NCBI RefSeq assembly: GCF_029267515.1 | Contig: NZ_JAJUIS010000005.1 | Coordinates: forward strand, 186,001-250,000 | DNA: 64,000 nucleotides | Reading direction: 5' to 3' | From: Seleniivibrio woodruffii | GTDB taxonomy: Bacteria; Chrysiogenota; Deferribacteres; Deferribacterales; Geovibrionaceae | Shown here: piece after piece, positions 1 through 64,000 of the stretch | How positions within the stretch are numbered: the stretch's first letter is position 1 | How the letters are laid out: each line of letters opens with the position of its first letter | Program-made: the position numbers and the translations under genes | Notes under the pieces: model-generated | Told to the model about the DNA's origin: nothing | Databases searched by the model: none | Seen by the model: only the letters and a program-made list of their open reading frames with translations

Positions 1-835
1 GGGGCATATACGCGCCTCTGCGCCACATAAGCGACATCTCCCAGAAAATAGCGGGACTGTCCACAGGTATCAGCTTTGTTTTCGGGTGTTGGTGCTGCTC
101 CGCAATCATCCGTGGCAGAAGAGCGATGCCTAGTTTCGCTGCCACAAGCCCTATGATGAACTCTATCTGGCTGGACTGCGCCGCCGCAACAGGCGTAAAC
201 CCGCGACTCTTGCAGGCATCCATTATCATAGGGTTCAGGGCAAAACCCTGCGCATACAGTATGAAAGGATACTCTTTTAAATCGCTGAAACTTACCCTTT
301 CCCTCTCTGAAAGGGGATGATCCTCCGCAATCAGCAGATCCATAGGCTCGCTGCGAACCTGCTGCCACTCCAGTTCATTACCGTCCACAGGCAGAAGCGA
401 CGCCGCAAGGTCAAGCTCGCCCGCCAGAAGCATCTCTTCAAGCCGTTTACCGCCAAACTCCACCATTTGTATTTCTACGTTCGGATACTTCTGACGGAAC
501 ACTGCGAATATGTCCGCAAAAAGCGTATTACTGCCCAAAAGCGGAAAGCCCATGCGCAGTGTGCCCCGCTCAAGCCCGCGCAGTTCTTCAAGTTCTGCAA
601 AAATTTGCGTTCCCTGCTCCAGCATGGCGACACCCCGCCTGAAAACCAGCTCACCAGCCTGCGTAAGCCGCACGCCATGCCCTATCCTGTCCAGAAGAAG
701 AACCCCAAGCTCATCCTCAAGCTGTTTTACAGCCTTGCTGACTGTTGACTGGGTTGCATAAACGGTCTTCGCCGCGTTCGAAAAACCGTCCTGACGCACA
801 ACCTCCACAAAAGCCCGTATATTCCTTAGCTCCAT
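1..835 (-). CDS. LysR-family transcriptional regulator, CidR-like (partial, cut by window start)
   Basis: This open frame starts at an ATG at 835 and runs leftwards without a stop to the first base of the window, giving about 278 codons; only the last few residues should be missing. The N-terminus holds a LysR winged-helix DNA-binding domain (residues 1-60, with FVEVVRQDGFSNAAKTVYA and TQSTVSKAVKQLEDELG). The rest is a periplasmic-binding-like effector domain (about 90-278). It is divergent from the cidA/cidB pair starting at 937, the usual arrangement for CidR, which activates cidABC-type genes in response to acetate or overflow metabolism. The effector here cannot be told from sequence. Family is certain; the CidR role is inferred from position. 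Confidence 0.88.
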   Translation of the reverse strand, partial: MELRNIRAFVEVVRQDGFSNAAKTVYATQSTVSKAVKQLEDELGVLLLDRIGHGVRLTQAGELVFRRGVAMLEQGTQIFAELEELRGLERGTLRMGFPLLGSNTLFADIFAVFRQKYPNVEIQMVEFGGKRLEEMLLAGELDLAASLLPVDGNELEWQQVRSEPMDLLIAEDHPLSERERVSFSDLKEYPFILYAQGFALNPMIMDACKSRGFTPVAAAQSSQIEFIIGLVAAKLGIALLPRMIAEQHQHPKTKLIPVDSPAIFWEMSLMWRRGAYMP

Positions 836-936
836 ATTTATTCCTTTTACGACTTAATTATATTCTTATAATTCATTTTACGAATAATACTTGCAAGCCT
901 ATATTTCAAGGATAGAGAAAATCATGAGGTAAAAAC

Positions 937-1335
937 ATGCTGAGAACTGGTTCTGTGATATTCAGGAAGCACTGCCATACAAACGTTTTCACCCAGATAG
1001 GTCTTATAATGCTCTTCTGGCTGACAGGCGATGCGGCAGTGAAAGCTGTCGGTGTAAATATCCCCGGCAGTATAGCCGGATTGTTTCTGATAGTGGCGCT
1101 TCTGACTACGAAACAGATGAGCGTGCACAGCGTGAGGCTCGGCGCGCGCTGGTTTCTTGGCGAAATGCTCCTGTTCTTTGTGCCTGCTGTACTTGTTGTC
1201 CTCGACCATCCTGAGCTGTTCGGAATACTGGGGCTTAAAATCTTCGCGGTGATACTTCTGAGCACGGCGGTGGTTATGACGGCAACGGCTGTTTTTGTAG
1301 ACGTTTGCTACAGATATATAGGCAGGAGGCAGTAA
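937..1335 (+). CDS. cidA: CidA/LrgA-family holin-like membrane protein
   Basis: A small protein of 132 residues with about four hydrophobic segments (around 18-35, 42-62, 72-92 and 98-122) and the CidA/LrgA pattern of a basic loop between segments two and three (KQMSVHSVRLGARWF). CidA/LrgA proteins are holin-like proteins of the inner membrane linked to murein hydrolase control and, more recently, to export or uptake of small metabolites such as pyruvate. A GAGGT ribosome site lies at 925-929, seven bases before the ATG. It is followed three bases later by cidB, so the two form one operon, opposite a LysR gene that probably controls it. Confidence 0.85.
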   Translation: MLRTGSVIFRKHCHTNVFTQIGLIMLFWLTGDAAVKAVGVNIPGSIAGLFLIVALLTTKQMSVHSVRLGARWFLGEMLLFFVPAVLVVLDHPELFGILGLKIFAVILLSTAVVMTATAVFVDVCYRYIGRRQ

Positions 1336-1337
1336 AA

Positions 1338-2030
1338 ATGTATATCATCAATATCATACTCTGGTCTGCCCTGACCATAGGGCTTTATTATGCAGGAAAG
1401 CTGTTCGGCAGAAAATTCCCCGCATGGTGGTCTTCGCCATTGTTGACCGCTCCCATTCTGCTTATAACCATTGCCCTTGTTTTCCACGTTTCATATAAGG
1501 AATACATCAGCGGCACACGCTGGATGATAACCATGCTGGCACCTGCAACAGTTGCCTTTGCAATACCTATATATGAACAGAGGGCACTTATAAGAAAGCA
1601 CTGGTTCCTCCTTGCAGGCGGAGTGATCGTCGGCAGTATCACTGCGATGGTCTCAAGCTGGTTTCTGGCGGAGCTTTTCGGACTGAATGATCAGTTGAGG
1701 CTCAGTCTGCTCCCCCGCTCCCTCAGTACGCCTTTTGCCCTGATAGTTTCAGGCGAAATAGGCGGAACGCAGGGGCTGACCGCCGTTTTTGTGATAATCA
1801 CCGGACTGTTCGGCGCGACCCTGGGCGAAATCCTGCTGAAATCCCTACCGCTTCAGTCTGCCATAGCCAAGGGCAGCCTGTTCGGTATGGGCGCACACGC
1901 AGTCGGCACGGCAAAGGCACACAGCATCAGCAGCGAGATAGGAGCTGTTTCAGGGCTTATAATGGTGCTTGTGGGCGCTGTGAACGTACTTGCGGCACCA
2001 TTGATAGAGGCGTTTCTCCTTAACTTCTGA
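1338..2030 (+). CDS. cidB: CidB/LrgB-family membrane protein
   Basis: A 230-residue polytopic inner-membrane protein of the LrgB family, partner of CidA/LrgA. I chose the ATG at 1338 because it has a strong GGAGG just upstream and follows cidA directly; a longer frame from 1305 would overlap cidA. Family marks include the stretch around LLPRSLSTPFAL, a conserved EIGG turn followed by LTAVFVIITGLFGA, and GMGAHAVGTAKA near residue 190, all typical of LrgB. About six or seven membrane segments. The protein is thought to work with CidA in autolysis control or small organic acid transport. Nothing in the sequence decides between these roles. Confidence 0.87.
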   Translation: MYIINIILWSALTIGLYYAGKLFGRKFPAWWSSPLLTAPILLITIALVFHVSYKEYISGTRWMITMLAPATVAFAIPIYEQRALIRKHWFLLAGGVIVGSITAMVSSWFLAELFGLNDQLRLSLLPRSLSTPFALIVSGEIGGTQGLTAVFVIITGLFGATLGEILLKSLPLQSAIAKGSLFGMGAHAVGTAKAHSISSEIGAVSGLIMVLVGAVNVLAAPLIEAFLLNF

Positions 2031-2034
2031 TTTT

Positions 2035-2068
2035 GTACATTTTCGTACACAAAAACACGGGAATGTAC
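2035..2068. promoter_or_regulatory. GTAC-N6-GTAC activator site (VnfA/AnfA type) upstream of anfH
   Basis: GTAC occurs at 2035-2038 and 2045-2048, separated by exactly six bases, and a third GTAC lies at 2065-2068. The starts are spaced 10 and 20 bp, so all three lie on one face of the helix. GTAC-N6-GTAC is the reported binding pattern of VnfA, the close relative of AnfA. The site is about 150 bp upstream of the sigma-54 promoter, a normal distance for an enhancer. Assignment to AnfA (9232-10857) is inference. Confidence 0.6.
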
Positions 2069-2114
2069 GGAAATGAAATAAATATTACAATAAAACACTT
2101 CGATGTCCGTCTGA

Positions 2115-4709
<2,595 letters not shown>

Positions 4710-4719
4710 GGAGAACGAT

Positions 4720-5064
4720 ATGGAAATGAAAGAGAGAATAGCCATTCTTGAAAACTATATAATGCAGAGATGCCTCTGGCAGTTCCACTCAAGAGCGTGG
4801 GACAGGGAAAACCAGAACAACGGCATTCTCGGCATTACAAAAACGATGCTTCTGGGCGAAGAGCCGGATCTCAGCACACCGGAGCTGAAATGCTACTGGG
4901 TGGATGCAAAATGCCTTGTGGACGGTTTTAAAACCAAATTCCCCTGGGTAAATGAGATGAACAAAGAGGACATCGCAGTGATGATGGACGGTCTGAAAGA
5001 GCGCATCGACTATGTGACCATCCACGGCTCGCTGAACGAAGAACTTACGGTAAAACTGTACTGA
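4720..5064 (+). CDS. anfG: Iron-only nitrogenase delta subunit AnfG
   Basis: A 114-residue delta subunit, the hallmark of the alternative (V and Fe-only) nitrogenases and absent from Mo nitrogenase. The start at 4720 follows GAGGAG, which itself overlaps the end of anfD; the frame is open further upstream but only over anfD. The body (ENYIMQRCLWQFHSRAWDRE, and the C-terminal DYVTIHGSLNEELTVKLY) matches AnfG/VnfG throughout. The subunit is needed for cofactor insertion and activity of AnfDK. In this genome a repeat element separates it from anfK. Confidence 0.94.
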   Translation: MEMKERIAILENYIMQRCLWQFHSRAWDRENQNNGILGITKTMLLGEEPDLSTPELKCYWVDAKCLVDGFKTKFPWVNEMNKEDIAVMMDGLKERIDYVTIHGSLNEELTVKLY

Positions 5065-5068
5065 ATCG

Positions 5069-5147
5069 GTGAGATTGCTTCGCTGATTTCATCAGCTCGC
5101 AAAGACAGGTGTCATTGCGAGGAGTGCAACGACGCGGCAATCTCATC
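5069..5147. repeat. Palindromic intergenic repeat, copy 1, between anfG and anfK
   Basis: An element bounded by GAGATTGC (5071-5078) and GCAATCTC (5137-5144), so its ends pair, with inner GTCATTGCGAGGA. A diverged second copy lies at 8375-8449. Elements of this look are scattered between genes in several anaerobes. Here it sits inside the anfHDGK operon, where its hairpin may affect mRNA stability or read-through into anfK. Confidence 0.65.
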
Positions 5148-5165
5148 AGTAATTAGGAGCTAATT

Positions 5166-6557
5166 ATGTCATGTGAAGTAAAAAGTAAAGAACGTGCCGG
5201 AATCATAAACCCTATGGTCACATGCCAGCCGGCAGGCGCGCAATACGCCAGCATAGGTATAGAGGACTGTACGGCAATCGTCCACGGCGGTCAGGGCTGC
5301 GTTATGTTCGTCCGTCTGCTGTTTTCACAGCACCTCAACGAAAACTTTGACATCGCATCCTCATCACTCCACGAAGACGCTGCGGTTCTCGGCGCGGTAC
5401 ACCGTGTCGAAGGCGCTGTTGACGTTCTTCTTGAGCGCTATCCCCATGTCAAGGTAGTGCCCATCATCACCACCTGCTCAACAGAGATCATTGGTGACGA
5501 CGTTGAAGGCGTTGTCAGAAAACTGAAAAAAGGTCTTCTGGCAACAAAATACGCGGACAGAGAAGTTCATCTCATCCCCGTACATACGCCCAGCTTCAAG
5601 GGTTCCCAGACTTCCGGCTATGACGCTGCCGTGACAGCCTTTGTTAAGCATTTCGCAACAAAGACAGAAGAGTGCAACGGCAAGCTGAACCTCATCACAG
5701 GCTGGGTTGACCCCGGCGATGTGAAGGAGCTGAAACACCTGCTGAAGATGATGGATGTGGATGCCACCGTCCTTTTCGAGATAGAGAATTTCGACTCTCC
5801 CCTTATGCCCGACAAGAGCGCTGTCTCCCACGGCAATACAACAATTGAAGATATGCAGGGTACCGCAAACGCTATCGGCACCATAGCACTGAACAAATAC
5901 GAAGGCGGAAAAGCGGCGGAATACCTACGCGATAAGTTTGAAATACCCACGATAATAGGTCCGACGCCTATCGGCATAAGAAACACGGACACATTCCTTA
6001 AAAACATTTCAAAGCTCACCGGAAAACCCATCCCCGAAGCGCTGGTGCGCGAACGCGGAAAAGCTGTGGATGCGCTTCAGGATCTCGCACACATGTTCTT
6101 CGCCGACAAAAAAGTGGCAATATACGGACATCCGGATCTTGCCATCGGTCTTGCGGAGTTCTGCCTCGACCTCTCCATGAAACCCGTTCTTCTGCTGATA
6201 GGCGACGAGAACCCGAATTATGCCAAGGATCCGCGCCTGCTCGCCATTAAAGAACACGCGGAATTTGACATGGAGGTAATCACAAACGCCGACCTCTGGG
6301 AGCTTGAGGACAGAATTAAAAACAGGGGGCTTGAGGTTGACCTCATTCTTGGTCACTCAAAAGGACGCTTCATCCCGATAGACAACAACATTCCGATGGT
6401 AAGAGTGGGCTTCCCCGTATACGACAGAGCCGGATATTACCGCCACCCCAAAGTGGGCTACAACGGCGCGGTATGGCTTGCGGAAGAGATGGCTAATGTA
6501 CTTTTCACCGATATGGAGTATAAGAAAGACAGAGAGTGGATCCTCGCCATGTGGTAA
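5166..6557 (+). CDS. anfK: Iron-only nitrogenase beta subunit AnfK
   Basis: The 463-residue beta subunit, pairing with AnfD to hold the P-cluster. Its cysteine ligands are at 20 (MVTCQPAGAQ), 45 (HGGQGC) and 104 (ITTCSTEIIGDD). It is the short AnfK type, without the N-terminal extension of NifK, and matches AnfK to the end (FPVYDRAGYYRHPKVGYNGA). The ATG at 5166 follows TAGGAG. About 100 bases, mostly a palindromic repeat, separate it from anfG, which is unusual for this operon. With AnfH, AnfD and AnfG it makes a complete Fe-only nitrogenase. Confidence 0.95.
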   Translation: MSCEVKSKERAGIINPMVTCQPAGAQYASIGIEDCTAIVHGGQGCVMFVRLLFSQHLNENFDIASSSLHEDAAVLGAVHRVEGAVDVLLERYPHVKVVPIITTCSTEIIGDDVEGVVRKLKKGLLATKYADREVHLIPVHTPSFKGSQTSGYDAAVTAFVKHFATKTEECNGKLNLITGWVDPGDVKELKHLLKMMDVDATVLFEIENFDSPLMPDKSAVSHGNTTIEDMQGTANAIGTIALNKYEGGKAAEYLRDKFEIPTIIGPTPIGIRNTDTFLKNISKLTGKPIPEALVRERGKAVDALQDLAHMFFADKKVAIYGHPDLAIGLAEFCLDLSMKPVLLLIGDENPNYAKDPRLLAIKEHAEFDMEVITNADLWELEDRIKNRGLEVDLILGHSKGRFIPIDNNIPMVRVGFPVYDRAGYYRHPKVGYNGAVWLAEEMANVLFTDMEYKKDREWILAMW

Positions 6558-6567
6558 GGTTTGCTTC

Positions 6568-6600
6568 GCGGCATCCCTTTTCACCTCGGATGCCGCTCTT
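6568..6600 (+). terminator. Hairpin between anfK and the PPOX gene, possible attenuating terminator
   Basis: GCGGCATCC (6568-6576) pairs with GGATGCCGC (6588-6596), a perfect 9-bp stem with an 11-base loop, followed by a weak T tract (TCTTT). It could lower expression of the accessory genes relative to anfHDGK or protect the 3' end of anfK. Confidence 0.5.
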
Positions 6601-6624
6601 TAAATATACTCAGGAGAAAGAACT

Positions 6625-7104
6625 ATGCACCCCAACCACGGACCTATGAGAAGAAAACAGCGCCAGATAACCGACATGGCGGAGATTGCAGAAATACTTA
6701 AAAAAGGACAGGTGATGAACCTTGCCCTTGCCGACAATAACGTCCCGTTCACCGTTCCTGTTTTCTATGCCTACGACGGCGTGGCAATCTATTTCCACTC
6801 TGCCATGGCAGGCACGAAAATAGAGATGATGAAAAAAAACAGCCTCGTCTGTTTCAGCGTTTCAGTTGACACAGGCTTTGTTGAAAGCGACAAAGCGTGC
6901 GATTTCGAAGCGAAACACAGAACCGTCATAGGTCTGGGCAACGCTGTTTTTGTTGAGGACGAAGCGGAGAAGATAAAGGCGCTCGATATGATAGTCGCTC
7001 TCTTCACCGACAAGAAATTCGAATACCCGAAAAACAACCTTGCGGGAACAGCCGTAATCCGCATCGACATCGATTCCATAAAGGGTAAAAAACACGGCGT
7101 TTAA
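6625..7104 (+). CDS. PPOX (pyridoxamine 5'-phosphate oxidase)/NimA-like flavin-binding protein in the anf operon
   Basis: A 159-residue split beta-barrel protein. It begins with MRRKQRQITD and has the NimA-type motif YAYDGVAIYFHSAMAGTK followed by CFSV, where FMN (or haem in some members) binds. ATG at 6625 follows AGGAG. It lies between anfK and anfO and is probably co-transcribed with them. No role in nitrogenase is established from sequence. Reasonable ideas are flavin-linked electron transfer or protection of the enzyme from oxidants. Family assignment is firm, function open. Confidence 0.8.
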   Translation: MHPNHGPMRRKQRQITDMAEIAEILKKGQVMNLALADNNVPFTVPVFYAYDGVAIYFHSAMAGTKIEMMKKNSLVCFSVSVDTGFVESDKACDFEAKHRTVIGLGNAVFVEDEAEKIKALDMIVALFTDKKFEYPKNNLAGTAVIRIDIDSIKGKKHGV

Positions 7105-7116
7105 TACGAGGTGTCT

Positions 7117-7818
7117 ATGCGTCTTGCGGCATATGTGAACTCCGAAAATATCATTACGGGGTTAAAACAGGCAGGAAGCGTTAAGCTCTATGACAGGGAT
7201 GAACAGGACTGGAACGAAATAGCTTATTTCGACATGGATGTGAACGGGGCGGAAGACCTTGAACATCTCCAGTCCATTATAAAAGGTACTGTGGCGCAGT
7301 TTGAAAACTGCTCCATCCTCATTGCAGAGGATATGACGGGCGTTATGAACGCCATCCTCGACAGCGTGGGTATAAAGACTTGGAAATCCGAAGGGAACGT
7401 ATACGACGTTCTGGACTACGTCGCCGCGGAAGAGGAACGGGAGCTTCTTGAATCCATGGCGGTTGCGCCGGAACCGGTCTTACAGGGAAGCGAATGTGCG
7501 GGCAAATTCCACATAAATCTTGTGGAAACGCTTAAAACGTTCACCAAGCTGAACTCAAGGGAGATACTTCTGCCGTTCATGATGCGCGGAGGGTATAAAA
7601 GCCTTGAGATAATCTGTGAACACATTCCGCGCTGGCTGGAAAACGACGCAGAGAAACTGAACGTCACCATACACTCTAAAACCCTCAGTAAAAACGGGAT
7701 AAGGGTGGTCGTGGTGCCGAAAGACGGCGGAGCGTCCGCCTGTTCATCATGCGCCCCTTCTGTTCCGCTCAGCTCATGCGGCGGCGGAAGCAGACGCAAA
7801 GGAGGCTGCTGTGGTTGA
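7117..7818 (+). CDS. anfO: Iron-only nitrogenase accessory protein AnfO
   Basis: A 233-residue protein that matches AnfO, an accessory protein encoded downstream of anfHDGK and needed for full diazotrophic growth on Fe-only nitrogenase in other bacteria; its biochemical job is unknown. The N-terminal half begins MRLAAYVN, and the second half contains NSREILLPFMMRGGY. The C-terminus is cysteine- and glycine-rich (CSSCAPS, then SSCGGGSRRKGGCCG), possibly metal-binding. I prefer ATG 7117 over GTG 7111 because GAGG lies at 7108-7111, a workable distance only from the later codon. It overlaps the next gene by 8 bases. Confidence 0.85.
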   Translation: MRLAAYVNSENIITGLKQAGSVKLYDRDEQDWNEIAYFDMDVNGAEDLEHLQSIIKGTVAQFENCSILIAEDMTGVMNAILDSVGIKTWKSEGNVYDVLDYVAAEEERELLESMAVAPEPVLQGSECAGKFHINLVETLKTFTKLNSREILLPFMMRGGYKSLEIICEHIPRWLENDAEKLNVTIHSKTLSKNGIRVVVVPKDGGASACSSCAPSVPLSSCGGGSRRKGGCCG

Positions 7819-8374
7819 TAACTATTCCAGAGACCATAGGCTCTATTTCGCCTATGGAGCTGATATGCTTGATAAATTCATAAAAACCAGATGCTTTGCA
7901 CCGGAATTTGTTGCGGCGGCAAAGCTGACAGGTTTCAGACTCGCCTTCTTCGGCTATTCCCACATATGGGACGGCGCACAGGAAACTCTTGTGCCCGACG
8001 CAAAAGAGGAAGTATGGGGTGCGGTCTACAGAATGTCGTCATACGACGGACAGGAGATGGACGCATATCAGGATGTGAGACTTGACGGGGCTGGGCAGTA
8101 TTTCCACTATCCGGTCGTTGTGACAGACGCCGCAGGAAACGAATATTACCCTCTTATGTACCGTAAGAATATACTCGGAGTGGAAATGCTCGCCTCCAAG
8201 CCCTATATGGACATCATGATTGCCGGAGCTGCTGAAAAAGGACTGCCGGAAAACTATATAGAAAGACTTAAAAGCAGAAACACCAGAATACCGAAATATG
8301 ACGTTCCGCTGCCCACAATGCCCAGACGGGTTGAGTGTGCCGGATGCGACGACCTTCTTAAAAAGATAGTCTGA
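7811..8374 (+). CDS. Gamma-glutamylcyclotransferase-like (AIG2/GGCT fold) protein
   Basis: A 187-residue protein with the GGCT nucleotide-like opening motif FAYGADML (family pattern YGSNL) and a later VWGAVYRMSSYDGQEMDAYQ, which carries the usual Glu region, so it may open or cyclise gamma-glutamyl amines. It starts at GTG 7811 inside the end of anfO (8-base overlap, same operon), so translation is probably coupled. Cys residues sit near the C-terminus (VECAGCDD). GGCT proteins act on glutathione or gamma-glutamyl amino acids; why one is in an anf operon is unknown. The weaker YGAD in place of YGSN leaves the activity uncertain. Confidence 0.7.
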   Translation: MVDNYSRDHRLYFAYGADMLDKFIKTRCFAPEFVAAAKLTGFRLAFFGYSHIWDGAQETLVPDAKEEVWGAVYRMSSYDGQEMDAYQDVRLDGAGQYFHYPVVVTDAAGNEYYPLMYRKNILGVEMLASKPYMDIMIAGAAEKGLPENYIERLKSRNTRIPKYDVPLPTMPRRVECAGCDDLLKKIV

Positions 8375-8449
8375 GAGATAGCGTCGTAGCTAAAGCTCCC
8401 CGCGAAGACAATTATTCGTCTCTGCGAGCGTAGCGTGGCAGTCTCATCA
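8375..8449. repeat. Palindromic intergenic repeat, copy 2, between convergent genes
   Basis: This stretch aligns with the element at 5069-5147: it starts GAGATAGCGTCG, has GCGAAGACA in the middle and ends GGCAGTCTCATCA (copy 1 ends GGCAATCTCATCA). It fills the gap between the last anf gene and the 3' end of draT. Its hairpin may act as a two-way terminator. Confidence 0.6.
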
Positions 8450-9235
8450 ACGCATACGTTTAACGCGGTATTCACCTCCTATTATCATATATTCGTTTTC
8501 GCCCTTGAGGATGCTGCCCGGCAAAAGTCCGCTGTAGTAAAATATCTTTGAGGGCGGAACGAAAGTGCGCCACACTGTGCGCCCGAACTCCCATGCCCTT
8601 TCGGATTCGTCGGTGAAAGACACCAGATTATTAAGACGAACGATTTGCTCCCGTCCGCCGGACTCTTCCAATATTTCATATTCTTCCGCATCGTGGGTTC
8701 CCCTGAACAGCGTGAAGAGTTCCGGACGGGGGCGAAGTTTACGCAGTTCGTACTGGCAGTATTCATACAAAAGGTCGAGCTGGGAATCGATGGCGCTGGT
8801 GTGCACGCTGCCGTTCATAGCATCTGTCATATAGCTGAAATATTCTTCCGAAGAAACATCCTCTATGCAGGCTTTATGGTAAGTCGGGCTGATGCCCATA
8901 CGTCTTTCAACCCAGTGTTTCAGCACCGCTCCCGCTATGGAGTTTGAATCTATCATCCATCCTTTCAAAAACCGCATATAGCTGTTGCGGATGCTCATCC
9001 GTGCCGCATCGGTGGTCTGTTCCTCCCAGTGGTGCAGGTGGAACCGCACCGACATATAGTCCATGAAAAACTGCGCACGCTCATCCCTGTTGCCGATGGT
9101 GTTCAGTTTTGCGAACAGAAAGCGGTTGTTCTCCTTTACACCCTGAATCTCTATGGTCTGAGGATTTTCGTTGAAATGCCTCGAAGCTATGACCCACGGC
9201 GGCAGGTTGCAGTAGTTGAAAGACCCGTATCTCAG
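8447..9235 (-). CDS. draT: NAD(+)-dinitrogen-reductase ADP-ribosyltransferase DraT, apparent CTG start
   Basis: DraT inactivates the Fe protein by ADP-ribosylating one arginine (Arg100 of AnfH here). The C-terminal half is typical: LFRGTHDAEEY, RLNNLVSFTDESERAWEFG, KIFYYSGLLPGS and KGENEYMIIGGEY. The first ATG (9064) would give only 205 residues and lose the conserved N-terminus, which the same frame encodes upstream (FNYCNLPPWVIASRHFN). No ATG, GTG or TTG precedes that region in frame before a stop. The CTG at 9235-9233 overlaps the anfA stop as CTGA and has AGGA seven bases upstream, giving 262 residues, the usual DraT length. No draG is present in the window. Confidence 0.85.
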   Translation of the reverse strand: MRYGSFNYCNLPPWVIASRHFNENPQTIEIQGVKENNRFLFAKLNTIGNRDERAQFFMDYMSVRFHLHHWEEQTTDAARMSIRNSYMRFLKGWMIDSNSIAGAVLKHWVERRMGISPTYHKACIEDVSSEEYFSYMTDAMNGSVHTSAIDSQLDLLYEYCQYELRKLRPRPELFTLFRGTHDAEEYEILEESGGREQIVRLNNLVSFTDESERAWEFGRTVWRTFVPPSKIFYYSGLLPGSILKGENEYMIIGGEYRVKRMR

Positions 9236-10857
9236 CGGAAAGTCCTGTAGTCTATTTTATATTTCGCAAGCCGGAGTCCGAATATCCTGCGCGTAACCCC
9301 AAGTTCCTCCGCCGCTTCGGATATGTTGCCGCTGTGAGCTTTCAGGGCTTCCGCCAGCATTTCATACTCCACTGCGGCAAGTTTCGCCTCCAGACCGCCC
9401 TGAGAAGCCGTATCGGAAAGCACAGGTTTCTGGAGCGATGGCGGAAGGTTATACCCGTGAATGACTTCGTCCTCGGACAGTATCACAGCGCGCTCAATTG
9501 CATTCTCAAGCTCGCGCACATTGCCGGGCCAGTGATAGCTCATCAGCATATTGATGGCAGGCGTGGAGATGCGTTTGACCTTCTTTTTCTGTTCCTTCGA
9601 ATAACAGGCTACAAAATGATCGGCAAGAATGATTATATCGCTGCCCCTGTCCCGCAGGGGCGGAATGATTATCGGAAAGATGTTCAGACGGTAGTACAGG
9701 TCCTCGCGGAAGGTGCCGTTTGTAACCATATCCGAAAGATTGCGGTTTGTGGCGGCTATGATGCGGATATCCACCTTTATCGGCTTGTTGCTGCCCACAC
9801 GCTCGAAGGTCTTTTCCTGAAGCACACGAAGCAGTTTTGCCTGCATTGCGAGTGAAAGTTCGCCCACCTCGTCAAGAAATATCATGCCGCCGTCCGCCTC
9901 TTCGAAACGTCCTATGCGGGGAGCTACAGCACCCGTGAACGAACCCTTTTCGTGTCCGAAAAGTTCGCTCTCAATGATGTTTTCAGGCAGCGCCGCACAG
10001 TTGAATTTTATGAAAGGACCGTCCGCTATGGGACTGTTATAATGTATCGCTCCGGCAACAAGCTCTTTGCCCACGCCGCTTTCGCCAAGGATAAGCACTG
10101 TGGTCTTAGTGGAGGCTATTTTGCCTATATAATCGTAAACATCTGTCATAGCTTTTGAATTGCCGATAATATTCGATGGTCTGAACCGCTTTTTAAGAGC
10201 GTCGGAAAGGCGTTTGTTCTCCCTTTCCAGCATTGGTTTGTCAACGTTCTCCATGAGATAGAGGTCAACCACGGGGGCTATCACCCCTGCGAAGGTGGAG
10301 AGTATCTCAACATCCTGCTCAAGGAGTTTTTTGCTGTCGTAAATCCGTTCTGCGCTGATGGTTCCAAGCACCTTCTGCCCGCGTTTTATGGGTACACAGA
10401 TAAATGACAGCTCCTGATCCAACCCGCATTTAAGCTCGCGGGTGCGATGGAGAAATTCCGGTTCGTCGCTTACACGGGTGAGGATTATCGGCTTGCCCGT
10501 CTCAGCAACCTTTCCCGTGACTCCTTCGCCCATATTGTAAACGCCTTTGGACTCCTCCGTTTCTGTCAGCCCGAAACTGTCGTGAAGAAAGATACGTCCC
10601 GTGCGCTGGTGGCACAGGCATATCATCCCGCAGACCATCTTCATTTCGCGTTTCATTATGCGGCGCATGATTATGAGTGTGTGTGAGAGGTCGGAACTCT
10701 CGGCTATGACCCTGCTCATCTGATAGAGCAGAGGAAGAACTTTCGCGCGGCACTCGTGGCTTTTGCACTTGTTCAGGGTGTCCACATGAGCCTTTATAAT
10801 CTGACCTGTATTGTTTTCAAAAGCAGCCTGAGTGCTCTGTTTATTCCCGCATGGCAT
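9232..10857 (-). CDS. anfA: Sigma-54-dependent activator AnfA (NifA/VnfA family)
   Basis: A 541-residue enhancer-binding protein: a short N-terminus with Cys3, Cys31 and Cys36 (KCKSHEC), a GAF domain (about 45-195), an AAA+ domain (about 228-460) with Walker A GESGVGKE, sigma-54 contact loop GSFTGA and LDEVGEL, and a C-terminal Fis-type helix-turn-helix (about 495-540). VnfA and AnfA of Azotobacter have N-terminal cysteines that bind an Fe-S cluster; a similar sensor role is possible but the spacing differs. AAGGA precedes the ATG. It lies next to the anf operon, convergent with it, and its stop overlaps draT. It should act on the sigma-54 promoter at 2216. Confidence 0.88.
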   Translation of the reverse strand: MPCGNKQSTQAAFENNTGQIIKAHVDTLNKCKSHECRAKVLPLLYQMSRVIAESSDLSHTLIIMRRIMKREMKMVCGMICLCHQRTGRIFLHDSFGLTETEESKGVYNMGEGVTGKVAETGKPIILTRVSDEPEFLHRTRELKCGLDQELSFICVPIKRGQKVLGTISAERIYDSKKLLEQDVEILSTFAGVIAPVVDLYLMENVDKPMLERENKRLSDALKKRFRPSNIIGNSKAMTDVYDYIGKIASTKTTVLILGESGVGKELVAGAIHYNSPIADGPFIKFNCAALPENIIESELFGHEKGSFTGAVAPRIGRFEEADGGMIFLDEVGELSLAMQAKLLRVLQEKTFERVGSNKPIKVDIRIIAATNRNLSDMVTNGTFREDLYYRLNIFPIIIPPLRDRGSDIIILADHFVACYSKEQKKKVKRISTPAINMLMSYHWPGNVRELENAIERAVILSEDEVIHGYNLPPSLQKPVLSDTASQGGLEAKLAAVEYEMLAEALKAHSGNISEAAEELGVTRRIFGLRLAKYKIDYRTFR

Positions 10858-11107
10858 TGAGTTTTCCTTGTTCTGCTGTTTAGGGTTTTAATCAGGCGAT
10901 GGGCGCAAATCTATGTATATGTTAATATCTTGCAGTATCTTTCGTGTGTCAACACTCATTTTGTTTATAAAAACGACGCAATATACTTCTAAATAATGGG
11001 TTATTCCTTATGTGGCTGATGATGCTGCAATGTTTTATTATAAAACCGAATATGCAATAATGAAAATAATAATGACAGGAAACAATGCCGTCTGAAATGC
11101 CTTTAAT

Positions 11108-11926
11108 ATGAACCTGTTTATACCGCCTGTGGTGGTGATAATCCTTATTCTGGTTGCTTCTGTCTGGACTGCCCGCTCACTGCTGAAACCGCTTTATAAA
11201 CTGTCTGAAGCCGCAGAAACTCTTGGCAGGGAACGCACTTTGACTCCGATACCAGAAATGGTTATTCCGGAATATAAAAAAATAGCGGACGCTTTCGGCA
11301 AAATGCAGATACAACTGAGCCGCTTCGTTGACGAACGCACAAATATGCTCGCGGCAATCTCACACGACCTGCGCACACTGCTGACCAGAACACGCCTGCT
11401 CACTGAAAATATAAAAGAAGAACAGAATAAAAAACAAATACTCGCAAGCCTTTCCGATATGGAAACAATGATAAGGGAATATCTTCTCTTCGCCAGAGAG
11501 GACGCATCGCAGGAAGCATATGTGACACTTATCAGGATGCCGGAAATGATGTCGAATATTCCGGCGCGGAACACGCACAGCTTGTCTGTCAGCCGATGGC
11601 AATGAAAAGAGCGCTGACAAACGTCATCGAAAACGGATGCAGATACGGCGAAAGCGTGCGGGTACATCTTAGCGACAACGGCGATTTTATATCTGTTCTG
11701 GTGAAAGACAACGGGCTTGGTATCCCCCCCCCATCTGACAGAACAGGCGTTTCTCCCTTTCAGGCGCCTTGATACCTCCAGAAACAGAGATATCGGCGGG
11801 ACAGGACTTGGGCTTGAGATAACCAAAGATATCATTCACGCCCACGGAGGCGAGATAAAACTGGAAAATGCTCCGGAAGGCGGACTTGAAGTAAAAATCA
11901 CACTGCCCAAATCAAATTTGAAATAA
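11108..11926 (+). pseudogene. Decayed EnvZ-like sensor histidine kinase
   Basis: Three pieces in different frames together make the C-terminal part of an EnvZ-type kinase. The first (11108-11605) has a membrane helix, HAMP region and HisKA box (ISHDLRTLL, where Pro is normal before LT). After a shift near 11525-11540 the frame holds KRALTNVIENGCRYGESV and the G1 box DNGLGIP. A run of nine C at 11724-11732 then shifts frame again to RLDTSRNRDIGGTGLGLEI and the C-terminus ending at 11926. The first transmembrane segment and sensor domain are absent. No partner response regulator is adjacent. The C run could be a sequencing error, but the first shift and the missing N-terminus point to true decay. 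Confidence 0.85.
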
Positions 11927-11940
11927 CGGATATACACTTT

Positions 11941-13173
11941 CTACCATCTCTCTATATTGCAGTTTATCCAGAGGTTTACCAGATTAACGGCACCGCGGAA
12001 ACCCATGAACGGCGGTTCGAAAGGGTGCAGATGCCACGATCTGTCGGGATACGATATCTGCATGGAAAGGCTTCTTCCCGCCCATTCCAGTATCTCACCG
12101 CTGGACATGAAAAGCCCGTCCTTCAAACCTTCGACAGCAGGTATCCACTTCTCTTCAGAATAATAAGGCAGCTCATCTGTTCCCATATCGGGGCTGTCGC
12201 ACCAGCATACGCCCTTATTAAATCCCATCTCACGGCATCCGAAAGACAGTATCCCCTCCACGATGTCCGCGTGTGCGCCGAGATGAAGGGTAACCTCTTC
12301 CATATGCGACCGCGACATATGTCTGAAGCGGGGCATAACCGGTTCCAGCATTGAGCGGGCAATTCCCCTTTCCTTTTCTACAAACGCCCTGTCGAAAGCG
12401 CTGCCAAGCACCCTTTCTATCTCCTCAAGCCATTCCGCAGTTCCGTCGATACCGTAAGGACGGTGCAGGATATACGGCGTACCGTACTTTCTCTGAAGGT
12501 ATTTCGCCGCCGCCTCACCCTCCCGTCTGATAACAAGATTTACATGCGCCCCGCCCATCCGTTCTATATCCTCAATACAGGTGCCGGATGTCAGCACACA
12601 CAGCGGCTTAATCCCGAAAGCGCCTTCAACTGCGCGTATGGTCTCCGCCGCGTCCGCCTGAAAACGGAACAGGTCTGCGCATGAACCTATTATGTTAAAT
12701 GTCGGTTCCGGAGTTTTTCCAACTTCCGCCGGAATATTTTTCACCAGAGTCAGCAGGGCATTTTTAACCCCGTCGTGCTGATTGACATTAAATCCTCCGT
12801 GTCCGAAAGGTATCATCATGACTTCTGGGTGTTCCTGCTGAAGCTCGTCACAAAGGGCGCGCAGGTCGGTTCCTATGACCTCCGGCACTGCGGACGGCAG
12901 AAAAAATATCACTTTGGGACTGTCATTCTTTATGATGTTTGCTACGGTATGTTCAAGCCGTTCCGTACCTCCGAGTGCTATATCGGTTTCGTCTATATGG
13001 GTGGAATAAAGCCTGCAAAGGTCGTTTACGCCTCCGTGTTTCAGCGTCACGCCGCTGTAAAGCATATGCCCCATACAGCCGAACTCCACAAGGGCGGCAT
13101 TTTTTATGGTTGAGAGTGTCCACAGAGTTCCCATTCTGCCGGACGGTATCGGTTTAAACCTGAGAAGACCCAT
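11941..13173 (-). CDS. Nitrogenase component 1-like protein, beta (NifK/NifN-like) subunit of an uncharacterised reductase
   Basis: A 410-residue member of the nitrogenase component 1 family. It has one cysteine in the P-cluster zone, Cys33 (EFGCMGHM). The first and third P-cluster cysteines are missing; the third position reads FLPSAVPEVIGTD where NifK has TTC. One cysteine here plus three in the partner is the NifEN arrangement. ATG 13173 follows GGGGGA; ATG 13194 would overlap the upstream gene. The C-terminus (SYPDRSWHLHPFEPPFMGFRGAVNLVN) matches the family's usual end. Last gene of the uptake-reductase operon. It could be a subunit acting on an imported compound, or less likely a cofactor scaffold. 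Confidence 0.8.
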   Translation of the reverse strand: MGLLRFKPIPSGRMGTLWTLSTIKNAALVEFGCMGHMLYSGVTLKHGGVNDLCRLYSTHIDETDIALGGTERLEHTVANIIKNDSPKVIFFLPSAVPEVIGTDLRALCDELQQEHPEVMMIPFGHGGFNVNQHDGVKNALLTLVKNIPAEVGKTPEPTFNIIGSCADLFRFQADAAETIRAVEGAFGIKPLCVLTSGTCIEDIERMGGAHVNLVIRREGEAAAKYLQRKYGTPYILHRPYGIDGTAEWLEEIERVLGSAFDRAFVEKERGIARSMLEPVMPRFRHMSRSHMEEVTLHLGAHADIVEGILSFGCREMGFNKGVCWCDSPDMGTDELPYYSEEKWIPAVEGLKDGLFMSSGEILEWAGRSLSMQISYPDRSWHLHPFEPPFMGFRGAVNLVNLWINCNIERW

Positions 13174-13174
13174 C

Positions 13175-14413
13175 TTATTCCCCCGTAACTTCAAGTATTC
13201 TTTTAAGAATATTTACGGTGCGCCCGTATCCAGTCTGACCGTAAAAATCATACATATCCGGAACGTATTTCATATCTGTTTTAAGAAAATATCCCATGCA
13301 GATGTCAGGATTAAGTTCTTTAATGAGCTTTTCATCCTCTGCGATATTCGTTATCCGGCAGACGGGCGGATCGTATCCGGCATCTTTTATCTTACGGGTA
13401 TGTGCGCTGTCGGCGGAGTAATACTCTTCAATGTGCAGAAGAAGCGGCACCATGCCGATTTCTGTCAGATAAGCCGCCAGAGGCACGGGCATGTCTATCC
13501 TCTGTGAAAATACGAAGCTCATGCCTTTAAGTCTTTCCTCCGCTTTCGCCTGAATATTTTCCGCCTGCCGTTTCTCTTCATCAAACCTGCCGTCTGGCTC
13601 ATATCCTGCCGCGCGTGCAATATCGCCATACGCCCTGTCTATATCCGAAGGGGCATATTTATCGTGCAGAGCTATGAATGGAACGCCGAACTCCCTCTCC
13701 ATACGCACCGCCAGAGGCTGAGCAAACGGTGACAAAACAACGTTAAGCGCAGCGTCGGGAGCCTGACGGAAATCGTCCAGCGACGCGCCGGGTGCAAGAT
13801 ATCTCAGTTTCAGTTCTTTTGATTCAAGGTATCCGGTAACGGCGGGTTCGGGTATATGCTCCTCAAAGGGGGATCTGCCGAGGACATTTATCCTCCTGCT
13901 GTCCGTTTCACACCTGTCCATAAGCGAAGCCATAGCCTCCATGGTTTTCCACGAACCGGGGGGATAGCTTACGTTCTTGAACTGACCGAGCATCACAAAA
14001 GTAACCTGCGCTTTCAGTTCAGGCTGTATCTCATGTATCAGTCCTTCCATATCCTCGCCGATAAGCTCCGGTATGCAGGTTCCGATTATCAGTATAGCTT
14101 CCGCTCCGGCTCTGTCCATTTTCCGCAGGGCATCCGCCACTCCTTCGCGGCATCCGAACACAACCTCATTGGAATCTATCACATAAAGCCAGTGCAGTTC
14201 CCCGTTTCTGCCTTCCGGCAGAGGGCTGAAAAGTCTGGAATGTGTGGCGCACTCAGGGGTTCCCACCAGGAGGGACGAAAGCCCCCGGATGTCCTCAACT
14301 ATCACCGACGCTATCCTCATGGGGCAGTGGTTGCCCGGAAATACCGCAGGTGAAAGAAATTTTATACCGCTGCCGGATTTGACGGCTGAAAGCCTCTTCA
14401 AATGATCAAACAT
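13175..14413 (-). CDS. Nitrogenase component 1-like protein, alpha (NifD/NifE/BchN-like) subunit
   Basis: A 412-residue component 1 protein starting at ATG 14413, which overlaps the NifH-like stop by 8 bases; a longer frame upstream only reads over that gene. Cys30 (GNHCPM), Cys55 (GTPECATH) and Cys113 ([12 protein letters not shown]) are spaced 25 and 58, close to NifE (25, 62) and BchN (25, 61), so a [4Fe-4S] cluster with one ligand from the partner is likely. Where nitrogenase has its cofactor cysteine, this protein reads [15 protein letters not shown], with Ser and no Cys. It is therefore not a nitrogenase in the usual sense. Its substrate is unknown; context suggests something brought in by the adjacent importer. 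Confidence 0.82.
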
Positions 14414-15161
14414 CGCCGCCGCCCTCCAGCAGAAGTTTTGCAAGCGTTCTGTAATGCTGTGCCATTTCAGAATCGGGGAAAGCCTCCACAACGGTCTTTC
14501 CGTCCGCCTCCGCCTGCTGGACAAGCTGATTTCTCGGCATACGGTAAAGCACGGGCGTGTCTATCTCCGCCGCCGCCCTGTCAACAAGTTCCTGTTCCCC
14601 TTCAAAATTCTTGGCGTTCAGAATCAGCCCGCGAAGGGAAGCGTAGCCCCGTTTCCCGAAGCTGCGCACGGCATGGGATATATTCGCGGCGGCGTAAAGA
14701 GACATCATCTCTCCTGACGTAACGATACATACGTCTTCCGCATAGCCGCCTCTGATGGGCATTGCGAAGCCTCCGCAGACCACGTCCCCAAGAACGTCAT
14801 ACATCACCACGTCCGGCTTATAAACGCCGAAAGCGTCCAATTCCTCCAGCTTTTCAAATGCGGTGATTATACCCCTTCCGGCACAGCCGACACCGGGTAT
14901 GGGACCGCCAGATTCGACACAGAGAACCCCCGTAGTGCTCTTTACAACAAGGTCTTCAAGTTCAGGGTCGCCCTTTTTTCTGAGCACCTCAAGAACAGTG
15001 GGAATGTTCTGTCCTCCGGTCAGATTTCTTGAAGAATCCGCTTTGGGGTCACAGCCTACCTGAAGCACAGTCAGCCCCATGGACGCCATAGCCGCCGATA
15101 TATTTGATACGGTGGTGGATTTTCCTATCCCCCCTTTGCCGTATACAGCTATCTTTTTCAT
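14406..15161 (-). CDS. NifH/BchL-like ATP-dependent reductase protein
   Basis: A 251-residue Fe protein homologue with P-loop GKGGIGKS (8-15), Cys93 (GVGCAGR) and Cys129 (DVVCGG) for the intersubunit [4Fe-4S] cluster, and Arg96 at the DraT target position. It differs widely from AnfH at 2301-3128 and is shorter. Its ATG overlaps the stop of the ABC ATPase gene by 4 bases, and its own stop overlaps the NifD-like gene, so the reductase and the importer are translated as one unit. It should feed electrons to the 13175-14413 / 11941-13173 pair. Known relatives act in tetrapyrrole synthesis (BchL, CfbC) or sulphur scavenging (MarH); which is nearest needs a tree. Confidence 0.88.
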
Positions 15162-15961
15162 GAATTATCTCCTTCGTCCCTTATCAGGTCATATGAAATG
15201 CAAGCCGGACGACCAGAACGCGGATCGGTAACTATCTCCGCATGAACGCGGAATGTCTTTCTCAGTACGTCCGCGGTCATAACCTCTTCCGGTGTGCCGT
15301 ATCTGACTATATTTCCGCCGCGTATGGCTATCATGTGATCTGAAAAGCGCGCAGCAAGGTTCAGGTCATGCAGCACCATCGCAATGGTGCAGTTCTGTTC
15401 GCGGTTCAGCCTGTAAAGAAGTTCAAGCACCTCGAGCTGATATGACATATCAAGATAGGTGGTGGGTTCGTCCAGCAGGATAAGGTCGGTCTGCTGGGCA
15501 AGCGCCATCGCAATCCACACCCTCTGCCTCTGTCCGCCGGACATATTATCAACCGCCGTGGTCTCAAGGTCGCTGAGTTTCGTTACCTCAAGCGCCCATT
15601 CCACAATCTTTCTGTCCTCCGGTTTCATCGTGCCGAACCCCCGCTGGTGGGGATATCTGCCGTATGAAACCAGATCGCCCACCGTCAGCCCTGACGGAGC
15701 CTGCGGCGACTGGGGCAGTATAGCCATCCTAATGGCTATCTCTTTCGCAGACAGCCTGCTTATATCCTTTCCGTTCAGATACACCATGCCGTTTCTGGGC
15801 TTCATAATGCGTCCCAAGGTCTTGAGAACTGTGGATTTGCCGCAGCCGTTGGGACCTATAATGGAGGTGATCATCCCTTTGGGTATGTTCAGGTCAAGCC
15901 CGTCAACAACCAGCTTATCCTCATATGCGGCACTCAGATTTTCAGCAGTGATGCTGTTCAT
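15158..15961 (-). CDS. Iron-siderophore-type ABC importer ATPase (FecE/FepC-like)
   Basis: A 267-residue ATPase of the FecE/FhuC/BtuD family: Walker A GPNGCGKS, signature [17 protein letters not shown], Walker [13 protein letters not shown] and the switch histidine in [15 protein letters not shown]. It powers uptake of iron chelates or cobalamin-like compounds through the two permeases just upstream. ATG 15961 is preferred because AAGGAG lies eight bases before it; the TTG at 15967 is too close. Its stop overlaps the NifH-like start (ATGA), the join between transporter and reductase genes. Confidence 0.9.
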
Positions 15962-15973
15962 AAACAAAACTCC

Positions 15974-16999
15974 TTACTTTCTTGTCAGCAGCCATATGAA
16001 ATACGGCGCACCTAAAACTGCGGTCACGATTCCGGTGGGTATCTCCGAAGGCTGAACGATAACCCTTGCAAAGGTATCCGCAGCCGAAACTGTCACCGCC
16101 CCCGTGAGAGCGCAGACAGGCAGAAGCACCGAGTGTTTGGGACCCACGAGTCTCCTTGCCATATGAGGCGCTATCAGCCCGGCAAAACTTATATTCCCGC
16201 TCACAGCGACGCATGATGCGGCAAGGGCAACCGCACAGAAAAGCAGTATCCGCTGCTCTTTTTCAACATCCACACCAAGACCGCAGGCAGCACAACTGTC
16301 CAGACTCAGTACGTCCAGCACCCTCGACCTGTAAACGACGAATGGAATAAGAACCATCTGCCACGGCAGAAGAGCCAGAACATATTTCCAGCCGGAACCC
16401 CATATGCTCCCCGCCTGCCACATAGCTACAAAGTCGAAACGGGTTTCATCAAGATTTATAACCAGAACAGTGGTAAGGGCGAATATACCTGCCTGAACGG
16501 CAATGCCCGTCAGTATAAGCCGGATCGGGGACGTCCCCTCGCCCTTTTTAAAAGCGAGCAGATATATCAGCACAGAAGTCATTCCCGCACCCGCAAGCGC
16601 GAGAACAGGAAGTGTGAATACAGCAAGAAACGTTGCCGTGCCGAAAAAAAGAACGTAAAGCAGAACGGCAAGCCCCGCGCCCGCGTTTATACCCAGAAGT
16701 CCGGGGTCTGCCAGCGGATTCTTGGTTACGTCCTGAATTATACAGCCCGAAAGTGCCAGCCCTGCGCCAGCCATTGCCGCCAGAATCACCCGCGGCAGCC
16801 GGAACTGATACAGTATGAGATTCTCCGCGTCCGTGCCTCCGCCGAAAAGTATCCTGAAGGTATCGGAAGGAATCAGCTTCGTATATCCTGTGTTCATGCT
16901 GACAACAAGAGCCGCAAGCAGCAGCAGGATACCCGCCGCCGCAACCAGAGTATTGCGCATGAATATCTTTCTTTTGTATATCTGATAAGCAGTCTGCAT
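15974..16999 (-). CDS. FecCD-family ABC permease, second subunit
   Basis: A 341-residue polytopic permease of the FecCD/BtuC family with family motifs LRLPRVILAAMAGAGLALSGCI, QDVTKNPLADPGLLGINAGAG and SFAGLIAPHMARRLVGPKH. About nine or ten membrane segments. Its ATG shares one base with the stop of the preceding permease gene (TGATG), so the two are coupled and likely form a heterodimer like FepD/FepG. Substrate: an iron chelate or a related large metal compound. Confidence 0.9.
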   Translation of the reverse strand: MQTAYQIYKRKIFMRNTLVAAAGILLLLAALVVSMNTGYTKLIPSDTFRILFGGGTDAENLILYQFRLPRVILAAMAGAGLALSGCIIQDVTKNPLADPGLLGINAGAGLAVLLYVLFFGTATFLAVFTLPVLALAGAGMTSVLIYLLAFKKGEGTSPIRLILTGIAVQAGIFALTTVLVINLDETRFDFVAMWQAGSIWGSGWKYVLALLPWQMVLIPFVVYRSRVLDVLSLDSCAACGLGVDVEKEQRILLFCAVALAASCVAVSGNISFAGLIAPHMARRLVGPKHSVLLPVCALTGAVTVSAADTFARVIVQPSEIPTGIVTAVLGAPYFIWLLTRK

Positions 17000-17997
17000 C
17001 AGGTCGCCCTCTTCTGTCTGCGCGACAGATACAGGAAAAAAGGAACGCCTATCAGTGCCGCAAAAGCACCGACAGGTGTTTCCGCGGGCGGATTAAGAGT
17101 TCTCGACGCAAAATCGGCAAGCACCATCATAACCGCTCCGAGAATTGCGGAGACAGGAATGATACGGCGGTAATCCGCACCCGTGATGAATTTTGCCAGA
17201 TGAGGAAAAATCAGTCCCACAAATCCCACAGCGCCCACCACAGCAACGGATGCACCGGCAAGAACCGTTACGCAGACGAAAGACACCAGCCGGACGAATG
17301 AAACGTTCAGACCAAGCCCCTTCGCAACTTCCTCACCGAAGCTGAGAACTGTTATGGAACGTGAAAAAAGCATGGACGTTAAAAGCGCGGCAAGTATGCA
17401 GGGCGCAAGTACGGCGACCTGTCTCCAGCCTACGCCCGCCACGCCGCCCACCGTCCAGAACATTATGTCCTGCGCAACGTTGAAATACAGAGCGATGCCC
17501 TGACTGAGAGCTGCCAGAAGAGCTGTCACCGCCGCTCCTGCCAGCACAATCCTCATGTGTGTTGCTCCGCCTCTGCGCATGGAGGCAACGAAATTAACCA
17601 GAAACGCTCCGGCTGCTGCTCCCGCAAAGGATGCAAAGACTATATAAACGTATCCGGCAGCGGGGAAAAAAGCAAAACAGAGCGCAACGGCAAATCCGGC
17701 TCCTGCGTTAAGTCCAAGCAGTCCCGAATCGGCAAGGGGATTGCCTGTGGTTCCCTGCATTACGGCTCCGGCAACTGACAACGCCGCCCCCACAAGAGCG
17801 CTTGCCACAACCCGCGGCAGCCGCAGGTCTGCAACCACAAGGTGCCGCATATCCGTCGGGTCGAAATGTAAAAGTGCCGACCTGACCACGGAAAAAGGGA
17901 TATCAGAACTTCCGCCGGAAACCGACAGAAACATCAGCGAAACGAGAACCGCTATCCCTGCCGAAAATATAAAAAACGATATAAAGAATTGCTTCAA
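16999..17997 (-). CDS. FecCD-family ABC permease, first subunit
   Basis: A 332-residue permease with the same family marks: RLPRVVASALVGAALSVAG, QGTTGNPLADSGLLGLNAGAG and VGFVGLIFPHLAKFITGADY. It overlaps the substrate-binding protein gene by 4 bases (ATGA). Two different permeases plus one ATPase and one binding lipoprotein is the FepBCDG layout of catecholate siderophore uptake. Confidence 0.9.
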   Translation of the reverse strand: MKQFFISFFIFSAGIAVLVSLMFLSVSGGSSDIPFSVVRSALLHFDPTDMRHLVVADLRLPRVVASALVGAALSVAGAVMQGTTGNPLADSGLLGLNAGAGFAVALCFAFFPAAGYVYIVFASFAGAAAGAFLVNFVASMRRGGATHMRIVLAGAAVTALLAALSQGIALYFNVAQDIMFWTVGGVAGVGWRQVAVLAPCILAALLTSMLFSRSITVLSFGEEVAKGLGLNVSFVRLVSFVCVTVLAGASVAVVGAVGFVGLIFPHLAKFITGADYRRIIPVSAILGAVMMVLADFASRTLNPPAETPVGAFAALIGVPFFLYLSRRQKRAT

Positions 17998-18911
17998 CGG
18001 GAATATACCTTCAGAATATTTTCCGCTGTGAGGCGCAGTGCCAGCGGTCCGAACGAATTGAGTGAGTCGTCGAAATAGAAGACTTTGCCGTTCTTGACGG
18101 CATTAAGTGAACGCCAGACGGACTGACCTTTCAGAAATTCCGCATACGCACCCGCCCGTGCCTCACTGTCCTGAAAAGCTATATAATCTGGATTCATCTG
18201 TGCGAGAGATTCAAGGGACACAGGTGTGTAATCGTCGGGATAGCCTTTTGGCTTCGATATGCCGAAAAGCTCGTAATATTCTTTATTTGCTCTGGAGACA
18301 AGGGTTTTGCCGTCGGTGCGGAACAGTGCAAAGGTTTTGTCCCTGTGGGCGGAAAGTCTCTCTCCGGCAGCTTTTATGATACTCTCAGTCTCAGCTATAA
18401 AACGTTCCGCAAATTCCTCTCTGCCAGCGACCTGTGCACACAGCCTTGTCTGGTGCTGCCACGGCGCGTAGAAATCTATCTGAACCACTGGCGCAATCTG
18501 CACCAGTCTGTCGTATACCCTGTCCGCATGTCCTTTGAACGTGACGATAACGTCGGGGTTCGCCGCAAGCACCGCCTCGGCATTTATCTCACGCGCGCTG
18601 CCGAGGTCCGTTATCTCGGCGGTGCCTCTGTAAGGCTTTAATGTCTCCGCCGTATTTATAACGTCCATCGCGTTGCCCGCAGACGCGCCCGTTGACGCAA
18701 CGGGGGGCTTGCCAAGAGCGAAGAAATACTCAAGATACATGGCGTGAAGGATTACTATTCTCTTCGTGTCCGCTTTTAAAACTATGGACTTTCCCGTATC
18801 ATCCACAACGGTTCTGGTCTGAACCTTCTCTTCCTTTTCAGCCTGATTCTTAGTACATCCCGCAAGCAGTATGACAAGCGGCAGAACCGCCCCAATAATA
18901 AATTTTTTCAT
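17994..18911 (-). CDS. Substrate-binding lipoprotein of the siderophore-type ABC importer
   Basis: A 305-residue class III binding protein. The signal peptide ends in a lipobox (ILLAG-C at Cys19), so it is membrane-anchored in the periplasm. The body has TRTVVDDTGKSIVLKADTKRIVIL at the start of the first lobe, the standard opening of iron-chelate binding proteins, and ANPDVIVTF and MNPDYIAFQD as interlobe markers. First gene of the importer-reductase operon. The ligand is probably a ferric siderophore; haem, cobalamin or another tetrapyrrole cannot be excluded. Confidence 0.88.
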   Translation of the reverse strand: MKKFIIGAVLPLVILLAGCTKNQAEKEEKVQTRTVVDDTGKSIVLKADTKRIVILHAMYLEYFFALGKPPVASTGASAGNAMDVINTAETLKPYRGTAEITDLGSAREINAEAVLAANPDVIVTFKGHADRVYDRLVQIAPVVQIDFYAPWQHQTRLCAQVAGREEFAERFIAETESIIKAAGERLSAHRDKTFALFRTDGKTLVSRANKEYYELFGISKPKGYPDDYTPVSLESLAQMNPDYIAFQDSEARAGAYAEFLKGQSVWRSLNAVKNGKVFYFDDSLNSFGPLALRLTAENILKVYSR

Positions 18912-18932
18912 CGTAACTCCGCAGTCATGATA

Positions 18933-19796
18933 TCAGAGAGCACTTTTCATGGGAATTGACCCATCCTGAAACGCACATGGATTATTCCTGAACAGTTCAC
19001 GCAATCCGCTGGGAGAAACGCCCGTGCGCTTTCTGAAAATCCTGCTGAAATAAAGCTGATCGGGATAGCCGACACTTTTTGCGACACCGCCTATGGCGCC
19101 GTCGGTGGTTATCAGAAGCTCTTTCGCCCTGTTCAGGCGGTATTCGGTGATATAATCAGCGGGTCCCATGCCGGAAAATTTGGTAAAAACGTAAAAGAGT
19201 CTGTTCTCGTTCACATCGTTCAGTTCCGCCAGCTTCCGCACGCTGAGAACGTCCATATAATGTTCGTGGATATAGGATGAAACACACTCGAAAAGCCCCA
19301 GAGAACCGTCGCTCTGGCGGTTGTTTGCACAGACGAAAACCTCTTCAAGCACACAGCGGAAAAGCATTTCCGTGCGGAATACCGAAATAGCTCCCGGCTG
19401 GTTATAGGTACGCCATAAACGCCAGAGAAGGTCTGTCAGCCGCGGGCTCTGACCTGTCACCAGTTCAAAATCCCTATTCGAAGGCGCGGGTTCCTTATGT
19501 TTTTTCCCTTCGGTTTCATAGAAAACGGAGATATACTCCCACTTTTCATTGCCGAGCACTCTCTTTTCAAGATACATATCCGGTCCGCCGTGTATGACGT
19601 TCCCCTGACGCACAATGTAGGGTGTGCCGTTGAATCTGAACTGAGCCTTTCCAGACAAGGGGAACAGAAATCCAGGTACGGGAGCGGTCATCTGACTATG
19701 CACCGTGTTCGGCTTTATAGTGTAATGGTGCACGCCCACGACCTTAAAAGACAACCCAGCGTAATATCTTATCAGTGAATTAAGCTCTATCTCCAT
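18933..19796 (-). CDS. AraC-family transcriptional regulator
   Basis: A 287-residue regulator with an N-terminal cupin-like ligand-binding domain (about 30-110) and a C-terminal AraC double helix-turn-helix (about 180-280; LSVRKLAELNDVNENRLFYVF and GGVAKSVGYPDQLYFSRIFRK). Such regulators often control siderophore genes and sense the siderophore itself. I placed the start at ATG 19796: the longer frame from a TTG at 19856 runs through a terminator hairpin. It sits 21 bases upstream of the importer operon in the same direction. Confidence 0.85.
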   Translation of the reverse strand: MEIELNSLIRYYAGLSFKVVGVHHYTIKPNTVHSQMTAPVPGFLFPLSGKAQFRFNGTPYIVRQGNVIHGGPDMYLEKRVLGNEKWEYISVFYETEGKKHKEPAPSNRDFELVTGQSPRLTDLLWRLWRTYNQPGAISVFRTEMLFRCVLEEVFVCANNRQSDGSLGLFECVSSYIHEHYMDVLSVRKLAELNDVNENRLFYVFTKFSGMGPADYITEYRLNRAKELLITTDGAIGGVAKSVGYPDQLYFSRIFRKRTGVSPSGLRELFRNNPCAFQDGSIPMKSAL

Positions 19797-19821
19797 TTTA
19801 CCGTCCGCGGCATCCTCGTTA

Positions 19822-19877
19822 TAAAAAAAGTCCCGGCGTCCCGACGCAGCGGACAAACCGCCGCGCCCGAGGACGCC
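19822..19877 (-). terminator. Rho-independent terminator after the TonB-dependent receptor gene
   Basis: Read leftwards, GGCGTCC (19877-19871) pairs with GGACGCC (19841-19835), with further pairing inside, and a run of seven T (A at 19823-19829) follows. It lies 60 bases beyond the receptor stop codon, separating that gene from the AraC gene. Confidence 0.7.
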
Positions 19878-19936
19878 AAACTTACCTACAGGGGATACCT
19901 TTTATTTTCAGCCTCTTACGGCTGTATTTTCTTTTA

Positions 19937-21994
19937 TCAGAATCTGACGGTCATATCCGCCGCAACCCTGAGCCCCTCATCCACCATCCAGTTGCCGTCC
20001 AGACCTCCCGTACGGGTGCGGTTGTCGATGGCTACCTTTTTGTCGGTGATGTTCAGTACGGACATTTTAAATGTCACATATTTATTAAGGTCATAAGCGC
20101 CGCCTATGTCATATGTGGCTGTTCCGGGGCGTGTCCTGCTGCTCATCGCATAGTTTCTGAACCCAGACCAGTATTGCTTGCTGACGACGTTTGCACGGGC
20201 AAACAGGCTGAGAGGCTTAACTGGCTGCCAGTCCAGTTTTGCGTTGAACATGTGTTCCGGAGTCTTGTCCAGAGGCTTGCCGTCAAGAGAACTGCCGTCG
20301 AATGCGGGTTCACCGCCTTTGCGCTCGGAATCCGTATATGTGTAGTTTGAGGTCAGTTTGAGTTTCTTTGTGAGAGGTGCCGCGAAAGAAACCTCCGCAC
20401 CTCTGATGGTCACCTCGTCAATGTTGTCGTATTCGTAGATATAGTTGTTGTATTGGTCTTTTTCACCTGTGGCATAGCTGGATACCTTGTCTTTGATGTC
20501 GTTGTTGAAAACTGTGAAGCCGAAACTTATCCCGCCCGATTTGTCGTATCTTATGCCTATCTCTTCCGTAAGGCTTGTTTCAGGATCCAGATCGGAACTG
20601 CCGCAAAGCACTCCGGGAGACAACGCTGTGCCGTTGCCTGTGGTCATGCAATAGCCGTCGGTTGTCTGGCGGAGGGTAGGCGCTTTGAATCCGGCAGCAA
20701 CGCCGCCTCTGAGCGTCCAGTCTTTCGCCATTTTATAAACTGCGTAAAGTCTAGGCGTAAAATGGTCGCCGTATCTCTCGTCGTCGTCCATACGCAGACC
20801 CGCTGTCAGCGACAGGTTATCCGTTATAAAATACTCGTCCTCAAGGTACAGGGCATATGCGTCGTTATCCGCTTTGTCAGTGTTTACAGGATAGTTGGCA
20901 AGCGCCGCCTCTTCGCTGATACCTGTGAGTTCTGATTTTATGACCTGCCCGCCGAGGCGCAACGTATTGTTCGCAAAGTTGTACGCCATTCCGGCATCCA
21001 GTACGGTGTTTGTAAGCTCCTGTTTCGATGTGCTCTCAACTCCGCCTGTCCACTTTCTCTGCTCGGCAATCTCCTGGCTGAGGGCAAGGTTTGTAGTCGC
21101 TTTGCCGTATCTGCCGTCGTGTGTAACAGACCAGTGATCACGCGTATGCCTCGTTTCGAGGTCGGCGGCGTTATCGGCAAGGGTTTTGCCGGAGTTCTGT
21201 GTGTACGTCAGCTTTTCGTTGCCTGCCTCAATATTTATATCGTTGCTGCTGTTTGGGGTGATGGATATTTTTCCGGTTAGGTTCTGCTCCTCTTTCCCGT
21301 AGCTTCCGCTTGCATAGGAGTTGGCGTAATATATGTCGTCCTCCATTCTGCTAGCGAGATCGCCGTAGAGCTGTAACCCGACCTTATTTTTAACGACGGG
21401 ACCGCCTACCCAGAACTGCCTGCTGACAGTCTGTCCGTATTCCCCGTCCTTATGCTGAATAGTTCCTAAGGTAAAAGAGCCGTGCCATTCGTCAGGCACT
21501 TTCTTTGTGATGATGTTGATAACGCCGCCCATAGCGTCCGAACCGTAGACAGAGGACATGGGACCTCTGACTATCTCTATCCTCTCAATGGCGTCAAGGG
21601 GCGGTATCATGTTCGCCTGAACACCCGATGTACCTCTGTTCATGGTTTCTCTGCTATTCTGACGTTTCCCGTCAACCATGATAAGGGTGTATTCGCCCGG
21701 CATCCCGCGCAGAACTATGTCCGTTTCGCTCGCCATCCATCCTGTGATGCTCACGCCTTCCACGGTTTTCAGCAGATCTGTGATGGTCGCCGCGGGCATT
21801 TTGGCTATCTCTTCCTTGGTTATGATACTGATACTTGCGGGTGCATCCGCAATGTACTGTTCAAAACCGGTCGCCGTAACAACAACAGGTTTTATCTCCT
21901 GTGCCTCTTCCTCCGCTTTAGCCGTAAGCGGAGAAAGAATCATTGAAACCGCAAGCACGAATCCTCCGGTTTTAAATAAACGCCTCTGCTTCAT
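19937..21994 (-). CDS. TonB-dependent outer-membrane receptor (siderophore or metal-chelate type)
   Basis: A 685-residue receptor: signal peptide (1-26, ending LTAKA), TonB box region EIKPVVVTATGFE, plug domain (about 40-160, with SISIITKEEIAKMPAATITDLL and RIEIVRGPMSSVYGSDAMGGVINIITKK) and a 22-strand barrel ending in Phe. ATG 21994 follows GGAGG five bases upstream; a longer open frame to 22210 crosses the Fur box and is not coding. It stands before the AraC and importer-reductase genes and probably brings the same substrate across the outer membrane. The plug resembles colicin I/catecholate receptors. Confidence 0.9.
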   Translation of the reverse strand: MKQRRLFKTGGFVLAVSMILSPLTAKAEEEAQEIKPVVVTATGFEQYIADAPASISIITKEEIAKMPAATITDLLKTVEGVSITGWMASETDIVLRGMPGEYTLIMVDGKRQNSRETMNRGTSGVQANMIPPLDAIERIEIVRGPMSSVYGSDAMGGVINIITKKVPDEWHGSFTLGTIQHKDGEYGQTVSRQFWVGGPVVKNKVGLQLYGDLASRMEDDIYYANSYASGSYGKEEQNLTGKISITPNSSNDINIEAGNEKLTYTQNSGKTLADNAADLETRHTRDHWSVTHDGRYGKATTNLALSQEIAEQRKWTGGVESTSKQELTNTVLDAGMAYNFANNTLRLGGQVIKSELTGISEEAALANYPVNTDKADNDAYALYLEDEYFITDNLSLTAGLRMDDDERYGDHFTPRLYAVYKMAKDWTLRGGVAAGFKAPTLRQTTDGYCMTTGNGTALSPGVLCGSSDLDPETSLTEEIGIRYDKSGGISFGFTVFNNDIKDKVSSYATGEKDQYNNYIYEYDNIDEVTIRGAEVSFAAPLTKKLKLTSNYTYTDSERKGGEPAFDGSSLDGKPLDKTPEHMFNAKLDWQPVKPLSLFARANVVSKQYWSGFRNYAMSSRTRPGTATYDIGGAYDLNKYVTFKMSVLNITDKKVAIDNRTRTGGLDGNWMVDEGLRVAADMTVRF

Positions 21995-22051
21995 CTTTCC
22001 TCCAGTTTTTTCACCATTGCGCCGCATGTCGCATATCACGACCCGTTGCAT

Positions 22052-22070
22052 GGTATTGAAAATCATTATC
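22052..22070. promoter_or_regulatory. Fur box upstream of the TonB-dependent receptor gene
   Basis: GGTATTGAAAATCATTATC matches the 19-bp Fur consensus at 16 of 19 positions. It lies 58 bases upstream of the receptor start, so iron limitation should induce the receptor. The remainder of 22100-22280 holds no gene I can support. Confidence 0.75.
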
Positions 22071-22285
22071 AACGTCGCAGAGTATACCAAAACGCTGCAC
22101 AGATTGGAATAGCCCCATCCTGAATGAAATATAGACAGTTCCTGAATTATATTTTGCCTGCGATTTTTGAACGGATACCGGACATAAAAGATATTGAGTA
22201 TTAATATCATTATGCTGCTATGGATTTGTTATCAACGAAATCAGCCGTTGTCAACTGTTTTCAGAAATTCAGAAGACGAGCATAA

Positions 22286-22330
22286 AAGAAAACAGCGCAC
22301 CGGACTGACCGTTGCCCGATGCGCCGTACA
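22286..22330 (-). terminator. Probable terminator of the Lol-like / beta-barrel operon
   Basis: Read leftwards, GCGCATCGG pairs with CCGGTGCGC (nine pairs, one G-T) and is followed by TGTTTTCTTTT. It lies about 255 bases beyond the stop of the beta-barrel gene at 22584. The distance leaves room for a long 3' region or for a separate short transcript. Confidence 0.55.
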
Positions 22331-22351
22331 TAAACCAAAAGGAGGCTGGTT

Positions 22352-22730
22352 TATGGGTATAAGACAAAGCTCCGCCAAAATAATTCATGAAGTTCCTATG
22401 GAAATTAAACACAATAATTGTGATAAGTTTCAAATAGTTGCTGATTCTGAAAAATCCGGTTCTCCCTCCGGAATATCAGCTTTGGGTACGCGTCTGAAAA
22501 GATCTCAGCAGGATCTGCGCATTAAGCAGAAAGGCAGAAAAACACTCAGCTTATCAATTTTTATCAATACAGCCAGCTCAGTTTCAGAAATAGTATTTAA
22601 TTTTTATCTCCGCTCTTTTATCCATGGGTTTTTCCCCGAATTCCGTGTTGTTTCCTCCCGAAAGCACATAAGCCTTCAGCTTCAGCTCCAGGTTTGTAAA
22701 TCCTGTATATACCGCTTCAGGAGAAAATGA
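22352..22730 (+). CDS. Possible small protein gene with strong ribosome site (unrecognised)
   Basis: An open frame of 126 codons beginning MGIRQSSAKIIHEVPMEIK. The start has AAGGAGG seven bases upstream, and the start and ribosome site lie in a short hairpin (CATAAACC ... GGTTTATG, 22332-22358), so translation could be controlled by RNA folding. The last 147 bases overlap the 3' end of the opposite beta-barrel gene. I do not recognise the protein. It may be real only in its first 75 or so codons, or may not be a gene; the ribosome site is the main support. Confidence 0.35.
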
Positions 22731-23819
22731 AAAACTGCCGTCGTCAAGATTCGCAGTCAGCACCACAGCCGGTGTGAAATACAGCACGTCAAAAGGTTCC
22801 CTGACAGAAGTTTTCAGATACAGGTAGTTCGTCATCGGGTTATTGCCGGCATAAGGGGACTTTGCCAGAGAAGATGGATTGGTACTGTTTTCCGCAGCTT
22901 CGTAAAAGATATCCATCTCATCTTCCGTATATCCGGTCGATTTATGGAAATACTCCAGAATATATGTGGCATCGTTCTCTGTGAGATACCTCAGCCCCAA
23001 AAGCCAGTTATCCATACAGACAGTCTCATTTCCTCCAAGAGTCATCCTCCTGATATTTTCAGTTCTGCCATATTCTCCGTGAATTTCCAGATTGGTTCGT
23101 ATGTTCCTCGAAAAATCCACTCCGTATCTGCCGTCGGCTGACTCACCGCCAGTAAACATAAGGTCTATGTCGGTATCAAACAGCAGCATATAAAACTTTC
23201 CGGCATAATTCGCCCCGTCTTTCCTGCCAAGAGACCGGTTCATATCATCATTTACGTAATAGAGTGCCTGTATGTAAGAAATATTTTTCAACGCACCGGA
23301 ATAACTTCGGGTAAATTCCGCAGAGGCAATCTGATAGCCCTCCTGCGCATCCTCAGGAGAATCTATATTTTTCGGTCTGTCAAGAAAACCGGCAGGATTA
23401 TAAGCATAGCCCTTGCCCCATTTCATTGTCATTTTTCCGAGGCTGAACCTGAAATCATCCCCAAAATAGCCGATATACTGCTCCATAAATAAAAAGTCGG
23501 TCTCAGTCTCTTCGTCAGGAGACCGCAGATAAACAGTTGATGTTTTCACCGTGTATTTAAGACTTCCGGTTTCATAACCTCCGTTCAGCCTGAAATCTGT
23601 TTTATAATCATAACTTTCCGGTTTTTCCTGATATTTCAGATTATACATGGCAGAATCTTTGTCAAAGCTGTAGATGTTTGAAGAAAACTCAACACTTCCG
23701 TCGAAAGAATACGGTTTTTTCTCTATCTCACTTATATCAAAATCATATTCCCCACCGAAAAGAGCAGGTGCGAAGAAAAGGCAGAGCAGAAACACCCCGC
23801 CTTTCAGATATTTTTTCAT
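22584..23819 (-). CDS. Outer-membrane beta-barrel protein of the Lol-like ABC operon
   Basis: A 411-residue protein with a signal peptide (about 1-21, FAPALFG) and a long series of alternating beta strands ending in YYF, as in outer-membrane barrels. Family not named with certainty; it resembles the barrels encoded beside LolA-like and FtsX-type genes. Markers: FRFSLGKMTMKWGKGYAYNP and NWLLGLRYLTENDATYILEY. Its ATG lies directly after the LolA-like stop (one operon). It may receive or place material that the ABC transporter and LolA-like carrier deliver. Confidence 0.75.
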   Translation of the reverse strand: MKKYLKGGVFLLCLFFAPALFGGEYDFDISEIEKKPYSFDGSVEFSSNIYSFDKDSAMYNLKYQEKPESYDYKTDFRLNGGYETGSLKYTVKTSTVYLRSPDEETETDFLFMEQYIGYFGDDFRFSLGKMTMKWGKGYAYNPAGFLDRPKNIDSPEDAQEGYQIASAEFTRSYSGALKNISYIQALYYVNDDMNRSLGRKDGANYAGKFYMLLFDTDIDLMFTGGESADGRYGVDFSRNIRTNLEIHGEYGRTENIRRMTLGGNETVCMDNWLLGLRYLTENDATYILEYFHKSTGYTEDEMDIFYEAAENSTNPSSLAKSPYAGNNPMTNYLYLKTSVREPFDVLYFTPAVVLTANLDDGSFSFSPEAVYTGFTNLELKLKAYVLSGGNNTEFGEKPMDKRAEIKIKYYF

Positions 23820-24542
23820 TTATCTAAGCTCAGACATATTTGACATATACCCCATGGTAAAAACCTCATCCTTAAAATCGCGCTTTTTGATTTTAGCAAA
23901 AATCATCACAGACTTATAACCTTTGTAAAGCGGGGAATCGGTTTCTATGACCGACGGGCGGACTATGCCTCCGCCGAAATCTTTTATCTCTTTGAAATAG
24001 AGTGTCTTAATAAGCATTCCGCCCTGAGTCATACACTCTATTTTTTCCGGAAGTTTTTTCGCCTTATCCGCTGTGATTACGAGGCGATCATAAGCGACTG
24101 TTCCGGTTTTTGCTTTCAGTTTAAGGATATACTCATTCGCTGTCACCTCTGTTCCGGTCACATAATATTCCGCGGCATAATCAAGCTGTAGGATATCCGA
24201 GTTGTTAAAAACTCCGCCGACAACTGACTGAAGGCTGGTTATGCGTATTGGCTTGCCCACATTCGGAATATACAGCCACATATTTTCACCGAGTCTCAGG
24301 GTACTTCTCCCGTTTTCACTTGCCGGGGCAAGAAACAGCGAGGCAACCTTGTCCAGACCCTTTTTAACCGTGAACATTGTAAATTCTTTTTTTGCTCCGG
24401 AAGGCTCGATATTAATGAGCTTCCGGTAGGACTCATAGCTTTCCGGGCTGAGGTTTCTGTCTATCTCTTTAAGGAGAGCCGTTCCGTCCGCAGCGAAAAC
24501 AGCAGCCGGGAGAAAAAGCAAAATAGCTATAAATCTGAACAT
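23820..24542 (-). CDS. LolA-like outer membrane lipoprotein-sorting protein
   Basis: A 240-residue periplasmic protein with signal peptide (1-17, PAAVFA). The body is the LolA-like half-barrel type annotated as outer membrane lipoprotein-sorting protein, with GENMWLYIPNVGKPIRIT and the ending FAKIKKRDFKDEVFTMGYM. Such proteins are often encoded with FtsX-type ABC permeases or RND pumps and a barrel protein, and are thought to carry lipid or lipoprotein across the periplasm. True LolA is usually about 200 residues and encoded alone, so this is a paralogue. Confidence 0.78.
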   Translation of the reverse strand: MFRFIAILLFLPAAVFAADGTALLKEIDRNLSPESYESYRKLINIEPSGAKKEFTMFTVKKGLDKVASLFLAPASENGRSTLRLGENMWLYIPNVGKPIRITSLQSVVGGVFNNSDILQLDYAAEYYVTGTEVTANEYILKLKAKTGTVAYDRLVITADKAKKLPEKIECMTQGGMLIKTLYFKEIKDFGGGIVRPSVIETDSPLYKGYKSVMIFAKIKKRDFKDEVFTMGYMSNMSELR

Positions 24543-24548
24543 ACTTAC

Positions 24549-24932
24549 CTACTTTTTCTTTATAAGTGATTTTGCGGCGTTGTCTGCCGTACCTTTAAAC
24601 ACGGCCGGGGAGACACCTTTTGACTTCAGAAACCCTTTGAATCTTTCACCGGGAAAGTTTTCAGCGGCAAAAACCTTTATGCCCTTTTCTTTAAGCATAT
24701 TTATAGCCATAGGTCCTGCCCCCTCTTCGTCTTTATAAGGGTTTGCAACCGTTTCAAGATAGACTCCTTTCTCATCATAGATAATGAAGAACGGGGCTTT
24801 TCCGGGGGTGGCGCTCATTGCTGAAGAAGTCTTGTTTCCGTTGACAGCGGCAGCAAGATAAGGACTGCCTGCGGCAGAAACAACGGAAGCAAAAATAAGG
24901 GAAACAAAAACTAATAATATTTTTTTCATCAC
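24549..24932 (-). CDS. Exported NifX/NafY-like protein (dinitrogenase cofactor-binding domain with signal peptide)
   Basis: A 127-residue protein: signal peptide (about 1-20, VSLIFASVVSA) then a domain of the NifX/NafY/NifB-C-terminal family (PF02579 type), with AAAVNG, KAPFFIIYDEKG, ANPYKDEEGAGPMAINMLKEKG and a final GTADNAAK. Family members in the cytoplasm bind nitrogenase cofactor precursors or Fe-S clusters. Export to the periplasm is unusual. It lies in the ABC-LolA-barrel operon, 10 bases after the permease gene and 7 before the LolA-like gene. Role unknown; binding of a metal cluster or small ligand in the periplasm is possible. Confidence 0.75.
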   Translation of the reverse strand: MMKKILLVFVSLIFASVVSAAGSPYLAAAVNGNKTSSAMSATPGKAPFFIIYDEKGVYLETVANPYKDEEGAGPMAINMLKEKGIKVFAAENFPGERFKGFLKSKGVSPAVFKGTADNAAKSLIKKK

Positions 24933-24941
24933 ACACCTCTT

Positions 24942-26180
24942 TTATATATGTCTCAGTGCATTAACAGGCTCAGTACCGGATGCTTTGATAGCAGGCAGAA
25001 GCGTTGCAAGCAACGCGACTGATATTACTGTCAGAGATATGACGGCAAGCTGTTTGTAGTCTACTGACGCCGACAGGATGATCCCTTTCTGCATACCGAA
25101 ATTAAACGTTATCTTTTTAAGATTTATAAGATATACCGCGGCGATGCTTATGGCTGCACCGAGCCCCGCTCCTATGATACCCATCATAAGACCTTCAGAG
25201 AGAAACAGCAAAAGTATCTTAGAAGGTCTCGTTCCGATTGCCGCCGCTGTACCTATCTCCCTTGTCCTCTCATAAACCGCCATCATCATTACATTAAGAA
25301 CAGAAATAAGAACCACAGCAACAAGAAGTATCTTCACAAACAGGGTCATCATGTCTATCATTCTGGCAATATTATAAAAGGGCGACAGTTTTTCCCATGT
25401 GTGCACGTCGAACATCGGCAATCCCTTTTTATTCAGTTCCTTGGAAAGTCTTTCCGTTAGAGCCGCCTCAAACTCATGCAGTTTATCGAAATCTTTAATC
25501 CTGATAGCAATCTCACTTATCTCCGGTATGTCCATACGGAGTATCTCGGAAGCATCTTCAATATGGACATAACCGTCTCTGCCGCCGGGTCCTGTGGCAC
25601 TCTCCACGATGCCGGAAACCTTGAGCTGTTTGCCGTTCACAGAGCCGTCTTTGTTGCTAGCCACCACAACGACAGTATCGCCGACCTTGACCTTCATAGA
25701 GTTTGCGAACAGTCTGGGAATTATGATTTCTCCCCTTTTAAGGTCTTTTGAACCCTCAAGTATCCTTGCCGGCAGAAGCGGAACAACCTTGTATTCCTTT
25801 TCCGGATCTATGCCGTTCAGCCTGATATTGGATGTTTCAGTGAATGTTGAGAACATCCCGCCGAACTTTATGCGCTCGCTGATAGCCTCCACACCGGAAA
25901 TATCCTTCAGAGCGTTGTCAAACCTGTCCAGTCCCATAAGTTTTATGTTCATATTCTGCGGCAGGGTCTCCACAGCTCCCATATAGCCTTTTCTGTGAAC
26001 CTGAACATGACCTGTCATAGAATCGGTTATCTGTGAAATCATCATGTTTTTAAAAGAACCGGAGATTGAAACGAAAACGGAAACAAAAACAACTCCTATA
26101 ACTATAAGCGAAACAGTTAGAGCTGTTCTTCTGGAATAACGCATAAGATTGCGTGAAGCGATTTTTAATATTCCGAACAT
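24942..26180 (-). CDS. LolE/MacB-like ABC permease (FtsX family)
   Basis: A 412-residue permease with four membrane helices (about 20-42, 280-305, 325-350, 378-400) and a large periplasmic domain between the first two, the MacB/LolCE (type VII) layout. The C-terminal FtsX part has YERTREIGTAAAIGTRPSKILLLFL. These permeases do not move substrate through the membrane but pull it out of the outer leaflet or work mechanically. Its start overlaps the stop of the ATPase gene by one base. Confidence 0.85.
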   Translation of the reverse strand: MFGILKIASRNLMRYSRRTALTVSLIVIGVVFVSVFVSISGSFKNMMISQITDSMTGHVQVHRKGYMGAVETLPQNMNIKLMGLDRFDNALKDISGVEAISERIKFGGMFSTFTETSNIRLNGIDPEKEYKVVPLLPARILEGSKDLKRGEIIIPRLFANSMKVKVGDTVVVVASNKDGSVNGKQLKVSGIVESATGPGGRDGYVHIEDASEILRMDIPEISEIAIRIKDFDKLHEFEAALTERLSKELNKKGLPMFDVHTWEKLSPFYNIARMIDMMTLFVKILLVAVVLISVLNVMMMAVYERTREIGTAAAIGTRPSKILLLFLSEGLMMGIIGAGLGAAISIAAVYLINLKKITFNFGMQKGIILSASVDYKQLAVISLTVISVALLATLLPAIKASGTEPVNALRHI

Positions 26181-26863
26181 TACGCTTCCTCCTTAACAAG
26201 TTTTCCGTCTTCCAGCACAAAAACTTTTTCAGCCTCTTTAACAACCTTGGGGTCGTGAGTTGAAAAAACGAAGGTCGTGCCGAAATTATCGCGCATGGAC
26301 TTCATCAGAGAAATTATTTTCATGGAAGTGTCATGATCAAGATTTGCAGTGGGTTCATCTGCAAGTATCAGAGACGGATTTGTAACCAGAGCTCTGGCAA
26401 CGGCAACACGCTGTTTCTGACCGCCTGAAAGCTGTGACGGGCGCTTGTCCCTGTGCCCGGACATGCCGACAGCATCAAGCATAAGCTCCACCCTCTTTTT
26501 TCTCTCCGCCGCGTTAATGTTCTGTACCATCACCAGAGGATACTCGGTATTTTCATAAACACTGAGCACCGGCATCAGGTTGAAATCCTGAAAGATAAAA
26601 CCTATGTTTTTGCCCCTGAAATCGGCTCTTGCTGAATATTTCAATTTGGATGTGTCTTCACCGCAGACTATTAAGGTGCCGGTTGTGGGCTTGTCCAGAC
26701 ACCCGATAAGATTAAGCAGGGTTGTCTTGCCGCTTCCGGATGGTCCGACAAAACTTATAAAGGATGATTTTTCAAGGCAAAAGCTGACGCCGCTGAGCGC
26801 ATTTACCTCTGTGGAGCCAAGCAGATATGTTTTTGAAATATCCTGCGCAACAACTAATGACAT
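26180..26863 (-). CDS. LolD/MacB-like ABC ATPase
   Basis: A 227-residue ATPase of the LolD/MacB/FtsE group: Walker A GPSGSGKT, Q-loop around FIFQDFNLMPVLSVYEN, signature LSGGQKQRVAVARALV, Walker B LILADEPTANLD and switch His in FVFSTHDPKVV. First gene of the five-gene operon (ATPase, permease, exported NifX-like, LolA-like, barrel). The 264 bases between it and the tRNA-Arg gene hold its promoter region, but I see no firm -35/-10 or operator there. Confidence 0.88.
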   Translation of the reverse strand: MSLVVAQDISKTYLLGSTEVNALSGVSFCLEKSSFISFVGPSGSGKTTLLNLIGCLDKPTTGTLIVCGEDTSKLKYSARADFRGKNIGFIFQDFNLMPVLSVYENTEYPLVMVQNINAAERKKRVELMLDAVGMSGHRDKRPSQLSGGQKQRVAVARALVTNPSLILADEPTANLDHDTSMKIISLMKSMRDNFGTTFVFSTHDPKVVKEAEKVFVLEDGKLVKEEA

Positions 26864-27071
26864 AGCAACCTCCGCTTATTATAAATGCAAATATTATGCC
26901 AACCTGCAAAACCTTAACAAACAATAACTTTCAAAATTTATTATGTGAAAATTTTGCACACCTGATGCAGAAAGTTCGCAGTGAATCTCCACTGAACCGG
27001 TAGACACTTTTTTATATTATAGTTCTTTTCAAACTCAAACGGAGATAAATTCCATTGTTTCAAATTGAAAT

Positions 27072-27107
27072 AAAAAAGGCAGTCAGTGTTTAAGCTGACT
27101 GCCTTTT
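27072..27107. terminator. Two-way terminator below tRNA-Arg
   Basis: GGCAGTCAG (27078-27086) pairs with CTGACTGCC (27095-27103), flanked by A6 on one side and T4 on the other, so it can stop the tRNA-Arg transcript read leftwards. Confidence 0.8.
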
Positions 27108-27127
27108 AAATTGTTGATACTTTAAAG

Positions 27128-27201
27128 CGCGCCTGAAGAGATTCGAACTCCTAACCTTTTGATCCGTAGTCAAATGCTCTATCCAGTTGAGCTACAGGCG
27201 C
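27128..27201 (-). tRNA. tRNA-Arg (anticodon ACG)
   Basis: Reverse-strand cloverleaf of 74 bases: acceptor GCGCCTG pairs with CAGGCGC, D arm AGCTCAACTGGATAGAGC, anticodon stem TTTGA/TCAAA around loop CTACGGA (anticodon ACG), T arm with GTTCGAATC. The CCA end is not encoded. Confidence 0.96.
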
Positions 27202-27248
27202 AGGGAGGGAATATATATAGTATTTAAATAACTTTGTCAACAGCCTAA

Positions 27249-28463
27249 TCAATAAACTGCGGCAAAATCTTTGATTTTAGTTTCGGCTTCTGCTTTAATT
27301 TTTTGTAACTGCTTCTCACTAAGCTGTATTCCTGTGCGATGCAGAGCGGCGGCAAGGCTGTCGTCAATTTTTTCCGAGCGCATATATTCAATCATGTTAC
27401 AGGCTAGGTGCAGTATCTTTGTTTCATTCATAAACTGGTTCTCTTTTAGCGTTGACGAGAAAAGCAGCGGCATATAAAACTCTTCGGAAAACTTCCATTT
27501 CTTCATCAGTGTTCCGCCCACCAGAATGTTGTTTTGCTCCGCCATCTTTCTGTAGCTCCCGCCTTTTACATCCTCAGGATTTTCGCCGGAAAGATAATCG
27601 GATATTATCGCAAGGATAAATATCTCTCCTATCTTGGAAAGCAGCCCTACGGAATACATCTGCCCCTTGGAGCATACACGGAAGAACTCGGACATAACAT
27701 AGCACAGCGCAGCTATTGTCTGCGAATCCCTGATTGCAGTTTCAATCTCTTCTGAGAAAAGAAGATTTTTGTTTGCCGCTATGGATTTATTGATGAAGTT
27801 GACCAGATACGCTTTAACATTGTTGATTCCGAGCCGCACGAGAGCTTTCTGAACATCGGCGATATTGCCGTATGTTCCGCTGAAATAGGCTGAATTTGCC
27901 ATGCGGATTATGCCGGAATGAAGAGCCGGATCGAGCTTTGTCATGTCGTCAATCGCCTTGAAGGAGATATTGTCCTGATCAAGAACACCAAGTACGCGGA
28001 TTGCACACTCGCCCTCAACAGGCAGTGTTATATTGCCGCGCGCCAACATGAATTTTATGTGTTCAAATATTTTTTCAGGAGAACGGGTTCCGCCTGTTTC
28101 TTTCAGATATGGCTTGCAAACGCTGGATTGCGACATTATCTCAGAAAAATCCATAGTCACGGTTTTATGACTTATGGCGATAACCCGGCTGTTAACCACC
28201 TGCTGTACAAGAGAATCGTCGACACACACAATAAAGGTGTGCATCCTGTGTTCGTCTATAAGGTCTTTCAGCCTGTTATATGTGATAAGATCATCTCTGT
28301 TTTCGATGATGATGAGTAATGACGATATTTTCTTATCGACAACAGAACGTTTTAATCCGACGTTGATAGAATTATAGGCCTCGTTTACAACGCCGAGCAT
28401 GTCCATATACGAACTGTAAAAACTTACTATCCTCGGATTAGAACCAATCACTGAGCTTTTCAT
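27249..28463 (-). CDS. HDOD-domain signalling protein
   Basis: A 404-residue protein. Residues about 1-110 form an unrecognised alpha/beta N-terminal domain; about 125-330 is an HDOD domain (VLGVLDQDNISFKAIDDMTKLDPALHSGIIRMANSAYF), related to HD hydrolases but normally without catalytic metal ligands. HDOD proteins take part in signalling, motility and c-di-GMP networks. It is divergent from the CheY-like gene at 28681. No membrane segments. Function beyond signalling not predictable. Confidence 0.8.
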   Translation of the reverse strand: MKSSVIGSNPRIVSFYSSYMDMLGVVNEAYNSINVGLKRSVVDKKISSLLIIIENRDDLITYNRLKDLIDEHRMHTFIVCVDDSLVQQVVNSRVIAISHKTVTMDFSEIMSQSSVCKPYLKETGGTRSPEKIFEHIKFMLARGNITLPVEGECAIRVLGVLDQDNISFKAIDDMTKLDPALHSGIIRMANSAYFSGTYGNIADVQKALVRLGINNVKAYLVNFINKSIAANKNLLFSEEIETAIRDSQTIAALCYVMSEFFRVCSKGQMYSVGLLSKIGEIFILAIISDYLSGENPEDVKGGSYRKMAEQNNILVGGTLMKKWKFSEEFYMPLLFSSTLKENQFMNETKILHLACNMIEYMRSEKIDDSLAAALHRTGIQLSEKQLQKIKAEAETKIKDFAAVY

Positions 28464-28625
28464 TATTCACACATACGCCGTTTTTTTAATCAGTTAGGGT
28501 ATCACGCATGGGAAAAAGCTGCAATATTTTAATTTTATGAACATGTTCTGAAAAATGGACAATTGGTTAAGTATAAATTAATAGGTTGTTTACAAATAAC
28601 CCATACTTACTCCCGAAAAAAGCGC

Positions 28626-28653
28626 TTGTATTATGCAAAATAGTACATATAAT
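28626..28653 (+). promoter_or_regulatory. Sigma-70-type promoter of the CheY-like gene
   Basis: TTGTAT (28626-28631), 16-base spacer, TATAAT (28648-28653), 28 bases before the start codon. Confidence 0.55.
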
Positions 28654-28680
28654 GTTTATCTATCACCGGAGATTATTTTA

Positions 28681-29031
28681 ATGAATATTTTATATGTCGA
28701 AGACGAGAAGTTCACAAGGATGCTTGTTAAAAAACTTCTGGAAAAAGAGGAACTAAATGTTCACGAAGCAGCAAACGGCGTCTTAGGATTAAAGAAATTT
28801 CTCGAAATTAAACCAGACCTTATTATTACGGATCTTGCTATGCCCGAAATGGATGGTTTTGAGATGATATCGAAAATAAGGGAACACGATTCAAAAATCC
28901 CGATAATCATAACCACCGCATACAGGGAAGAGGCGGAAAAAGTATGCTCGCTCGTTAACGCCTGCATATACAAACCCATAATCCGCGAGGATTTAATAGC
29001 GGCGATCAACAACGTTGACAAATCTGCTTAA
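28681..29031 (+). CDS. CheY-like single-domain response regulator
   Basis: A 116-residue receiver domain with no output domain. It has the acidic pair in YVEDEK, the phosphorylated aspartate in LIITDLAMPEMDGFEM, Thr in IITTAYR and the conserved lysine in CIYKP. I chose ATG 28681 (GGAG upstream); an earlier in-frame ATG at 28633 lies within the promoter region. It may relay signal to a separate kinase or output protein; the neighbouring HDOD gene is divergent. Confidence 0.85.
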   Translation: MNILYVEDEKFTRMLVKKLLEKEELNVHEAANGVLGLKKFLEIKPDLIITDLAMPEMDGFEMISKIREHDSKIPIIITTAYREEAEKVCSLVNACIYKPIIREDLIAAINNVDKSA

Positions 29032-29043
29032 AAAATTTTTGTA

Positions 29044-29072
29044 TTGACATACCGGTCTAATTGGAATATTAG
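29044..29072 (+). promoter_or_regulatory. Sigma-70 promoter of the leader-DAHP synthase operon
   Basis: A perfect -35 TTGACA (29044-29049), 17-base spacer and -10 TATTAG (29067-29072), placed 24 bases before the leader peptide start. Confidence 0.75.
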
Positions 29073-29095
29073 ACGCTGAACGGAGAAAATAATAA

Positions 29096-29176
29096 ATGCT
29101 TAACAGACTGTTTTACGGATTCTTTTTTGGTTTCTTTTTTTATTGCTTTTTTAGCAATAGGAGTGTAGCCGTCTGA
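29096..29176 (+). CDS. Phenylalanine-rich leader peptide of an attenuator
   Basis: A 26-codon frame (ATG 29096, stop TGA 29174) with a CGGAG ribosome site. It holds nine Phe codons, clustered as FFF, FFF and FF, and two Tyr codons, in the stretch LFYGFFFGFFFYCFF. Stalling of the ribosome at these codons when charged tRNA-Phe (or Tyr) is short would favour the antiterminator just downstream. This is the architecture of pheA-type leaders, here placed before DAHP synthase. Confidence 0.85.
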   Translation: MLNRLFYGFFFGFFFYCFFSNRSVAV

Positions 29177-29178
29177 AT

Positions 29179-29243
29179 CCGGTCTGGGCATTGATATAAG
29201 ATTTTAAGACCGCGGCGGCTTCACAGGCTCCCGCGGTTTTTTT
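29179..29243 (+). promoter_or_regulatory. Transcription attenuator (antiterminator/terminator) before DAHP synthase
   Basis: ACCGCGG (29209-29215) pairs with CCGCGGT (29231-29237) and is followed by a T run, forming an intrinsic terminator. Upstream CGGTCT (29180-29185) can instead pair with AGACCG (29207-29212), which takes away the left arm of the terminator. The two folds exclude each other, as in classical amino acid attenuation. Confidence 0.82.
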
Positions 29244-29295
29244 ATGCCTGCGGGAGCGCTTAAAGTCGCTGAAATTTAAATACCGGAGGTATAAG

Positions 29296-30312
29296 ATGAT
29301 AGTAGTTATGAAGATCGGAGCGGCGCAGGAAAGCGTCGCAAGAGTTATCGAAACCGCAGAGGAAATAGGGTTCAACGCCCATGTTATCGAGGGCAAGGAA
29401 CGCGTTGTGATTGGTCTGGTCGGCGTGGACGGGCAGAGGGACAAAATGACCGTCATCGGCGAAATGCTGGGAGTGGACAAGGTTATCCCCATCAGCAAGC
29501 CGTATAAGCTCTCCAGCCGTGAAGTTAAGGACGAGCCCACCATCGTTGATTGCTGCGGTGTTCTTTTCGGAGGCGAAAACATCCCAGTTATAGCCGGACC
29601 ATGCTCGGTTGAATCTGAAGAACAGACAATCAAAACAGCAGAATTTGTTAAAGCAGCAGGTGCATCCATGCTCCGAGGCGGCGCTTTCAAACCCCGCACA
29701 TCCCCCTACGCTTTCCAGGGTCTCGCAGAAGAAGGATTGAAGATTCTGGCGAAAGCCCGTGAGGTTACGGGACTTCCCGTTGTTACAGAGGTAACAAACC
29801 CCAAATACGTAGATATGGTATACAAATACGCAGATATGTTCCAGGTGGGAGCAAGAAATATACAAAACTTCGCCCTTCTGACAGAGCTTGGCAAAACAGA
29901 CAAGCCCGTGCTTCTGAAGCGCGGCATGTCCACAACCATTGAGGAGTTCCTCACAGCCAGCGAATATATCCTCTGCGAGGGCAACAAGAACGTTATCCTT
30001 TGCGAAAGAGGACTCAGAACCTTCGAAACAGCCACTAGAAACACGCTGGATATCAGCGCAGTGCCCGTTATAAAGGCGAAAAGCCATCTGCCGATCATGA
30101 TAGACCCCAGCCACGCAGCCGGTCATTGGCAATATGTCGGACCGCTGAGCAAAGCGGCTGTTGCAATAGGCGCGGACGGACTTATTATTGAGGTGCACCC
30201 CAACCCTGAAAAAGCGTGGTCGGACGGCGCGCAGTCGCTCACACCGACGCAGTTTCTTGAGCTGATGGGCAGTCTGCGTTCAATAGCTCTTGCTGTTGGC
30301 AGAACAATATAA
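29296..30312 (+). CDS. aroF: 3-deoxy-7-phosphoheptulonate (DAHP) synthase, type I-beta
   Basis: A 338-residue enzyme joining phosphoenolpyruvate and erythrose 4-phosphate, the first step of the shikimate pathway. Residues 1-70 are the ferredoxin-like regulatory domain known from Thermotoga-type enzymes (feedback by Tyr/Phe); residues about 85-338 are the barrel, with [40 protein letters not shown] and [15 protein letters not shown] precedes the ATG. Expression is set by the Phe-rich attenuator upstream, so both transcription and activity probably respond to aromatic amino acids. tRNA-Phe follows about 100 bases downstream. Confidence 0.94.
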
Positions 30313-30362
30313 TGCGCTGATAGAAGCGGGGAAAATTTTATTGAAAAAATGCAAAATAGATG

Positions 30363-30391
30363 TTGACATCGAAGGTGTTTTTCGATATTTT
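30363..30391 (+). promoter_or_regulatory. Promoter of tRNA-Phe
   Basis: TTGACA (30363-30368), 17-base spacer and TATTTT (30386-30391), 25 bases before the tRNA. Confidence 0.65.
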
Positions 30392-30416
30392 TAGACCTCG
30401 CTTTTGAGAGCGTACC

Positions 30417-30489
30417 GCCCAGGTAGCTCAGTCGGTAGAGCAGTGGACTGAAAATCCACGTGTCGATGGTTCGATTCCGTCCCTGGGCA
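30417..30489 (+). tRNA. tRNA-Phe (anticodon GAA)
   Basis: A 73-base cloverleaf: acceptor GCCCAGG pairs with CCTGGGC, D arm AGCTCAGTCGGTAGAGC, anticodon stem GTGGA/TCCAC around CTGAAAA (GAA), T arm GGTTCGATTCC, discriminator A. It has its own promoter and terminator. Confidence 0.97.
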
Positions 30490-30497
30490 TTCAACAT

Positions 30498-30525
30498 AAA
30501 AGGCAGTCTTCGGACTGCCTTTTTC
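30498..30525 (+). terminator. Terminator after tRNA-Phe
   Basis: AAAGGCAGTC and GACTGCCTTT pair around a stable TTCG loop, followed by TTC. Confidence 0.88.
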
Positions 30526-30584
30526 ATTTAATAATCTGGCTAGATGGAATCGAAGCCTGTGAACGCCGATCTAATATGTGTGAT

Positions 30585-30646
30585 GAGCCGACAGGATGTC
30601 GGCGGAAATAATAGGCAGGTCTTTTTGGAGTCTGCACGATGCAGGC
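30585..30646 (+). repeat. Two short hairpins between tRNA-Phe and the HD-GYP gene
   Basis: GCCGAC-AGGAT-GTCGGC (30587-30603) and CTGCA-CGA-TGCAG (30632-30644). The first shows GGA in its loop with flanks ACA and TGT, the form of a CsrA/RsmA site. Neither has a T tract that would make a clear terminator. Confidence 0.4.
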
Positions 30647-30664
30647 GAACAAATCTGAAATGAA

Positions 30665-31936
30665 TCACTCCGCAATTCCGCAGCCCATATTATATGAAAC
30701 CGATTCGTCATATGTGCGTTCCGCTCTCTTCTTACAGTCGTCAACAATTTGCTGAATCTCAGGTTTATACCTGTCGATAACCTTTATCATCTCCGGGTCG
30801 ATATTATCTGCGGCATAGTTATCTATTATATCGAACGCAACGTCGATGCTGAGTCTTGCCCGATATGGTCTGTCCTCCATAAGTGCTGATATCATATCGG
30901 AAAATGCGATTATCTTTGTGCCGGCGTCAATATCTTCGCCGCTGATAGAAAATGGATATCCGTTTCCGTTAAGCCTTTCGTGGTGATACTGCGCCCATTT
31001 AACAACGTCCCTGAACCATTCGGAAGAGTTAAGCTCGCTGAGTATCTGCCCCGAATAATAGCAGTGAAGTTTGACCATGTTATATTCCTCGTCGGTGAGA
31101 GGACCCATCTTTTCGATATATTGCGTATCTATGCCAATTTTACCGATATCGTGAAAATATCCGGCGATGGTCAGTTTAAGACAGACGTCTTCGTCCATGC
31201 CGAGAATCCTGCCTATGAAACCCGCGAGCTTCCCCACGGTATACGAATGTCCTGCCGTGAACCTGCTGCGGAAATCTATTATATGGGAAATAGTCAGCGC
31301 AAACTGCTCAATCTGCTCCCTGGTCAGCTCAATGGAGCTTATGAAATCTATCCTTGAAAACAACTGTTCCATACTGAGACTGTTTATTTCTATCCAGAAG
31401 ATATCCGGTTTTGATGCCTCTTCAAACGCGTCGCACACGTCGGGATGAAAAACCGTGCCTCTCTTTTCAAGGATTTGTGACGTAACCTTTTCCTTCTGGT
31501 TGAGAATAAAATGGTCTGGAGAAAGACAGATGTCCACCCTGTCGGCAAGATGGATAATGTAGCTCTGAAATTTTATATCTTCAGCATATCTGCCCCTGTC
31601 TTCATACCGGATGTGGTGATGGCGTATTATTTTTGCGATATCTGAAAACATATCAAATCCCGACAGCATCCTGTAGCCCATGAGACAGTGCGGGGCAGGG
31701 TTTTCGACATCCTCTTTAATAAGCGAATCCCGCTCCTGAACAGAAAGAGCACCTATATCGTGCAGAGCCGCAGCAACGACAAGCTCAACCATATCGCCGT
31801 AGTTAAGCCCCAGTTTTTTACCGATGTGATATGCGATAACAGAGGTTCTTCTCTGGTGTGCTTTCAGAAGATAATTGAAACTGTCGATAGCCTTGATAAG
31901 CGGAAAAGCAAGTTCTTTAAGAGATATCTTTTCCAT
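30665..31936 (-). CDS. HD-GYP cyclic di-GMP phosphodiesterase with N-terminal HD domain
   Basis: A 423-residue soluble protein with two HD domains. The N-terminal one (about 25-140) has HQRRTSVIAYHIGKKLG, ALHDIGAL and IIRHHH. The C-terminal one (about 215-400) is a full HD-GYP domain: AGHSYTV, GYFHDIGKIGID, then YHHERLNGNGYPF, which carries the GYP motif. It probably degrades cyclic di-GMP. No sensory receiver or membrane segment is attached. It stands alone, the next gene upstream (32025) being 88 bases away in the same direction. Confidence 0.87.
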   Translation of the reverse strand: MEKISLKELAFPLIKAIDSFNYLLKAHQRRTSVIAYHIGKKLGLNYGDMVELVVAAALHDIGALSVQERDSLIKEDVENPAPHCLMGYRMLSGFDMFSDIAKIIRHHHIRYEDRGRYAEDIKFQSYIIHLADRVDICLSPDHFILNQKEKVTSQILEKRGTVFHPDVCDAFEEASKPDIFWIEINSLSMEQLFSRIDFISSIELTREQIEQFALTISHIIDFRSRFTAGHSYTVGKLAGFIGRILGMDEDVCLKLTIAGYFHDIGKIGIDTQYIEKMGPLTDEEYNMVKLHCYYSGQILSELNSSEWFRDVVKWAQYHHERLNGNGYPFSISGEDIDAGTKIIAFSDMISALMEDRPYRARLSIDVAFDIIDNYAADNIDPEMIKVIDRYKPEIQQIVDDCKKRAERTYDESVSYNMGCGIAE

Positions 31937-32024
31937 AAGCGTCCTCGGAATAACAGAATATTTTGTGTGTAGTTTATATTATCACATATACGTCAACATA
32001 ACCAACGAAACGCAAATTACAGAA

Positions 32025-32531
32025 TTACTCTTCCGCAGGGAACCCCTCCGGAGCCTTCTCCTGAAGCTGCGAAATCCATTCAGCAATCAGATAATATTCT
32101 ATCCGGCTGAATATCTTGATGATAAATTCCCTTGCCAGCGCCTTTTCCTCTTCGCTTCCGCCGAAATCCTCCAGAGTGTCCAGATATGCCCATACATAAT
32201 ACTTATACAGCCCAAGGAACATTTTGAGGCTGACACCTCTTTCAAAGTGTTTTCTTGCCTCTGCAATGCCGAAAGCTGACGCTGCGTCGGTGGCGCCTGT
32301 TTCGCGGCAGAATATTTCCGGAGTAACGGAATAATTTTCGATATAATCTTTAATAACGTCGTTCAGCCCGTTTATGGACGCGCGCCATGCCTCTCTGTGG
32401 GTGGATGTGTAGAGTGAGAACTTCAGCTCTATCGAATAGGTAAGTATCCTGTTTATCAGCTCGTTCGTGTGCTGATACAGGAACACAACAAGACTGTCTG
32501 AAAATTCCGGACTTAAATGTCTGTTAACCAT
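32025..32531 (-). CDS. Small helical protein, possibly RsbRD-N-terminal-like sensory domain
   Basis: A 168-residue all-helical protein without signal peptide or catalytic motif. The helices with KHFERGVSLKMFLGLYKYYVWAYLDTLEDFG recall the globin-like N-terminal domains found in front of STAS, GGDEF or kinase domains (RsbRD_N type). Here it stands alone. It precedes the HD-GYP gene in the same direction and could act as its sensor partner. I do not recognise the family with certainty. Confidence 0.55.
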   Translation of the reverse strand: MVNRHLSPEFSDSLVVFLYQHTNELINRILTYSIELKFSLYTSTHREAWRASINGLNDVIKDYIENYSVTPEIFCRETGATDAASAFGIAEARKHFERGVSLKMFLGLYKYYVWAYLDTLEDFGGSEEEKALAREFIIKIFSRIEYYLIAEWISQLQEKAPEGFPAEE

Positions 32532-32702
32532 AATACACCGTTCATTTGGATATGAACATATTATAACATCATCTCATAAATTTTCCCTATTATTTGCCTT
32601 TTATAGAAACATTTCTTTAAAATTCTGTTATCTCAGGAAAATATCTGCGTGTGAAATCCTGAAATTATTCTGCGGATTTGAAAGCCTTTTTAAGCAACGG
32701 GG

Positions 32703-33449
32703 TTATTCCGTATATCTGTCCAGCATGACAGTGCCGGCGGCAATACATACCAGAGTGAGTCCCGAAAGCAGGACGAAAGATGAAGCCGTGGCGGAATTAA
32801 GTTCACCGACCCTTATGAGTTTGTTGGCATGACTGAGCGGCATAATCCATACTACTTTCTGGAGCCAGTGCGGAAGAAAATCCACCGGATAAAACGTACC
32901 GGAAAAGAAAGCCATGGGCATGATTATAAAGTTGGTAAGAACAGCGTGGTTCTCCATATCGTCTATAATGACCCCTATAATGACCCCTGCGGCTGAAAAG
33001 AAAGCGGTGTTAAGAACAAGAGCAAACAGTCCCATGGTAGTGAAAGGGAATACATGAAAAACAAAAAGTCCCGCCAGAAGTATCATGGAAGACGCAAACA
33101 GGCCGCGGATAATGCCCGAAAGCACCAGTCCGCCCATTACGGATGATGCGGAAACGGGTGAAGTAAGCACCGTCTGAAACTCGCCGGAATGGAGCCTGCC
33201 CATTCCAACGGACACGGAGACCATATTAAAGGAATTGGTCATGGAACTCATACAGACTATACCCTGAATTAGAAACGCTCCGTAATCCGGTATCTGTACT
33301 CTTGAACCGAAACCAAGCCCAAACGCCAGAAGATACAGAATAGGCGTGGAAACGCTGTAAAAAACGTATCCAAGCCTCATCAGTTTATATTTAAAAAGCA
33401 GCATCTCGCGGTAAAGCACCGCATAGGAACCCATTAAAGCCTCAGTCAT
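32703..33449 (-). CDS. ABC-2 type exporter permease at the end of the haem operon
   Basis: A 248-residue permease with six membrane helices of the ABC-2 family; the C-terminal half has the typical FSGTFYPVDFLPHWLQKVVWIMPLSH. It overlaps the ATPase gene by 4 bases and forms an exporter with it. As the last gene of the haem uptake and degradation locus it may export a breakdown product, surplus porphyrin or haem. The substrate is not shown by sequence. The 170 bases beyond its stop hold no gene I can see. Confidence 0.82.
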   Translation of the reverse strand: MTEALMGSYAVLYREMLLFKYKLMRLGYVFYSVSTPILYLLAFGLGFGSRVQIPDYGAFLIQGIVCMSSMTNSFNMVSVSVGMGRLHSGEFQTVLTSPVSASSVMGGLVLSGIIRGLFASSMILLAGLFVFHVFPFTTMGLFALVLNTAFFSAAGVIIGVIIDDMENHAVLTNFIIMPMAFFSGTFYPVDFLPHWLQKVVWIMPLSHANKLIRVGELNSATASSFVLLSGLTLVCIAAGTVMLDRYTE

Positions 33450-34267
33450 ACCGCCCTGCCTATACTGCTGACGAGCACGTCGTCCAGCTTCGTCTGCCGC
33501 ACTCTGTGACCTGTCAGGCTCTCTTTTGCAATGTATTCGTCCGCCTCTCCGCTGTCTCTGAAAAGCAGCGTCCTGCTGTTTATGTCAACCGCGAACGCAC
33601 CCGCGCAGTCTATCAGGCTCTGAGGTGTATCCATACTGACAATACGCCCGCGCTCCATGATGGCAACCCGTCCGCAGAGGTATTCAGCCTCATCGGTGTA
33701 GTGGGTGGTGAGCAGTATGGAGCGTCCGTCCGACTGCATCTGCCGTATCATCTCCCACATCTCCCGCCGGACGGCAGGGTCAAGCCCTATGGTTGGTTCG
33801 TCCATGAATATCAGTTCCGCGCCGGAAATCATCGCCCGCGCCGCCATAACGCGTCTCTTCTGCCCGCCGGACAGAGTACCGACCTTTGCGTTGCGCTTTT
33901 CCGTCATACCCAGCTTTTCAATGGTGTCGTCTATAAGTTTTCTGCTGTTTCTGATCCCGCGCAAAAGTGCGTAGATATAAAGGACTTCAAAGACCGAAAG
34001 TTCGTATCCGAGATTCATATCCTGCGACACCACGGCGATACGCCTTCTGGTCTCCCGTCTGTATTTCTGTATGTCCTTTCCGTTCAGGAGAATACGACCC
34101 GAATCAGGTCTTGCCAGAGTGGAGAGCATCTTTATTGTGGTGGTTTTGCCTGCGCCGTTCTCGCCCAGAAGTCCGAATATTTCGCCCCTGCCTATGTTGA
34201 AACTCACGTCGTCCACAGCGACAACCTTTCCGTAGGTTTTGCGAACGTTCATCACTTCCAGTAGCAT
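33446..34267 (-). CDS. ABC exporter ATPase in the haem operon
   Basis: A 273-residue ATPase of the CcmA/DrrA type: Walker A GENGAGKT, signature LSGGQKRRVMAARAMI, Walker B LIFMDEPTIGLD, switch His in LLTTHYTDEAEYL, and a C-terminal extension (about 215-273). It overlaps its permease by 4 bases and shares one base with the upstream importer ATPase gene, so it belongs to the same operon. Export partner of the ABC-2 permease. Confidence 0.86.
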   Translation of the reverse strand: MLLEVMNVRKTYGKVVAVDDVSFNIGRGEIFGLLGENGAGKTTTIKMLSTLARPDSGRILLNGKDIQKYRRETRRRIAVVSQDMNLGYELSVFEVLYIYALLRGIRNSRKLIDDTIEKLGMTEKRNAKVGTLSGGQKRRVMAARAMISGAELIFMDEPTIGLDPAVRREMWEMIRQMQSDGRSILLTTHYTDEAEYLCGRVAIMERGRIVSMDTPQSLIDCAGAFAVDINSRTLLFRDSGEADEYIAKESLTGHRVRQTKLDDVLVSSIGRAV

Positions 34268-35043
34268 CAGGCGACACCCATATACATGGCGGCCCTGCTG
34301 CCGTCCATATCCACTATGCGGCTTTTCACACGGAAGATATCAAAAATGTTCTCTTCGGTAAGAACTTCCTCAGCACATCCATCCAGAAGAACCTGTCCGT
34401 CCTTCATGGCGATAAGTCTGCCTGAAAACTTCGAAGCGAGATTGAGATCGTGCATAACCATCACCACGGTGAGCCCGCAGGACGTATTCAGCTTTTCCAG
34501 AAGTTCCAGCACCTCGAACTGGTGGTGGATATCCAGATATGTCGTGGGTTCGTCCAGAAGAAGTATCTGCGGGCGCTGTGCAAGCGCCATGGCAATCCAT
34601 GCCCGCTGACGTTCACCGCCCGAAAGCTGTCCGAGGCGCAAAAACCGCTTATCCTGAAGCCCCGTTGCGTGCATAGCCCATTCGACTGTCTCTCTGTCCT
34701 CTTTTGTAAACGATGAGAGCGCTTTTTTGTGGGGGTTCCTTCCGTATGCCACAAGGCAGTGGACGGGAATATCCCCAGGCGCACTGGGCGACTGAGGCAG
34801 GATACCCACGCTGCGGGCAATTGCACTGTCAGTCATTGACGAAATAGATCTTCCGTCCAGATAAACACAGCCAGCCGAAGGTTTCAGCAGTCTGCCCATA
34901 CATTTCAGCAGGGTTGACTTGCCGGATCCGTTGGGACCTATGACAGAGGCGATGCGCCCCTTTTCAAAGGAAAGTGTTATATTTTTCAGAACCTCTTTCC
35001 TGCCGTATCCGGCGGAGAGGTTTTCACATGCAAAGAAATTCAT
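34267..35043 (-). CDS. hmuV: Haem/iron-chelate ABC importer ATPase (HmuV-like)
   Basis: A 258-residue FecE/HmuV-type ATPase: [37 protein letters not shown] and VMVMHDLNLASKFSG. It overlaps the permease gene by 4 bases. It is closely similar in layout to the ATPase at 15158 but serves the second importer. The haem assignment rests on its place beside hutX and hutW. Confidence 0.85.
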   Translation of the reverse strand: MNFFACENLSAGYGRKEVLKNITLSFEKGRIASVIGPNGSGKSTLLKCMGRLLKPSAGCVYLDGRSISSMTDSAIARSVGILPQSPSAPGDIPVHCLVAYGRNPHKKALSSFTKEDRETVEWAMHATGLQDKRFLRLGQLSGGERQRAWIAMALAQRPQILLLDEPTTYLDIHHQFEVLELLEKLNTSCGLTVVMVMHDLNLASKFSGRLIAMKDGQVLLDGCAEEVLTEENIFDIFRVKSRIVDMDGSRAAMYMGVA

Positions 35044-36041
35044 GACCTGCTGCTCCTGCTGAGAAGATAGAGGAAGAACGGCGCCCCCACAAAAGCCATT
35101 ACCACACCAACAGGGAGTTCATATGGTGCGAAGACCACCCTCGCCGCCGTATCCGCAAATATAACTATGATTCCGCCGAATACCGCGCTGAAAGGTATCA
35201 GGAAGCGGTTGTCGGAACCTATAATAAGCCTTGTTATGTGAGGAACGATAAGCCCCACGAACCCCAGAAGCCCCGCCACGCTGACCGCGGACGCTGCAAG
35301 CAGAGCCGCAAGCATTGTCAGCATAAACTTGACACGCTCAACAGAAAGCCCCAATCCGCGGGCAACGTCATCCCCCAGCATAAGGATATTGAGATACCGT
35401 GCCCCTATTCCGGCACCGAACAAACCCAGAAGGGTGTAGGGCAGTATCATCTTGACGTGTATCCAGCTTTTCCCGCTGAGAGAACCAGCCATCCAGTTTA
35501 CGGTGCCCTGCACCCTGTCGCTGTAAAGCACTGTGAGGCTGGACATAAAGGCACCGAGAAAAGCGGCGAGAGCCACCCCCGCCAATATAAGCCGGAGGGG
35601 GTGCGCACCGCCGTCATAAGCCAGAAAGTAAATTACAAGAGAGGTGACAAAAGCCCCTATGAACGCCGCAGGAGGAACCAAATGCGTAAACGAGGGCAGA
35701 AGTATCATCACCGCCATAGCGAAAAGTCCGGCACCCGCCGTAACGCCGACTATGCCGGGATCGGCGAGGGGATTTTTAAGAACGGCCTGAAGAATGGCGC
35801 CGGAAAGCGCGAGATTGACACCCACAAAAGCGCCGGTGATTATCCTCGGCAGGCGGATGTTCATCAGCACATGGTACATGCCGTCCGTCTGAACGCCTGT
35901 GAAAATCCGCGCCATATCGCCTACGGATATGTCAACCGTTCCCGTTATGACGCTGACGACAAAACCCGCCGCCAGCAGCATCAGACCGGCGGCTCCGGTC
36001 ATGAGCCGCCTTTTAGCGTCGCTGTCTGTGATCTCTCTCAC
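35040..36041 (-). CDS. hmuU: Haem/iron-chelate ABC importer permease (HmuU-like)
   Basis: A 333-residue FecCD permease with NIRLPRIITGAFVGVNLALSG, LKNPLADPGIVGVTAGAG and GFVGLIVPHITRLIIGSDN. Single permease gene, so a homodimer, as in HmuUV and BtuCD. Overlaps both neighbours by 4 bases (ATGA), which shows tight translational coupling across hmuT-hmuU-hmuV. Confidence 0.86.
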   Translation of the reverse strand: MREITDSDAKRRLMTGAAGLMLLAAGFVVSVITGTVDISVGDMARIFTGVQTDGMYHVLMNIRLPRIITGAFVGVNLALSGAILQAVLKNPLADPGIVGVTAGAGLFAMAVMILLPSFTHLVPPAAFIGAFVTSLVIYFLAYDGGAHPLRLILAGVALAAFLGAFMSSLTVLYSDRVQGTVNWMAGSLSGKSWIHVKMILPYTLLGLFGAGIGARYLNILMLGDDVARGLGLSVERVKFMLTMLAALLAASAVSVAGLLGFVGLIVPHITRLIIGSDNRFLIPFSAVFGGIIVIFADTAARVVFAPYELPVGVVMAFVGAPFFLYLLSRSSRS

Positions 36042-36970
36042 TTGAACTGCTCCGGATACATTATCTTAGCAAGCCCCAGAACCGCATCTCCGGTGCGGAC
36101 GGTGGGGTTGTTTCCGTATGTTTCAAAGGGCAGGCTGATAACTTTCCCGTTTTTAACGGCTGTAAGACCGCTCCATGCGGGATGTTTCGTAAGGCTGGAA
36201 TCGTTTTTCGCCTGTGTTTTATTGTCGTGATTTATCAGAAAGATATAATCGGGATTCTGAACTGCGATGTTTTCAAGGCTCACAGGCGCAAAACCTCTGG
36301 ACATTGCCGAACCCGCCATTGGTCCTTTTCTGTCGGATTTAGCTCCTGCGGCTATGTTGTCGCCGCCAGCCATCTCAAGCATCATGCCCGCATAGCTGTC
36401 CGGCAGCGCCATGTTATAGCTTTCAGGTGAGCCGTAGAGCACCAGCGCGCGCACCTTTTTAATGCCTTTCAGTCTGTCCTGAACTGTTTTCAGCTTATTG
36501 TCGATGTCAGCCACCGATTCCGCTGCCTTCGCCTTGTTACCTGTGATGGTGCCGAATATCTGCACGGTCTCTTTCACCTGCGGCAAAGTCACAGGCGAGA
36601 ACAGCGCAACCTTTATTCCTGCGCCGTTCAGCGACGAGCGCAGGGCGACGTGGAACGGGAAATTCATGCCTATCACGAGATCAGGGTTCATGGCGACGAT
36701 ACGCTCAATGTCGGGGTTTTCCACCCTGCCTACGTTGGGCACGCCTTTCAGACGGTTTTCGATATAAACCGGGGTGGTATTGCTCGCAGCATATGCCGCA
36801 GGAATACCGCCTGCCGCAAAGAACATCTCAAGGTTCGAGCTGTTCAGCACAACGACCTTCTGCGGCTGCTTTTCCAGAGTAACCGTCTGACCTGAGGAAT
36901 CCTTAAAACTTATCTGTGCGAAAGCGGAACCGCACAATAGAACAAGAAGTATTACCAGTATATTTTTCAT
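36038..36970 (-). CDS. hmuT: Periplasmic haem/iron-chelate binding protein (HmuT-like)
   Basis: A 310-residue class III binding protein with a plain signal peptide (1-18, GSAFA) and no lipobox. Lobes are marked by TVTLEKQPQKVVVLNSSNLEMFF and NPDYIFLINHDN. Several Tyr residues could act as haem ligand but I cannot pick one. Overlaps hutX by 4 bases. It should deliver haem or a ferric chelate to the HmuUV permease. Confidence 0.83.
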   Translation of the reverse strand: MKNILVILLVLLCGSAFAQISFKDSSGQTVTLEKQPQKVVVLNSSNLEMFFAAGGIPAAYAASNTTPVYIENRLKGVPNVGRVENPDIERIVAMNPDLVIGMNFPFHVALRSSLNGAGIKVALFSPVTLPQVKETVQIFGTITGNKAKAAESVADIDNKLKTVQDRLKGIKKVRALVLYGSPESYNMALPDSYAGMMLEMAGGDNIAAGAKSDRKGPMAGSAMSRGFAPVSLENIAVQNPDYIFLINHDNKTQAKNDSSLTKHPAWSGLTAVKNGKVISLPFETYGNNPTVRTGDAVLGLAKIMYPEQFK

Positions 36971-37458
36971 TGCATCATCCTCTTTTTAAGGGCATGGAAC
37001 TTTGCAACCTGATCCTGTTTCAGCTCGTATTTTTCGTCCCTGCCGACGTGTATCTTAAAAGCTGCGTTTCCGTCTTTGTCGTAAACCTGAACCGACAGAC
37101 TCTCCCTGCCCATGAAGGGGCGGCTGACGAAATGGATGCTGTCGAACTTGTGCGCCATTAGGTGCCCGCCGATAGAGGATGTGTCGGAGTGAAGGTTGAA
37201 CATGCCGTGGCTGTATGAACCTTTGGGCAGTCCGCCTGATACCTCGCATATCACGCTGCCGTTGGATACTATCATAAGTATCTCGCCCCACTCGCTTATG
37301 TCGTCCATTATCTCATTAAAACGTGAGACGCTCACCTCGAACGACTGCTCGTCCAGAGCGCGCACAACATCCCTTTCCGGCACGTTCAAAGCGCGCGCCG
37401 CCATAACTGTGGCAACGCCCTTTTTCTCGTCAAGATACTGCTTTATGGTTTCCGTCAT
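36967..37458 (-). CDS. hutX: Haem utilisation cytosolic carrier HutX/ChuX
   Basis: A 163-residue cytosolic haem-binding protein of the HutX/ChuX family. It has the N-terminal helix pair (MAARALNVPERDVVRAL) and the core HKFDSIHFVSRPFMGRESLSVQVYDKDGNAAFKI typical of the family. HutX takes haem from the importer and hands it to a degrading enzyme. Directly downstream of hutW (11 bases), the same pairing as in Vibrio and enterohaemorrhagic E. coli loci. Confidence 0.9.
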   Translation of the reverse strand: MTETIKQYLDEKKGVATVMAARALNVPERDVVRALDEQSFEVSVSRFNEIMDDISEWGEILMIVSNGSVICEVSGGLPKGSYSHGMFNLHSDTSSIGGHLMAHKFDSIHFVSRPFMGRESLSVQVYDKDGNAAFKIHVGRDEKYELKQDQVAKFHALKKRMMQ

Positions 37459-37469
37459 GTTCCATCTCC

Positions 37470-38858
37470 TTAATTCTGTGCGGCGACCTTTGCCGCCGTC
37501 GGTGTGTATCCGCTGTTGAAATACAGTTCCGTAACGTCTATGAGCGACTGAGCCATGTTCACATACCAGAACTGTCCCTGCGGGGTCAGCTTTACAGTGG
37601 TTCCAACACGCTCAACAAGTTTCCTCTTTTCCCATGAGCCTATAAGCGGTTCGAAAACTTCCGTCAGCCTGAATCCCGCCTCGCGGTCAAGCATATCGCC
37701 GCGGAGGTACCCGCAGTCTATCTGACTGGAAATCATATTGTGCAGACGCTGACGCTCGTGATTCCTGCTCATGCCCATGACGGGCTTGCGCCCCGCCTTC
37801 ACCATACCCAGATAGGGTTCCAGCGCCATATGGGTGAAATACCCGTGCTGCTGTGTACGACCGCCCGCTCCCGCACCGAAAGCGTGCATCATATGCCCCT
37901 GCTTCGTCATGCGGTTATATAGGCTTCTGTCGCGGGTATCCCGCACCCAGTGCGCCATGGAAGGCTGCATATAGCCGAGCCGCTGCATCACTGCGTGCGC
38001 CTTTATAAAATAAACCGCCTGCTGTGCCGTTGTGGGCGGGGGCGGAAGTTTTTCCTCTTTTATCTTCTCCATAAGTTTGCCGTCGTCGAACACGTTGAGC
38101 TGATACAGCGCCATGCCGTCAACGCCGATCCTGTCCGCAGTGAGGATATCGTCTATGAAGTCCGATTCGCTCTGATATGGCAGACCGAACATCAGATCGA
38201 TGGACACCGCCGCCTCGTTCAGACTTTTCAGCTTCTCTATCATCCTGATAACCGTCTCGCCATCGTCAACCCTGCCGATGGCACGGCGCGCCTTTGTATC
38301 GAAAGACTGAACGCCCAGAGAAAAACGGTTGACACCCGCATTCAGACAGGCGTCAATCTTCTCGTCGGTTAGCTGATAGGTTCTAGTTTCAAAAGTAAAT
38401 TCGCAGTCGTTGGCAAGGGGGAGATTCTCCTTTATTGTTTGCAGCATAAGGGAAATCTGCTCCGCACTAAGTGCGCCCGGCGTACCGCCTCCGATATATA
38501 CCGCGTTTATGCTGCCAGATGAAAACAGCGGCAGATGCGCACAGCTCTTTATCTCCTGTGCAAGCGCATTGCTGAAAGCCTCCATCATGTCGGCTTTCGC
38601 AAGGTTTTTGAAAAAACCGCAGTATAGGCATCTGGTCTGGCAGAACGGAACGTTCACATATACCAGCTTGTTCGCATCCGAAGCCTGCGAGCAGGCTCCC
38701 ATCCACGCCTTTGCCGCCTCTTCGGGAGTCAGCGTCTGCCCTTTGCTGCCCGCATGTACAGTTCGCTTTTTGTCATAAGCAGAGGCAAAAACCTGTGAAT
38801 CCTCGTTGCCGAATATCAGTCTGCGTTTCTCTTCGTCCAGTTCCTCTGTCCAGCTCAT
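37470..38858 (-). CDS. hutW: Anaerobic haem-degrading radical SAM methyltransferase HutW/ChuW
   Basis: A 462-residue HemN-like radical SAM protein. The cluster motif is NVPFCQTRCLYCGFF (CX3CX2C), followed by GGGTPG and FSLGVQSFD. ChuW opens the haem ring without oxygen by a radical methyl transfer and frees iron, giving anaerobilin. ATG 38858 overlaps the flavodoxin stop (ATGA), so I reject the longer frame from 38915. The partners, a flavodoxin upstream and HutX downstream, fit the known electron and haem supply. It could be confused with HemN, but the context of a haem uptake locus decides. Confidence 0.92.
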   Translation of the reverse strand: MSWTEELDEEKRRLIFGNEDSQVFASAYDKKRTVHAGSKGQTLTPEEAAKAWMGACSQASDANKLVYVNVPFCQTRCLYCGFFKNLAKADMMEAFSNALAQEIKSCAHLPLFSSGSINAVYIGGGTPGALSAEQISLMLQTIKENLPLANDCEFTFETRTYQLTDEKIDACLNAGVNRFSLGVQSFDTKARRAIGRVDDGETVIRMIEKLKSLNEAAVSIDLMFGLPYQSESDFIDDILTADRIGVDGMALYQLNVFDDGKLMEKIKEEKLPPPPTTAQQAVYFIKAHAVMQRLGYMQPSMAHWVRDTRDRSLYNRMTKQGHMMHAFGAGAGGRTQQHGYFTHMALEPYLGMVKAGRKPVMGMSRNHERQRLHNMISSQIDCGYLRGDMLDREAGFRLTEVFEPLIGSWEKRKLVERVGTTVKLTPQGQFWYVNMAQSLIDVTELYFNSGYTPTAAKVAAQN

Positions 38859-39415
38859 GCCGTCACCTTTGCCCTGTTCAGTTTTTCCATCAGTCCGCAG
38901 GCGAAATCCCAGCACTCAGACTTGTTCATCAGAGTTCTGGGTTTTTTGCGCTCCGCAGCTTCGGTATCCGAAAGACCTATCATCTTATAAAACTGCTCAA
39001 TGCCCTTTCTGTCCTTTTCGTTCATGGCGGAGAACACCATCTGACCGTGGAGCATTTCGCAGCCTATAACTCTGTCGCCAAGCTGCTGTGCGTATTTTTC
39101 AAGCATCAGTATTCCGCCGTGGCTTCTGCCTTTGTACATTATGGGTTCCGTTTTCATCGCCACGCCGAAAAGCGCTGTTTTTATGTTTTTCAGACTTTCA
39201 GAATGTTTCTCTATGTATTCCTCAAGCTCCTTCAAAAAGCCGTGGTTGTAAATACCGGAGCCGAGGAGTACGAGATCGTACCCCTCAGCCCCTTCAGCAT
39301 CCGAAACATTCTCAAGTCTGACCGTAAAGCCTTCCGCCTCAAACCTTTCGGCTATCCAGCCGGAAATTTCCCGCGATGAACCGTAACGCGTCGCGTATAC
39401 TATCTTTACAGTCAT
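38855..39415 (-). CDS. Flavodoxin-fold protein (HemG-like), probable electron donor to HutW
   Basis: A 186-residue protein with the flavodoxin FMN phosphate loop YATRYGSSREIS and VLLGSGIYNHGF. This long-chain HemG-like type is seen in protoporphyrinogen oxidases and simple flavodoxins. It overlaps hutW by 4 bases. ChuW needs flavodoxin-type electrons, so electron delivery to HutW is the simplest role. A protoporphyrinogen oxidase role is less likely here. Confidence 0.82.
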   Translation of the reverse strand: MTVKIVYATRYGSSREISGWIAERFEAEGFTVRLENVSDAEGAEGYDLVLLGSGIYNHGFLKELEEYIEKHSESLKNIKTALFGVAMKTEPIMYKGRSHGGILMLEKYAQQLGDRVIGCEMLHGQMVFSAMNEKDRKGIEQFYKMIGLSDTEAAERKKPRTLMNKSECWDFACGLMEKLNRAKVTA

Positions 39416-39424
39416 GTCGTTTCC

Positions 39425-41479
39425 TTAAAACTCTATTCCGGCTTTCAGAACATAGTGTCTGCCGGGTTCAACCAGCGCCTCTGTGGCACCTGCAAGGTAA
39501 TAGTCCTCGTCGTTCAGGTTGAGAGCCTCCGCAGAGAGGAGGAACCTGCGTCCGCTGTCGAAAGTGTAAACACCGGAAACGGACAGGTTGTATGTGCTGT
39601 AGCCTGAATCTTCGGTAATATCACCGGCGGAATCCTCTGTTTCAGCGGTCTCCGCATATCTGACATACAGATCTGCGTTCAGACTGAGGTTCTTGCCGAT
39701 GGTTTTGTCGTATTCAACACCGTATTTGGCATATTTTTCGGGGCTGCCTACTTTTGTTGTGCTGTATGTACCGTAGTCGAAATCGCGCTTTATGAGCGTA
39801 GCTTCAACATAAGGGCGGAAATCCGCAATGGTGTATCCGATTGTCATTTCAAGACCTTTAGTCGTAGCTTCGTTTACGTTCGTATAGAGATTGGCGAAAC
39901 CGCTTGTGGTTGTGGGATCCGCGACCTTCACTGTGGTTATGTAATCCTTCGCTTTGCTGTAAAACAGTGCAAGATCTGCATCCAGACCGCTTCCGGCGTA
40001 TCTTACACCCACCTCGTAGTTGGTGCTTGTTTCAGAATCAAGGTCTTTGTTGGATTTCGTGGGTGTGCTGCTGCCGTGGGTTGTGCCCATGTAAAGCTGC
40101 TGGAGGTTTGGTGTTCTGTAACCTGTCGCAACCTGCGCGCGGAACACTGTGTTTTTGATACCGTTATACATCAGTGAGATGCTTCCAACTGTGCTGTCGG
40201 TGTCGGAACTGCCGGGGGTCTGTCCAGCCTTAGTGGTGCTCTCAAGCTCGGTTTCCGTTTTGGTATAGCGCAGACCGCCTGTCAGCACGAAGTTCTGAGC
40301 GATAACCTGTTCATCCTGTGCGAAAAATGACCATGAAGACTGGTTCGCATCACTTGTGGAATCAACCGGAGTTGTCGCCATAAAGTTAAGGATGTTCTCT
40401 TTCGCCTCAAGGTCGTCCTTCATATATTCAACTCCCGCTATAAGCAGGTTTGAGTCCGTAAAGCTGAAGTTTGCCTGAGCGTTGAAGCCAACGGAATCCA
40501 GATCGTTCTTTGTGGTGGAAAGATAGGTCGCCGTCGTGGGTCCCATCTTCATGTACATGTTGTTGATGAACTTCTTATAGGTATTCTGAGTGTATGCGTC
40601 TACACGCAGGCGGCTGAGCAAAGAACCTTCGTTGTTCATCTCGAAATACGCCTGAGTTTTGTCCCTGTCCCAGTCGGGCAGATCCATCTCCATTTTCATA
40701 TCACCTGCAGACAGGTCTGCATCCTCATACCCTGTCTTAACCTCGTTGTCCGAACGATACTGAGTATGCTCAACACCAATGTCATATTTCTTATTTTTGA
40801 AACCTACCAAGGCTCTGTAGTTGGTACTTTCGAATTTTGTATTGTCAACCTTGTCCCCATCGGAATCCCTGCGGTCGCCCTGATCAACAGAGGTAGCCTC
40901 CATCCTGTAATAGAAACCTTTGTGACCGCCGTAAAGCGAAAGAGTGTTGCTGGTTCCCTCAGTGCCTGTGTCGTACATGGTGGTAAACGAACCCTGAATG
41001 GCTCTCGTACCGCCCTTTTTAGTAATAACGTTGATAACGCCTCCGATAGCCTCTGAACCGTAGAGCACTGATGCGGGACCTTTTATCACTTCAACGCGCT
41101 CAATGGAGTTTATGTCCACCAGAAGCGGTGCGCCGTCCATTGATTTCTGTTCGGAAATCTTAACGCCGTCGATCATAATCAGTGTTCTCGCCGCACTCTC
41201 ACCCCTAAGGCTGAGACGGAATATACCGGCCGAACCTGTGGATGAAAGCTGAACACCGGGAATGTCCCTTAAAAGGTCGGCAAGGGTAACTGCCCCCGAT
41301 TTTGAAATATCCTCATCGGTTACAACCGAAAGAGTCATGGGAACTTCCGCGGCTTTCTTCTCTGTTCTTGTCGCCGTAACGAGAACCTCATTCTGCTTCA
41401 GTTGCGTTGTTTCAGCCGCCATCGCATATGCCGAAACAAAGAGAGCGCAAAGAAACATTAACAGTTTCCTACCTGTCAT
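39425..41479 (-). CDS. TonB-dependent outer-membrane receptor for haem or siderophore
   Basis: A 684-residue receptor with signal peptide (1-21, AYAMA), TonB box NEVLVTATRTEKKA, plug domain (about 40-150; SVVTDEDISKSGAVTLADLLRDIPGV and RVEVIKGPASVLYGSEAIGGVINVITKK) and a barrel ending GIEF. AGGAG lies before the ATG. It is followed after 9 bases by the flavodoxin and hutW genes, so haem is the likely cargo, although I do not see a clear FRAP/NPNL motif of classical haem receptors. Confidence 0.88.
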   Translation of the reverse strand: MTGRKLLMFLCALFVSAYAMAAETTQLKQNEVLVTATRTEKKAAEVPMTLSVVTDEDISKSGAVTLADLLRDIPGVQLSSTGSAGIFRLSLRGESAARTLIMIDGVKISEQKSMDGAPLLVDINSIERVEVIKGPASVLYGSEAIGGVINVITKKGGTRAIQGSFTTMYDTGTEGTSNTLSLYGGHKGFYYRMEATSVDQGDRRDSDGDKVDNTKFESTNYRALVGFKNKKYDIGVEHTQYRSDNEVKTGYEDADLSAGDMKMEMDLPDWDRDKTQAYFEMNNEGSLLSRLRVDAYTQNTYKKFINNMYMKMGPTTATYLSTTKNDLDSVGFNAQANFSFTDSNLLIAGVEYMKDDLEAKENILNFMATTPVDSTSDANQSSWSFFAQDEQVIAQNFVLTGGLRYTKTETELESTTKAGQTPGSSDTDSTVGSISLMYNGIKNTVFRAQVATGYRTPNLQQLYMGTTHGSSTPTKSNKDLDSETSTNYEVGVRYAGSGLDADLALFYSKAKDYITTVKVADPTTTSGFANLYTNVNEATTKGLEMTIGYTIADFRPYVEATLIKRDFDYGTYSTTKVGSPEKYAKYGVEYDKTIGKNLSLNADLYVRYAETAETEDSAGDITEDSGYSTYNLSVSGVYTFDSGRRFLLSAEALNLNDEDYYLAGATEALVEPGRHYVLKAGIEF

Positions 41480-41577
41480 ACGAAATATCTCCTGTTGGTT
41501 TTTTGGAATTCTAAGATTCTCTGAATTATTTACGGTCAGCCCCTGAAACGGAGCCGTTTATCGCCTTTTGAAATGCG

Positions 41578-41739
41578 TCACTTTTTTGAGGTCTGTGCCG
41601 CTATGACCTGTATGTACCCGCATTTGGGACACTTTACCTCTACCGCGCGGACAAGCCCTTTCATAAGCAGCCTACCGCACCTCCGGCATCGTATCTCCTC
41701 TTTGAAGAGCGGGATAGCCTCGTTGGTGTTCATTGTCAT
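41578..41739 (-). CDS. Com-like small zinc-ribbon protein between tonB and the receptor gene
   Basis: A 53-residue frame not longer than many spurious ones but well supported: ATG 41739 overlaps the tonB stop as ATGA, and the product has two CxxC pairs, Cys18/Cys21 (IRCRRCGRLLMKG) and Cys37/Cys40 (VEVKCPKCGYIQ). The CRxC-G-KLL-KG ... hydrophobic-KCPxCG layout is that of Com, the Mu-like phage translational activator family, also found in bacteria. ATG 41733 is an alternative start. It could bind RNA or DNA and tune expression of the receptor gene 99 bases downstream. Confidence 0.72.
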   Translation of the reverse strand: MTMNTNEAIPLFKEEIRCRRCGRLLMKGLVRAVEVKCPKCGYIQVIAAQTSKK

Positions 41740-42449
41740 TCTGTAAGCCTGTAATTTATTGGTATCACTATCGTAAACTGTTCACCCGAACCTTTTTCGA
41801 ACGGAAAAACAGATCGGATGAGCCGCATAGCTTCGTCATCCAGCAACCCGAATCCGCTGGACTGCTGCACCGACGAGGACACAAGCGAACCGTCCGCGCC
41901 TATGACAGCCTTGATTTGCACAACGCCTTCCATACCCTTCCTGCGTGCCATGTATGGGTATTTTTTATTGTTTTCCAGCTTTCCGCCGAGTCTGTTCTGA
42001 TAGCCTGAATAGTCGAACGCTGGCTTCTGTTTCACAGGTTCCGCGGGTCGCTGCACAGGTATATCAATCGCTTTCGGAGCTGTCTGCACAGGTTTTACTG
42101 TTTCCGGCGCAACATTTTCCTGAACAACTGGCACCGTCTTAACAGATTCAGCAAAAGGGGCAGGCTTTGCAGGGGCCTCTTTCACAACGGCTTTTTCCTC
42201 CGGCTTCTGCTGTTTAACAGGTTGAGGCGGCAAAGGCAGTGGCTCCGAAGCCTCATGCGGATGAACCGCCGGTTCGGAAACAGCGGGAGCGTGCTTCAGC
42301 AGAACACGCATTATCTCCTCTTTTCTGTCTGTCCTGTCTTCAATACTGAAAGTGCTCAGCCAGACGTGCAGTCCAACGGAAAGAAAAACACAAAGAGCGT
42401 ATGCTCTCACCGGATTGTATTTTATACCATCATCATACCGAATTTCCAT
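41736..42449 (-). CDS. tonB: TonB energy-transducing protein
   Basis: A 237-residue TonB: short cytoplasmic start, one membrane anchor (about 12-32), a proline- and lysine-rich periplasmic linker (about 55-155, many KP, EP and VP repeats) and a C-terminal TonB domain (about 165-237) with YPYMARRKGMEGVVQIKAVIGADG and SSGFGLLDDEAMRLI. It transmits the energy of ExbBD to the receptors. ATG 42449 is preferred; another at 42467 lies upstream of the -10 region. A Fur box and promoter lie directly upstream, so it can be transcribed apart from exbBD. Confidence 0.9.
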   Translation of the reverse strand: MEIRYDDGIKYNPVRAYALCVFLSVGLHVWLSTFSIEDRTDRKEEIMRVLLKHAPAVSEPAVHPHEASEPLPLPPQPVKQQKPEEKAVVKEAPAKPAPFAESVKTVPVVQENVAPETVKPVQTAPKAIDIPVQRPAEPVKQKPAFDYSGYQNRLGGKLENNKKYPYMARRKGMEGVVQIKAVIGADGSLVSSSVQQSSGFGLLDDEAMRLIRSVFPFEKGSGEQFTIVIPINYRLTE

Positions 42450-42452
42450 AAT

Positions 42453-42486
42453 GATACTGATTATCATTATCTAATTTGAGTGTCAA
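42453..42486 (-). promoter_or_regulatory. Fur box and promoter directly upstream of tonB
   Basis: GATACTGATTATCATTATC (42453-42471) matches the Fur consensus at 17 of 19. On the minus strand TTGACA (42486-42481), a 17-base spacer and TAATCA (42463-42458) form a promoter whose -10 lies inside the Fur box. The expected start of transcription is next to ATG 42449, implying a very short or absent leader. Confidence 0.78.
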
Positions 42487-42505
42487 CACAAAAACACAAC
42501 AAAGA

Positions 42506-42916
42506 CTAATTTTGTCCTGAAACATCATCTGCGAGGAACGCAACTGATTCCGCACCGGATTCCTTCGCAATATCCATCACTTTCACAATACGCCCGAAAT
42601 CCACACTTTTATCCGCCGAAACGTTCACAATCTTTTCGTCGGCAGTGGCAAGTTTTCTGCCCAGCATCATTCGAAGATGGATGTCGTCCACAGGATAATC
42701 GTTCAGATACACGCTGCCGTCTGATTTAACCGCGATTGTCAGCTCATCCTGCTTAACCTGCTGCGCTGTGGTGCTTTCCGGCAGATCCGTCTTTACGGCA
42801 GGAATACTGAAAACCGATGTAAGGAGAAAAAAGATAAGCAGCAGAAAGACCATATCTATCATGGGTGTCATATCCGGCGAGCTGTCTTTTTTGTGGAATA
42901 TATCAAAATCAATCAT
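42506..42916 (-). CDS. exbD: ExbD/TolR-family biopolymer transport protein
   Basis: A 136-residue protein: a short cytoplasmic tail, one membrane helix with the essential aspartate in MTPMIDMVFLLLIFFLL, and a periplasmic domain ending about residue 136. With ExbB it forms the proton-driven motor for TonB. Overlaps exbB by 8 bases. The unbroken Fur-regulated context points to ExbD rather than TolR. Confidence 0.92.
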   Translation of the reverse strand: MIDFDIFHKKDSSPDMTPMIDMVFLLLIFFLLTSVFSIPAVKTDLPESTTAQQVKQDELTIAVKSDGSVYLNDYPVDDIHLRMMLGRKLATADEKIVNVSADKSVDFGRIVKVMDIAKESGAESVAFLADDVSGQN

Positions 42917-43523
42917 GCAGTTTCTCCAGAACCCGCACCATTTCCTCTCCGCGCACTTTGAGGTTTACGGCTTTCGTGTGCAGACTCTTTTCAAAAAAGT
43001 GATATATGACAAGCGCCGGAATACCTACGAACAATCCGGCTATGGTTGTTATCAGAGCCTCCCATATGCCGCCCGCAAGCAGAGCGGGATCAACAGCGCC
43101 CTTATACGCGGCAACCGTGCGAAACGCCGCAGCCATGCCGAGAACAGTTCCGAAAAGCCCCATCATAGGGGCAATACGCCCAATAAGTTCCATCACATGC
43201 AGATGTTTCGCATATCTTTGAAGCTCCTGCACACCGCGGTTGGTGATGATATGCTCCATGTCGTGCCTGCTCACCTCCGCATGGCTCAGCGCCTCGGCAA
43301 AGACCCGCTCGGTTTCGCCTCTTGAACCCTCAAGACACAGCTTTGCCTCCGCTGTTTTGCCCTCTGAAACGTATTTCAGCGCCGCCAGATATGTCTCCCT
43401 GTGTCCTCTGTTCGACAGAAAAAACCAGAGGCGTTCCAGAAAGACAGTTAACAGAACAACGGAGCAAAGAGCGAGTGGATACATCATCAGCCCGCCCTTC
43501 TGAATGAAATAGGCAAGATCCAT
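42909..43523 (-). CDS. exbB: ExbB/TolQ-family proton channel protein
   Basis: A 204-residue protein with three membrane helices (about 12-32, 115-140, 155-178) and the family stretch IAPMMGLFGTVLGMAAAF and GGIWEALITTIAGLFVGIPALV. It makes the pentameric stator around ExbD. Start ATG 43523 follows GGAGGA. First gene of the haem locus; promoter TTGACA (43579-43574) with TATTGA (43556-43551) lies upstream, overlapped by a Fur box. Confidence 0.92.
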   Translation of the reverse strand: MDLAYFIQKGGLMMYPLALCSVVLLTVFLERLWFFLSNRGHRETYLAALKYVSEGKTAEAKLCLEGSRGETERVFAEALSHAEVSRHDMEHIITNRGVQELQRYAKHLHVMELIGRIAPMMGLFGTVLGMAAAFRTVAAYKGAVDPALLAGGIWEALITTIAGLFVGIPALVIYHFFEKSLHTKAVNLKVRGEEMVRVLEKLHD

Positions 43524-43539
43524 CTCTCCTCCAGATTTA

Positions 43540-43558
43540 GATAATGAGTTTCAATATC
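43540..43558. promoter_or_regulatory. Fur box at the exbB promoter
   Basis: GATAATGAGTTTCAATATC matches the Fur consensus at 15 of 19 and covers the -10 region of the exbB promoter, so Fur with iron should block it. Confidence 0.65.
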
Positions 43559-43720
43559 AACTCATTCATGCCATGTCAAGTGGTTTAATGTATAGCTGTC
43601 GATAAGATGCTGGGAAAACGGGGGAAATATGGTAGAGATTAAACGGATAATACGAACATTCAATAAATTTACAATGCTTATACCCGAAACAAGTTCGGGC
43701 AATCCTGTCATACAATATAC

Positions 43721-43757
43721 AAAAAAAGGCACCAGCCAGATGGCTGATGCCTTTTTT
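43721..43757 (-). terminator. Terminator after tRNA-Pro
   Basis: GGCACCAGCC (43728-43737) and GGCTGATGCC (43742-43751) pair around AGAT with one mismatch. A7 on the left gives the T tract when read leftwards. Confidence 0.8.
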
Positions 43758-43760
43758 AAA

Positions 43761-43834
43761 TCGGGATGACAGGATTTGAACCTGCGACCACCTGTTCCCA
43801 AGACAGGTACGCTACCAAGCTGCGCTACATCCCG
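43761..43834 (-). tRNA. tRNA-Pro (anticodon TGG)
   Basis: Reverse-strand cloverleaf of 74 bases: acceptor CGGGATG pairs with CATCCCG, D arm GCGCAGCTTGGTAGCGT, anticodon loop TTGGGA within CTGTC...GACAG-like stem giving TGG, T arm GGTTCAAATCC, discriminator A. Confidence 0.95.
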
Positions 43835-43966
43835 AACATTTAAAGAGATATATCTATAGTAGACTGAACTGCAAATGTCAAGCACCATACCAACAATAAA
43901 TCTGTTAATATATTGACTTTTTAATTTATTGAGAATATCCATATTTTTTGCATGTGGGGATGACAA

Positions 43967-44833
43967 ATGTTCAAAGGAATCATTGTCGCGGTTCTTTCTG
44001 CGGCTTGCTATGCTACGCTGGTTATTTTCGGTAAAATAGGTATGTCGATGGGAATGACGTCCGTGCGGATGCTTGCCCTGCGCTTTCTCTTCGCCACCCT
44101 GATTCTGTTTCTCTATTTTGCCGTTACAGACAGAAATGTGCTGAAGCCGAACAAAAAACTTGTCCTGAAATCCGCTTTTCTCGGACTGGTGTTCTATCTT
44201 GGGCAAAGTCTTATGTTCTTCAGGGCAATAGAATATATCCCCGCTTCCACAGCATCCCTGATACTGTATTTCTATCCGCTGGCAGTTCTGCTGCTCTCAG
44301 TGACATTTCTGAAGGATAAATTCAGATTCTCATCGTTTATATCAGTTCTGCTGATATTGGGCGGCTGTTGTCTGGTATTCTATGACGCCTTTCAGCGTAG
44401 TTTCGATATCAGAGGAATAATCTTTGCCGGTATATCAATGGTGCTTTTCTCCACATATCTGGTTGTCGCGCAGCGTGTCCTGAAAAATGAAAACTCCACT
44501 GCGGCAACGTTTTACGTCACACTGTTCACTGCCATGGGATACACCGCTCTGAACGGAGGCACAGGCATAGAAGGCTTGACCGCTCAGCAGTTCGCGCTCT
44601 GTGCAGCTTTGGGGCTTATTCCGTCTGCAATGGCAATGGGTTTTCTCTATTCCGCATTGAAAAAAATAGGTGCTGCATATACTTCGATATTCAGTTCAAT
44701 AGAACCTGTTATAACACTCATCCTTGCAGGAGTTTTTCTCGGTGAGATCATCGTGCCGTTTCAGATATTCGGCGTGATTCTTCTGATAGCAGGAATAGTT
44801 GTCCCGAACCTGAACCTGTACAGGAAGTATTGA
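43967..44833 (+). CDS. EamA/DMT-superfamily transporter
   Basis: A 288-residue membrane protein with ten hydrophobic helices in two EamA repeats (about 1-135 and 145-288). The repeat marks are FRAIEYIPASTASLILYFYPLAVLLLS and GAAYTSIFSSIEPVITLILAG. These proteins export amino acids or other metabolites; the cargo is not evident. The gene stands alone between tRNA-Pro and the convergent gene at 44875. Confidence 0.85.
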   Translation: MFKGIIVAVLSAACYATLVIFGKIGMSMGMTSVRMLALRFLFATLILFLYFAVTDRNVLKPNKKLVLKSAFLGLVFYLGQSLMFFRAIEYIPASTASLILYFYPLAVLLLSVTFLKDKFRFSSFISVLLILGGCCLVFYDAFQRSFDIRGIIFAGISMVLFSTYLVVAQRVLKNENSTAATFYVTLFTAMGYTALNGGTGIEGLTAQQFALCAALGLIPSAMAMGFLYSALKKIGAAYTSIFSSIEPVITLILAGVFLGEIIVPFQIFGVILLIAGIVVPNLNLYRKY

Positions 44834-44874
44834 GGCTGGTGCGCTTGCAGAGACATAAAGTCTTTTTTACCCTG

Positions 44875-45327
44875 TCACGGGAGCAGTTCATCCAGCTTTT
44901 CTTTCCAGTCGTCCGTGTCAGATATGACTATTGTGTTGTAGCCTTTGGCTTTTATGTATGATGTGATGCGGGCGAGGCTGTTTTTGTCTCTCGCCTGAAC
45001 GACGACAAAGTCGCCCTCCAGCTTCGCAGGTTCGCCTATGGCTCCGCGCACCTGTTCAAGCAGCGCTACGAGGCGCTTGACTCCTTCCTGAAAAACGTAT
45101 TTATCTCTGGATACCTCTTTCGCATCTTCAAACGACAGACCGCTCATATCTCTGGCAGTGAAGACTATCATACCCAGTTTCTGCATATAGATGCTGGTGG
45201 AGCCGAACTCCTCGCTGATGAGTTTTCCGGCGTATTCCAGCACCTTATCCTTTGCGCTGTGGTCGCCGTATTTCAGTCGTTCAGCCATCTTCACAAGATT
45301 GTCGGCTATGTCGTAAGTTCTTCCCAT
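44875..45327 (-). CDS. Hypothetical 150-residue protein coupled to a diguanylate cyclase
   Basis: I do not recognise this protein. ATG 45327 lies two bases after the GGDEF gene stop, both within GTGAAATG, so translation is coupled. A longer frame from 45414 would only overlap the GGDEF gene. Residues 1-80 are helical (MAERLKYGDHSAKDKVLEYAGKL); the C-terminal part looks alpha/beta (GDFVVVQARDKNSLARITSYIKAKGYNTIVIS). No membrane segment or catalytic motif. It may bind the cyclase or act downstream of it. Confidence 0.65.
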   Translation of the reverse strand: MGRTYDIADNLVKMAERLKYGDHSAKDKVLEYAGKLISEEFGSTSIYMQKLGMIVFTARDMSGLSFEDAKEVSRDKYVFQEGVKRLVALLEQVRGAIGEPAKLEGDFVVVQARDKNSLARITSYIKAKGYNTIVISDTDDWKEKLDELLP

Positions 45328-45328
45328 T

Positions 45329-46645
45329 TCACCCGCCGCAGAAAATATACCGGTTTTTTCCGTTGTTTTTGGCAACGTACATGGCACGGTCGGCCATCGC
45401 CATGAGTTTAACATGGTCTTTGCTGTCGTCGGGATATATGCTTATCCCCATGCTTGCGCCTATATGAAAGACAGTTTTGTCTATAACAAGTTCTTCGTTG
45501 ATTGAATCCAGTATCCTTCCGGCTATGCCTTCGATCTCCTTTTTGTCATGAACCGCTTCCAGCAGAACGACAAATTCGTCTCCGCCGATGCGCGCCGCCG
45601 TGTCGGATTTTCTTATCGCCTCGTTCAGCCTGTGGGCTATCTTTTTAAGGGCGATGTCGCCAGCCGCGTGCCCCAGCGTATCGTTAACGGGTTTGAAGCC
45701 GTCGAGGTCTATGTATATAACCGCCAGTTTCTTTTTATCCCGTTTCCGGCGTTCCACAGCCTGATTAATCCTGTCGCTGAGAAGGTCGCGGTTCGGAAGC
45801 CCCGTGAGAGTATCGTGCAGTGCCAGATAGCGGATGTATTCTTCCTGGATCTTCTTCTGTGTTATGTCGCGTATAACGACCTGAACCGCAGTACGTCCGT
45901 CCATGCTGAAAGGTATTGCCGCAAACTCAACATGGGCTACGCGTCCGTCTCTGCGGAGCATTTTCGCCTCCGCAACGGGCATGGTGGTCTCGTCCTTATA
46001 CAGTTTCCGCAGTCTCTCCGCAATCATGCCCCTGTCCTCTTCCGGGAAGAAGCTCAGCACCTCGCAGCCGAGAATATCCTCTGCCGCACCGCCGAATATC
46101 CTTGCTCCGGCAGGGTTTATATATTTTATAACCCCGTCGCGGTGGATAACGATACCGTCCGGCGAATACTCAACAAGCTGCCTGTACCTTTTTTCGGAGT
46201 TAACAAGTTCGTGTTCAATGCGCTTTTTATCCGTTATGTCCTTGATTGTGGCAAGAACCGCCCATTTCCTGCCGTATTTTATACGGGTAAGGAATACTTC
46301 AGCGTCAAGGATAACATCGTCGGAAGGCTTCTTGATCTGCCATGTAAATATCTGGTCTCTGCCATCAACAGCATCGGAGAAGAACTTAATCCCCGCCTGA
46401 AAGTTGATGTCGTCAGCGGAAAAATCGAAAAAGCTGCCGATGTTCTCCATCTGATTCTCCTCAACACCCAGAAGAGAAAGGAGTTTCGCGTTATAACTGA
46501 GAACGTTTCCTTTTGTATCGTGCAGCAGAACGGCATCCTGTATCCCGTGCAGAACGGCACACAAAAAGCCCGGATCCTCATCCGCAGATATAAGCCGATG
46601 TGTTCCGGCGGTTTTCCCTTTCCTGTCAGACTTTAATGTTGTCAT
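45329..46645 (-). CDS. PAS-PAS-GGDEF diguanylate cyclase
   Basis: A 438-residue soluble protein: a first PAS (about 22-140), a second PAS (about 150-260, ending VVIRDITQKK), and a GGDEF domain (about 275-435) with LTGLPNRDLLSDRI, the active motif RIGGDEFVVLLE and the ending ADRAMYVAKNNGKNRY. The intact GGDEF points to cyclic di-GMP synthesis. I see no RxxD inhibitory site directly before the motif that I can confirm. Divergent from recC. Confidence 0.9.
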   Translation of the reverse strand: MTTLKSDRKGKTAGTHRLISADEDPGFLCAVLHGIQDAVLLHDTKGNVLSYNAKLLSLLGVEENQMENIGSFFDFSADDINFQAGIKFFSDAVDGRDQIFTWQIKKPSDDVILDAEVFLTRIKYGRKWAVLATIKDITDKKRIEHELVNSEKRYRQLVEYSPDGIVIHRDGVIKYINPAGARIFGGAAEDILGCEVLSFFPEEDRGMIAERLRKLYKDETTMPVAEAKMLRRDGRVAHVEFAAIPFSMDGRTAVQVVIRDITQKKIQEEYIRYLALHDTLTGLPNRDLLSDRINQAVERRKRDKKKLAVIYIDLDGFKPVNDTLGHAAGDIALKKIAHRLNEAIRKSDTAARIGGDEFVVLLEAVHDKKEIEGIAGRILDSINEELVIDKTVFHIGASMGISIYPDDSKDHVKLMAMADRAMYVAKNNGKNRYIFCGG

Positions 46646-46723
46646 AGCGCATCAACCTCAAAAAGACAGACAAATCATGGAATAAAAGTCATCTCAGGAC
46701 TTTCATTCGGCTGATTATACAGA

Positions 46724-46729
46724 TATAAT
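46724..46729 (+). promoter_or_regulatory. -10 element of recC, implying a leaderless transcript
   Basis: TATAAT at 46724-46729 sits seven bases before ATG 46736, so the message may begin at the start codon; no Shine-Dalgarno is present. It lies within the palindrome GATTAT-N6-ATAATC (46713-46730). Confidence 0.5.
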
Positions 46730-46735
46730 CTGTCA

Positions 46736-49700
46736 ATGCTCAACATATATATCGGCAATAATCTTGAAAATCTGATAAACGTTATGGCTGAAAAGCTGTA
46801 CGACCCTGCACATCCGCTTAAAAAACCGGTCATCTGCGTTCAGACCTCCGGTATGCAGCGCTGGATAGGTCTGCAGCTTGCAAAGCAGGCGGGGGTCAGT
46901 GCAAACCTTGATTATCTGTTTCCCGCCGCGCTGATAAAGAGGCTTGCGGAGCGGCATTTCGGCAGTGAAAACCTGTGGACGGACAGACAGCAGCTAACAT
47001 GGAACATCTACCGCACACTGGCGCAGGTCACGGACAACGGTTTGAATTCCGAACTCGTCAACTACATAAATAACGACCCGCACAGAATAAAAACTTTCCG
47101 TCTGGCGCAGAAGATATCCGATATCTTCGACCAGTACCAATTGTACAGACCAGCCATGGTAAAGGACTGGCTGACGCAGGGCGCACACGAGCGAACAAAG
47201 AACATCGAAAGCTGGCAGCCTTGGCTGTTCGCGGAGGCATTTCCGAACAAAGAAAGATGTAAGACGTTCGTACTCAACAGATATATGAAAGACTGCTCCG
47301 CAGGACGGGTGAACTTCAAAAACGTTGACACTGCGCATCTTTTCGGAATCAGTGTTATTCCGCGTTTTTTCATGGAAGTGCTTTATGCGGTGAGCGAGGG
47401 CGCGGACGTAAATCTTTATCTGCTCTGCCCTACCGAGCAGTATTTCGGCGATTCCATGTCCGACAGAGAGATAAGCCGCGCGGAGAAACGCACCGGCAAA
47501 ACCCGCGAAGAGCTTAAAATGTTTCAGAACCACCCTCTTCTGGACAACCTCGGCACCATGGGCAGGGACTTTTTCGAATTTCTCACTGCTAACGACAACG
47601 CAAACATCAAATACGAATACTTTGACGAACCCTTCTCCGAAACCCTTCTGGGCGGTATTCAGGCGGAGATATACGACTTTACGGAGCGAAAAGGCATTCA
47701 GCCGGACGATTCCATAAGCATAAATTCATGCCACAACCCCCTGCGGGAAGCCCAGACGCTCTACGATTTTCTGCTGGATGCCATGGCAAAAGACGGCAGT
47801 ATAACCCCTGCCGACGTGCTTGTCATGACGCCGGACATACAGCGGTATGCGCCATACATCCGCGCTGTGTTCGACAACCCGTACAGTCCGCAGGCGGCGA
47901 TACCCTACACCATCGCCGACATCCCTGCAAAGGCGGAAAGCAGCACTGCGAACGTATTTTCAGAGCTTATCTCCGCCGTAACTGGCGAGTTCAGCCTTGC
48001 CGCGGTGGTAAAGCTAATAGAAAGTCCCGTTATATCCGGCAGGTTCGGAATAACAGGTGTTCAGGACATTGCGGACGTTCTGGAACGCAACGGCGCGTAC
48101 TGGGGAATTGACGCGGAGTCTATGAAAGCCGGCGGAGTCACCGCCGACACGCCCTTCACATGGGACAGAGCCATGCGCAGACTTGCGCTGGGGCTTGCCG
48201 AGGGCGGCAGACAGGTAATATACGCGGAAGCGGCGGGAACTGACGTGCCCTTCTCAATGGCGAAACAGCTCGGCGGACTGATGCGGTTTGTGGAGCTTTG
48301 CGCCCACTATTCAAAACTGATGGACACAGAGCGCACCGCGGAGGAGTGGTGCGGGATTCTGGCGGAGTTTGCAGACAGATTTCTGAGCACCGAACCGGAA
48401 TACGCCGACGAAAACGTCGCCATTGCCAAGATGATAGCGGATATTCGCGAGGAAACCTCCGTCTGCCCAATAAAGATGCCCTTCCGCCCGGTATACGAAA
48501 CTCTTTCCGGCAAACTGGACGAAGTGCGGACAGCCAAGGGATTCATCACGGGCAAGACAACCTTCTGCGCCATGATGCCAATGCGGAGCATCCCGTTCCG
48601 CATCATCTGCATACTCGGACTGGACGACGGCGCCTTTCCGCGTCTGAAGACCGAGCCGGAGTTCGACCTTATCTCCGCTAAGCCCGAAAAAGGGGACAGA
48701 ACACAGAGAGAGAGCGACAAATACCTGTTTCTGGAAACACTTATCAGCGCCAAAGACAGGCTTTTCATAAGCTATACGGGCAGAAGCGAAACCGACAACA
48801 GGAAGCTGGTTCCGTCCATAGCGGTAACGGAGCTTTTAAGGCACCTTGATAATCGGTTCGGCATGAAAAACGCCGTGACCGAACACCCTTTGCATAGCTT
48901 CAGCAGAAAATATTTTGAGAACAACGACAGACTTTTTACATACAGTGCAGAGAGATACGCCGCTGCATCGGTTTTTGGCACAAAATACGGCGAACGGAAT
49001 TTCTGCGGCGGGGAAATTCCGGCGGAACTGCCGTCTGAGGTATCCCTTGCGGATTTCGAACGATTTTTCATAAATCCGCCACGCTATTTCCTTGAAAAGA
49101 CACTCGGCATAGACCTGTCCGAAAATTTTGCGGCTCTGCCGGAAACTGAACGGCTGGTGCTCGACCACTTACAGGCTTACAAAATAAGGTCAGAAGTCGC
49201 ACGCAGCACTGTAAACGGAGATTCCCCAAACATACTGCTGGCATATGCTCATGCCACAGCGCAGATCCCTTCCGGCGGTATAGGCGAAGGATATACGCGG
49301 AAAATAATGCGGGAAGCACAGCAGATTTCCGATGCGGTACTGGCTCACGGAGCACCGCACAGCATCACTGACAGCATTGTCATCGGTGGCCTGAAGATTA
49401 ATTTCAGGATAGATGACATCGCGGCAGACGGTATGATTTATACGAAACACGGCGGGCTGAAGCCAAAAGACCTTCTGCGGGCGCGGATACGCCAGCTCGT
49501 TCTGCTCAACTGCGGATATTCTTACAATGCAATAATGATTAACGTTGACGGTGACAGAACGGTGCTTTCAGCGGACTGCCGCAAAGAGGCGCTCGCAGAG
49601 TATGCAGAAATCTTCCTGAACGGACTGAAATATCCTTTCTGTTTCCATCCCGACGACGGTTACAGGGCGTTCAAAGGCGAGTTTAAAAACAGATATCCTG

Positions 49701-49840
49701 CAGTCAAAGAGAGTCTTGAAACAGCGGCGGCACGGCAGGAGTATGCGCTCTGTTTCGGACGGGACGGCTACGGCGAGCTGCTGGCGCAGAACGGTATAAA
49801 AATATTCGGACTGCCGGAAAAAGATTATGAAGATAAATAA
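46736..49840 (+). CDS. recC: Exodeoxyribonuclease V gamma subunit RecC
   Basis: A 1034-residue RecC, a little shorter than the E. coli protein of about 1120. It keeps the inactive helicase-like start (YDPAHPLKKPVICVQTSGMQRWIGLQLA), the middle NSCHNPLREAQTLYDFLLDAM and RFGITGVQDIADVLERNGAYWGID, and a C-terminal part that in RecC is a dead nuclease fold. RecC holds RecB and RecD together and recognises Chi. Order recC-recB-recD without ptrA is common outside enterobacteria. It overlaps recB by 14 bases. Confidence 0.92.
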   Translation: MLNIYIGNNLENLINVMAEKLYDPAHPLKKPVICVQTSGMQRWIGLQLAKQAGVSANLDYLFPAALIKRLAERHFGSENLWTDRQQLTWNIYRTLAQVTDNGLNSELVNYINNDPHRIKTFRLAQKISDIFDQYQLYRPAMVKDWLTQGAHERTKNIESWQPWLFAEAFPNKERCKTFVLNRYMKDCSAGRVNFKNVDTAHLFGISVIPRFFMEVLYAVSEGADVNLYLLCPTEQYFGDSMSDREISRAEKRTGKTREELKMFQNHPLLDNLGTMGRDFFEFLTANDNANIKYEYFDEPFSETLLGGIQAEIYDFTERKGIQPDDSISINSCHNPLREAQTLYDFLLDAMAKDGSITPADVLVMTPDIQRYAPYIRAVFDNPYSPQAAIPYTIADIPAKAESSTANVFSELISAVTGEFSLAAVVKLIESPVISGRFGITGVQDIADVLERNGAYWGIDAESMKAGGVTADTPFTWDRAMRRLALGLAEGGRQVIYAEAAGTDVPFSMAKQLGGLMRFVELCAHYSKLMDTERTAEEWCGILAEFADRFLSTEPEYADENVAIAKMIADIREETSVCPIKMPFRPVYETLSGKLDEVRTAKGFITGKTTFCAMMPMRSIPFRIICILGLDDGAFPRLKTEPEFDLISAKPEKGDRTQRESDKYLFLETLISAKDRLFISYTGRSETDNRKLVPSIAVTELLRHLDNRFGMKNAVTEHPLHSFSRKYFENNDRLFTYSAERYAAASVFGTKYGERNFCGGEIPAELPSEVSLADFERFFINPPRYFLEKTLGIDLSENFAALPETERLVLDHLQAYKIRSEVARSTVNGDSPNILLAYAHATAQIPSGGIGEGYTRKIMREAQQISDAVLAHGAPHSITDSIVIGGLKINFRIDDIAADGMIYTKHGGLKPKDLLRARIRQLVLLNCGYSYNAIMINVDGDRTVLSADCRKEALAEYAEIFLNGLKYPFCFHPDDGYRAFKGEFKNRYPAVKESLETAAARQEYALCFGRDGYGELLAQNGIKIFGLPEKDYEDK

Positions 49841-52800
49841 TATAGATATCCTCAACTGCCCTCTCAGCGGTTCGAATCTGATAGAGGCGAACGCAGGAAC
49901 AGGAAAGACATACACCATAACGGCTCTCACGGTGCGGCTTCTCATAGAAACGCCCATGACAGTTGAGCAGATACTCGTGGTCACGTTCACAAAGGCTGCT
50001 GTCGCCGATCTCAAAACTAAAATATACGAAAGACTTATAGAAATGCGTGCTGCCCTTGACGGCAAAGAGCCGAAAACGGAGTTTGTGCGCGGCTACCTGA
50101 AAAAAGAACTGCCGGAAAACGCAAAACAGAAGATTGACGCAGCTATCCGCGATTTCGATATGAACGGGATAAGCACCATCCACGGCTTCTGCCAGAAGAT
50201 GCTCACAGAGAACTCTTTCGGCGGAAACATCGCCTTCGGAACAAAGCTGGCGGGTGACGCTTCCGCTCTTCTGAAACGTCCGGTTCAGGACTACTGGCGC
50301 AAACGCATGTACGGCATGAGGCCGGAGTTCGCCGAACTTATGACAGGCGAAACCCCGGACACCATGATCTCCTTTGTTAAGAATATGATGGACAATCCAT
50401 CCATGCGGATCATCAACCGCCCGCAGGTATCCGAAGAGGATTTCGAAACCGTTCAGGCGAAAATATCCGCAGCGTTCGCAGGCGTAAAAGAGATACTTGC
50501 AGGATGCGATATCCCGCAGATGATACAGGATATTTACGGCAACCTGAACGGCAGAACATACGGCAAAGGCTCTGCGGAGAGCGCGTTCGACACCCTTGCA
50601 AATCTGAAAACGCCTGAACCGCCCGCATTGCACAAACTGCACCTGCTCACGACACAGAAGATACAGAGCAGCCCCAACAAAAACAAGACAGCCCCCGACC
50701 ACCCGCTTTACGATGCAGTTGACGAGTGGCTGGGACTCTGTGACTCGCTGAAATCCATGAAAGCGGATTTCAGAACCATGATAAAATGCGGATTCTACGA
50801 CCACTGCGTCAGCACTCTGGACGAATATAACCAGCTCGCAGACAGCCAGTCATACACCGACCTGATAGTCAGGATGCGCGAAGCGGTCATGAGCGGAACG
50901 TCCATGAAGGAAACCCTCAGAAAACGGTATCATGCTGCCATGATAGACGAATTTCAGGACACCGACCCGTTTCAGTATGATATTTTTCACGAGACTTTCT
51001 CAACTACAGGCAGACCGCTCTTCATGATAGGCGACCCGAAACAGGCAATATACGCCTTTCGCGGCGCAGATGTGTTTACATATCTGAAAGCCGCGCAGGA
51101 CAGGGAACAGCAATACACTCTTACGACCAACCACCGCTCCGACAGCGGTCTTGTGGAGGCTGTGAACCTCTTTTTTGCCTCTGAAAAACCCTTCTGCATC
51201 GACAGAATCGGCTATAACCCCTCCGCGGGTAAACAGACCCTTTCACTGATCGAAAGCGGCGTACGCAGGAGCCCCCTGACCTTCTGGTATGACGACTGCG
51301 AGGAAAAACCAGATGCTGCGCAAATCGCCGAAAAATGCGCGTTTGAGATAGCCAGGCTCTTAAATGCCAAGGCACAGCTTGCGGACAATGACGGCAAACG
51401 AACCGTCATACCATCGGATTTCGCCGTACTGACGCTTAAAAACGAGCAGGCACTGAAAGTCCGAGATGCACTCATAAAATACCGGATCCCATGTGTCGTA
51501 ACAGGAGCCGAAAACGTCTTTTACACCGCGCAGGCAAGCCAGATGAAGCATTTTGTGGCTGCACTGGTGCGCCCGTATTCTGAGAAAGCGGTTCGTACTG
51601 CTCTTGCATCCGACATTTTCGGTCTGACAGCCGGAGAGCTTTTCACCCTGTCAGAAAGACTGGAAGGCATATTCGAGGACTTCGCGGAATTCTCCGATAT
51701 CATGAAAACAAAAGGCATTGCGCCGGTGTTTTTCAGAGCGGCTGAGAAATACGAAATGTTCTCCCGCCTTGCAGAAAGACGCGGCGGCGAACGGATAATC
51801 ACCAATTTCATCCATCTCACAGAACTCTTACAGCAGTATGAGGCGGAGCACAGGGCGTCCCCGACCCAGCTTCTTTTATGGCTGACGGAAAAAACAGGCG
51901 GAGCTGCGGGACGCGAAGATGAATATCTGCAAAAGATGGACAGCGACGACAACGCAGTGAACATCACAACTATCCACAAGAGTAAGGGTCTGGAATACAA
52001 TATTGTTTTTACACCCTTTCTCATGTATGGCAAGAGACGTGACGGAAAATCGTTCCCGAAATATCACAACGAAAACAGCGACCTTGTTATAGATATGGCG
52101 CCGGATTCCGATGCGTCAAAGACGGCGGACACGGAGGCACTCTCCGAATCTCTCCGTCTGGCATATGTGGCACTTACCCGCGCCAAAGCAGTATGCTACA
52201 CAGCATACGCCCCTGTGGATATGCACCATTCATCCTCAATAGGGTACATTATCAACGGCGCGGTGGGTAAGGATGTGAAATACGATATCGCCGCAATCCA
52301 CAGATTTGCGGGCGGATGCGAACACATCGCTATTTTGCCAATGCCGCAGGCAGTCCTGCAGCATTATACTCCTGAAAAGCATAAAACCGATATACATAAC
52401 CGTGTTTTCAGCGGGAAAATAAGCGAAAGCTGGCAGATGAACAGCTTTTCAAGGCTGGTTCATAAAGCATCCCACGACAGAGACACTGACCAGTTTGCAC
52501 CGCAAACAGATGAAAAAAATCAAGGATACAGCATTTTCAGCTTTCCGAAAGGAGCGAAGGCGGGTAACTGCCTCCACGAGTGTATGGAAGATATCCCGCT
52601 TGAAAAAAGCGACATGGAAACAATAGAAAGCTCTGTGCGGGACAGACTTAAACAATACTTTTTCGATGAAAAATTCATTCCGGCGGTAACGGAAAACATA
52701 CACAGCATCCTTACACGGGAACTTACTGACGGAATAACTCTTTCCGGTATACCAGACTGCGACTTCGTACACGAAATGGAGTTCAATCTGTCAACCCGTC

Positions 52801-53243
52801 AGTTCAGCGCGGGAGAAATTGCGGACATATTCGCATGGGATGGCGAAACAGAGTTCGCTAAGGCTGCGGCAACGCTGGATTTCACGGCTGTAAAGGGCTA
52901 TCTGACCGGTTTTGCCGACCTTATCTTCATCCGCGACGGAAAATTCTATGTTCTGGACTGGAAATCAAACTTTCTGGGCGCGCGTGCGGAGGACTATTCA
53001 CAGAGCAGGATGCTGGACGAAATGCTGAACAGCCACTATTACTTACAGCTTTACATCTATACACTCGCCCTCCACGTCCATCTTACGCGGTATATGCCGG
53101 ACTACGACTTCGACAGGCATATCGGGGGCGGTATATATATTTTCATGCGGGGTGTAGAGAAAACAGGTGAAAACGGCATCTTTTTCCATAAACCCAAGAG
53201 GAAAATCATAGAAAAAATGGCGGAAACGGCGGTTAAACAATGA
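49827..53243 (+). CDS. recB: Exodeoxyribonuclease V beta subunit RecB
   Basis: A 1138-residue 3'-5' helicase and nuclease. The helicase part has LIEANAGTGKTYTITAL (Walker A), ISTIHGFCQKML, IDEFQDTDPFQYDIF (motif II), FMIGDPKQAIYAFRGAD and YVALTRAK. The C-terminal nuclease (about 900-1138) has the active motif FYVLDWKSNFLG. It is the main motor and nuclease of RecBCD in double-strand break repair and degradation of foreign DNA. The recD start overlaps its stop (ATGA). Confidence 0.94.
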   Translation: MKINNIDILNCPLSGSNLIEANAGTGKTYTITALTVRLLIETPMTVEQILVVTFTKAAVADLKTKIYERLIEMRAALDGKEPKTEFVRGYLKKELPENAKQKIDAAIRDFDMNGISTIHGFCQKMLTENSFGGNIAFGTKLAGDASALLKRPVQDYWRKRMYGMRPEFAELMTGETPDTMISFVKNMMDNPSMRIINRPQVSEEDFETVQAKISAAFAGVKEILAGCDIPQMIQDIYGNLNGRTYGKGSAESAFDTLANLKTPEPPALHKLHLLTTQKIQSSPNKNKTAPDHPLYDAVDEWLGLCDSLKSMKADFRTMIKCGFYDHCVSTLDEYNQLADSQSYTDLIVRMREAVMSGTSMKETLRKRYHAAMIDEFQDTDPFQYDIFHETFSTTGRPLFMIGDPKQAIYAFRGADVFTYLKAAQDREQQYTLTTNHRSDSGLVEAVNLFFASEKPFCIDRIGYNPSAGKQTLSLIESGVRRSPLTFWYDDCEEKPDAAQIAEKCAFEIARLLNAKAQLADNDGKRTVIPSDFAVLTLKNEQALKVRDALIKYRIPCVVTGAENVFYTAQASQMKHFVAALVRPYSEKAVRTALASDIFGLTAGELFTLSERLEGIFEDFAEFSDIMKTKGIAPVFFRAAEKYEMFSRLAERRGGERIITNFIHLTELLQQYEAEHRASPTQLLLWLTEKTGGAAGREDEYLQKMDSDDNAVNITTIHKSKGLEYNIVFTPFLMYGKRRDGKSFPKYHNENSDLVIDMAPDSDASKTADTEALSESLRLAYVALTRAKAVCYTAYAPVDMHHSSSIGYIINGAVGKDVKYDIAAIHRFAGGCEHIAILPMPQAVLQHYTPEKHKTDIHNRVFSGKISESWQMNSFSRLVHKASHDRDTDQFAPQTDEKNQGYSIFSFPKGAKAGNCLHECMEDIPLEKSDMETIESSVRDRLKQYFFDEKFIPAVTENIHSILTRELTDGITLSGIPDCDFVHEMEFNLSTRQFSAGEIADIFAWDGETEFAKAAATLDFTAVKGYLTGFADLIFIRDGKFYVLDWKSNFLGARAEDYSQSRMLDEMLNSHYYLQLYIYTLALHVHLTRYMPDYDFDRHIGGGIYIFMRGVEKTGENGIFFHKPKRKIIEKMAETAVKQ

Positions 53244-54958
53244 ATACGGCTGATTTATTATACGAAAACAGACAGTTAAGAGACATTGACATTCAGTTTT
53301 CAAAACAGATGTGCGCAATATTCGGCTGTCAGGACGCTTATCTTTTTTTTGCCGTACTCTTCTATGCCGTCTCAACCGAACACACCTGTCTGAAAATCGA
53401 CAGAATTGATATTTTGCCTTTTTACAAAGACTTTAAAGACGAACTTGATGAAGCCTTTTCATCAGAGAATATCGAAAAAATCGCTGTTTCCGGCGCAGTT
53501 GCCGAGGACGAAACCGCACCTGTAATCCACAGTGGAGGCAGGCTTTATCTTGCCGCTTTTTACCGCAGCGAAAAACTTGTTGGGGATTTCATCCGCAAAA
53601 GCGCAGTCCTGTCCGTCACAGACGGCGTAAAACTCAAAAGACTGCTGGTTCGTGAGTTCGGCGAAGGCACAAACATGCAGAAAGCGGCGGCTCTCTGTGC
53701 ATGTCTGTCCGGTTTCTGCGTTATTACTGGCGGTCCGGGGACAGGTAAGACAACCACCGTGCGCAAAGTCTTAAATATACTGAACGAACTTTCTGACAAA
53801 GCACTGAATATAGCTGTCACAGCACCAACGGGCAAAGCGGCGAACAGATTGAACGAAACGCTCGCGGATTTGGACGGATTGAAAGCGGTAACTCTCCACA
53901 GACTTCTGGGAATAACCGGAAGCCGTGACAGAAGCCGTTTCAGTCAAGAATATCCCATGCCTTATGACGTCGTTATCGTTGATGAGGCATCCATGGTTGA
54001 TCTGAAAATGATGAGTGAGCTTGTAAACTCGCTCAAACAGGGTGCACGGCTGATACTTCTGGGCGACAAAGATCAGCTATCATCCGTTATGCCGGGTTCG
54101 GTTCTGGGCGACATCTGTACTGCCGGCAATACAGAAGCGTTTACTCCTGCCAGAGCAGCTCTTATAAAAGAATACGCGGACACTGACGTTGTCACGGACG
54201 GAAAGGCTATTTCCGATATCACGGCAGCGCTCACCGAAAGTCACAGGTTCGACGACTCAGAGGGCATAGGCAGACTTGCGAAGGCTTGCAGAAAAGGTGA
54301 CGGTGACGAGGCCGCAGACATTATTATGAACGACGCCACAGGCAGGATAGCTTTTATACCTGCGGACGGTGACGTGATGGCTTTTTTCAGAAGATATGTC
54401 ATAGACCTGCATAAAATCATCACAGCAGAAACCGAACCTCAGAATATGCTGACAGCGGCGGCTCGCTCGATAATCCTCTGTCCGAATGTTATGGGTCGGT
54501 TCGGCACGCAGGCGATAAACAGCTTCGCACTCTCCGCACTCTCACGCGAAGGTCTGCGCAGCAGCACGGAAAAATATTTCCACGGTCAACCCGTGATGAT
54601 AACGGAAAACGACTATTCCATGAATCTTTTCAATGGAGAAACAGGGCTTGTTGTCAAACGGGACGGTATGAAGGCATATTTTGCGGGCAGGGAAAAACCT
54701 GTTGGCGTCATGCGTATGCCTGCGTGGACAAATGTTTACGCAATGACAGTGCATAAGAGTCAGGGGTCGGAGTTCGACCATGTGATTCTGGTTCTGCCTG
54801 AATCGGACTCACCCATCGCAACGCGGGAACTGTTCTACACAGCCGTTACGAGGGCAAAGGAAAAACTGACTGTCATTTCGACAGAAGCTGCAATAAGAAG
54901 CTATCTAAACAGACGCACTGAGCGTTTCTCAGGTCTGGAAGATTATCTGAAAAGTTGA
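53240..54958 (+). CDS. recD: Exodeoxyribonuclease V alpha subunit RecD
   Basis: A 572-residue SF1B 5'-3' helicase: N-terminal RecC-binding region (1-110), Walker A GGPGTGKTTT (about 165), motif II IVDEASMVDLKMMSELV, LLGDKDQLSSV and motif VI region TVHKSQGSEFDHVILVLP ... YTAVTRAKEKL. Third gene of recCBD. Length and lack of N-terminal HhH domains make it RecD proper, not RecD2. The gap to 55063 is about 100 bases and holds only a terminator. Confidence 0.94.
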   Translation: MNTADLLYENRQLRDIDIQFSKQMCAIFGCQDAYLFFAVLFYAVSTEHTCLKIDRIDILPFYKDFKDELDEAFSSENIEKIAVSGAVAEDETAPVIHSGGRLYLAAFYRSEKLVGDFIRKSAVLSVTDGVKLKRLLVREFGEGTNMQKAAALCACLSGFCVITGGPGTGKTTTVRKVLNILNELSDKALNIAVTAPTGKAANRLNETLADLDGLKAVTLHRLLGITGSRDRSRFSQEYPMPYDVVIVDEASMVDLKMMSELVNSLKQGARLILLGDKDQLSSVMPGSVLGDICTAGNTEAFTPARAALIKEYADTDVVTDGKAISDITAALTESHRFDDSEGIGRLAKACRKGDGDEAADIIMNDATGRIAFIPADGDVMAFFRRYVIDLHKIITAETEPQNMLTAAARSIILCPNVMGRFGTQAINSFALSALSREGLRSSTEKYFHGQPVMITENDYSMNLFNGETGLVVKRDGMKAYFAGREKPVGVMRMPAWTNVYAMTVHKSQGSEFDHVILVLPESDSPIATRELFYTAVTRAKEKLTVISTEAAIRSYLNRRTERFSGLEDYLKS

Positions 54959-55030
54959 CGGTTTCTGTTCAGAAGTGAGCTGTTCCGAAGAAAATATGAC
55001 GCAGTTATGCGACGTATATAAATACCAAAC

Positions 55031-55055
55031 AAAAAAAAGGGCGGATAAACCGCCC
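55031..55055 (-). terminator. Terminator after the universal stress protein gene
   Basis: GGGCGG (55039-55044) pairs with CCGCCC (55050-55055) around ATAAA; eight A at 55031-55038 give the T tract when read leftwards. Confidence 0.85.
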
Positions 55056-55062
55056 CCATATA

Positions 55063-55521
55063 TCAATCTTCCGCTTTTTTGCGTACAGAAAGTACAGGAC
55101 ACGGCGCCTTGCGCACGACTTTTTCCGCTGTGGAGCCGAAAAGAACGTGTTCGAAGCCTGTGCGCCCGTGTGTACCGATAACGATAAGGTCGGTGCCGGA
55201 TTCCTGTGCGACACGCACAATCTCTTCGTCCGCAATGCCTTTCGCCATCGTATATTTGTATCGGACACCTTCAAGAACCTTAGCATTTGCGATGAACTCC
55301 TGAAGTTTCGCTGTCGCTCCGTCCTCCATATCCTTTGCGAGGTTCTGCACTGTTATCTGCGGCAGGTAAAATGACACAAGCTGGCTTTCGTCCAGCATAA
55401 CGTGCAGAAGTTCCAGTTCGGCATCGAACAGCTTCGCCATCTCAGCCGCGTAATTCAGCGCATATGCCGACGGATCGGAAAAGTCTGTAGGATATAGGAT
55501 CTTGTTGATATTTATTGTCAT
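55063..55521 (-). CDS. Universal stress protein (UspA family)
   Basis: A 152-residue UspA-type protein: ILYPTDFSDPSAYALNYAAEMAK at the N-terminus, and the ATP-binding signature GTHGRTGFEHVLFGSTAEKVVRKAPCPVLSV near the C-terminus. ATG 55521 is preferred because GGAGG lies six bases upstream; the frame to 55566 only overlaps the next gene. It follows a CheY-like gene in the same direction and may be co-transcribed with it and tatD. Confidence 0.9.
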   Translation of the reverse strand: MTININKILYPTDFSDPSAYALNYAAEMAKLFDAELELLHVMLDESQLVSFYLPQITVQNLAKDMEDGATAKLQEFIANAKVLEGVRYKYTMAKGIADEEIVRVAQESGTDLIVIGTHGRTGFEHVLFGSTAEKVVRKAPCPVLSVRKKAED

Positions 55522-55532
55522 ATAGACCTCCG

Positions 55533-55904
55533 TTACAATTGTTTTTTCTTTAAGACCTTCGCGCAAAGCTCCAGAAGCTGGGATATGTCATACGGCTTAT
55601 AAAGCACGTCCACAGCGCCCATCTGAAAAGCGTTCAGCATGTTGTCTATCCTGTTGAATCCTGTCAGGACTATGACGGGGATCTCTCTGCCGCTTGTTCC
55701 CAGTGAATACAGAAACTGTATCCCATCTGAAACAGGCATAACAAGGTCGGTTATGATTATGTCGTATTCCTTCTCCTTAACCATTTCCCGTGCAAAAAGT
55801 CCGTTCTCCGCAGTATCAACCTCATAACCCTCCGCCTCGAACAGTTCTCTCAGGGCGAAAAGTTCCAATTCATTGTCATCCACCAGTAAAACTTTGTGTT
55901 TCAT
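55533..55904 (-). CDS. CheY-like single-domain response regulator
   Basis: A 123-residue receiver domain: VLLVDDNELE, phosphorylation site DIIITDLVMPVSDGIQF, Thr in IVLTGFN and Lys in LYKPYDI. ATG 55904 lies two bases after the tatD stop; the in-frame TTG at 55910 would overlap tatD. No output domain, so it should act by protein contact. Its kinase is not in the window. Confidence 0.88.
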   Translation of the reverse strand: MKHKVLLVDDNELELFALRELFEAEGYEVDTAENGLFAREMVKEKEYDIIITDLVMPVSDGIQFLYSLGTSGREIPVIVLTGFNRIDNMLNAFQMGAVDVLYKPYDISQLLELCAKVLKKKQL

Positions 55905-55906
55905 AA

Positions 55907-56752
55907 TCAAGCCTGAAAAAGAGTATTGAAGTTCTTTTCCAATTGTACCGCAAATTCGTACAAATTCACGCTTTTTATTATGGAAATTTCAAGAGCGTTG
56001 TAGACTGTGTTCGCAGGTTCGTTTGTTTTGCCCCTGAAAGGCATGGGAGAAAGGTACGGAGAATCAGTCTCCACAAGGAGTCTGTCCAGCGGGACATACT
56101 CGAGAGTTGCCCTCAGATCATCTGATTTAGAATATGTCACAGGTCCCGCGTATGAAATGTAAAATCCGTTGTCCAGCGCCCAGCGCAAAAGGTCAACGTC
56201 TCCGCTGAAACAGTGGATTATGCCGTTTCTGTCCCGCCCGCGCACTTCATCGTTCAGTATGCGCACGCAGTCCTCTGCGGAATCGCGGTTATGTATTACC
56301 ACAGGTTTTTTATATTCTTTCGCAAGCTGTAAAAAATGCCGGAAGACATTCTGCTGAACGTCGCGCGGGGAGAGATCATAGAAATAATCAAGACCAATCT
56401 CGCCGATGGCTATACATTTCGGATGCGTAAATATTTCTTGAAAACTTTTAGTTGCATCAACAATATCAATCTTTTCAGAATCGTGAGGGTGCACACCTGC
56501 GGCGAACAGGACGCGGTCGTGGGTTTCGGCGGCTTTCTGCGCAAGGAGACTGTCCTCAAGCCCGCAGCCGATGGTTACGATGCGGCGGACGCAGTTTTCG
56601 TCCGCGCGGCTGATAACCCCTTCCATATCTCCGGAAAGGGGTTCCATATGTATATGTGCATGGGAGTCCGTGAAGAACGCCCCAGCTTCGCCCGCGGCTT
56701 TCAGCTCCGCGAGAAACTGATAGTGCAGCGGACTGCCTTTTTTATTTATCAT
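55907..56752 (-). CDS. tatD: TatD-family metal-dependent deoxyribonuclease
   Basis: A 281-residue TatD hydrolase: metal motif DSHAHIHM, GEIGLDYFYDLSPRDVQQ, VIHNRDSAED, HCFSGD and ETDSPYLSPMPFRGK. It is a 3'-5' DNase/RNase of the amidohydrolase fold. An extra 27 residues precede the usual start at TDSHAHIH; no closer start codon is evident. Downstream of metG in the common metG-tatD order. Confidence 0.92.
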   Translation of the reverse strand: MINKKGSPLHYQFLAELKAAGEAGAFFTDSHAHIHMEPLSGDMEGVISRADENCVRRIVTIGCGLEDSLLAQKAAETHDRVLFAAGVHPHDSEKIDIVDATKSFQEIFTHPKCIAIGEIGLDYFYDLSPRDVQQNVFRHFLQLAKEYKKPVVIHNRDSAEDCVRILNDEVRGRDRNGIIHCFSGDVDLLRWALDNGFYISYAGPVTYSKSDDLRATLEYVPLDRLLVETDSPYLSPMPFRGKTNEPANTVYNALEISIIKSVNLYEFAVQLEKNFNTLFQA

Positions 56753-56774
56753 AGCAAACTCTGTGGCTGAGTGA

Positions 56775-58703
56775 CTACTTGATTACAGTTCCCGCCTCTA
56801 TGTTGTCGGGAAGCTCCACAACGACATGTTTGTCGCCCACTGTGGCGGCAAGTATCATCGCTTCGGAAACGATGCCCATGAGCTTTGCGGGTTTCAGGTT
56901 GGCAACAACGGCAACCGTTTTGCCCTTCATATCGTCCGCGCTGTAGCTTTTCGCTATGCCGGAAACAACCTGACGCACTTCACCGCCGCCAAGGTCAATT
57001 TTAAGTTTGAGCAGCTTGTCGGATTTTTCAACCTTTTCCGCGTCAACAACCTTAGCAGCTTTCAGTACCATTTTAGAAAAATATGCAAAATCGATCGCCT
57101 CAACGACCTCTTCCTTCTTCTCTGCTGGTTTTTCCGCAGGTTTCAGCGATTCCAGCATCTCCTTTTCGTCGATTCTTGGAAAAAGCTGTTCAGCTTCGCC
57201 GAGTTTCTGTCCGCTTTCCAGCTTCCTGATGGCTTTCAGCGATTTTTCATCAGCCTTTTCAATATCCAGACCGGTGTTGAGCTGTTTGCGTATCTTCACA
57301 GCGGTGTCCGGTATGAAAGGATACAGCAGGAGCGACACCAGACGGATACCGTCCAGAACTGTGTAAAGCACTGAGCCGAGTGCGTCTTTCTTCGCCTCGT
57401 CCTTTGCCAGCGCCCATGGGGCGTTGTCGTCGATATATTTGTTAAGTCCGCTCACCAGTTCCCAAAGAGAGGCAAGCGCCTTATTGAATGCCAGATTGTT
57501 CAGATGTCCGTCAACCTCGTCAAAAACTCTGCTGACAAGCGTTTCAAGCGCCTCGTCATACGCACCTTTTTCTGTGTATGCGGGAACGATTCCGTCAAAA
57601 TAACGGTTTACCATGCCCATAGTACGGTTGAGCAGGTTGCCGAGATCGTTTGCAAGGTCGCCGTTTATGCGGTGTATAAGCCCCTTGAAGGAGAAATCGC
57701 CGTCCAGTCCGAAAGGAACTTCACGCAGGAGGAAATAACGGATTGCATCCACGCCGAATTTCTCAACCAGCCAGTTAGGGTCGATGGCGTTGCCCATGGA
57801 TTTGGACATTTTCTGTCCTTCAACAGTCCACCAGCCGTGCGCGAACACGCTTTTGGGAAGCTCTATCCCCGCGCTTAAAAGCATGGTGGGCCAGTATACC
57901 GTGTGGAAACGCAGGATATCTTTGCCCACAACGTGGAAATCCGCAGGCCAGTATTTTTTGAAGTTGCTGTCATCATCCACGCCGTAGCCAAGAGCCGCGA
58001 TATAGTTTGTCAGCGCATCCAGCCAAACATAGATAACGTGTTCTTCATCTTCCGGCACGGGGATTCCCCATTTAAAGGAGACGCGTGAAACAGAAAGGTC
58101 GCGCAGACCCTCTTTTATAAACGAGATTATCTCGTTACGTCTCGATTCGGGACGTATAAAGTCTTTATTCTCTTCGATGTGTTTCAGCAGTGTATCGCCA
58201 TATTTGCTCATTTTGAAGAAATAGCTAGGCTCTTTCAGCTTGCTTGTTTCCCGTCCGCAGGAGGGGCAGCAGTTGCCGTCCAGAAGCTGAGTCTCAGTGA
58301 GGTAGGTTTCGCAAGGGGTGCAGTACCAGCCCTCGTAGTGGTCAACGTATATATCGCCTTTGTCCCGCATCGTGCGGAAAATCTTGCGCACTGCGGCTTT
58401 ATGTTTTTCGTCTGTGGTTCGGATGAAATCAGTGTTGGATATGTTCAGAACGTTCCAGAGTCCCTGATACCGCTGAACAACCTCGTCCGCCAGAGCTTTG
58501 GGCGTGATGCCCCTTTTCTGCGCTGCCTGCTCAATCTTCTGCCCGTGTTCGTCCGTTCCTGTGAGGAAAAAAACGTCGTAGCCGCAGAGTCTTTTATACC
58601 TGCTCACCGTGTCGCACGCAACTGTAGTGTACGCGTGTCCTATGTGTGGAACGTCGTTAACATAGTAAATGGGCGTGGTAATGTAAAATGTTCTGCCGCT
58701 CAT
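56775..58703 (-). CDS. metG: Methionyl-tRNA synthetase
   Basis: A 642-residue enzyme: HIGH motif (PHIGHAYTT), zinc finger CTPCETYLTE ... CCPSCG, KMSKS motif (KMSKSMGN), anticodon-binding helices (about 370-500) and a C-terminal tRNA-binding OB domain (about 540-642, FSKMVLKAAKVVDAEKVEKS), which in many bacteria allows dimerisation. Its start overlaps ricT by 4 bases, in a housekeeping run with tmk, holB and tatD. Confidence 0.96.
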   Translation of the reverse strand: MSGRTFYITTPIYYVNDVPHIGHAYTTVACDTVSRYKRLCGYDVFFLTGTDEHGQKIEQAAQKRGITPKALADEVVQRYQGLWNVLNISNTDFIRTTDEKHKAAVRKIFRTMRDKGDIYVDHYEGWYCTPCETYLTETQLLDGNCCPSCGRETSKLKEPSYFFKMSKYGDTLLKHIEENKDFIRPESRRNEIISFIKEGLRDLSVSRVSFKWGIPVPEDEEHVIYVWLDALTNYIAALGYGVDDDSNFKKYWPADFHVVGKDILRFHTVYWPTMLLSAGIELPKSVFAHGWWTVEGQKMSKSMGNAIDPNWLVEKFGVDAIRYFLLREVPFGLDGDFSFKGLIHRINGDLANDLGNLLNRTMGMVNRYFDGIVPAYTEKGAYDEALETLVSRVFDEVDGHLNNLAFNKALASLWELVSGLNKYIDDNAPWALAKDEAKKDALGSVLYTVLDGIRLVSLLLYPFIPDTAVKIRKQLNTGLDIEKADEKSLKAIRKLESGQKLGEAEQLFPRIDEKEMLESLKPAEKPAEKKEEVVEAIDFAYFSKMVLKAAKVVDAEKVEKSDKLLKLKIDLGGGEVRQVVSGIAKSYSADDMKGKTVAVVANLKPAKLMGIVSEAMILAATVGDKHVVVELPDNIEAGTVIK

Positions 58704-59458
58704 ATGTCTCCTCCGGAATGGTCGTCAAGCAGGTCTTTAAGGCGGACCATGTCGTCGCCGTCCATCATCTCCTGCTGTTTGCGGCAGCAAGAAACGATGT
58801 CGCCGTCGTATGCGTCTTTTTCGTACATCAGACAGCACATGAGCCTTCCGCATACCCCTGAAATTTTTGTGGGGTTAAGGATAAGGTTCTGGTCTTTCGC
58901 CATTTTTATGGATATGTTGTCAAATTTTCTGAGGAATGTGGAACAGCAGAACTCCTTTCCGCAAAGACCGAAGCCGCCTATCATTTTGGTTGCATCGCGA
59001 ACGCCCACCTGGCGCATCTCAATACGGGTGCGGAATACTCTGGCTAGGTCGCGCACAAGCTGGCGGAAGTCTATTCTTCCGTCGGCTGTGAAAAAGAACG
59101 TGAGCTTGCTTCTGTCCAGAGTATATTCGGCTTTAAGCAGCTTCATATCAAGATTGTGCTGAACCACCAGTTCTTTGCAAGCCTTAAAAGCAGCAGGTTC
59201 GTCCGCCGTATTCGTCTTTTTCTGTTCGAAATCCGCCATGGTTGCCTTGCGGATAACGTTTTTCATCTCTGCCTTGTCGTCAACTTCTATATCGCGGGCG
59301 GAATGGATTACGTTTGCCATATCCTCGCCCTTTTCTGTTTCAACTATAACTTTTTCTCCGAATCGTGCCTCAACCCCGCAGGAGAGGAAATCATATATCT
59401 TGCCCGCGGGCTTGAAAGCCACGCCGATGGCATTAACTTTTTTCACTAAGTACCTCAA
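58700..59458 (-). CDS. ricT: PSP1-domain protein RicT
   Basis: A 252-residue PSP1 protein. Conserved parts: GEKVIVETEKGEDMANVI, RTRIEMRQVGVRDATKMIGGFGLCGKEFCCS and SGVCGRLMCCLMYEKDAYD. In Bacillus RicT is in an Fe-S-containing complex with RicA and RicF that acts with RNase Y in mRNA processing. The cysteines near 165-205 could serve in cluster binding. It overlaps holB by 26 bases and metG by 4. Confidence 0.9.
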   Translation of the reverse strand: MRYLVKKVNAIGVAFKPAGKIYDFLSCGVEARFGEKVIVETEKGEDMANVIHSARDIEVDDKAEMKNVIRKATMADFEQKKTNTADEPAAFKACKELVVQHNLDMKLLKAEYTLDRSKLTFFFTADGRIDFRQLVRDLARVFRTRIEMRQVGVRDATKMIGGFGLCGKEFCCSTFLRKFDNISIKMAKDQNLILNPTKISGVCGRLMCCLMYEKDAYDGDIVSCCRKQQEMMDGDDMVRLKDLLDDHSGGDI

Positions 59459-60311
59459 CAGTTTTTATGTACAGGTCAAACCTGAATATGTCTAAACTGA
59501 CATTATACTCAAGCCTTTTCAAAATATCCAGCAAATAGTTGGAAAAAGCGAGCATAGTTTCGCTTCCTGTTTTCTTATACCTTTCAAGAAGATATCCGTA
59601 CAGCGAAGCGCAGTATGCGCGCACCTTGTCCTTGTCGTCCAGCGATTCTATCTCGTAATACAGCTCAACGGGGTTCAGCGTACTGTTGAACTCCGGCTGT
59701 TTTTCCATGCTTTCAAGCAGATAAAGGGCATATCCGGCAGAGCCGGAACTGATCGACACCGCCCTGTCTGTCTCTTCTTCGCTCTTCATCGAGTGTTTCC
59801 GCACGACGGCTTTCACATCATCGTCCGAAAGCACACCGAAACCTATGTTGATACATCTTGACCTTATGGTGTGCAGCACCTGTGTATATCTCGATGTTAT
59901 AAGGAAAAAATGGGTATCTTCCGGCGGCTCCTCAAGGGTTTTCAGAAGCGCATTTGCCGCCTCAGCCCCGAAGGTGTCCGCGCTGTCGATTATATAGACC
60001 TTTTTTGATGCCGAAAGTGGCGTCATGAAGGCGTTTGATGAAATTTCCCTCGCTCTGTCAATCTTTAAGGGTGATTCTTCAATGATGTGTATGTCAGGAT
60101 GTGCACCGCCGTCGGCAAGGGTACAGTGGCGGCATTTGCAGTCCTCCATAAAAGAACCGTTCACACAGAGGACAGCCTTTGCAAGTTCTTTGGCGAACAG
60201 TTTTTTTCCGATTCCGTCCCGTCCGCTTAATATGTAGGCATGATGCAGTCTGTTCTCTCTCAGAACCCTGCCGAAAATCTCCTTTTCTCTGTCATGCCCT
60301 ATTATGTTCAT
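59433..60311 (-). CDS. holB: DNA polymerase III delta-prime subunit
   Basis: A 292-residue clamp-loader subunit: altered P-loop SGRDGIGKKLFAKELA, four-cysteine zinc site CVNGSFMEDCKCRHC, EVIDSAD-type Walker B (YIIDSADTFGAEAANALLKTLEEPPEDTHF) and the sensor I motif TIRSRCI. Between tmk and ricT, the standard tmk-holB order, with 4-base overlap to tmk. Confidence 0.93.
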   Translation of the reverse strand: MNIIGHDREKEIFGRVLRENRLHHAYILSGRDGIGKKLFAKELAKAVLCVNGSFMEDCKCRHCTLADGGAHPDIHIIEESPLKIDRAREISSNAFMTPLSASKKVYIIDSADTFGAEAANALLKTLEEPPEDTHFFLITSRYTQVLHTIRSRCINIGFGVLSDDDVKAVVRKHSMKSEEETDRAVSISSGSAGYALYLLESMEKQPEFNSTLNPVELYYEIESLDDKDKVRAYCASLYGYLLERYKKTGSETMLAFSNYLLDILKRLEYNVSLDIFRFDLYIKTVEVLSEKS

Positions 60312-60943
60312 ACAAAATTATCCAGTATGGCAATAACATCCGCAAGCACAGCCTCGGGAGGCTGCATCCCGTTTACAGTCCAGACGTTTTCATGGGTATC
60401 CGCATACCACACGAACCCTTCGTGCACCTTTTCGTAAAATTCCGTGCCAAGCGATTCGAATTTGCCCTCGTCCTGCATCATACCGTCCCTTTTCAGCCTT
60501 GCTATCGCTCTTTCAAGTGCCGTTTTAGGGTCGATATCAATGATGAACGTGATGTCGGGCATCCGTTTCACACTGTGCCGGCTCAGAAAATCCAGAAACG
60601 GCTTATCCAGCCCGCGCCCGAAAATCTGATACGCGTAGGTTGAGGAGAGGAATCTGTCGCTTATGACATCCCTGCCCGCCTCAAGGTTCGGCAGAACCAG
60701 TTTCGTCTGATGCTCAAGCCTGTCTGCGCAGTAAAGCATAAGCTCCGTTTCCGGCTCAAGCTGGAACTTCTGGTTCACAAGGAGCTGACGAAGCAGCATC
60801 CCCACCTCGGTTCCGCCCGGCTCGCGGGTGAGTTTCACCCGCCTGCCAAGCCTCATAAATTCTTTATAAATGCCCTGTGACAGAGTGGTCTTTCCGCATC
60901 CGTCTATGCCGTCCAGAGCTATATATATCGGGTAATCTTTCAC
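60308..60943 (-). CDS. tmk: Thymidylate kinase
   Basis: A 211-residue enzyme phosphorylating dTMP: P-loop ALDGIDGCGKTT, the TREPGGTEVG loop, the DRFLSSTYAYQ motif and the ERAIARLKRDGMMQDEG lid region. It overlaps both neighbours by 4 bases, in order MOSC-MogA fusion, tmk, holB. Confidence 0.95.
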   Translation of the reverse strand: MKDYPIYIALDGIDGCGKTTLSQGIYKEFMRLGRRVKLTREPGGTEVGMLLRQLLVNQKFQLEPETELMLYCADRLEHQTKLVLPNLEAGRDVISDRFLSSTYAYQIFGRGLDKPFLDFLSRHSVKRMPDITFIIDIDPKTALERAIARLKRDGMMQDEGKFESLGTEFYEKVHEGFVWYADTHENVWTVNGMQPPEAVLADVIAILDNFV

Positions 60944-61866
60944 TGAGCGCAGTCCGCCTGTGACCCCTGCAGTTTTTCGATGCAGTGAGGTATCGCGTCA
61001 ACGACAACCTCAAGGTTTTCCACCGCCCCTCTGGGGCTGCCGGGTACATTGATTATAAGTGTGTTCCCGCGAACACCTGCAACAGCACGGCTGATGAGCG
61101 CGCGGTTGGTCTTTTTAAAGCTCTCCATGCGCATAGCCTCTTCGAAACCGGGCAGACGCCTTTCAATCACGTTCAGCGTCGCGTCGGGCGCTATGTCGCG
61201 GGGTGAAACACCTGTTGAGCCGTTTGTCACAACAAGGTCGAATTTCTGAAGGTCACACATGTATTTAAGAGCCTCTTCCAGCCCTTTTTGTTCGTCCGCC
61301 ATAAGCTCAGTTCTGGTGAAGCAGACATCCAGCTTATCTTCCAGCAGTTTTACAACCGCAGGTCCGGTTTCATCGGTGCGCTCGCCTTTGCTCCCTTTGT
61401 CGCTGAGAGTGATAACGCATACCGTGAGCCCCTTTTTACGGGTGACAGTCACGTCGTCGCCGACAGCCACTTTTCCATCGTTGCGTACAACGCCGAATAT
61501 ACCCTCGCGGGGCATAACACAGTCGCCTGCGGCATAGTATACCGCGCACCTGTGGTGACAGAGCTTTCCGAGCTGGCTGATTGTCAGCTCAACGCCGCCC
61601 ACTGTCACAGTGTCTCCCACTGCGAGGCTAAGAAGATCCGCGCCCTCTGTGGTTATATTCTCCGCAAAGTCGCCGCTGTCAACGTTCAGCCCTTTGTCTT
61701 TCATCTTCTGTATGCTTTCGACGGCAAGCAGACTCACCTGCCTGTGCCATTTCCCCGCATGTGCATCGTCCTTTATGCCAAAATCCGTCACCAGCTCAAC
61801 GCTGTCTACAGGCGTCTTTTTAACGCCCTTCTCTTTGCTTACGTTCAGGCTCTGAACTTTTGCCAT
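60940..61866 (-). CDS. MOSC domain fused to MogA/MoaB-like molybdopterin adenylyltransferase
   Basis: A 308-residue fusion. Residues 1-140 are a MOSC domain (DDAHAGKWHRQVSLLAVESI, NITTEG, GKLCHHRC with the conserved cysteine), and residues 148-300 are a MogA/MoaB domain (VCVITLSDKGSKGERTDETGP, VTNGSTGVSPRDIAPDAT, VINVPGSPRGAVENL). MogA adenylates molybdopterin before molybdate insertion; MOSC domains handle sulphur or Moco. It implies molybdenum cofactor use by this organism besides its Mo-free nitrogenase. ATG 61866 is preferred over the longer frame. Confidence 0.9.
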   Translation of the reverse strand: MAKVQSLNVSKEKGVKKTPVDSVELVTDFGIKDDAHAGKWHRQVSLLAVESIQKMKDKGLNVDSGDFAENITTEGADLLSLAVGDTVTVGGVELTISQLGKLCHHRCAVYYAAGDCVMPREGIFGVVRNDGKVAVGDDVTVTRKKGLTVCVITLSDKGSKGERTDETGPAVVKLLEDKLDVCFTRTELMADEQKGLEEALKYMCDLQKFDLVVTNGSTGVSPRDIAPDATLNVIERRLPGFEEAMRMESFKKTNRALISRAVAGVRGNTLIINVPGSPRGAVENLEVVVDAIPHCIEKLQGSQADCAQ

Positions 61867-61988
61867 GATAAACCCCCTTATATAGGCAAAATCATATGTC
61901 TTATTTGTTTTGTATTGCAAAAATATAAGAAATGGAGGAAATTGTCAACTAAGGCGGACAATAACGCCCGCATATAGGGAGGTTTTTC

Positions 61989-62192
61989 ATGAAAGAAAAA
62001 GTTTTTAACGTATCAGGAATGAAGTGCAAACATTGCGTCATGACCGTAACAGAAGCTGTTACAGAGGTTGAAGGCGTCGAGTCTTGCGACGTAAACCTGG
62101 AAAAAGGTACAGTAACTGTTAAATTTAACGATTCTACGGATGAATCCTCCATATCTTCCGCTATAAAAGAAGAAGGATTCGGGGTTGCATGA
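61989..62192 (+). CDS. Heavy-metal-associated (CopZ-like) metallochaperone
   Basis: A 67-residue HMA domain with metal site GMKCKHC (MxCxxC type), followed by GVESCDVNLEKGTVTVKF. GGGAGG lies upstream of the ATG. It binds copper(I) or a similar soft metal. It overlaps the cysK start by 4 bases (ATGA), an uncommon pairing; a copper ATPase is not nearby. Confidence 0.9.
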   Translation: MKEKVFNVSGMKCKHCVMTVTEAVTEVEGVESCDVNLEKGTVTVKFNDSTDESSISSAIKEEGFGVA

Positions 62193-63133
62193 GGTTTTTC
62201 GGAAACAATACGCTCGCCATCGGCGAAACCCCTCTGGTAAAGCTGAACAAGATAAAAGGCTCCGAAAAGAACAACATTCTTGTTAAGGTTGAGGGGCGCA
62301 ATCCTGCCTATTCCGTTAAGTGCAGAGTGGGCGCTTTTATTTTTAACGAAGCCATAAAAAACGGCGAAATCAAACCGGGGATGTCCGTTCTGGAAGCAAC
62401 CAGCGGAAACACAGGCATCGGGCTTGCGTTTGCAGGGGCTGCCCTCGGCTATGAAGTCGTTATAGTGATGCCTGACAACATGAGCCTTGAAAGGCGCATG
62501 ATGATGAAGGCGTTCGGAGCAAGACTAATCCTTACAGACGGCGCAAAAGGCATGGCGGGAGCTGTTGCAGAAGCCGACAGGATGCTTGCCGAGAATCCCG
62601 AAAAATACTATCTTGCCAATCAGTTCCGTAATCCATACAACCCTCTGGTGCATGAGAGAACCACAGGTCCCGAAATTCTCCGGGACACCGACGGATGTGT
62701 CGATATGGTTGTTTCATCCATCGGAACTGGCGGCACAATTTCCGGAATCGGCAGATTTCTGAAAGAGCGCGCCGGAAAGAACGTAATAATGGTGGGCGCG
62801 GAACCTTCCAAAAGCCCCGTAATCAGCCAGACGCTTAAAGGCGAAAAGCTGAAACCCGCCCCCCACGGCATACAGGGCATTGGTGCAGGGTTTATACCCG
62901 AAACACTTGACCTTAAAATCCTTGACCGCATGGAAACCGTTGACGACGCTGTTGCACTTGATTATTCAAGGATGATGGCAAAGGACGAAGGGATAATCTG
63001 CGGGATATCTTCGGGAGCCGCTGTAGCCGCCGCTATAAACGCCGCGGATGCTATGGGTCTTGAAGGAAAGAATATAGTAGTGATACTGCCTGATTCAGGC
63101 GAAAGATACCTGAGTTCAGGACTGTTCAATTAA
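62189..63133 (+). CDS. cysK: Cysteine synthase (O-acetylserine sulfhydrylase A)
   Basis: A 314-residue PLP enzyme making cysteine from O-acetylserine and sulphide. PLP lysine in RNPAYSVKCRVGAF, substrate loop EATSGNTGIGLA, phosphate-binding GTGGTISGIG, IQGIGAGFIPE and GISSGAAVAA. The SVKCR form is that of E. coli CysK, not CysM. Translation is coupled to the metallochaperone gene. It supplies cysteine for Fe-S clusters among other uses. Confidence 0.93.
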   Translation: MRFFGNNTLAIGETPLVKLNKIKGSEKNNILVKVEGRNPAYSVKCRVGAFIFNEAIKNGEIKPGMSVLEATSGNTGIGLAFAGAALGYEVVIVMPDNMSLERRMMMKAFGARLILTDGAKGMAGAVAEADRMLAENPEKYYLANQFRNPYNPLVHERTTGPEILRDTDGCVDMVVSSIGTGGTISGIGRFLKERAGKNVIMVGAEPSKSPVISQTLKGEKLKPAPHGIQGIGAGFIPETLDLKILDRMETVDDAVALDYSRMMAKDEGIICGISSGAAVAAAINAADAMGLEGKNIVVILPDSGERYLSSGLFN

Positions 63134-63140
63134 ATATTTT

Positions 63141-63674
63141 CTAAAATGCAAACTTATTAGCTGCATTGCTAATTTGCTCGGCGTAAGCTTCTATGTGCTT
63201 ATTCTTATAAATTTGCATATATGATGGATGATAAGTCGAAATGAACAATCTATTCTGATGAATGCGGCATTTTATAAATGCCGCTTCGTCTAGCACTTTT
63301 TTTCCCAAATCCAATTTATTAAGAACAAACTTACTCACTTGTGAACCCAATAAAACCACAACTTTTGGGTCAAGGATTGTTATTTCATTATTTAATTTTG
63401 GATAACAATTTTCCATTTCTTCTGCACTTGGGTAACGCATTTTTCCTAAATCATCAACAGGAGAACATTTAACCAAATTTGTCTTATATGGAATTAGATC
63501 ATTTAACTTTTCAACTATTTTATCGATGATGCGACCGGAATTTGTTTCACTACTCAAAGGGGAATGAATTTTATTTTTTTCAATTTTTCCAGATAATCCA
63601 ACGAACATCAAATAGGCACTACTATGGCAGGCTTCCGTCGCCATAGTCAGCGAACATTTAGAACAGCATTTCAT
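63141..63674 (-). CDS. Uracil-DNA glycosylase superfamily protein (Fe-S type)
   Basis: A 177-residue protein in AT-rich sequence. It opens with cysteines (MKCCSKCSL), then LMFVGLSGK in the first motif, TNLVKCSPVDDLGKMRYPSAEEMENCYPKL and VVVLLGSQVSKFVL, and TYHPSY as motif II. This is the layout of family 4/5 glycosylases with a [4Fe-4S] cluster. The first motif differs from the usual GEAPG (GLSGK), so normal uracil excision is not certain. It overlaps the upstream gene by 4 bases and the pair has base use unlike the rest of the window. Confidence 0.75.
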   Translation of the reverse strand: MKCCSKCSLTMATEACHSSAYLMFVGLSGKIEKNKIHSPLSSETNSGRIIDKIVEKLNDLIPYKTNLVKCSPVDDLGKMRYPSAEEMENCYPKLNNEITILDPKVVVLLGSQVSKFVLNKLDLGKKVLDEAAFIKCRIHQNRLFISTYHPSYMQIYKNKHIEAYAEQISNAANKFAF

Positions 63675-64000
63675 GTCACATCCTTGTGGTTTAATGCTAA
63701 TACTTTTTCTATATAATTATTAATATCATCATCTTCCGCGTTAGAGTAATTTCCATTCCAAAAATTAAATTGGCTTCTACCTATTCTATCAGAAAGATTT
63801 GCATCAAACTTATTCTCTAATCTATAATCGCTTTTTCCAGCAAAAAGATTATTAAATAATTCTGTCCCATAATACAATCTAAATTTGAACGCACTAATAG
63901 AAAAACCACAACCGAGATTCTTGGCAAGATTATTTAAGAGTATACAAAGCTTATATGTCTCTTCCATTTCTTCAATTGTTTCATCAGGAAAACCAAAAAT
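63671..64000 (-). CDS. Hypothetical protein, partial, running off the window end
   Basis: At least 109 codons: the frame continues unbroken from the ATG at 63967 up to the last base (residues ...FGFPDETIEEMEETYK), so the true start probably lies beyond the window. I do not recognise it. Composition is rich in Asn, Asp and Phe (FRLYYGTELFNNLFAGKSDY, QFNFWNGNYSN). AT-rich, coupled to the uracil-DNA glycosylase-like gene by a 4-base overlap, which suggests a joint function, perhaps in defence or DNA modification; this is a guess. Confidence 0.6.
   Translation of the reverse strand: MFGFPDETIEEMEETYKLCILLNNLAKNLGCGFSISAFKFRLYYGTELFNNLFAGKSDYRLENKFDANLSDRIGRSQFNFWNGNYSNAEDDDINNYIEKVLALNHKDVT

Follow-up and report, generated by a model that had tools for sequence, protein, structure and literature searches.

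The window analysed here is a 64,000-nucleotide stretch of the Seleniivibrio woodruffii genome. Seven minus-strand genes lie between positions 18911 and 11941, encoding a siderophore-type substrate-binding lipoprotein (SBP, 17994..18911, PF01497, 96 bits), FecCD permease 1 (16999..17997, PF01032, 304 bits), FecCD permease 2 (15974..16999, PF01032, 321 bits), a FecE-type ABC ATPase (15158..15961, NCBIfam FecE, 309 bits), a NifH-like ATP-dependent reductase of 251 aa (H, 14406..15161, Fer4_NifH PF00142, 308 bits) and two catalytic subunits, the NifD-like D of 412 aa (13175..14413, Oxidored_nitro PF00148, 219 bits) and the NifK-like K of 410 aa (11941..13173, PF00148, 190 bits). The ATPase reading frame opens at 15967 with a likely start at 15961, the most likely start of D is 14413 (MFDHLKRL), and the K frame opens at 13194 with a conserved, most likely start at 13173 (MGLLRFK). 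With the likely starts, the recomputed overlaps were 4 bases between SBP and permease 1, 1 between the permeases, 4 between ATPase and H and 8 between H and D; gaps of 12 and 1 bases separate permease 2 from the ATPase and D from K. The SBP is a distant relative of siderophore-binding proteins, its PDB relatives being YfiY, FhuD, YfmC and FeuA.

Two further minus-strand genes lie upstream: an AraC-family regulator (18933..19856, HTH_18, 68 bits) and a TonB-dependent receptor of the CirA/IreA/FepA (catecholate) type by structure and NCBIfam matches (19937..21994; the frame opens at 22210 and the probable start is 21994). Among solved structures the receptor was closest to CirA (316 bits), then PirA (208) and FepA (186), and it scored 583 bits with NCBIfam IreA, under the IreA cut-off. 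A Fur-box-like site, TGAAAATCATTATCA, at 22057-22071 differs by one mismatch from TGATAATNATTATCA and lies before the likely start of the receptor. The initial annotation had listed these seven genes at these positions, their 4, 1, 4 and 8-base overlaps and 12-base gap, and an AraC regulator, a TonB receptor and a Fur box upstream. All of this was reproduced, with agreement of the Pfam families, and the 1-base gap between D and K is added here. Just past the end of K, a plus-strand ORF at 11108-11605 resembles a sensor histidine kinase truncated to its HAMP/HisKA part and is possibly a remnant.

A NifH-type ATPase and two PF00148 subunits, all scoring well over their cut-offs, place the H, D and K proteins (the HDK unit) in the nitrogenase superfamily. 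Maximum-likelihood phylogeny of D- and K-type subunits united 14 D proteins and 14 K proteins taken from HDK loci in one group each (100/99 and 100/100); 13 H proteins likewise grouped (97/99). The D and K groups were apart from NifDK, AnfDK, VnfDK, NifEN, BchNB, BchYZ and two Mar/Isr-like sets (L036 and L037) that served as stand-ins for the Mar/Isr group. The deep placement is unsure, since several reference branches are long. The phylogeny, proposed in the initial annotation as a check, put H, D and K outside every sampled characterised clade, CfbCD being set apart by profile score alone. With the NCBIfam profiles, H reached 331 bits with CfbC (cut-off 402) and 329 with NifH, below both cut-offs; D and K reached 26 and 31 bits with CfbD (cut-off 268), and the BchB score was 100 bits against a cut-off of 490. 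Nif/Anf/Vnf membership was rejected on the NCBIfam cut-offs, the separate clade, the absent cofactor cysteine and the incomplete K cysteines; BchLNB and BchXYZ on separate clades and scores far under the cut-offs; Mar/Isr on the missing cofactor cysteine, the tree placement and the lack of a radical-SAM B among the scanned neighbour ORFs; and CfbCD on CfbC and CfbD cut-offs that were not reached, profile score being the sole comparison. Within a known superfamily, the HDK proteins make up a new clade for which a new role is predicted, CfbCD again having been compared by profile score only. No description of the HDK-importer unit was found in the open-access literature searched.

A sister system was found on plasmid pTS1 of Treponema saccharophilum (L032:8220-14516), where a divergent H-D-K precedes genes for an SBP, a single permease and an ATPase. 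Its D branches as sister to the HDK clade (98/97) and its H probably does too (93/78), while its importer is closer to the BtuC and haem types. The plasmid also carries a second, divergent SBP gene (6860-7972), and the first cluster cysteine of its D appears to be replaced by Gly.

The D and K alignments were compared at the positions that hold the P-cluster or NB-cluster in relatives, where the cluster ligands of DPOR (BchLNB/ChlLNB) and COR (BchXYZ) sit as well. D keeps all three cluster cysteines (C30, C55 and C113). K keeps only the middle one, C33, whose position is Asp in BchB and Cys in BchZ; the first and third are absent. D and K together do not have all six P-cluster cysteines of nitrogenase and show, by sequence, the 3+1 ligand pattern for a single [4Fe-4S] cluster of the DPOR/COR type, with three D-type cysteines and one K-type ligand position. 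For Mar, cluster ligands at corresponding positions have been published (PMC12552129). Neither D nor K has the FeMo-type cofactor cysteine (NifD C275), and BchN and BchY lack it too; it occurs in NifD, AnfD, NifE and MarD and in the D proteins of the Mar/Isr-like sets. The AF2 model of K (pLDDT 82) gave its best TM-score, 0.83, to DPOR BchB (3aer_D), and that of D (pLDDT 84) matched the superfamily generally; one plasmid row was left out of the alignments used for these predictions. The 3+1 pattern, the missing cofactor cysteine and the BchB-like fold of K together make it most likely that the enzyme carries a single [4Fe-4S] cluster without a cofactor and that its substrate binds directly. 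Outside the cluster positions, C165 and C192 of K and C352 of D are invariant and C323 and C325 of K nearly so; it is our guess that these five might take part in metal binding. The invariant cysteines of H include C93 and C129 (cluster) and C37 and C81.

To determine how far the unit is conserved, 84,980 species genomes were scanned for relatives of D, which gave 22 loci, and one more lies on a Sporomusa termitida plasmid. The 23 loci belong to Deferribacterota, Clostridia, Negativicutes and Paenibacillus, with Seleniivibrio, Pelosinus, Anaerospora, Sporomusa, Metaclostridioides, Clostridium, Lacrimispora, Sedimentibacter, Scatolibacter, Paenibacillus and uncultured Clostridia as hosts, lineages that we take to be anaerobic or facultatively anaerobic. 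Two permeases lie directly upstream of H-D-K in 18 of the 23, and AraC genes accompany most relatives. The complete set (AraC, SBP, two permeases, ATPase, H, D and K) is present at 13 loci, counting one whose K is cut by a contig end and others with broken frames. The remainder comprise one locus without AraC and SBP nearby, four without the ATPase gene only, two Paenibacillus loci in which AraC and importer are divergent, two (L023 and L025) with AraC-H-D-K and no importer, and one cut by a contig end. The gene order, which the initial annotation had wanted searched for in other genomes, is therefore conserved rather than unique to one genome, and its recurrence in so many of them argues for more than chance. 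At the four clostridial loci (L016, L017, L022 and L030) the stretch from permease 2 to H yielded no ATPase gene, and their importers may share another ATPase. In L018 the H and AraC frames (8251-8989 and 3027-3849) are each split in two by a frameshift or sequencing error.

The nearest locus to the S. woodruffii unit is L009, with 81% identity in D. Strong matches to the K profile were found in only three of 51 Deferribacterota genomes (two among the five of the genus), with one weak match besides; the distribution of the unit is thus patchy, and transfer from genome to genome is probable. The genes that flank one locus are mostly unrelated to those at another. Conserved downstream genes were sought in the flanks of the relatives and none useful was found, nor did dedicated follow-on catabolic genes recur across the loci examined. 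In Sporomusa, a gene for an esterase of PF00756, the family of siderophore esterases such as Fes, lies 72 bp after K. Near a Paenibacillus unit, L019:5748-7061 encodes a luciferase-like monooxygenase (PF00296) beside a divergent siderophore-type importer, with a homologue in L021. Protein distances correlate at 0.69-0.85 among the importer permeases and ATPase and at 0.62-0.81 among H, D and K, but only moderately (0.3-0.55) between the two modules. This suggests that the modules can be re-partnered. The reductase has probably been paired with more than one importer, and a reaction shared by many iron chelates would be favoured accordingly.

Fur boxes with at most one mismatch were found in the control regions of the unit in the S. 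woodruffii window, L009, L010, L011, L012, L014, L019 and L021, and L031 has a site at two mismatches. Fur boxes thus lie upstream of the unit in 8-9 loci of three lineages, and by this measure the unit appears to be Fur-regulated in the window and eight other loci. The box of L019 (Paenibacillus) is perfect and lies between AraC and HDK, at the AraC end of the intergenic region. Most clostridial loci had no Fur box at the one-mismatch stringency. Five shuffled windows gave no Fur-type site at zero or one mismatch.

The receptors at the units are of siderophore types, CirA-like in S. woodruffii and FemA/BauA-like in Sporomusa, and binding proteins of the enterobactin/dicitrate type occur in relatives. 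The S. woodruffii genome was searched for SIP- and FhuF-type siderophore reductases, with no match. The same genome yielded neither an NRPS condensation domain nor an NIS synthetase, and the siderophores that it uses are therefore probably foreign. Its one PF00756 esterase lies close to a TonB receptor and an SBP (G000:C10:144345-147984), which may be a second siderophore locus that relies on an esterase.

No Rfam family was found near the HDK unit in 20 loci or in positions 8000-26000 of the window. The Sporomusa plasmid carries three cobalamin riboswitches, which lie 12 kb from the unit and before other genes. Cobalamin was rejected as substrate, no riboswitch lying near the unit in those 20 loci or that interval. 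A separate haem operon at 32703-41479 of the window encodes HutW/ChuW (489 bits, cut-off 400) and HutX (173 bits, cut-off 110), together with a haem-like importer and a TonB receptor whose closest match is the haem type; haem was rejected as first-choice substrate in S. woodruffii on the presence of this operon. The region 32703-43523, a probable anaerobic haem uptake and degradation operon, holds flavodoxin-like, HutW/ChuW radical SAM, HutX, SBP, FecCD, ATPase and ABC-2-type genes; TonB- and ExbB-like genes adjoin these, and Fur boxes lie near 42447-42458. From the sequence, the initial annotation had suggested ATP-driven reduction of an imported metal chelate or tetrapyrrole, for instance to release iron or cobalt without oxygen. 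The iron-chelate part of this suggestion is strengthened by the Fur boxes, the receptors, the binding proteins and the lack of SIP and FhuF. Cobalt as the released metal is weakened by the absence of cobalamin riboswitches near the unit in the 20 loci and the 8000-26000 interval, and haem is weakened for S. woodruffii by its HutW/HutX operon.

The initial annotation had also held the reductase to be distinct from the Anf set next door. Anf genes are indeed present within 12 kb of the unit (AnfD 1028 bits, cut-off 874; AnfK 868, cut-off 854; NifH-type reductase 455, cut-off 394) and HDK falls in a separate clade. Another nitrogenase gene set lies on a different contig. An Anf partnership was rejected, as the adjacency is not conserved in the loci of relatives.

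Gene content, conservation, clade, cysteine pattern and Fur boxes are results of the computation; from these we infer the substrate, the electron path and iron as the species reduced. The seven genes, the TonB receptor and the AraC regulator would form an iron-responsive pathway that imports and reduces the siderophores of other microbes. Through the receptor and the SBP-FecCD-FecE transporter, a ferric siderophore would enter the cytoplasm; in S. woodruffii it is probably a catecholate. A ferredoxin or flavodoxin would reduce H. Driven by ATP, H would then deliver low-potential electrons one at a time by way of one [4Fe-4S] cluster, with three D cysteines and one K cysteine as its ligands. 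The substrate would sit directly in the D-K cavity, like protochlorophyllide in DPOR, with no FeMo-type cofactor. Chelated Fe(III) would become Fe(II) and leave the chelate, perhaps with the invariant K cysteines as acceptor, and neither oxygen nor an esterase would be needed.

That the HDK unit carries out an ATP-driven reduction of imported ferric siderophores, releasing iron anaerobically, is a proposal that we judge could go either way. It is favoured by a linkage with FecCD importers and AraC conserved across many lineages, by the upstream Fur boxes, by the 3+1 cysteines with a BchB-like K fold and no cofactor cysteine, by the siderophore-type receptors and the Sporomusa esterase gene, and by a genome lacking SIP and FhuF. 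An ATP-boosted donor also suits the very negative potentials of iron-loaded catecholates, which in the case of enterobactin lie at about -750 mV. Against it stand the confinement of Fur boxes to 8-9 loci, most clostridial loci having none, the moderate correlation between HDK and importer distances, the two loci without importer and the BtuC/haem-like importer of the Treponema sister. The receptor type also differs between genomes, which means that the enzyme either has a broad substrate range or acts on some other substrate that the genomes share. In one alternative, the enzyme would reduce the organic part of the siderophore (such as an aromatic ring, the C=N of an oxazoline or the N-O bond of a hydroxamate), so that the chelator breaks and the iron falls off or the ligand is salvaged. 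The linkage and Fur evidence are equally compatible with this, and the 4Fe-4S-only relatives DPOR and COR reduce ligand double bonds and not a bound metal. The FemA/BauA-type receptors of Negativicutes, whose ligand chemistry is oxazoline or hydroxamate, fit as well. A bond-specific enzyme would, however, need a bond shared by the varied receptors' ligands, and follow-on catabolic genes do not recur near the unit; we consider ligand reduction unlikely.

The Treponema importer and the resemblance of K to BchB also fit an imported tetrapyrrole (haem, a corrinoid, a porphyrin or an F430-like compound), and all characterised cofactor-free relatives known to us (DPOR, COR and CfbCD) act on tetrapyrroles. 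The Fur boxes, the siderophore-type receptors and binding proteins, the lack of a cobalamin riboswitch near the unit and the separate HutW/HutX operon in the window speak against such a substrate, which we hold to be rather improbable. Another metal chelate, a Mo-, V- or Co-siderophore supporting the neighbouring Anf/Nif systems, would account for the nearby Anf genes of S. woodruffii. It is very unlikely, given that this adjacency was not seen in the loci of relatives and the regulation looks Fur-type. Returning to ferric siderophores, we propose more tentatively that a widespread cofactor-free nitrogenase-like clade reduces them, ATP pushing electrons below about -0.7 V onto Fe(III). Anaerobic iron release by this route would be new, and HDK would be the first relative of nitrogenase with iron acquisition as its dedicated role.

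Unlike DPOR and COR, which the unit resembles in its cysteines and K fold, HDK falls in separate clades and is linked to iron-chelate import rather than pigment synthesis. It resembles CfbCD in the nearly equal CfbC and NifH scores of H and in having no NifB partner, but has two different catalytic subunits where CfbCD has one. Nif/Anf/Vnf nitrogenase and NifEN share its superfamily and fold, and differ in the cofactor cysteine, the K cysteines and the clade. SIP- and FhuF-type reductases and Fes-type esterases share the proposed role of freeing iron from imported siderophores, although HDK comes from unrelated protein families. MarBHDK and IsrBHDK are likewise nitrogenase-like HDK systems dedicated to an imported or salvaged compound, and Isr is paired with an ABC importer (PMC12552129, PMC11423573). 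The radical-SAM B partner of both, and the P-cluster and cofactor cysteine of Mar, were not found in the HDK unit.

With this unit, it becomes directly testable by what means strict anaerobes that have no SIP- or FhuF-type reductase obtain iron from siderophores of very high stability. If the proposed role is true, siderophores would be a new substrate class for the nitrogenase superfamily, HDK-type nifH genes should be used with caution as markers of nitrogen fixation, and many genes annotated "NifH" or "nitrogenase component 1" in gut and soil Clostridia that do not fix nitrogen would be accounted for. A published table of iron-related, differentially expressed genes of C. difficile ribotype 078 includes a NifH (J5O10_08590) and an iron ABC permease (J5O10_08600) (PMC11633334). 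The two are ten locus-tag numbers apart, which leaves room for one gene and fits the permease-ATPase-H order, and J5O10_08590 may belong to the HDK clade.
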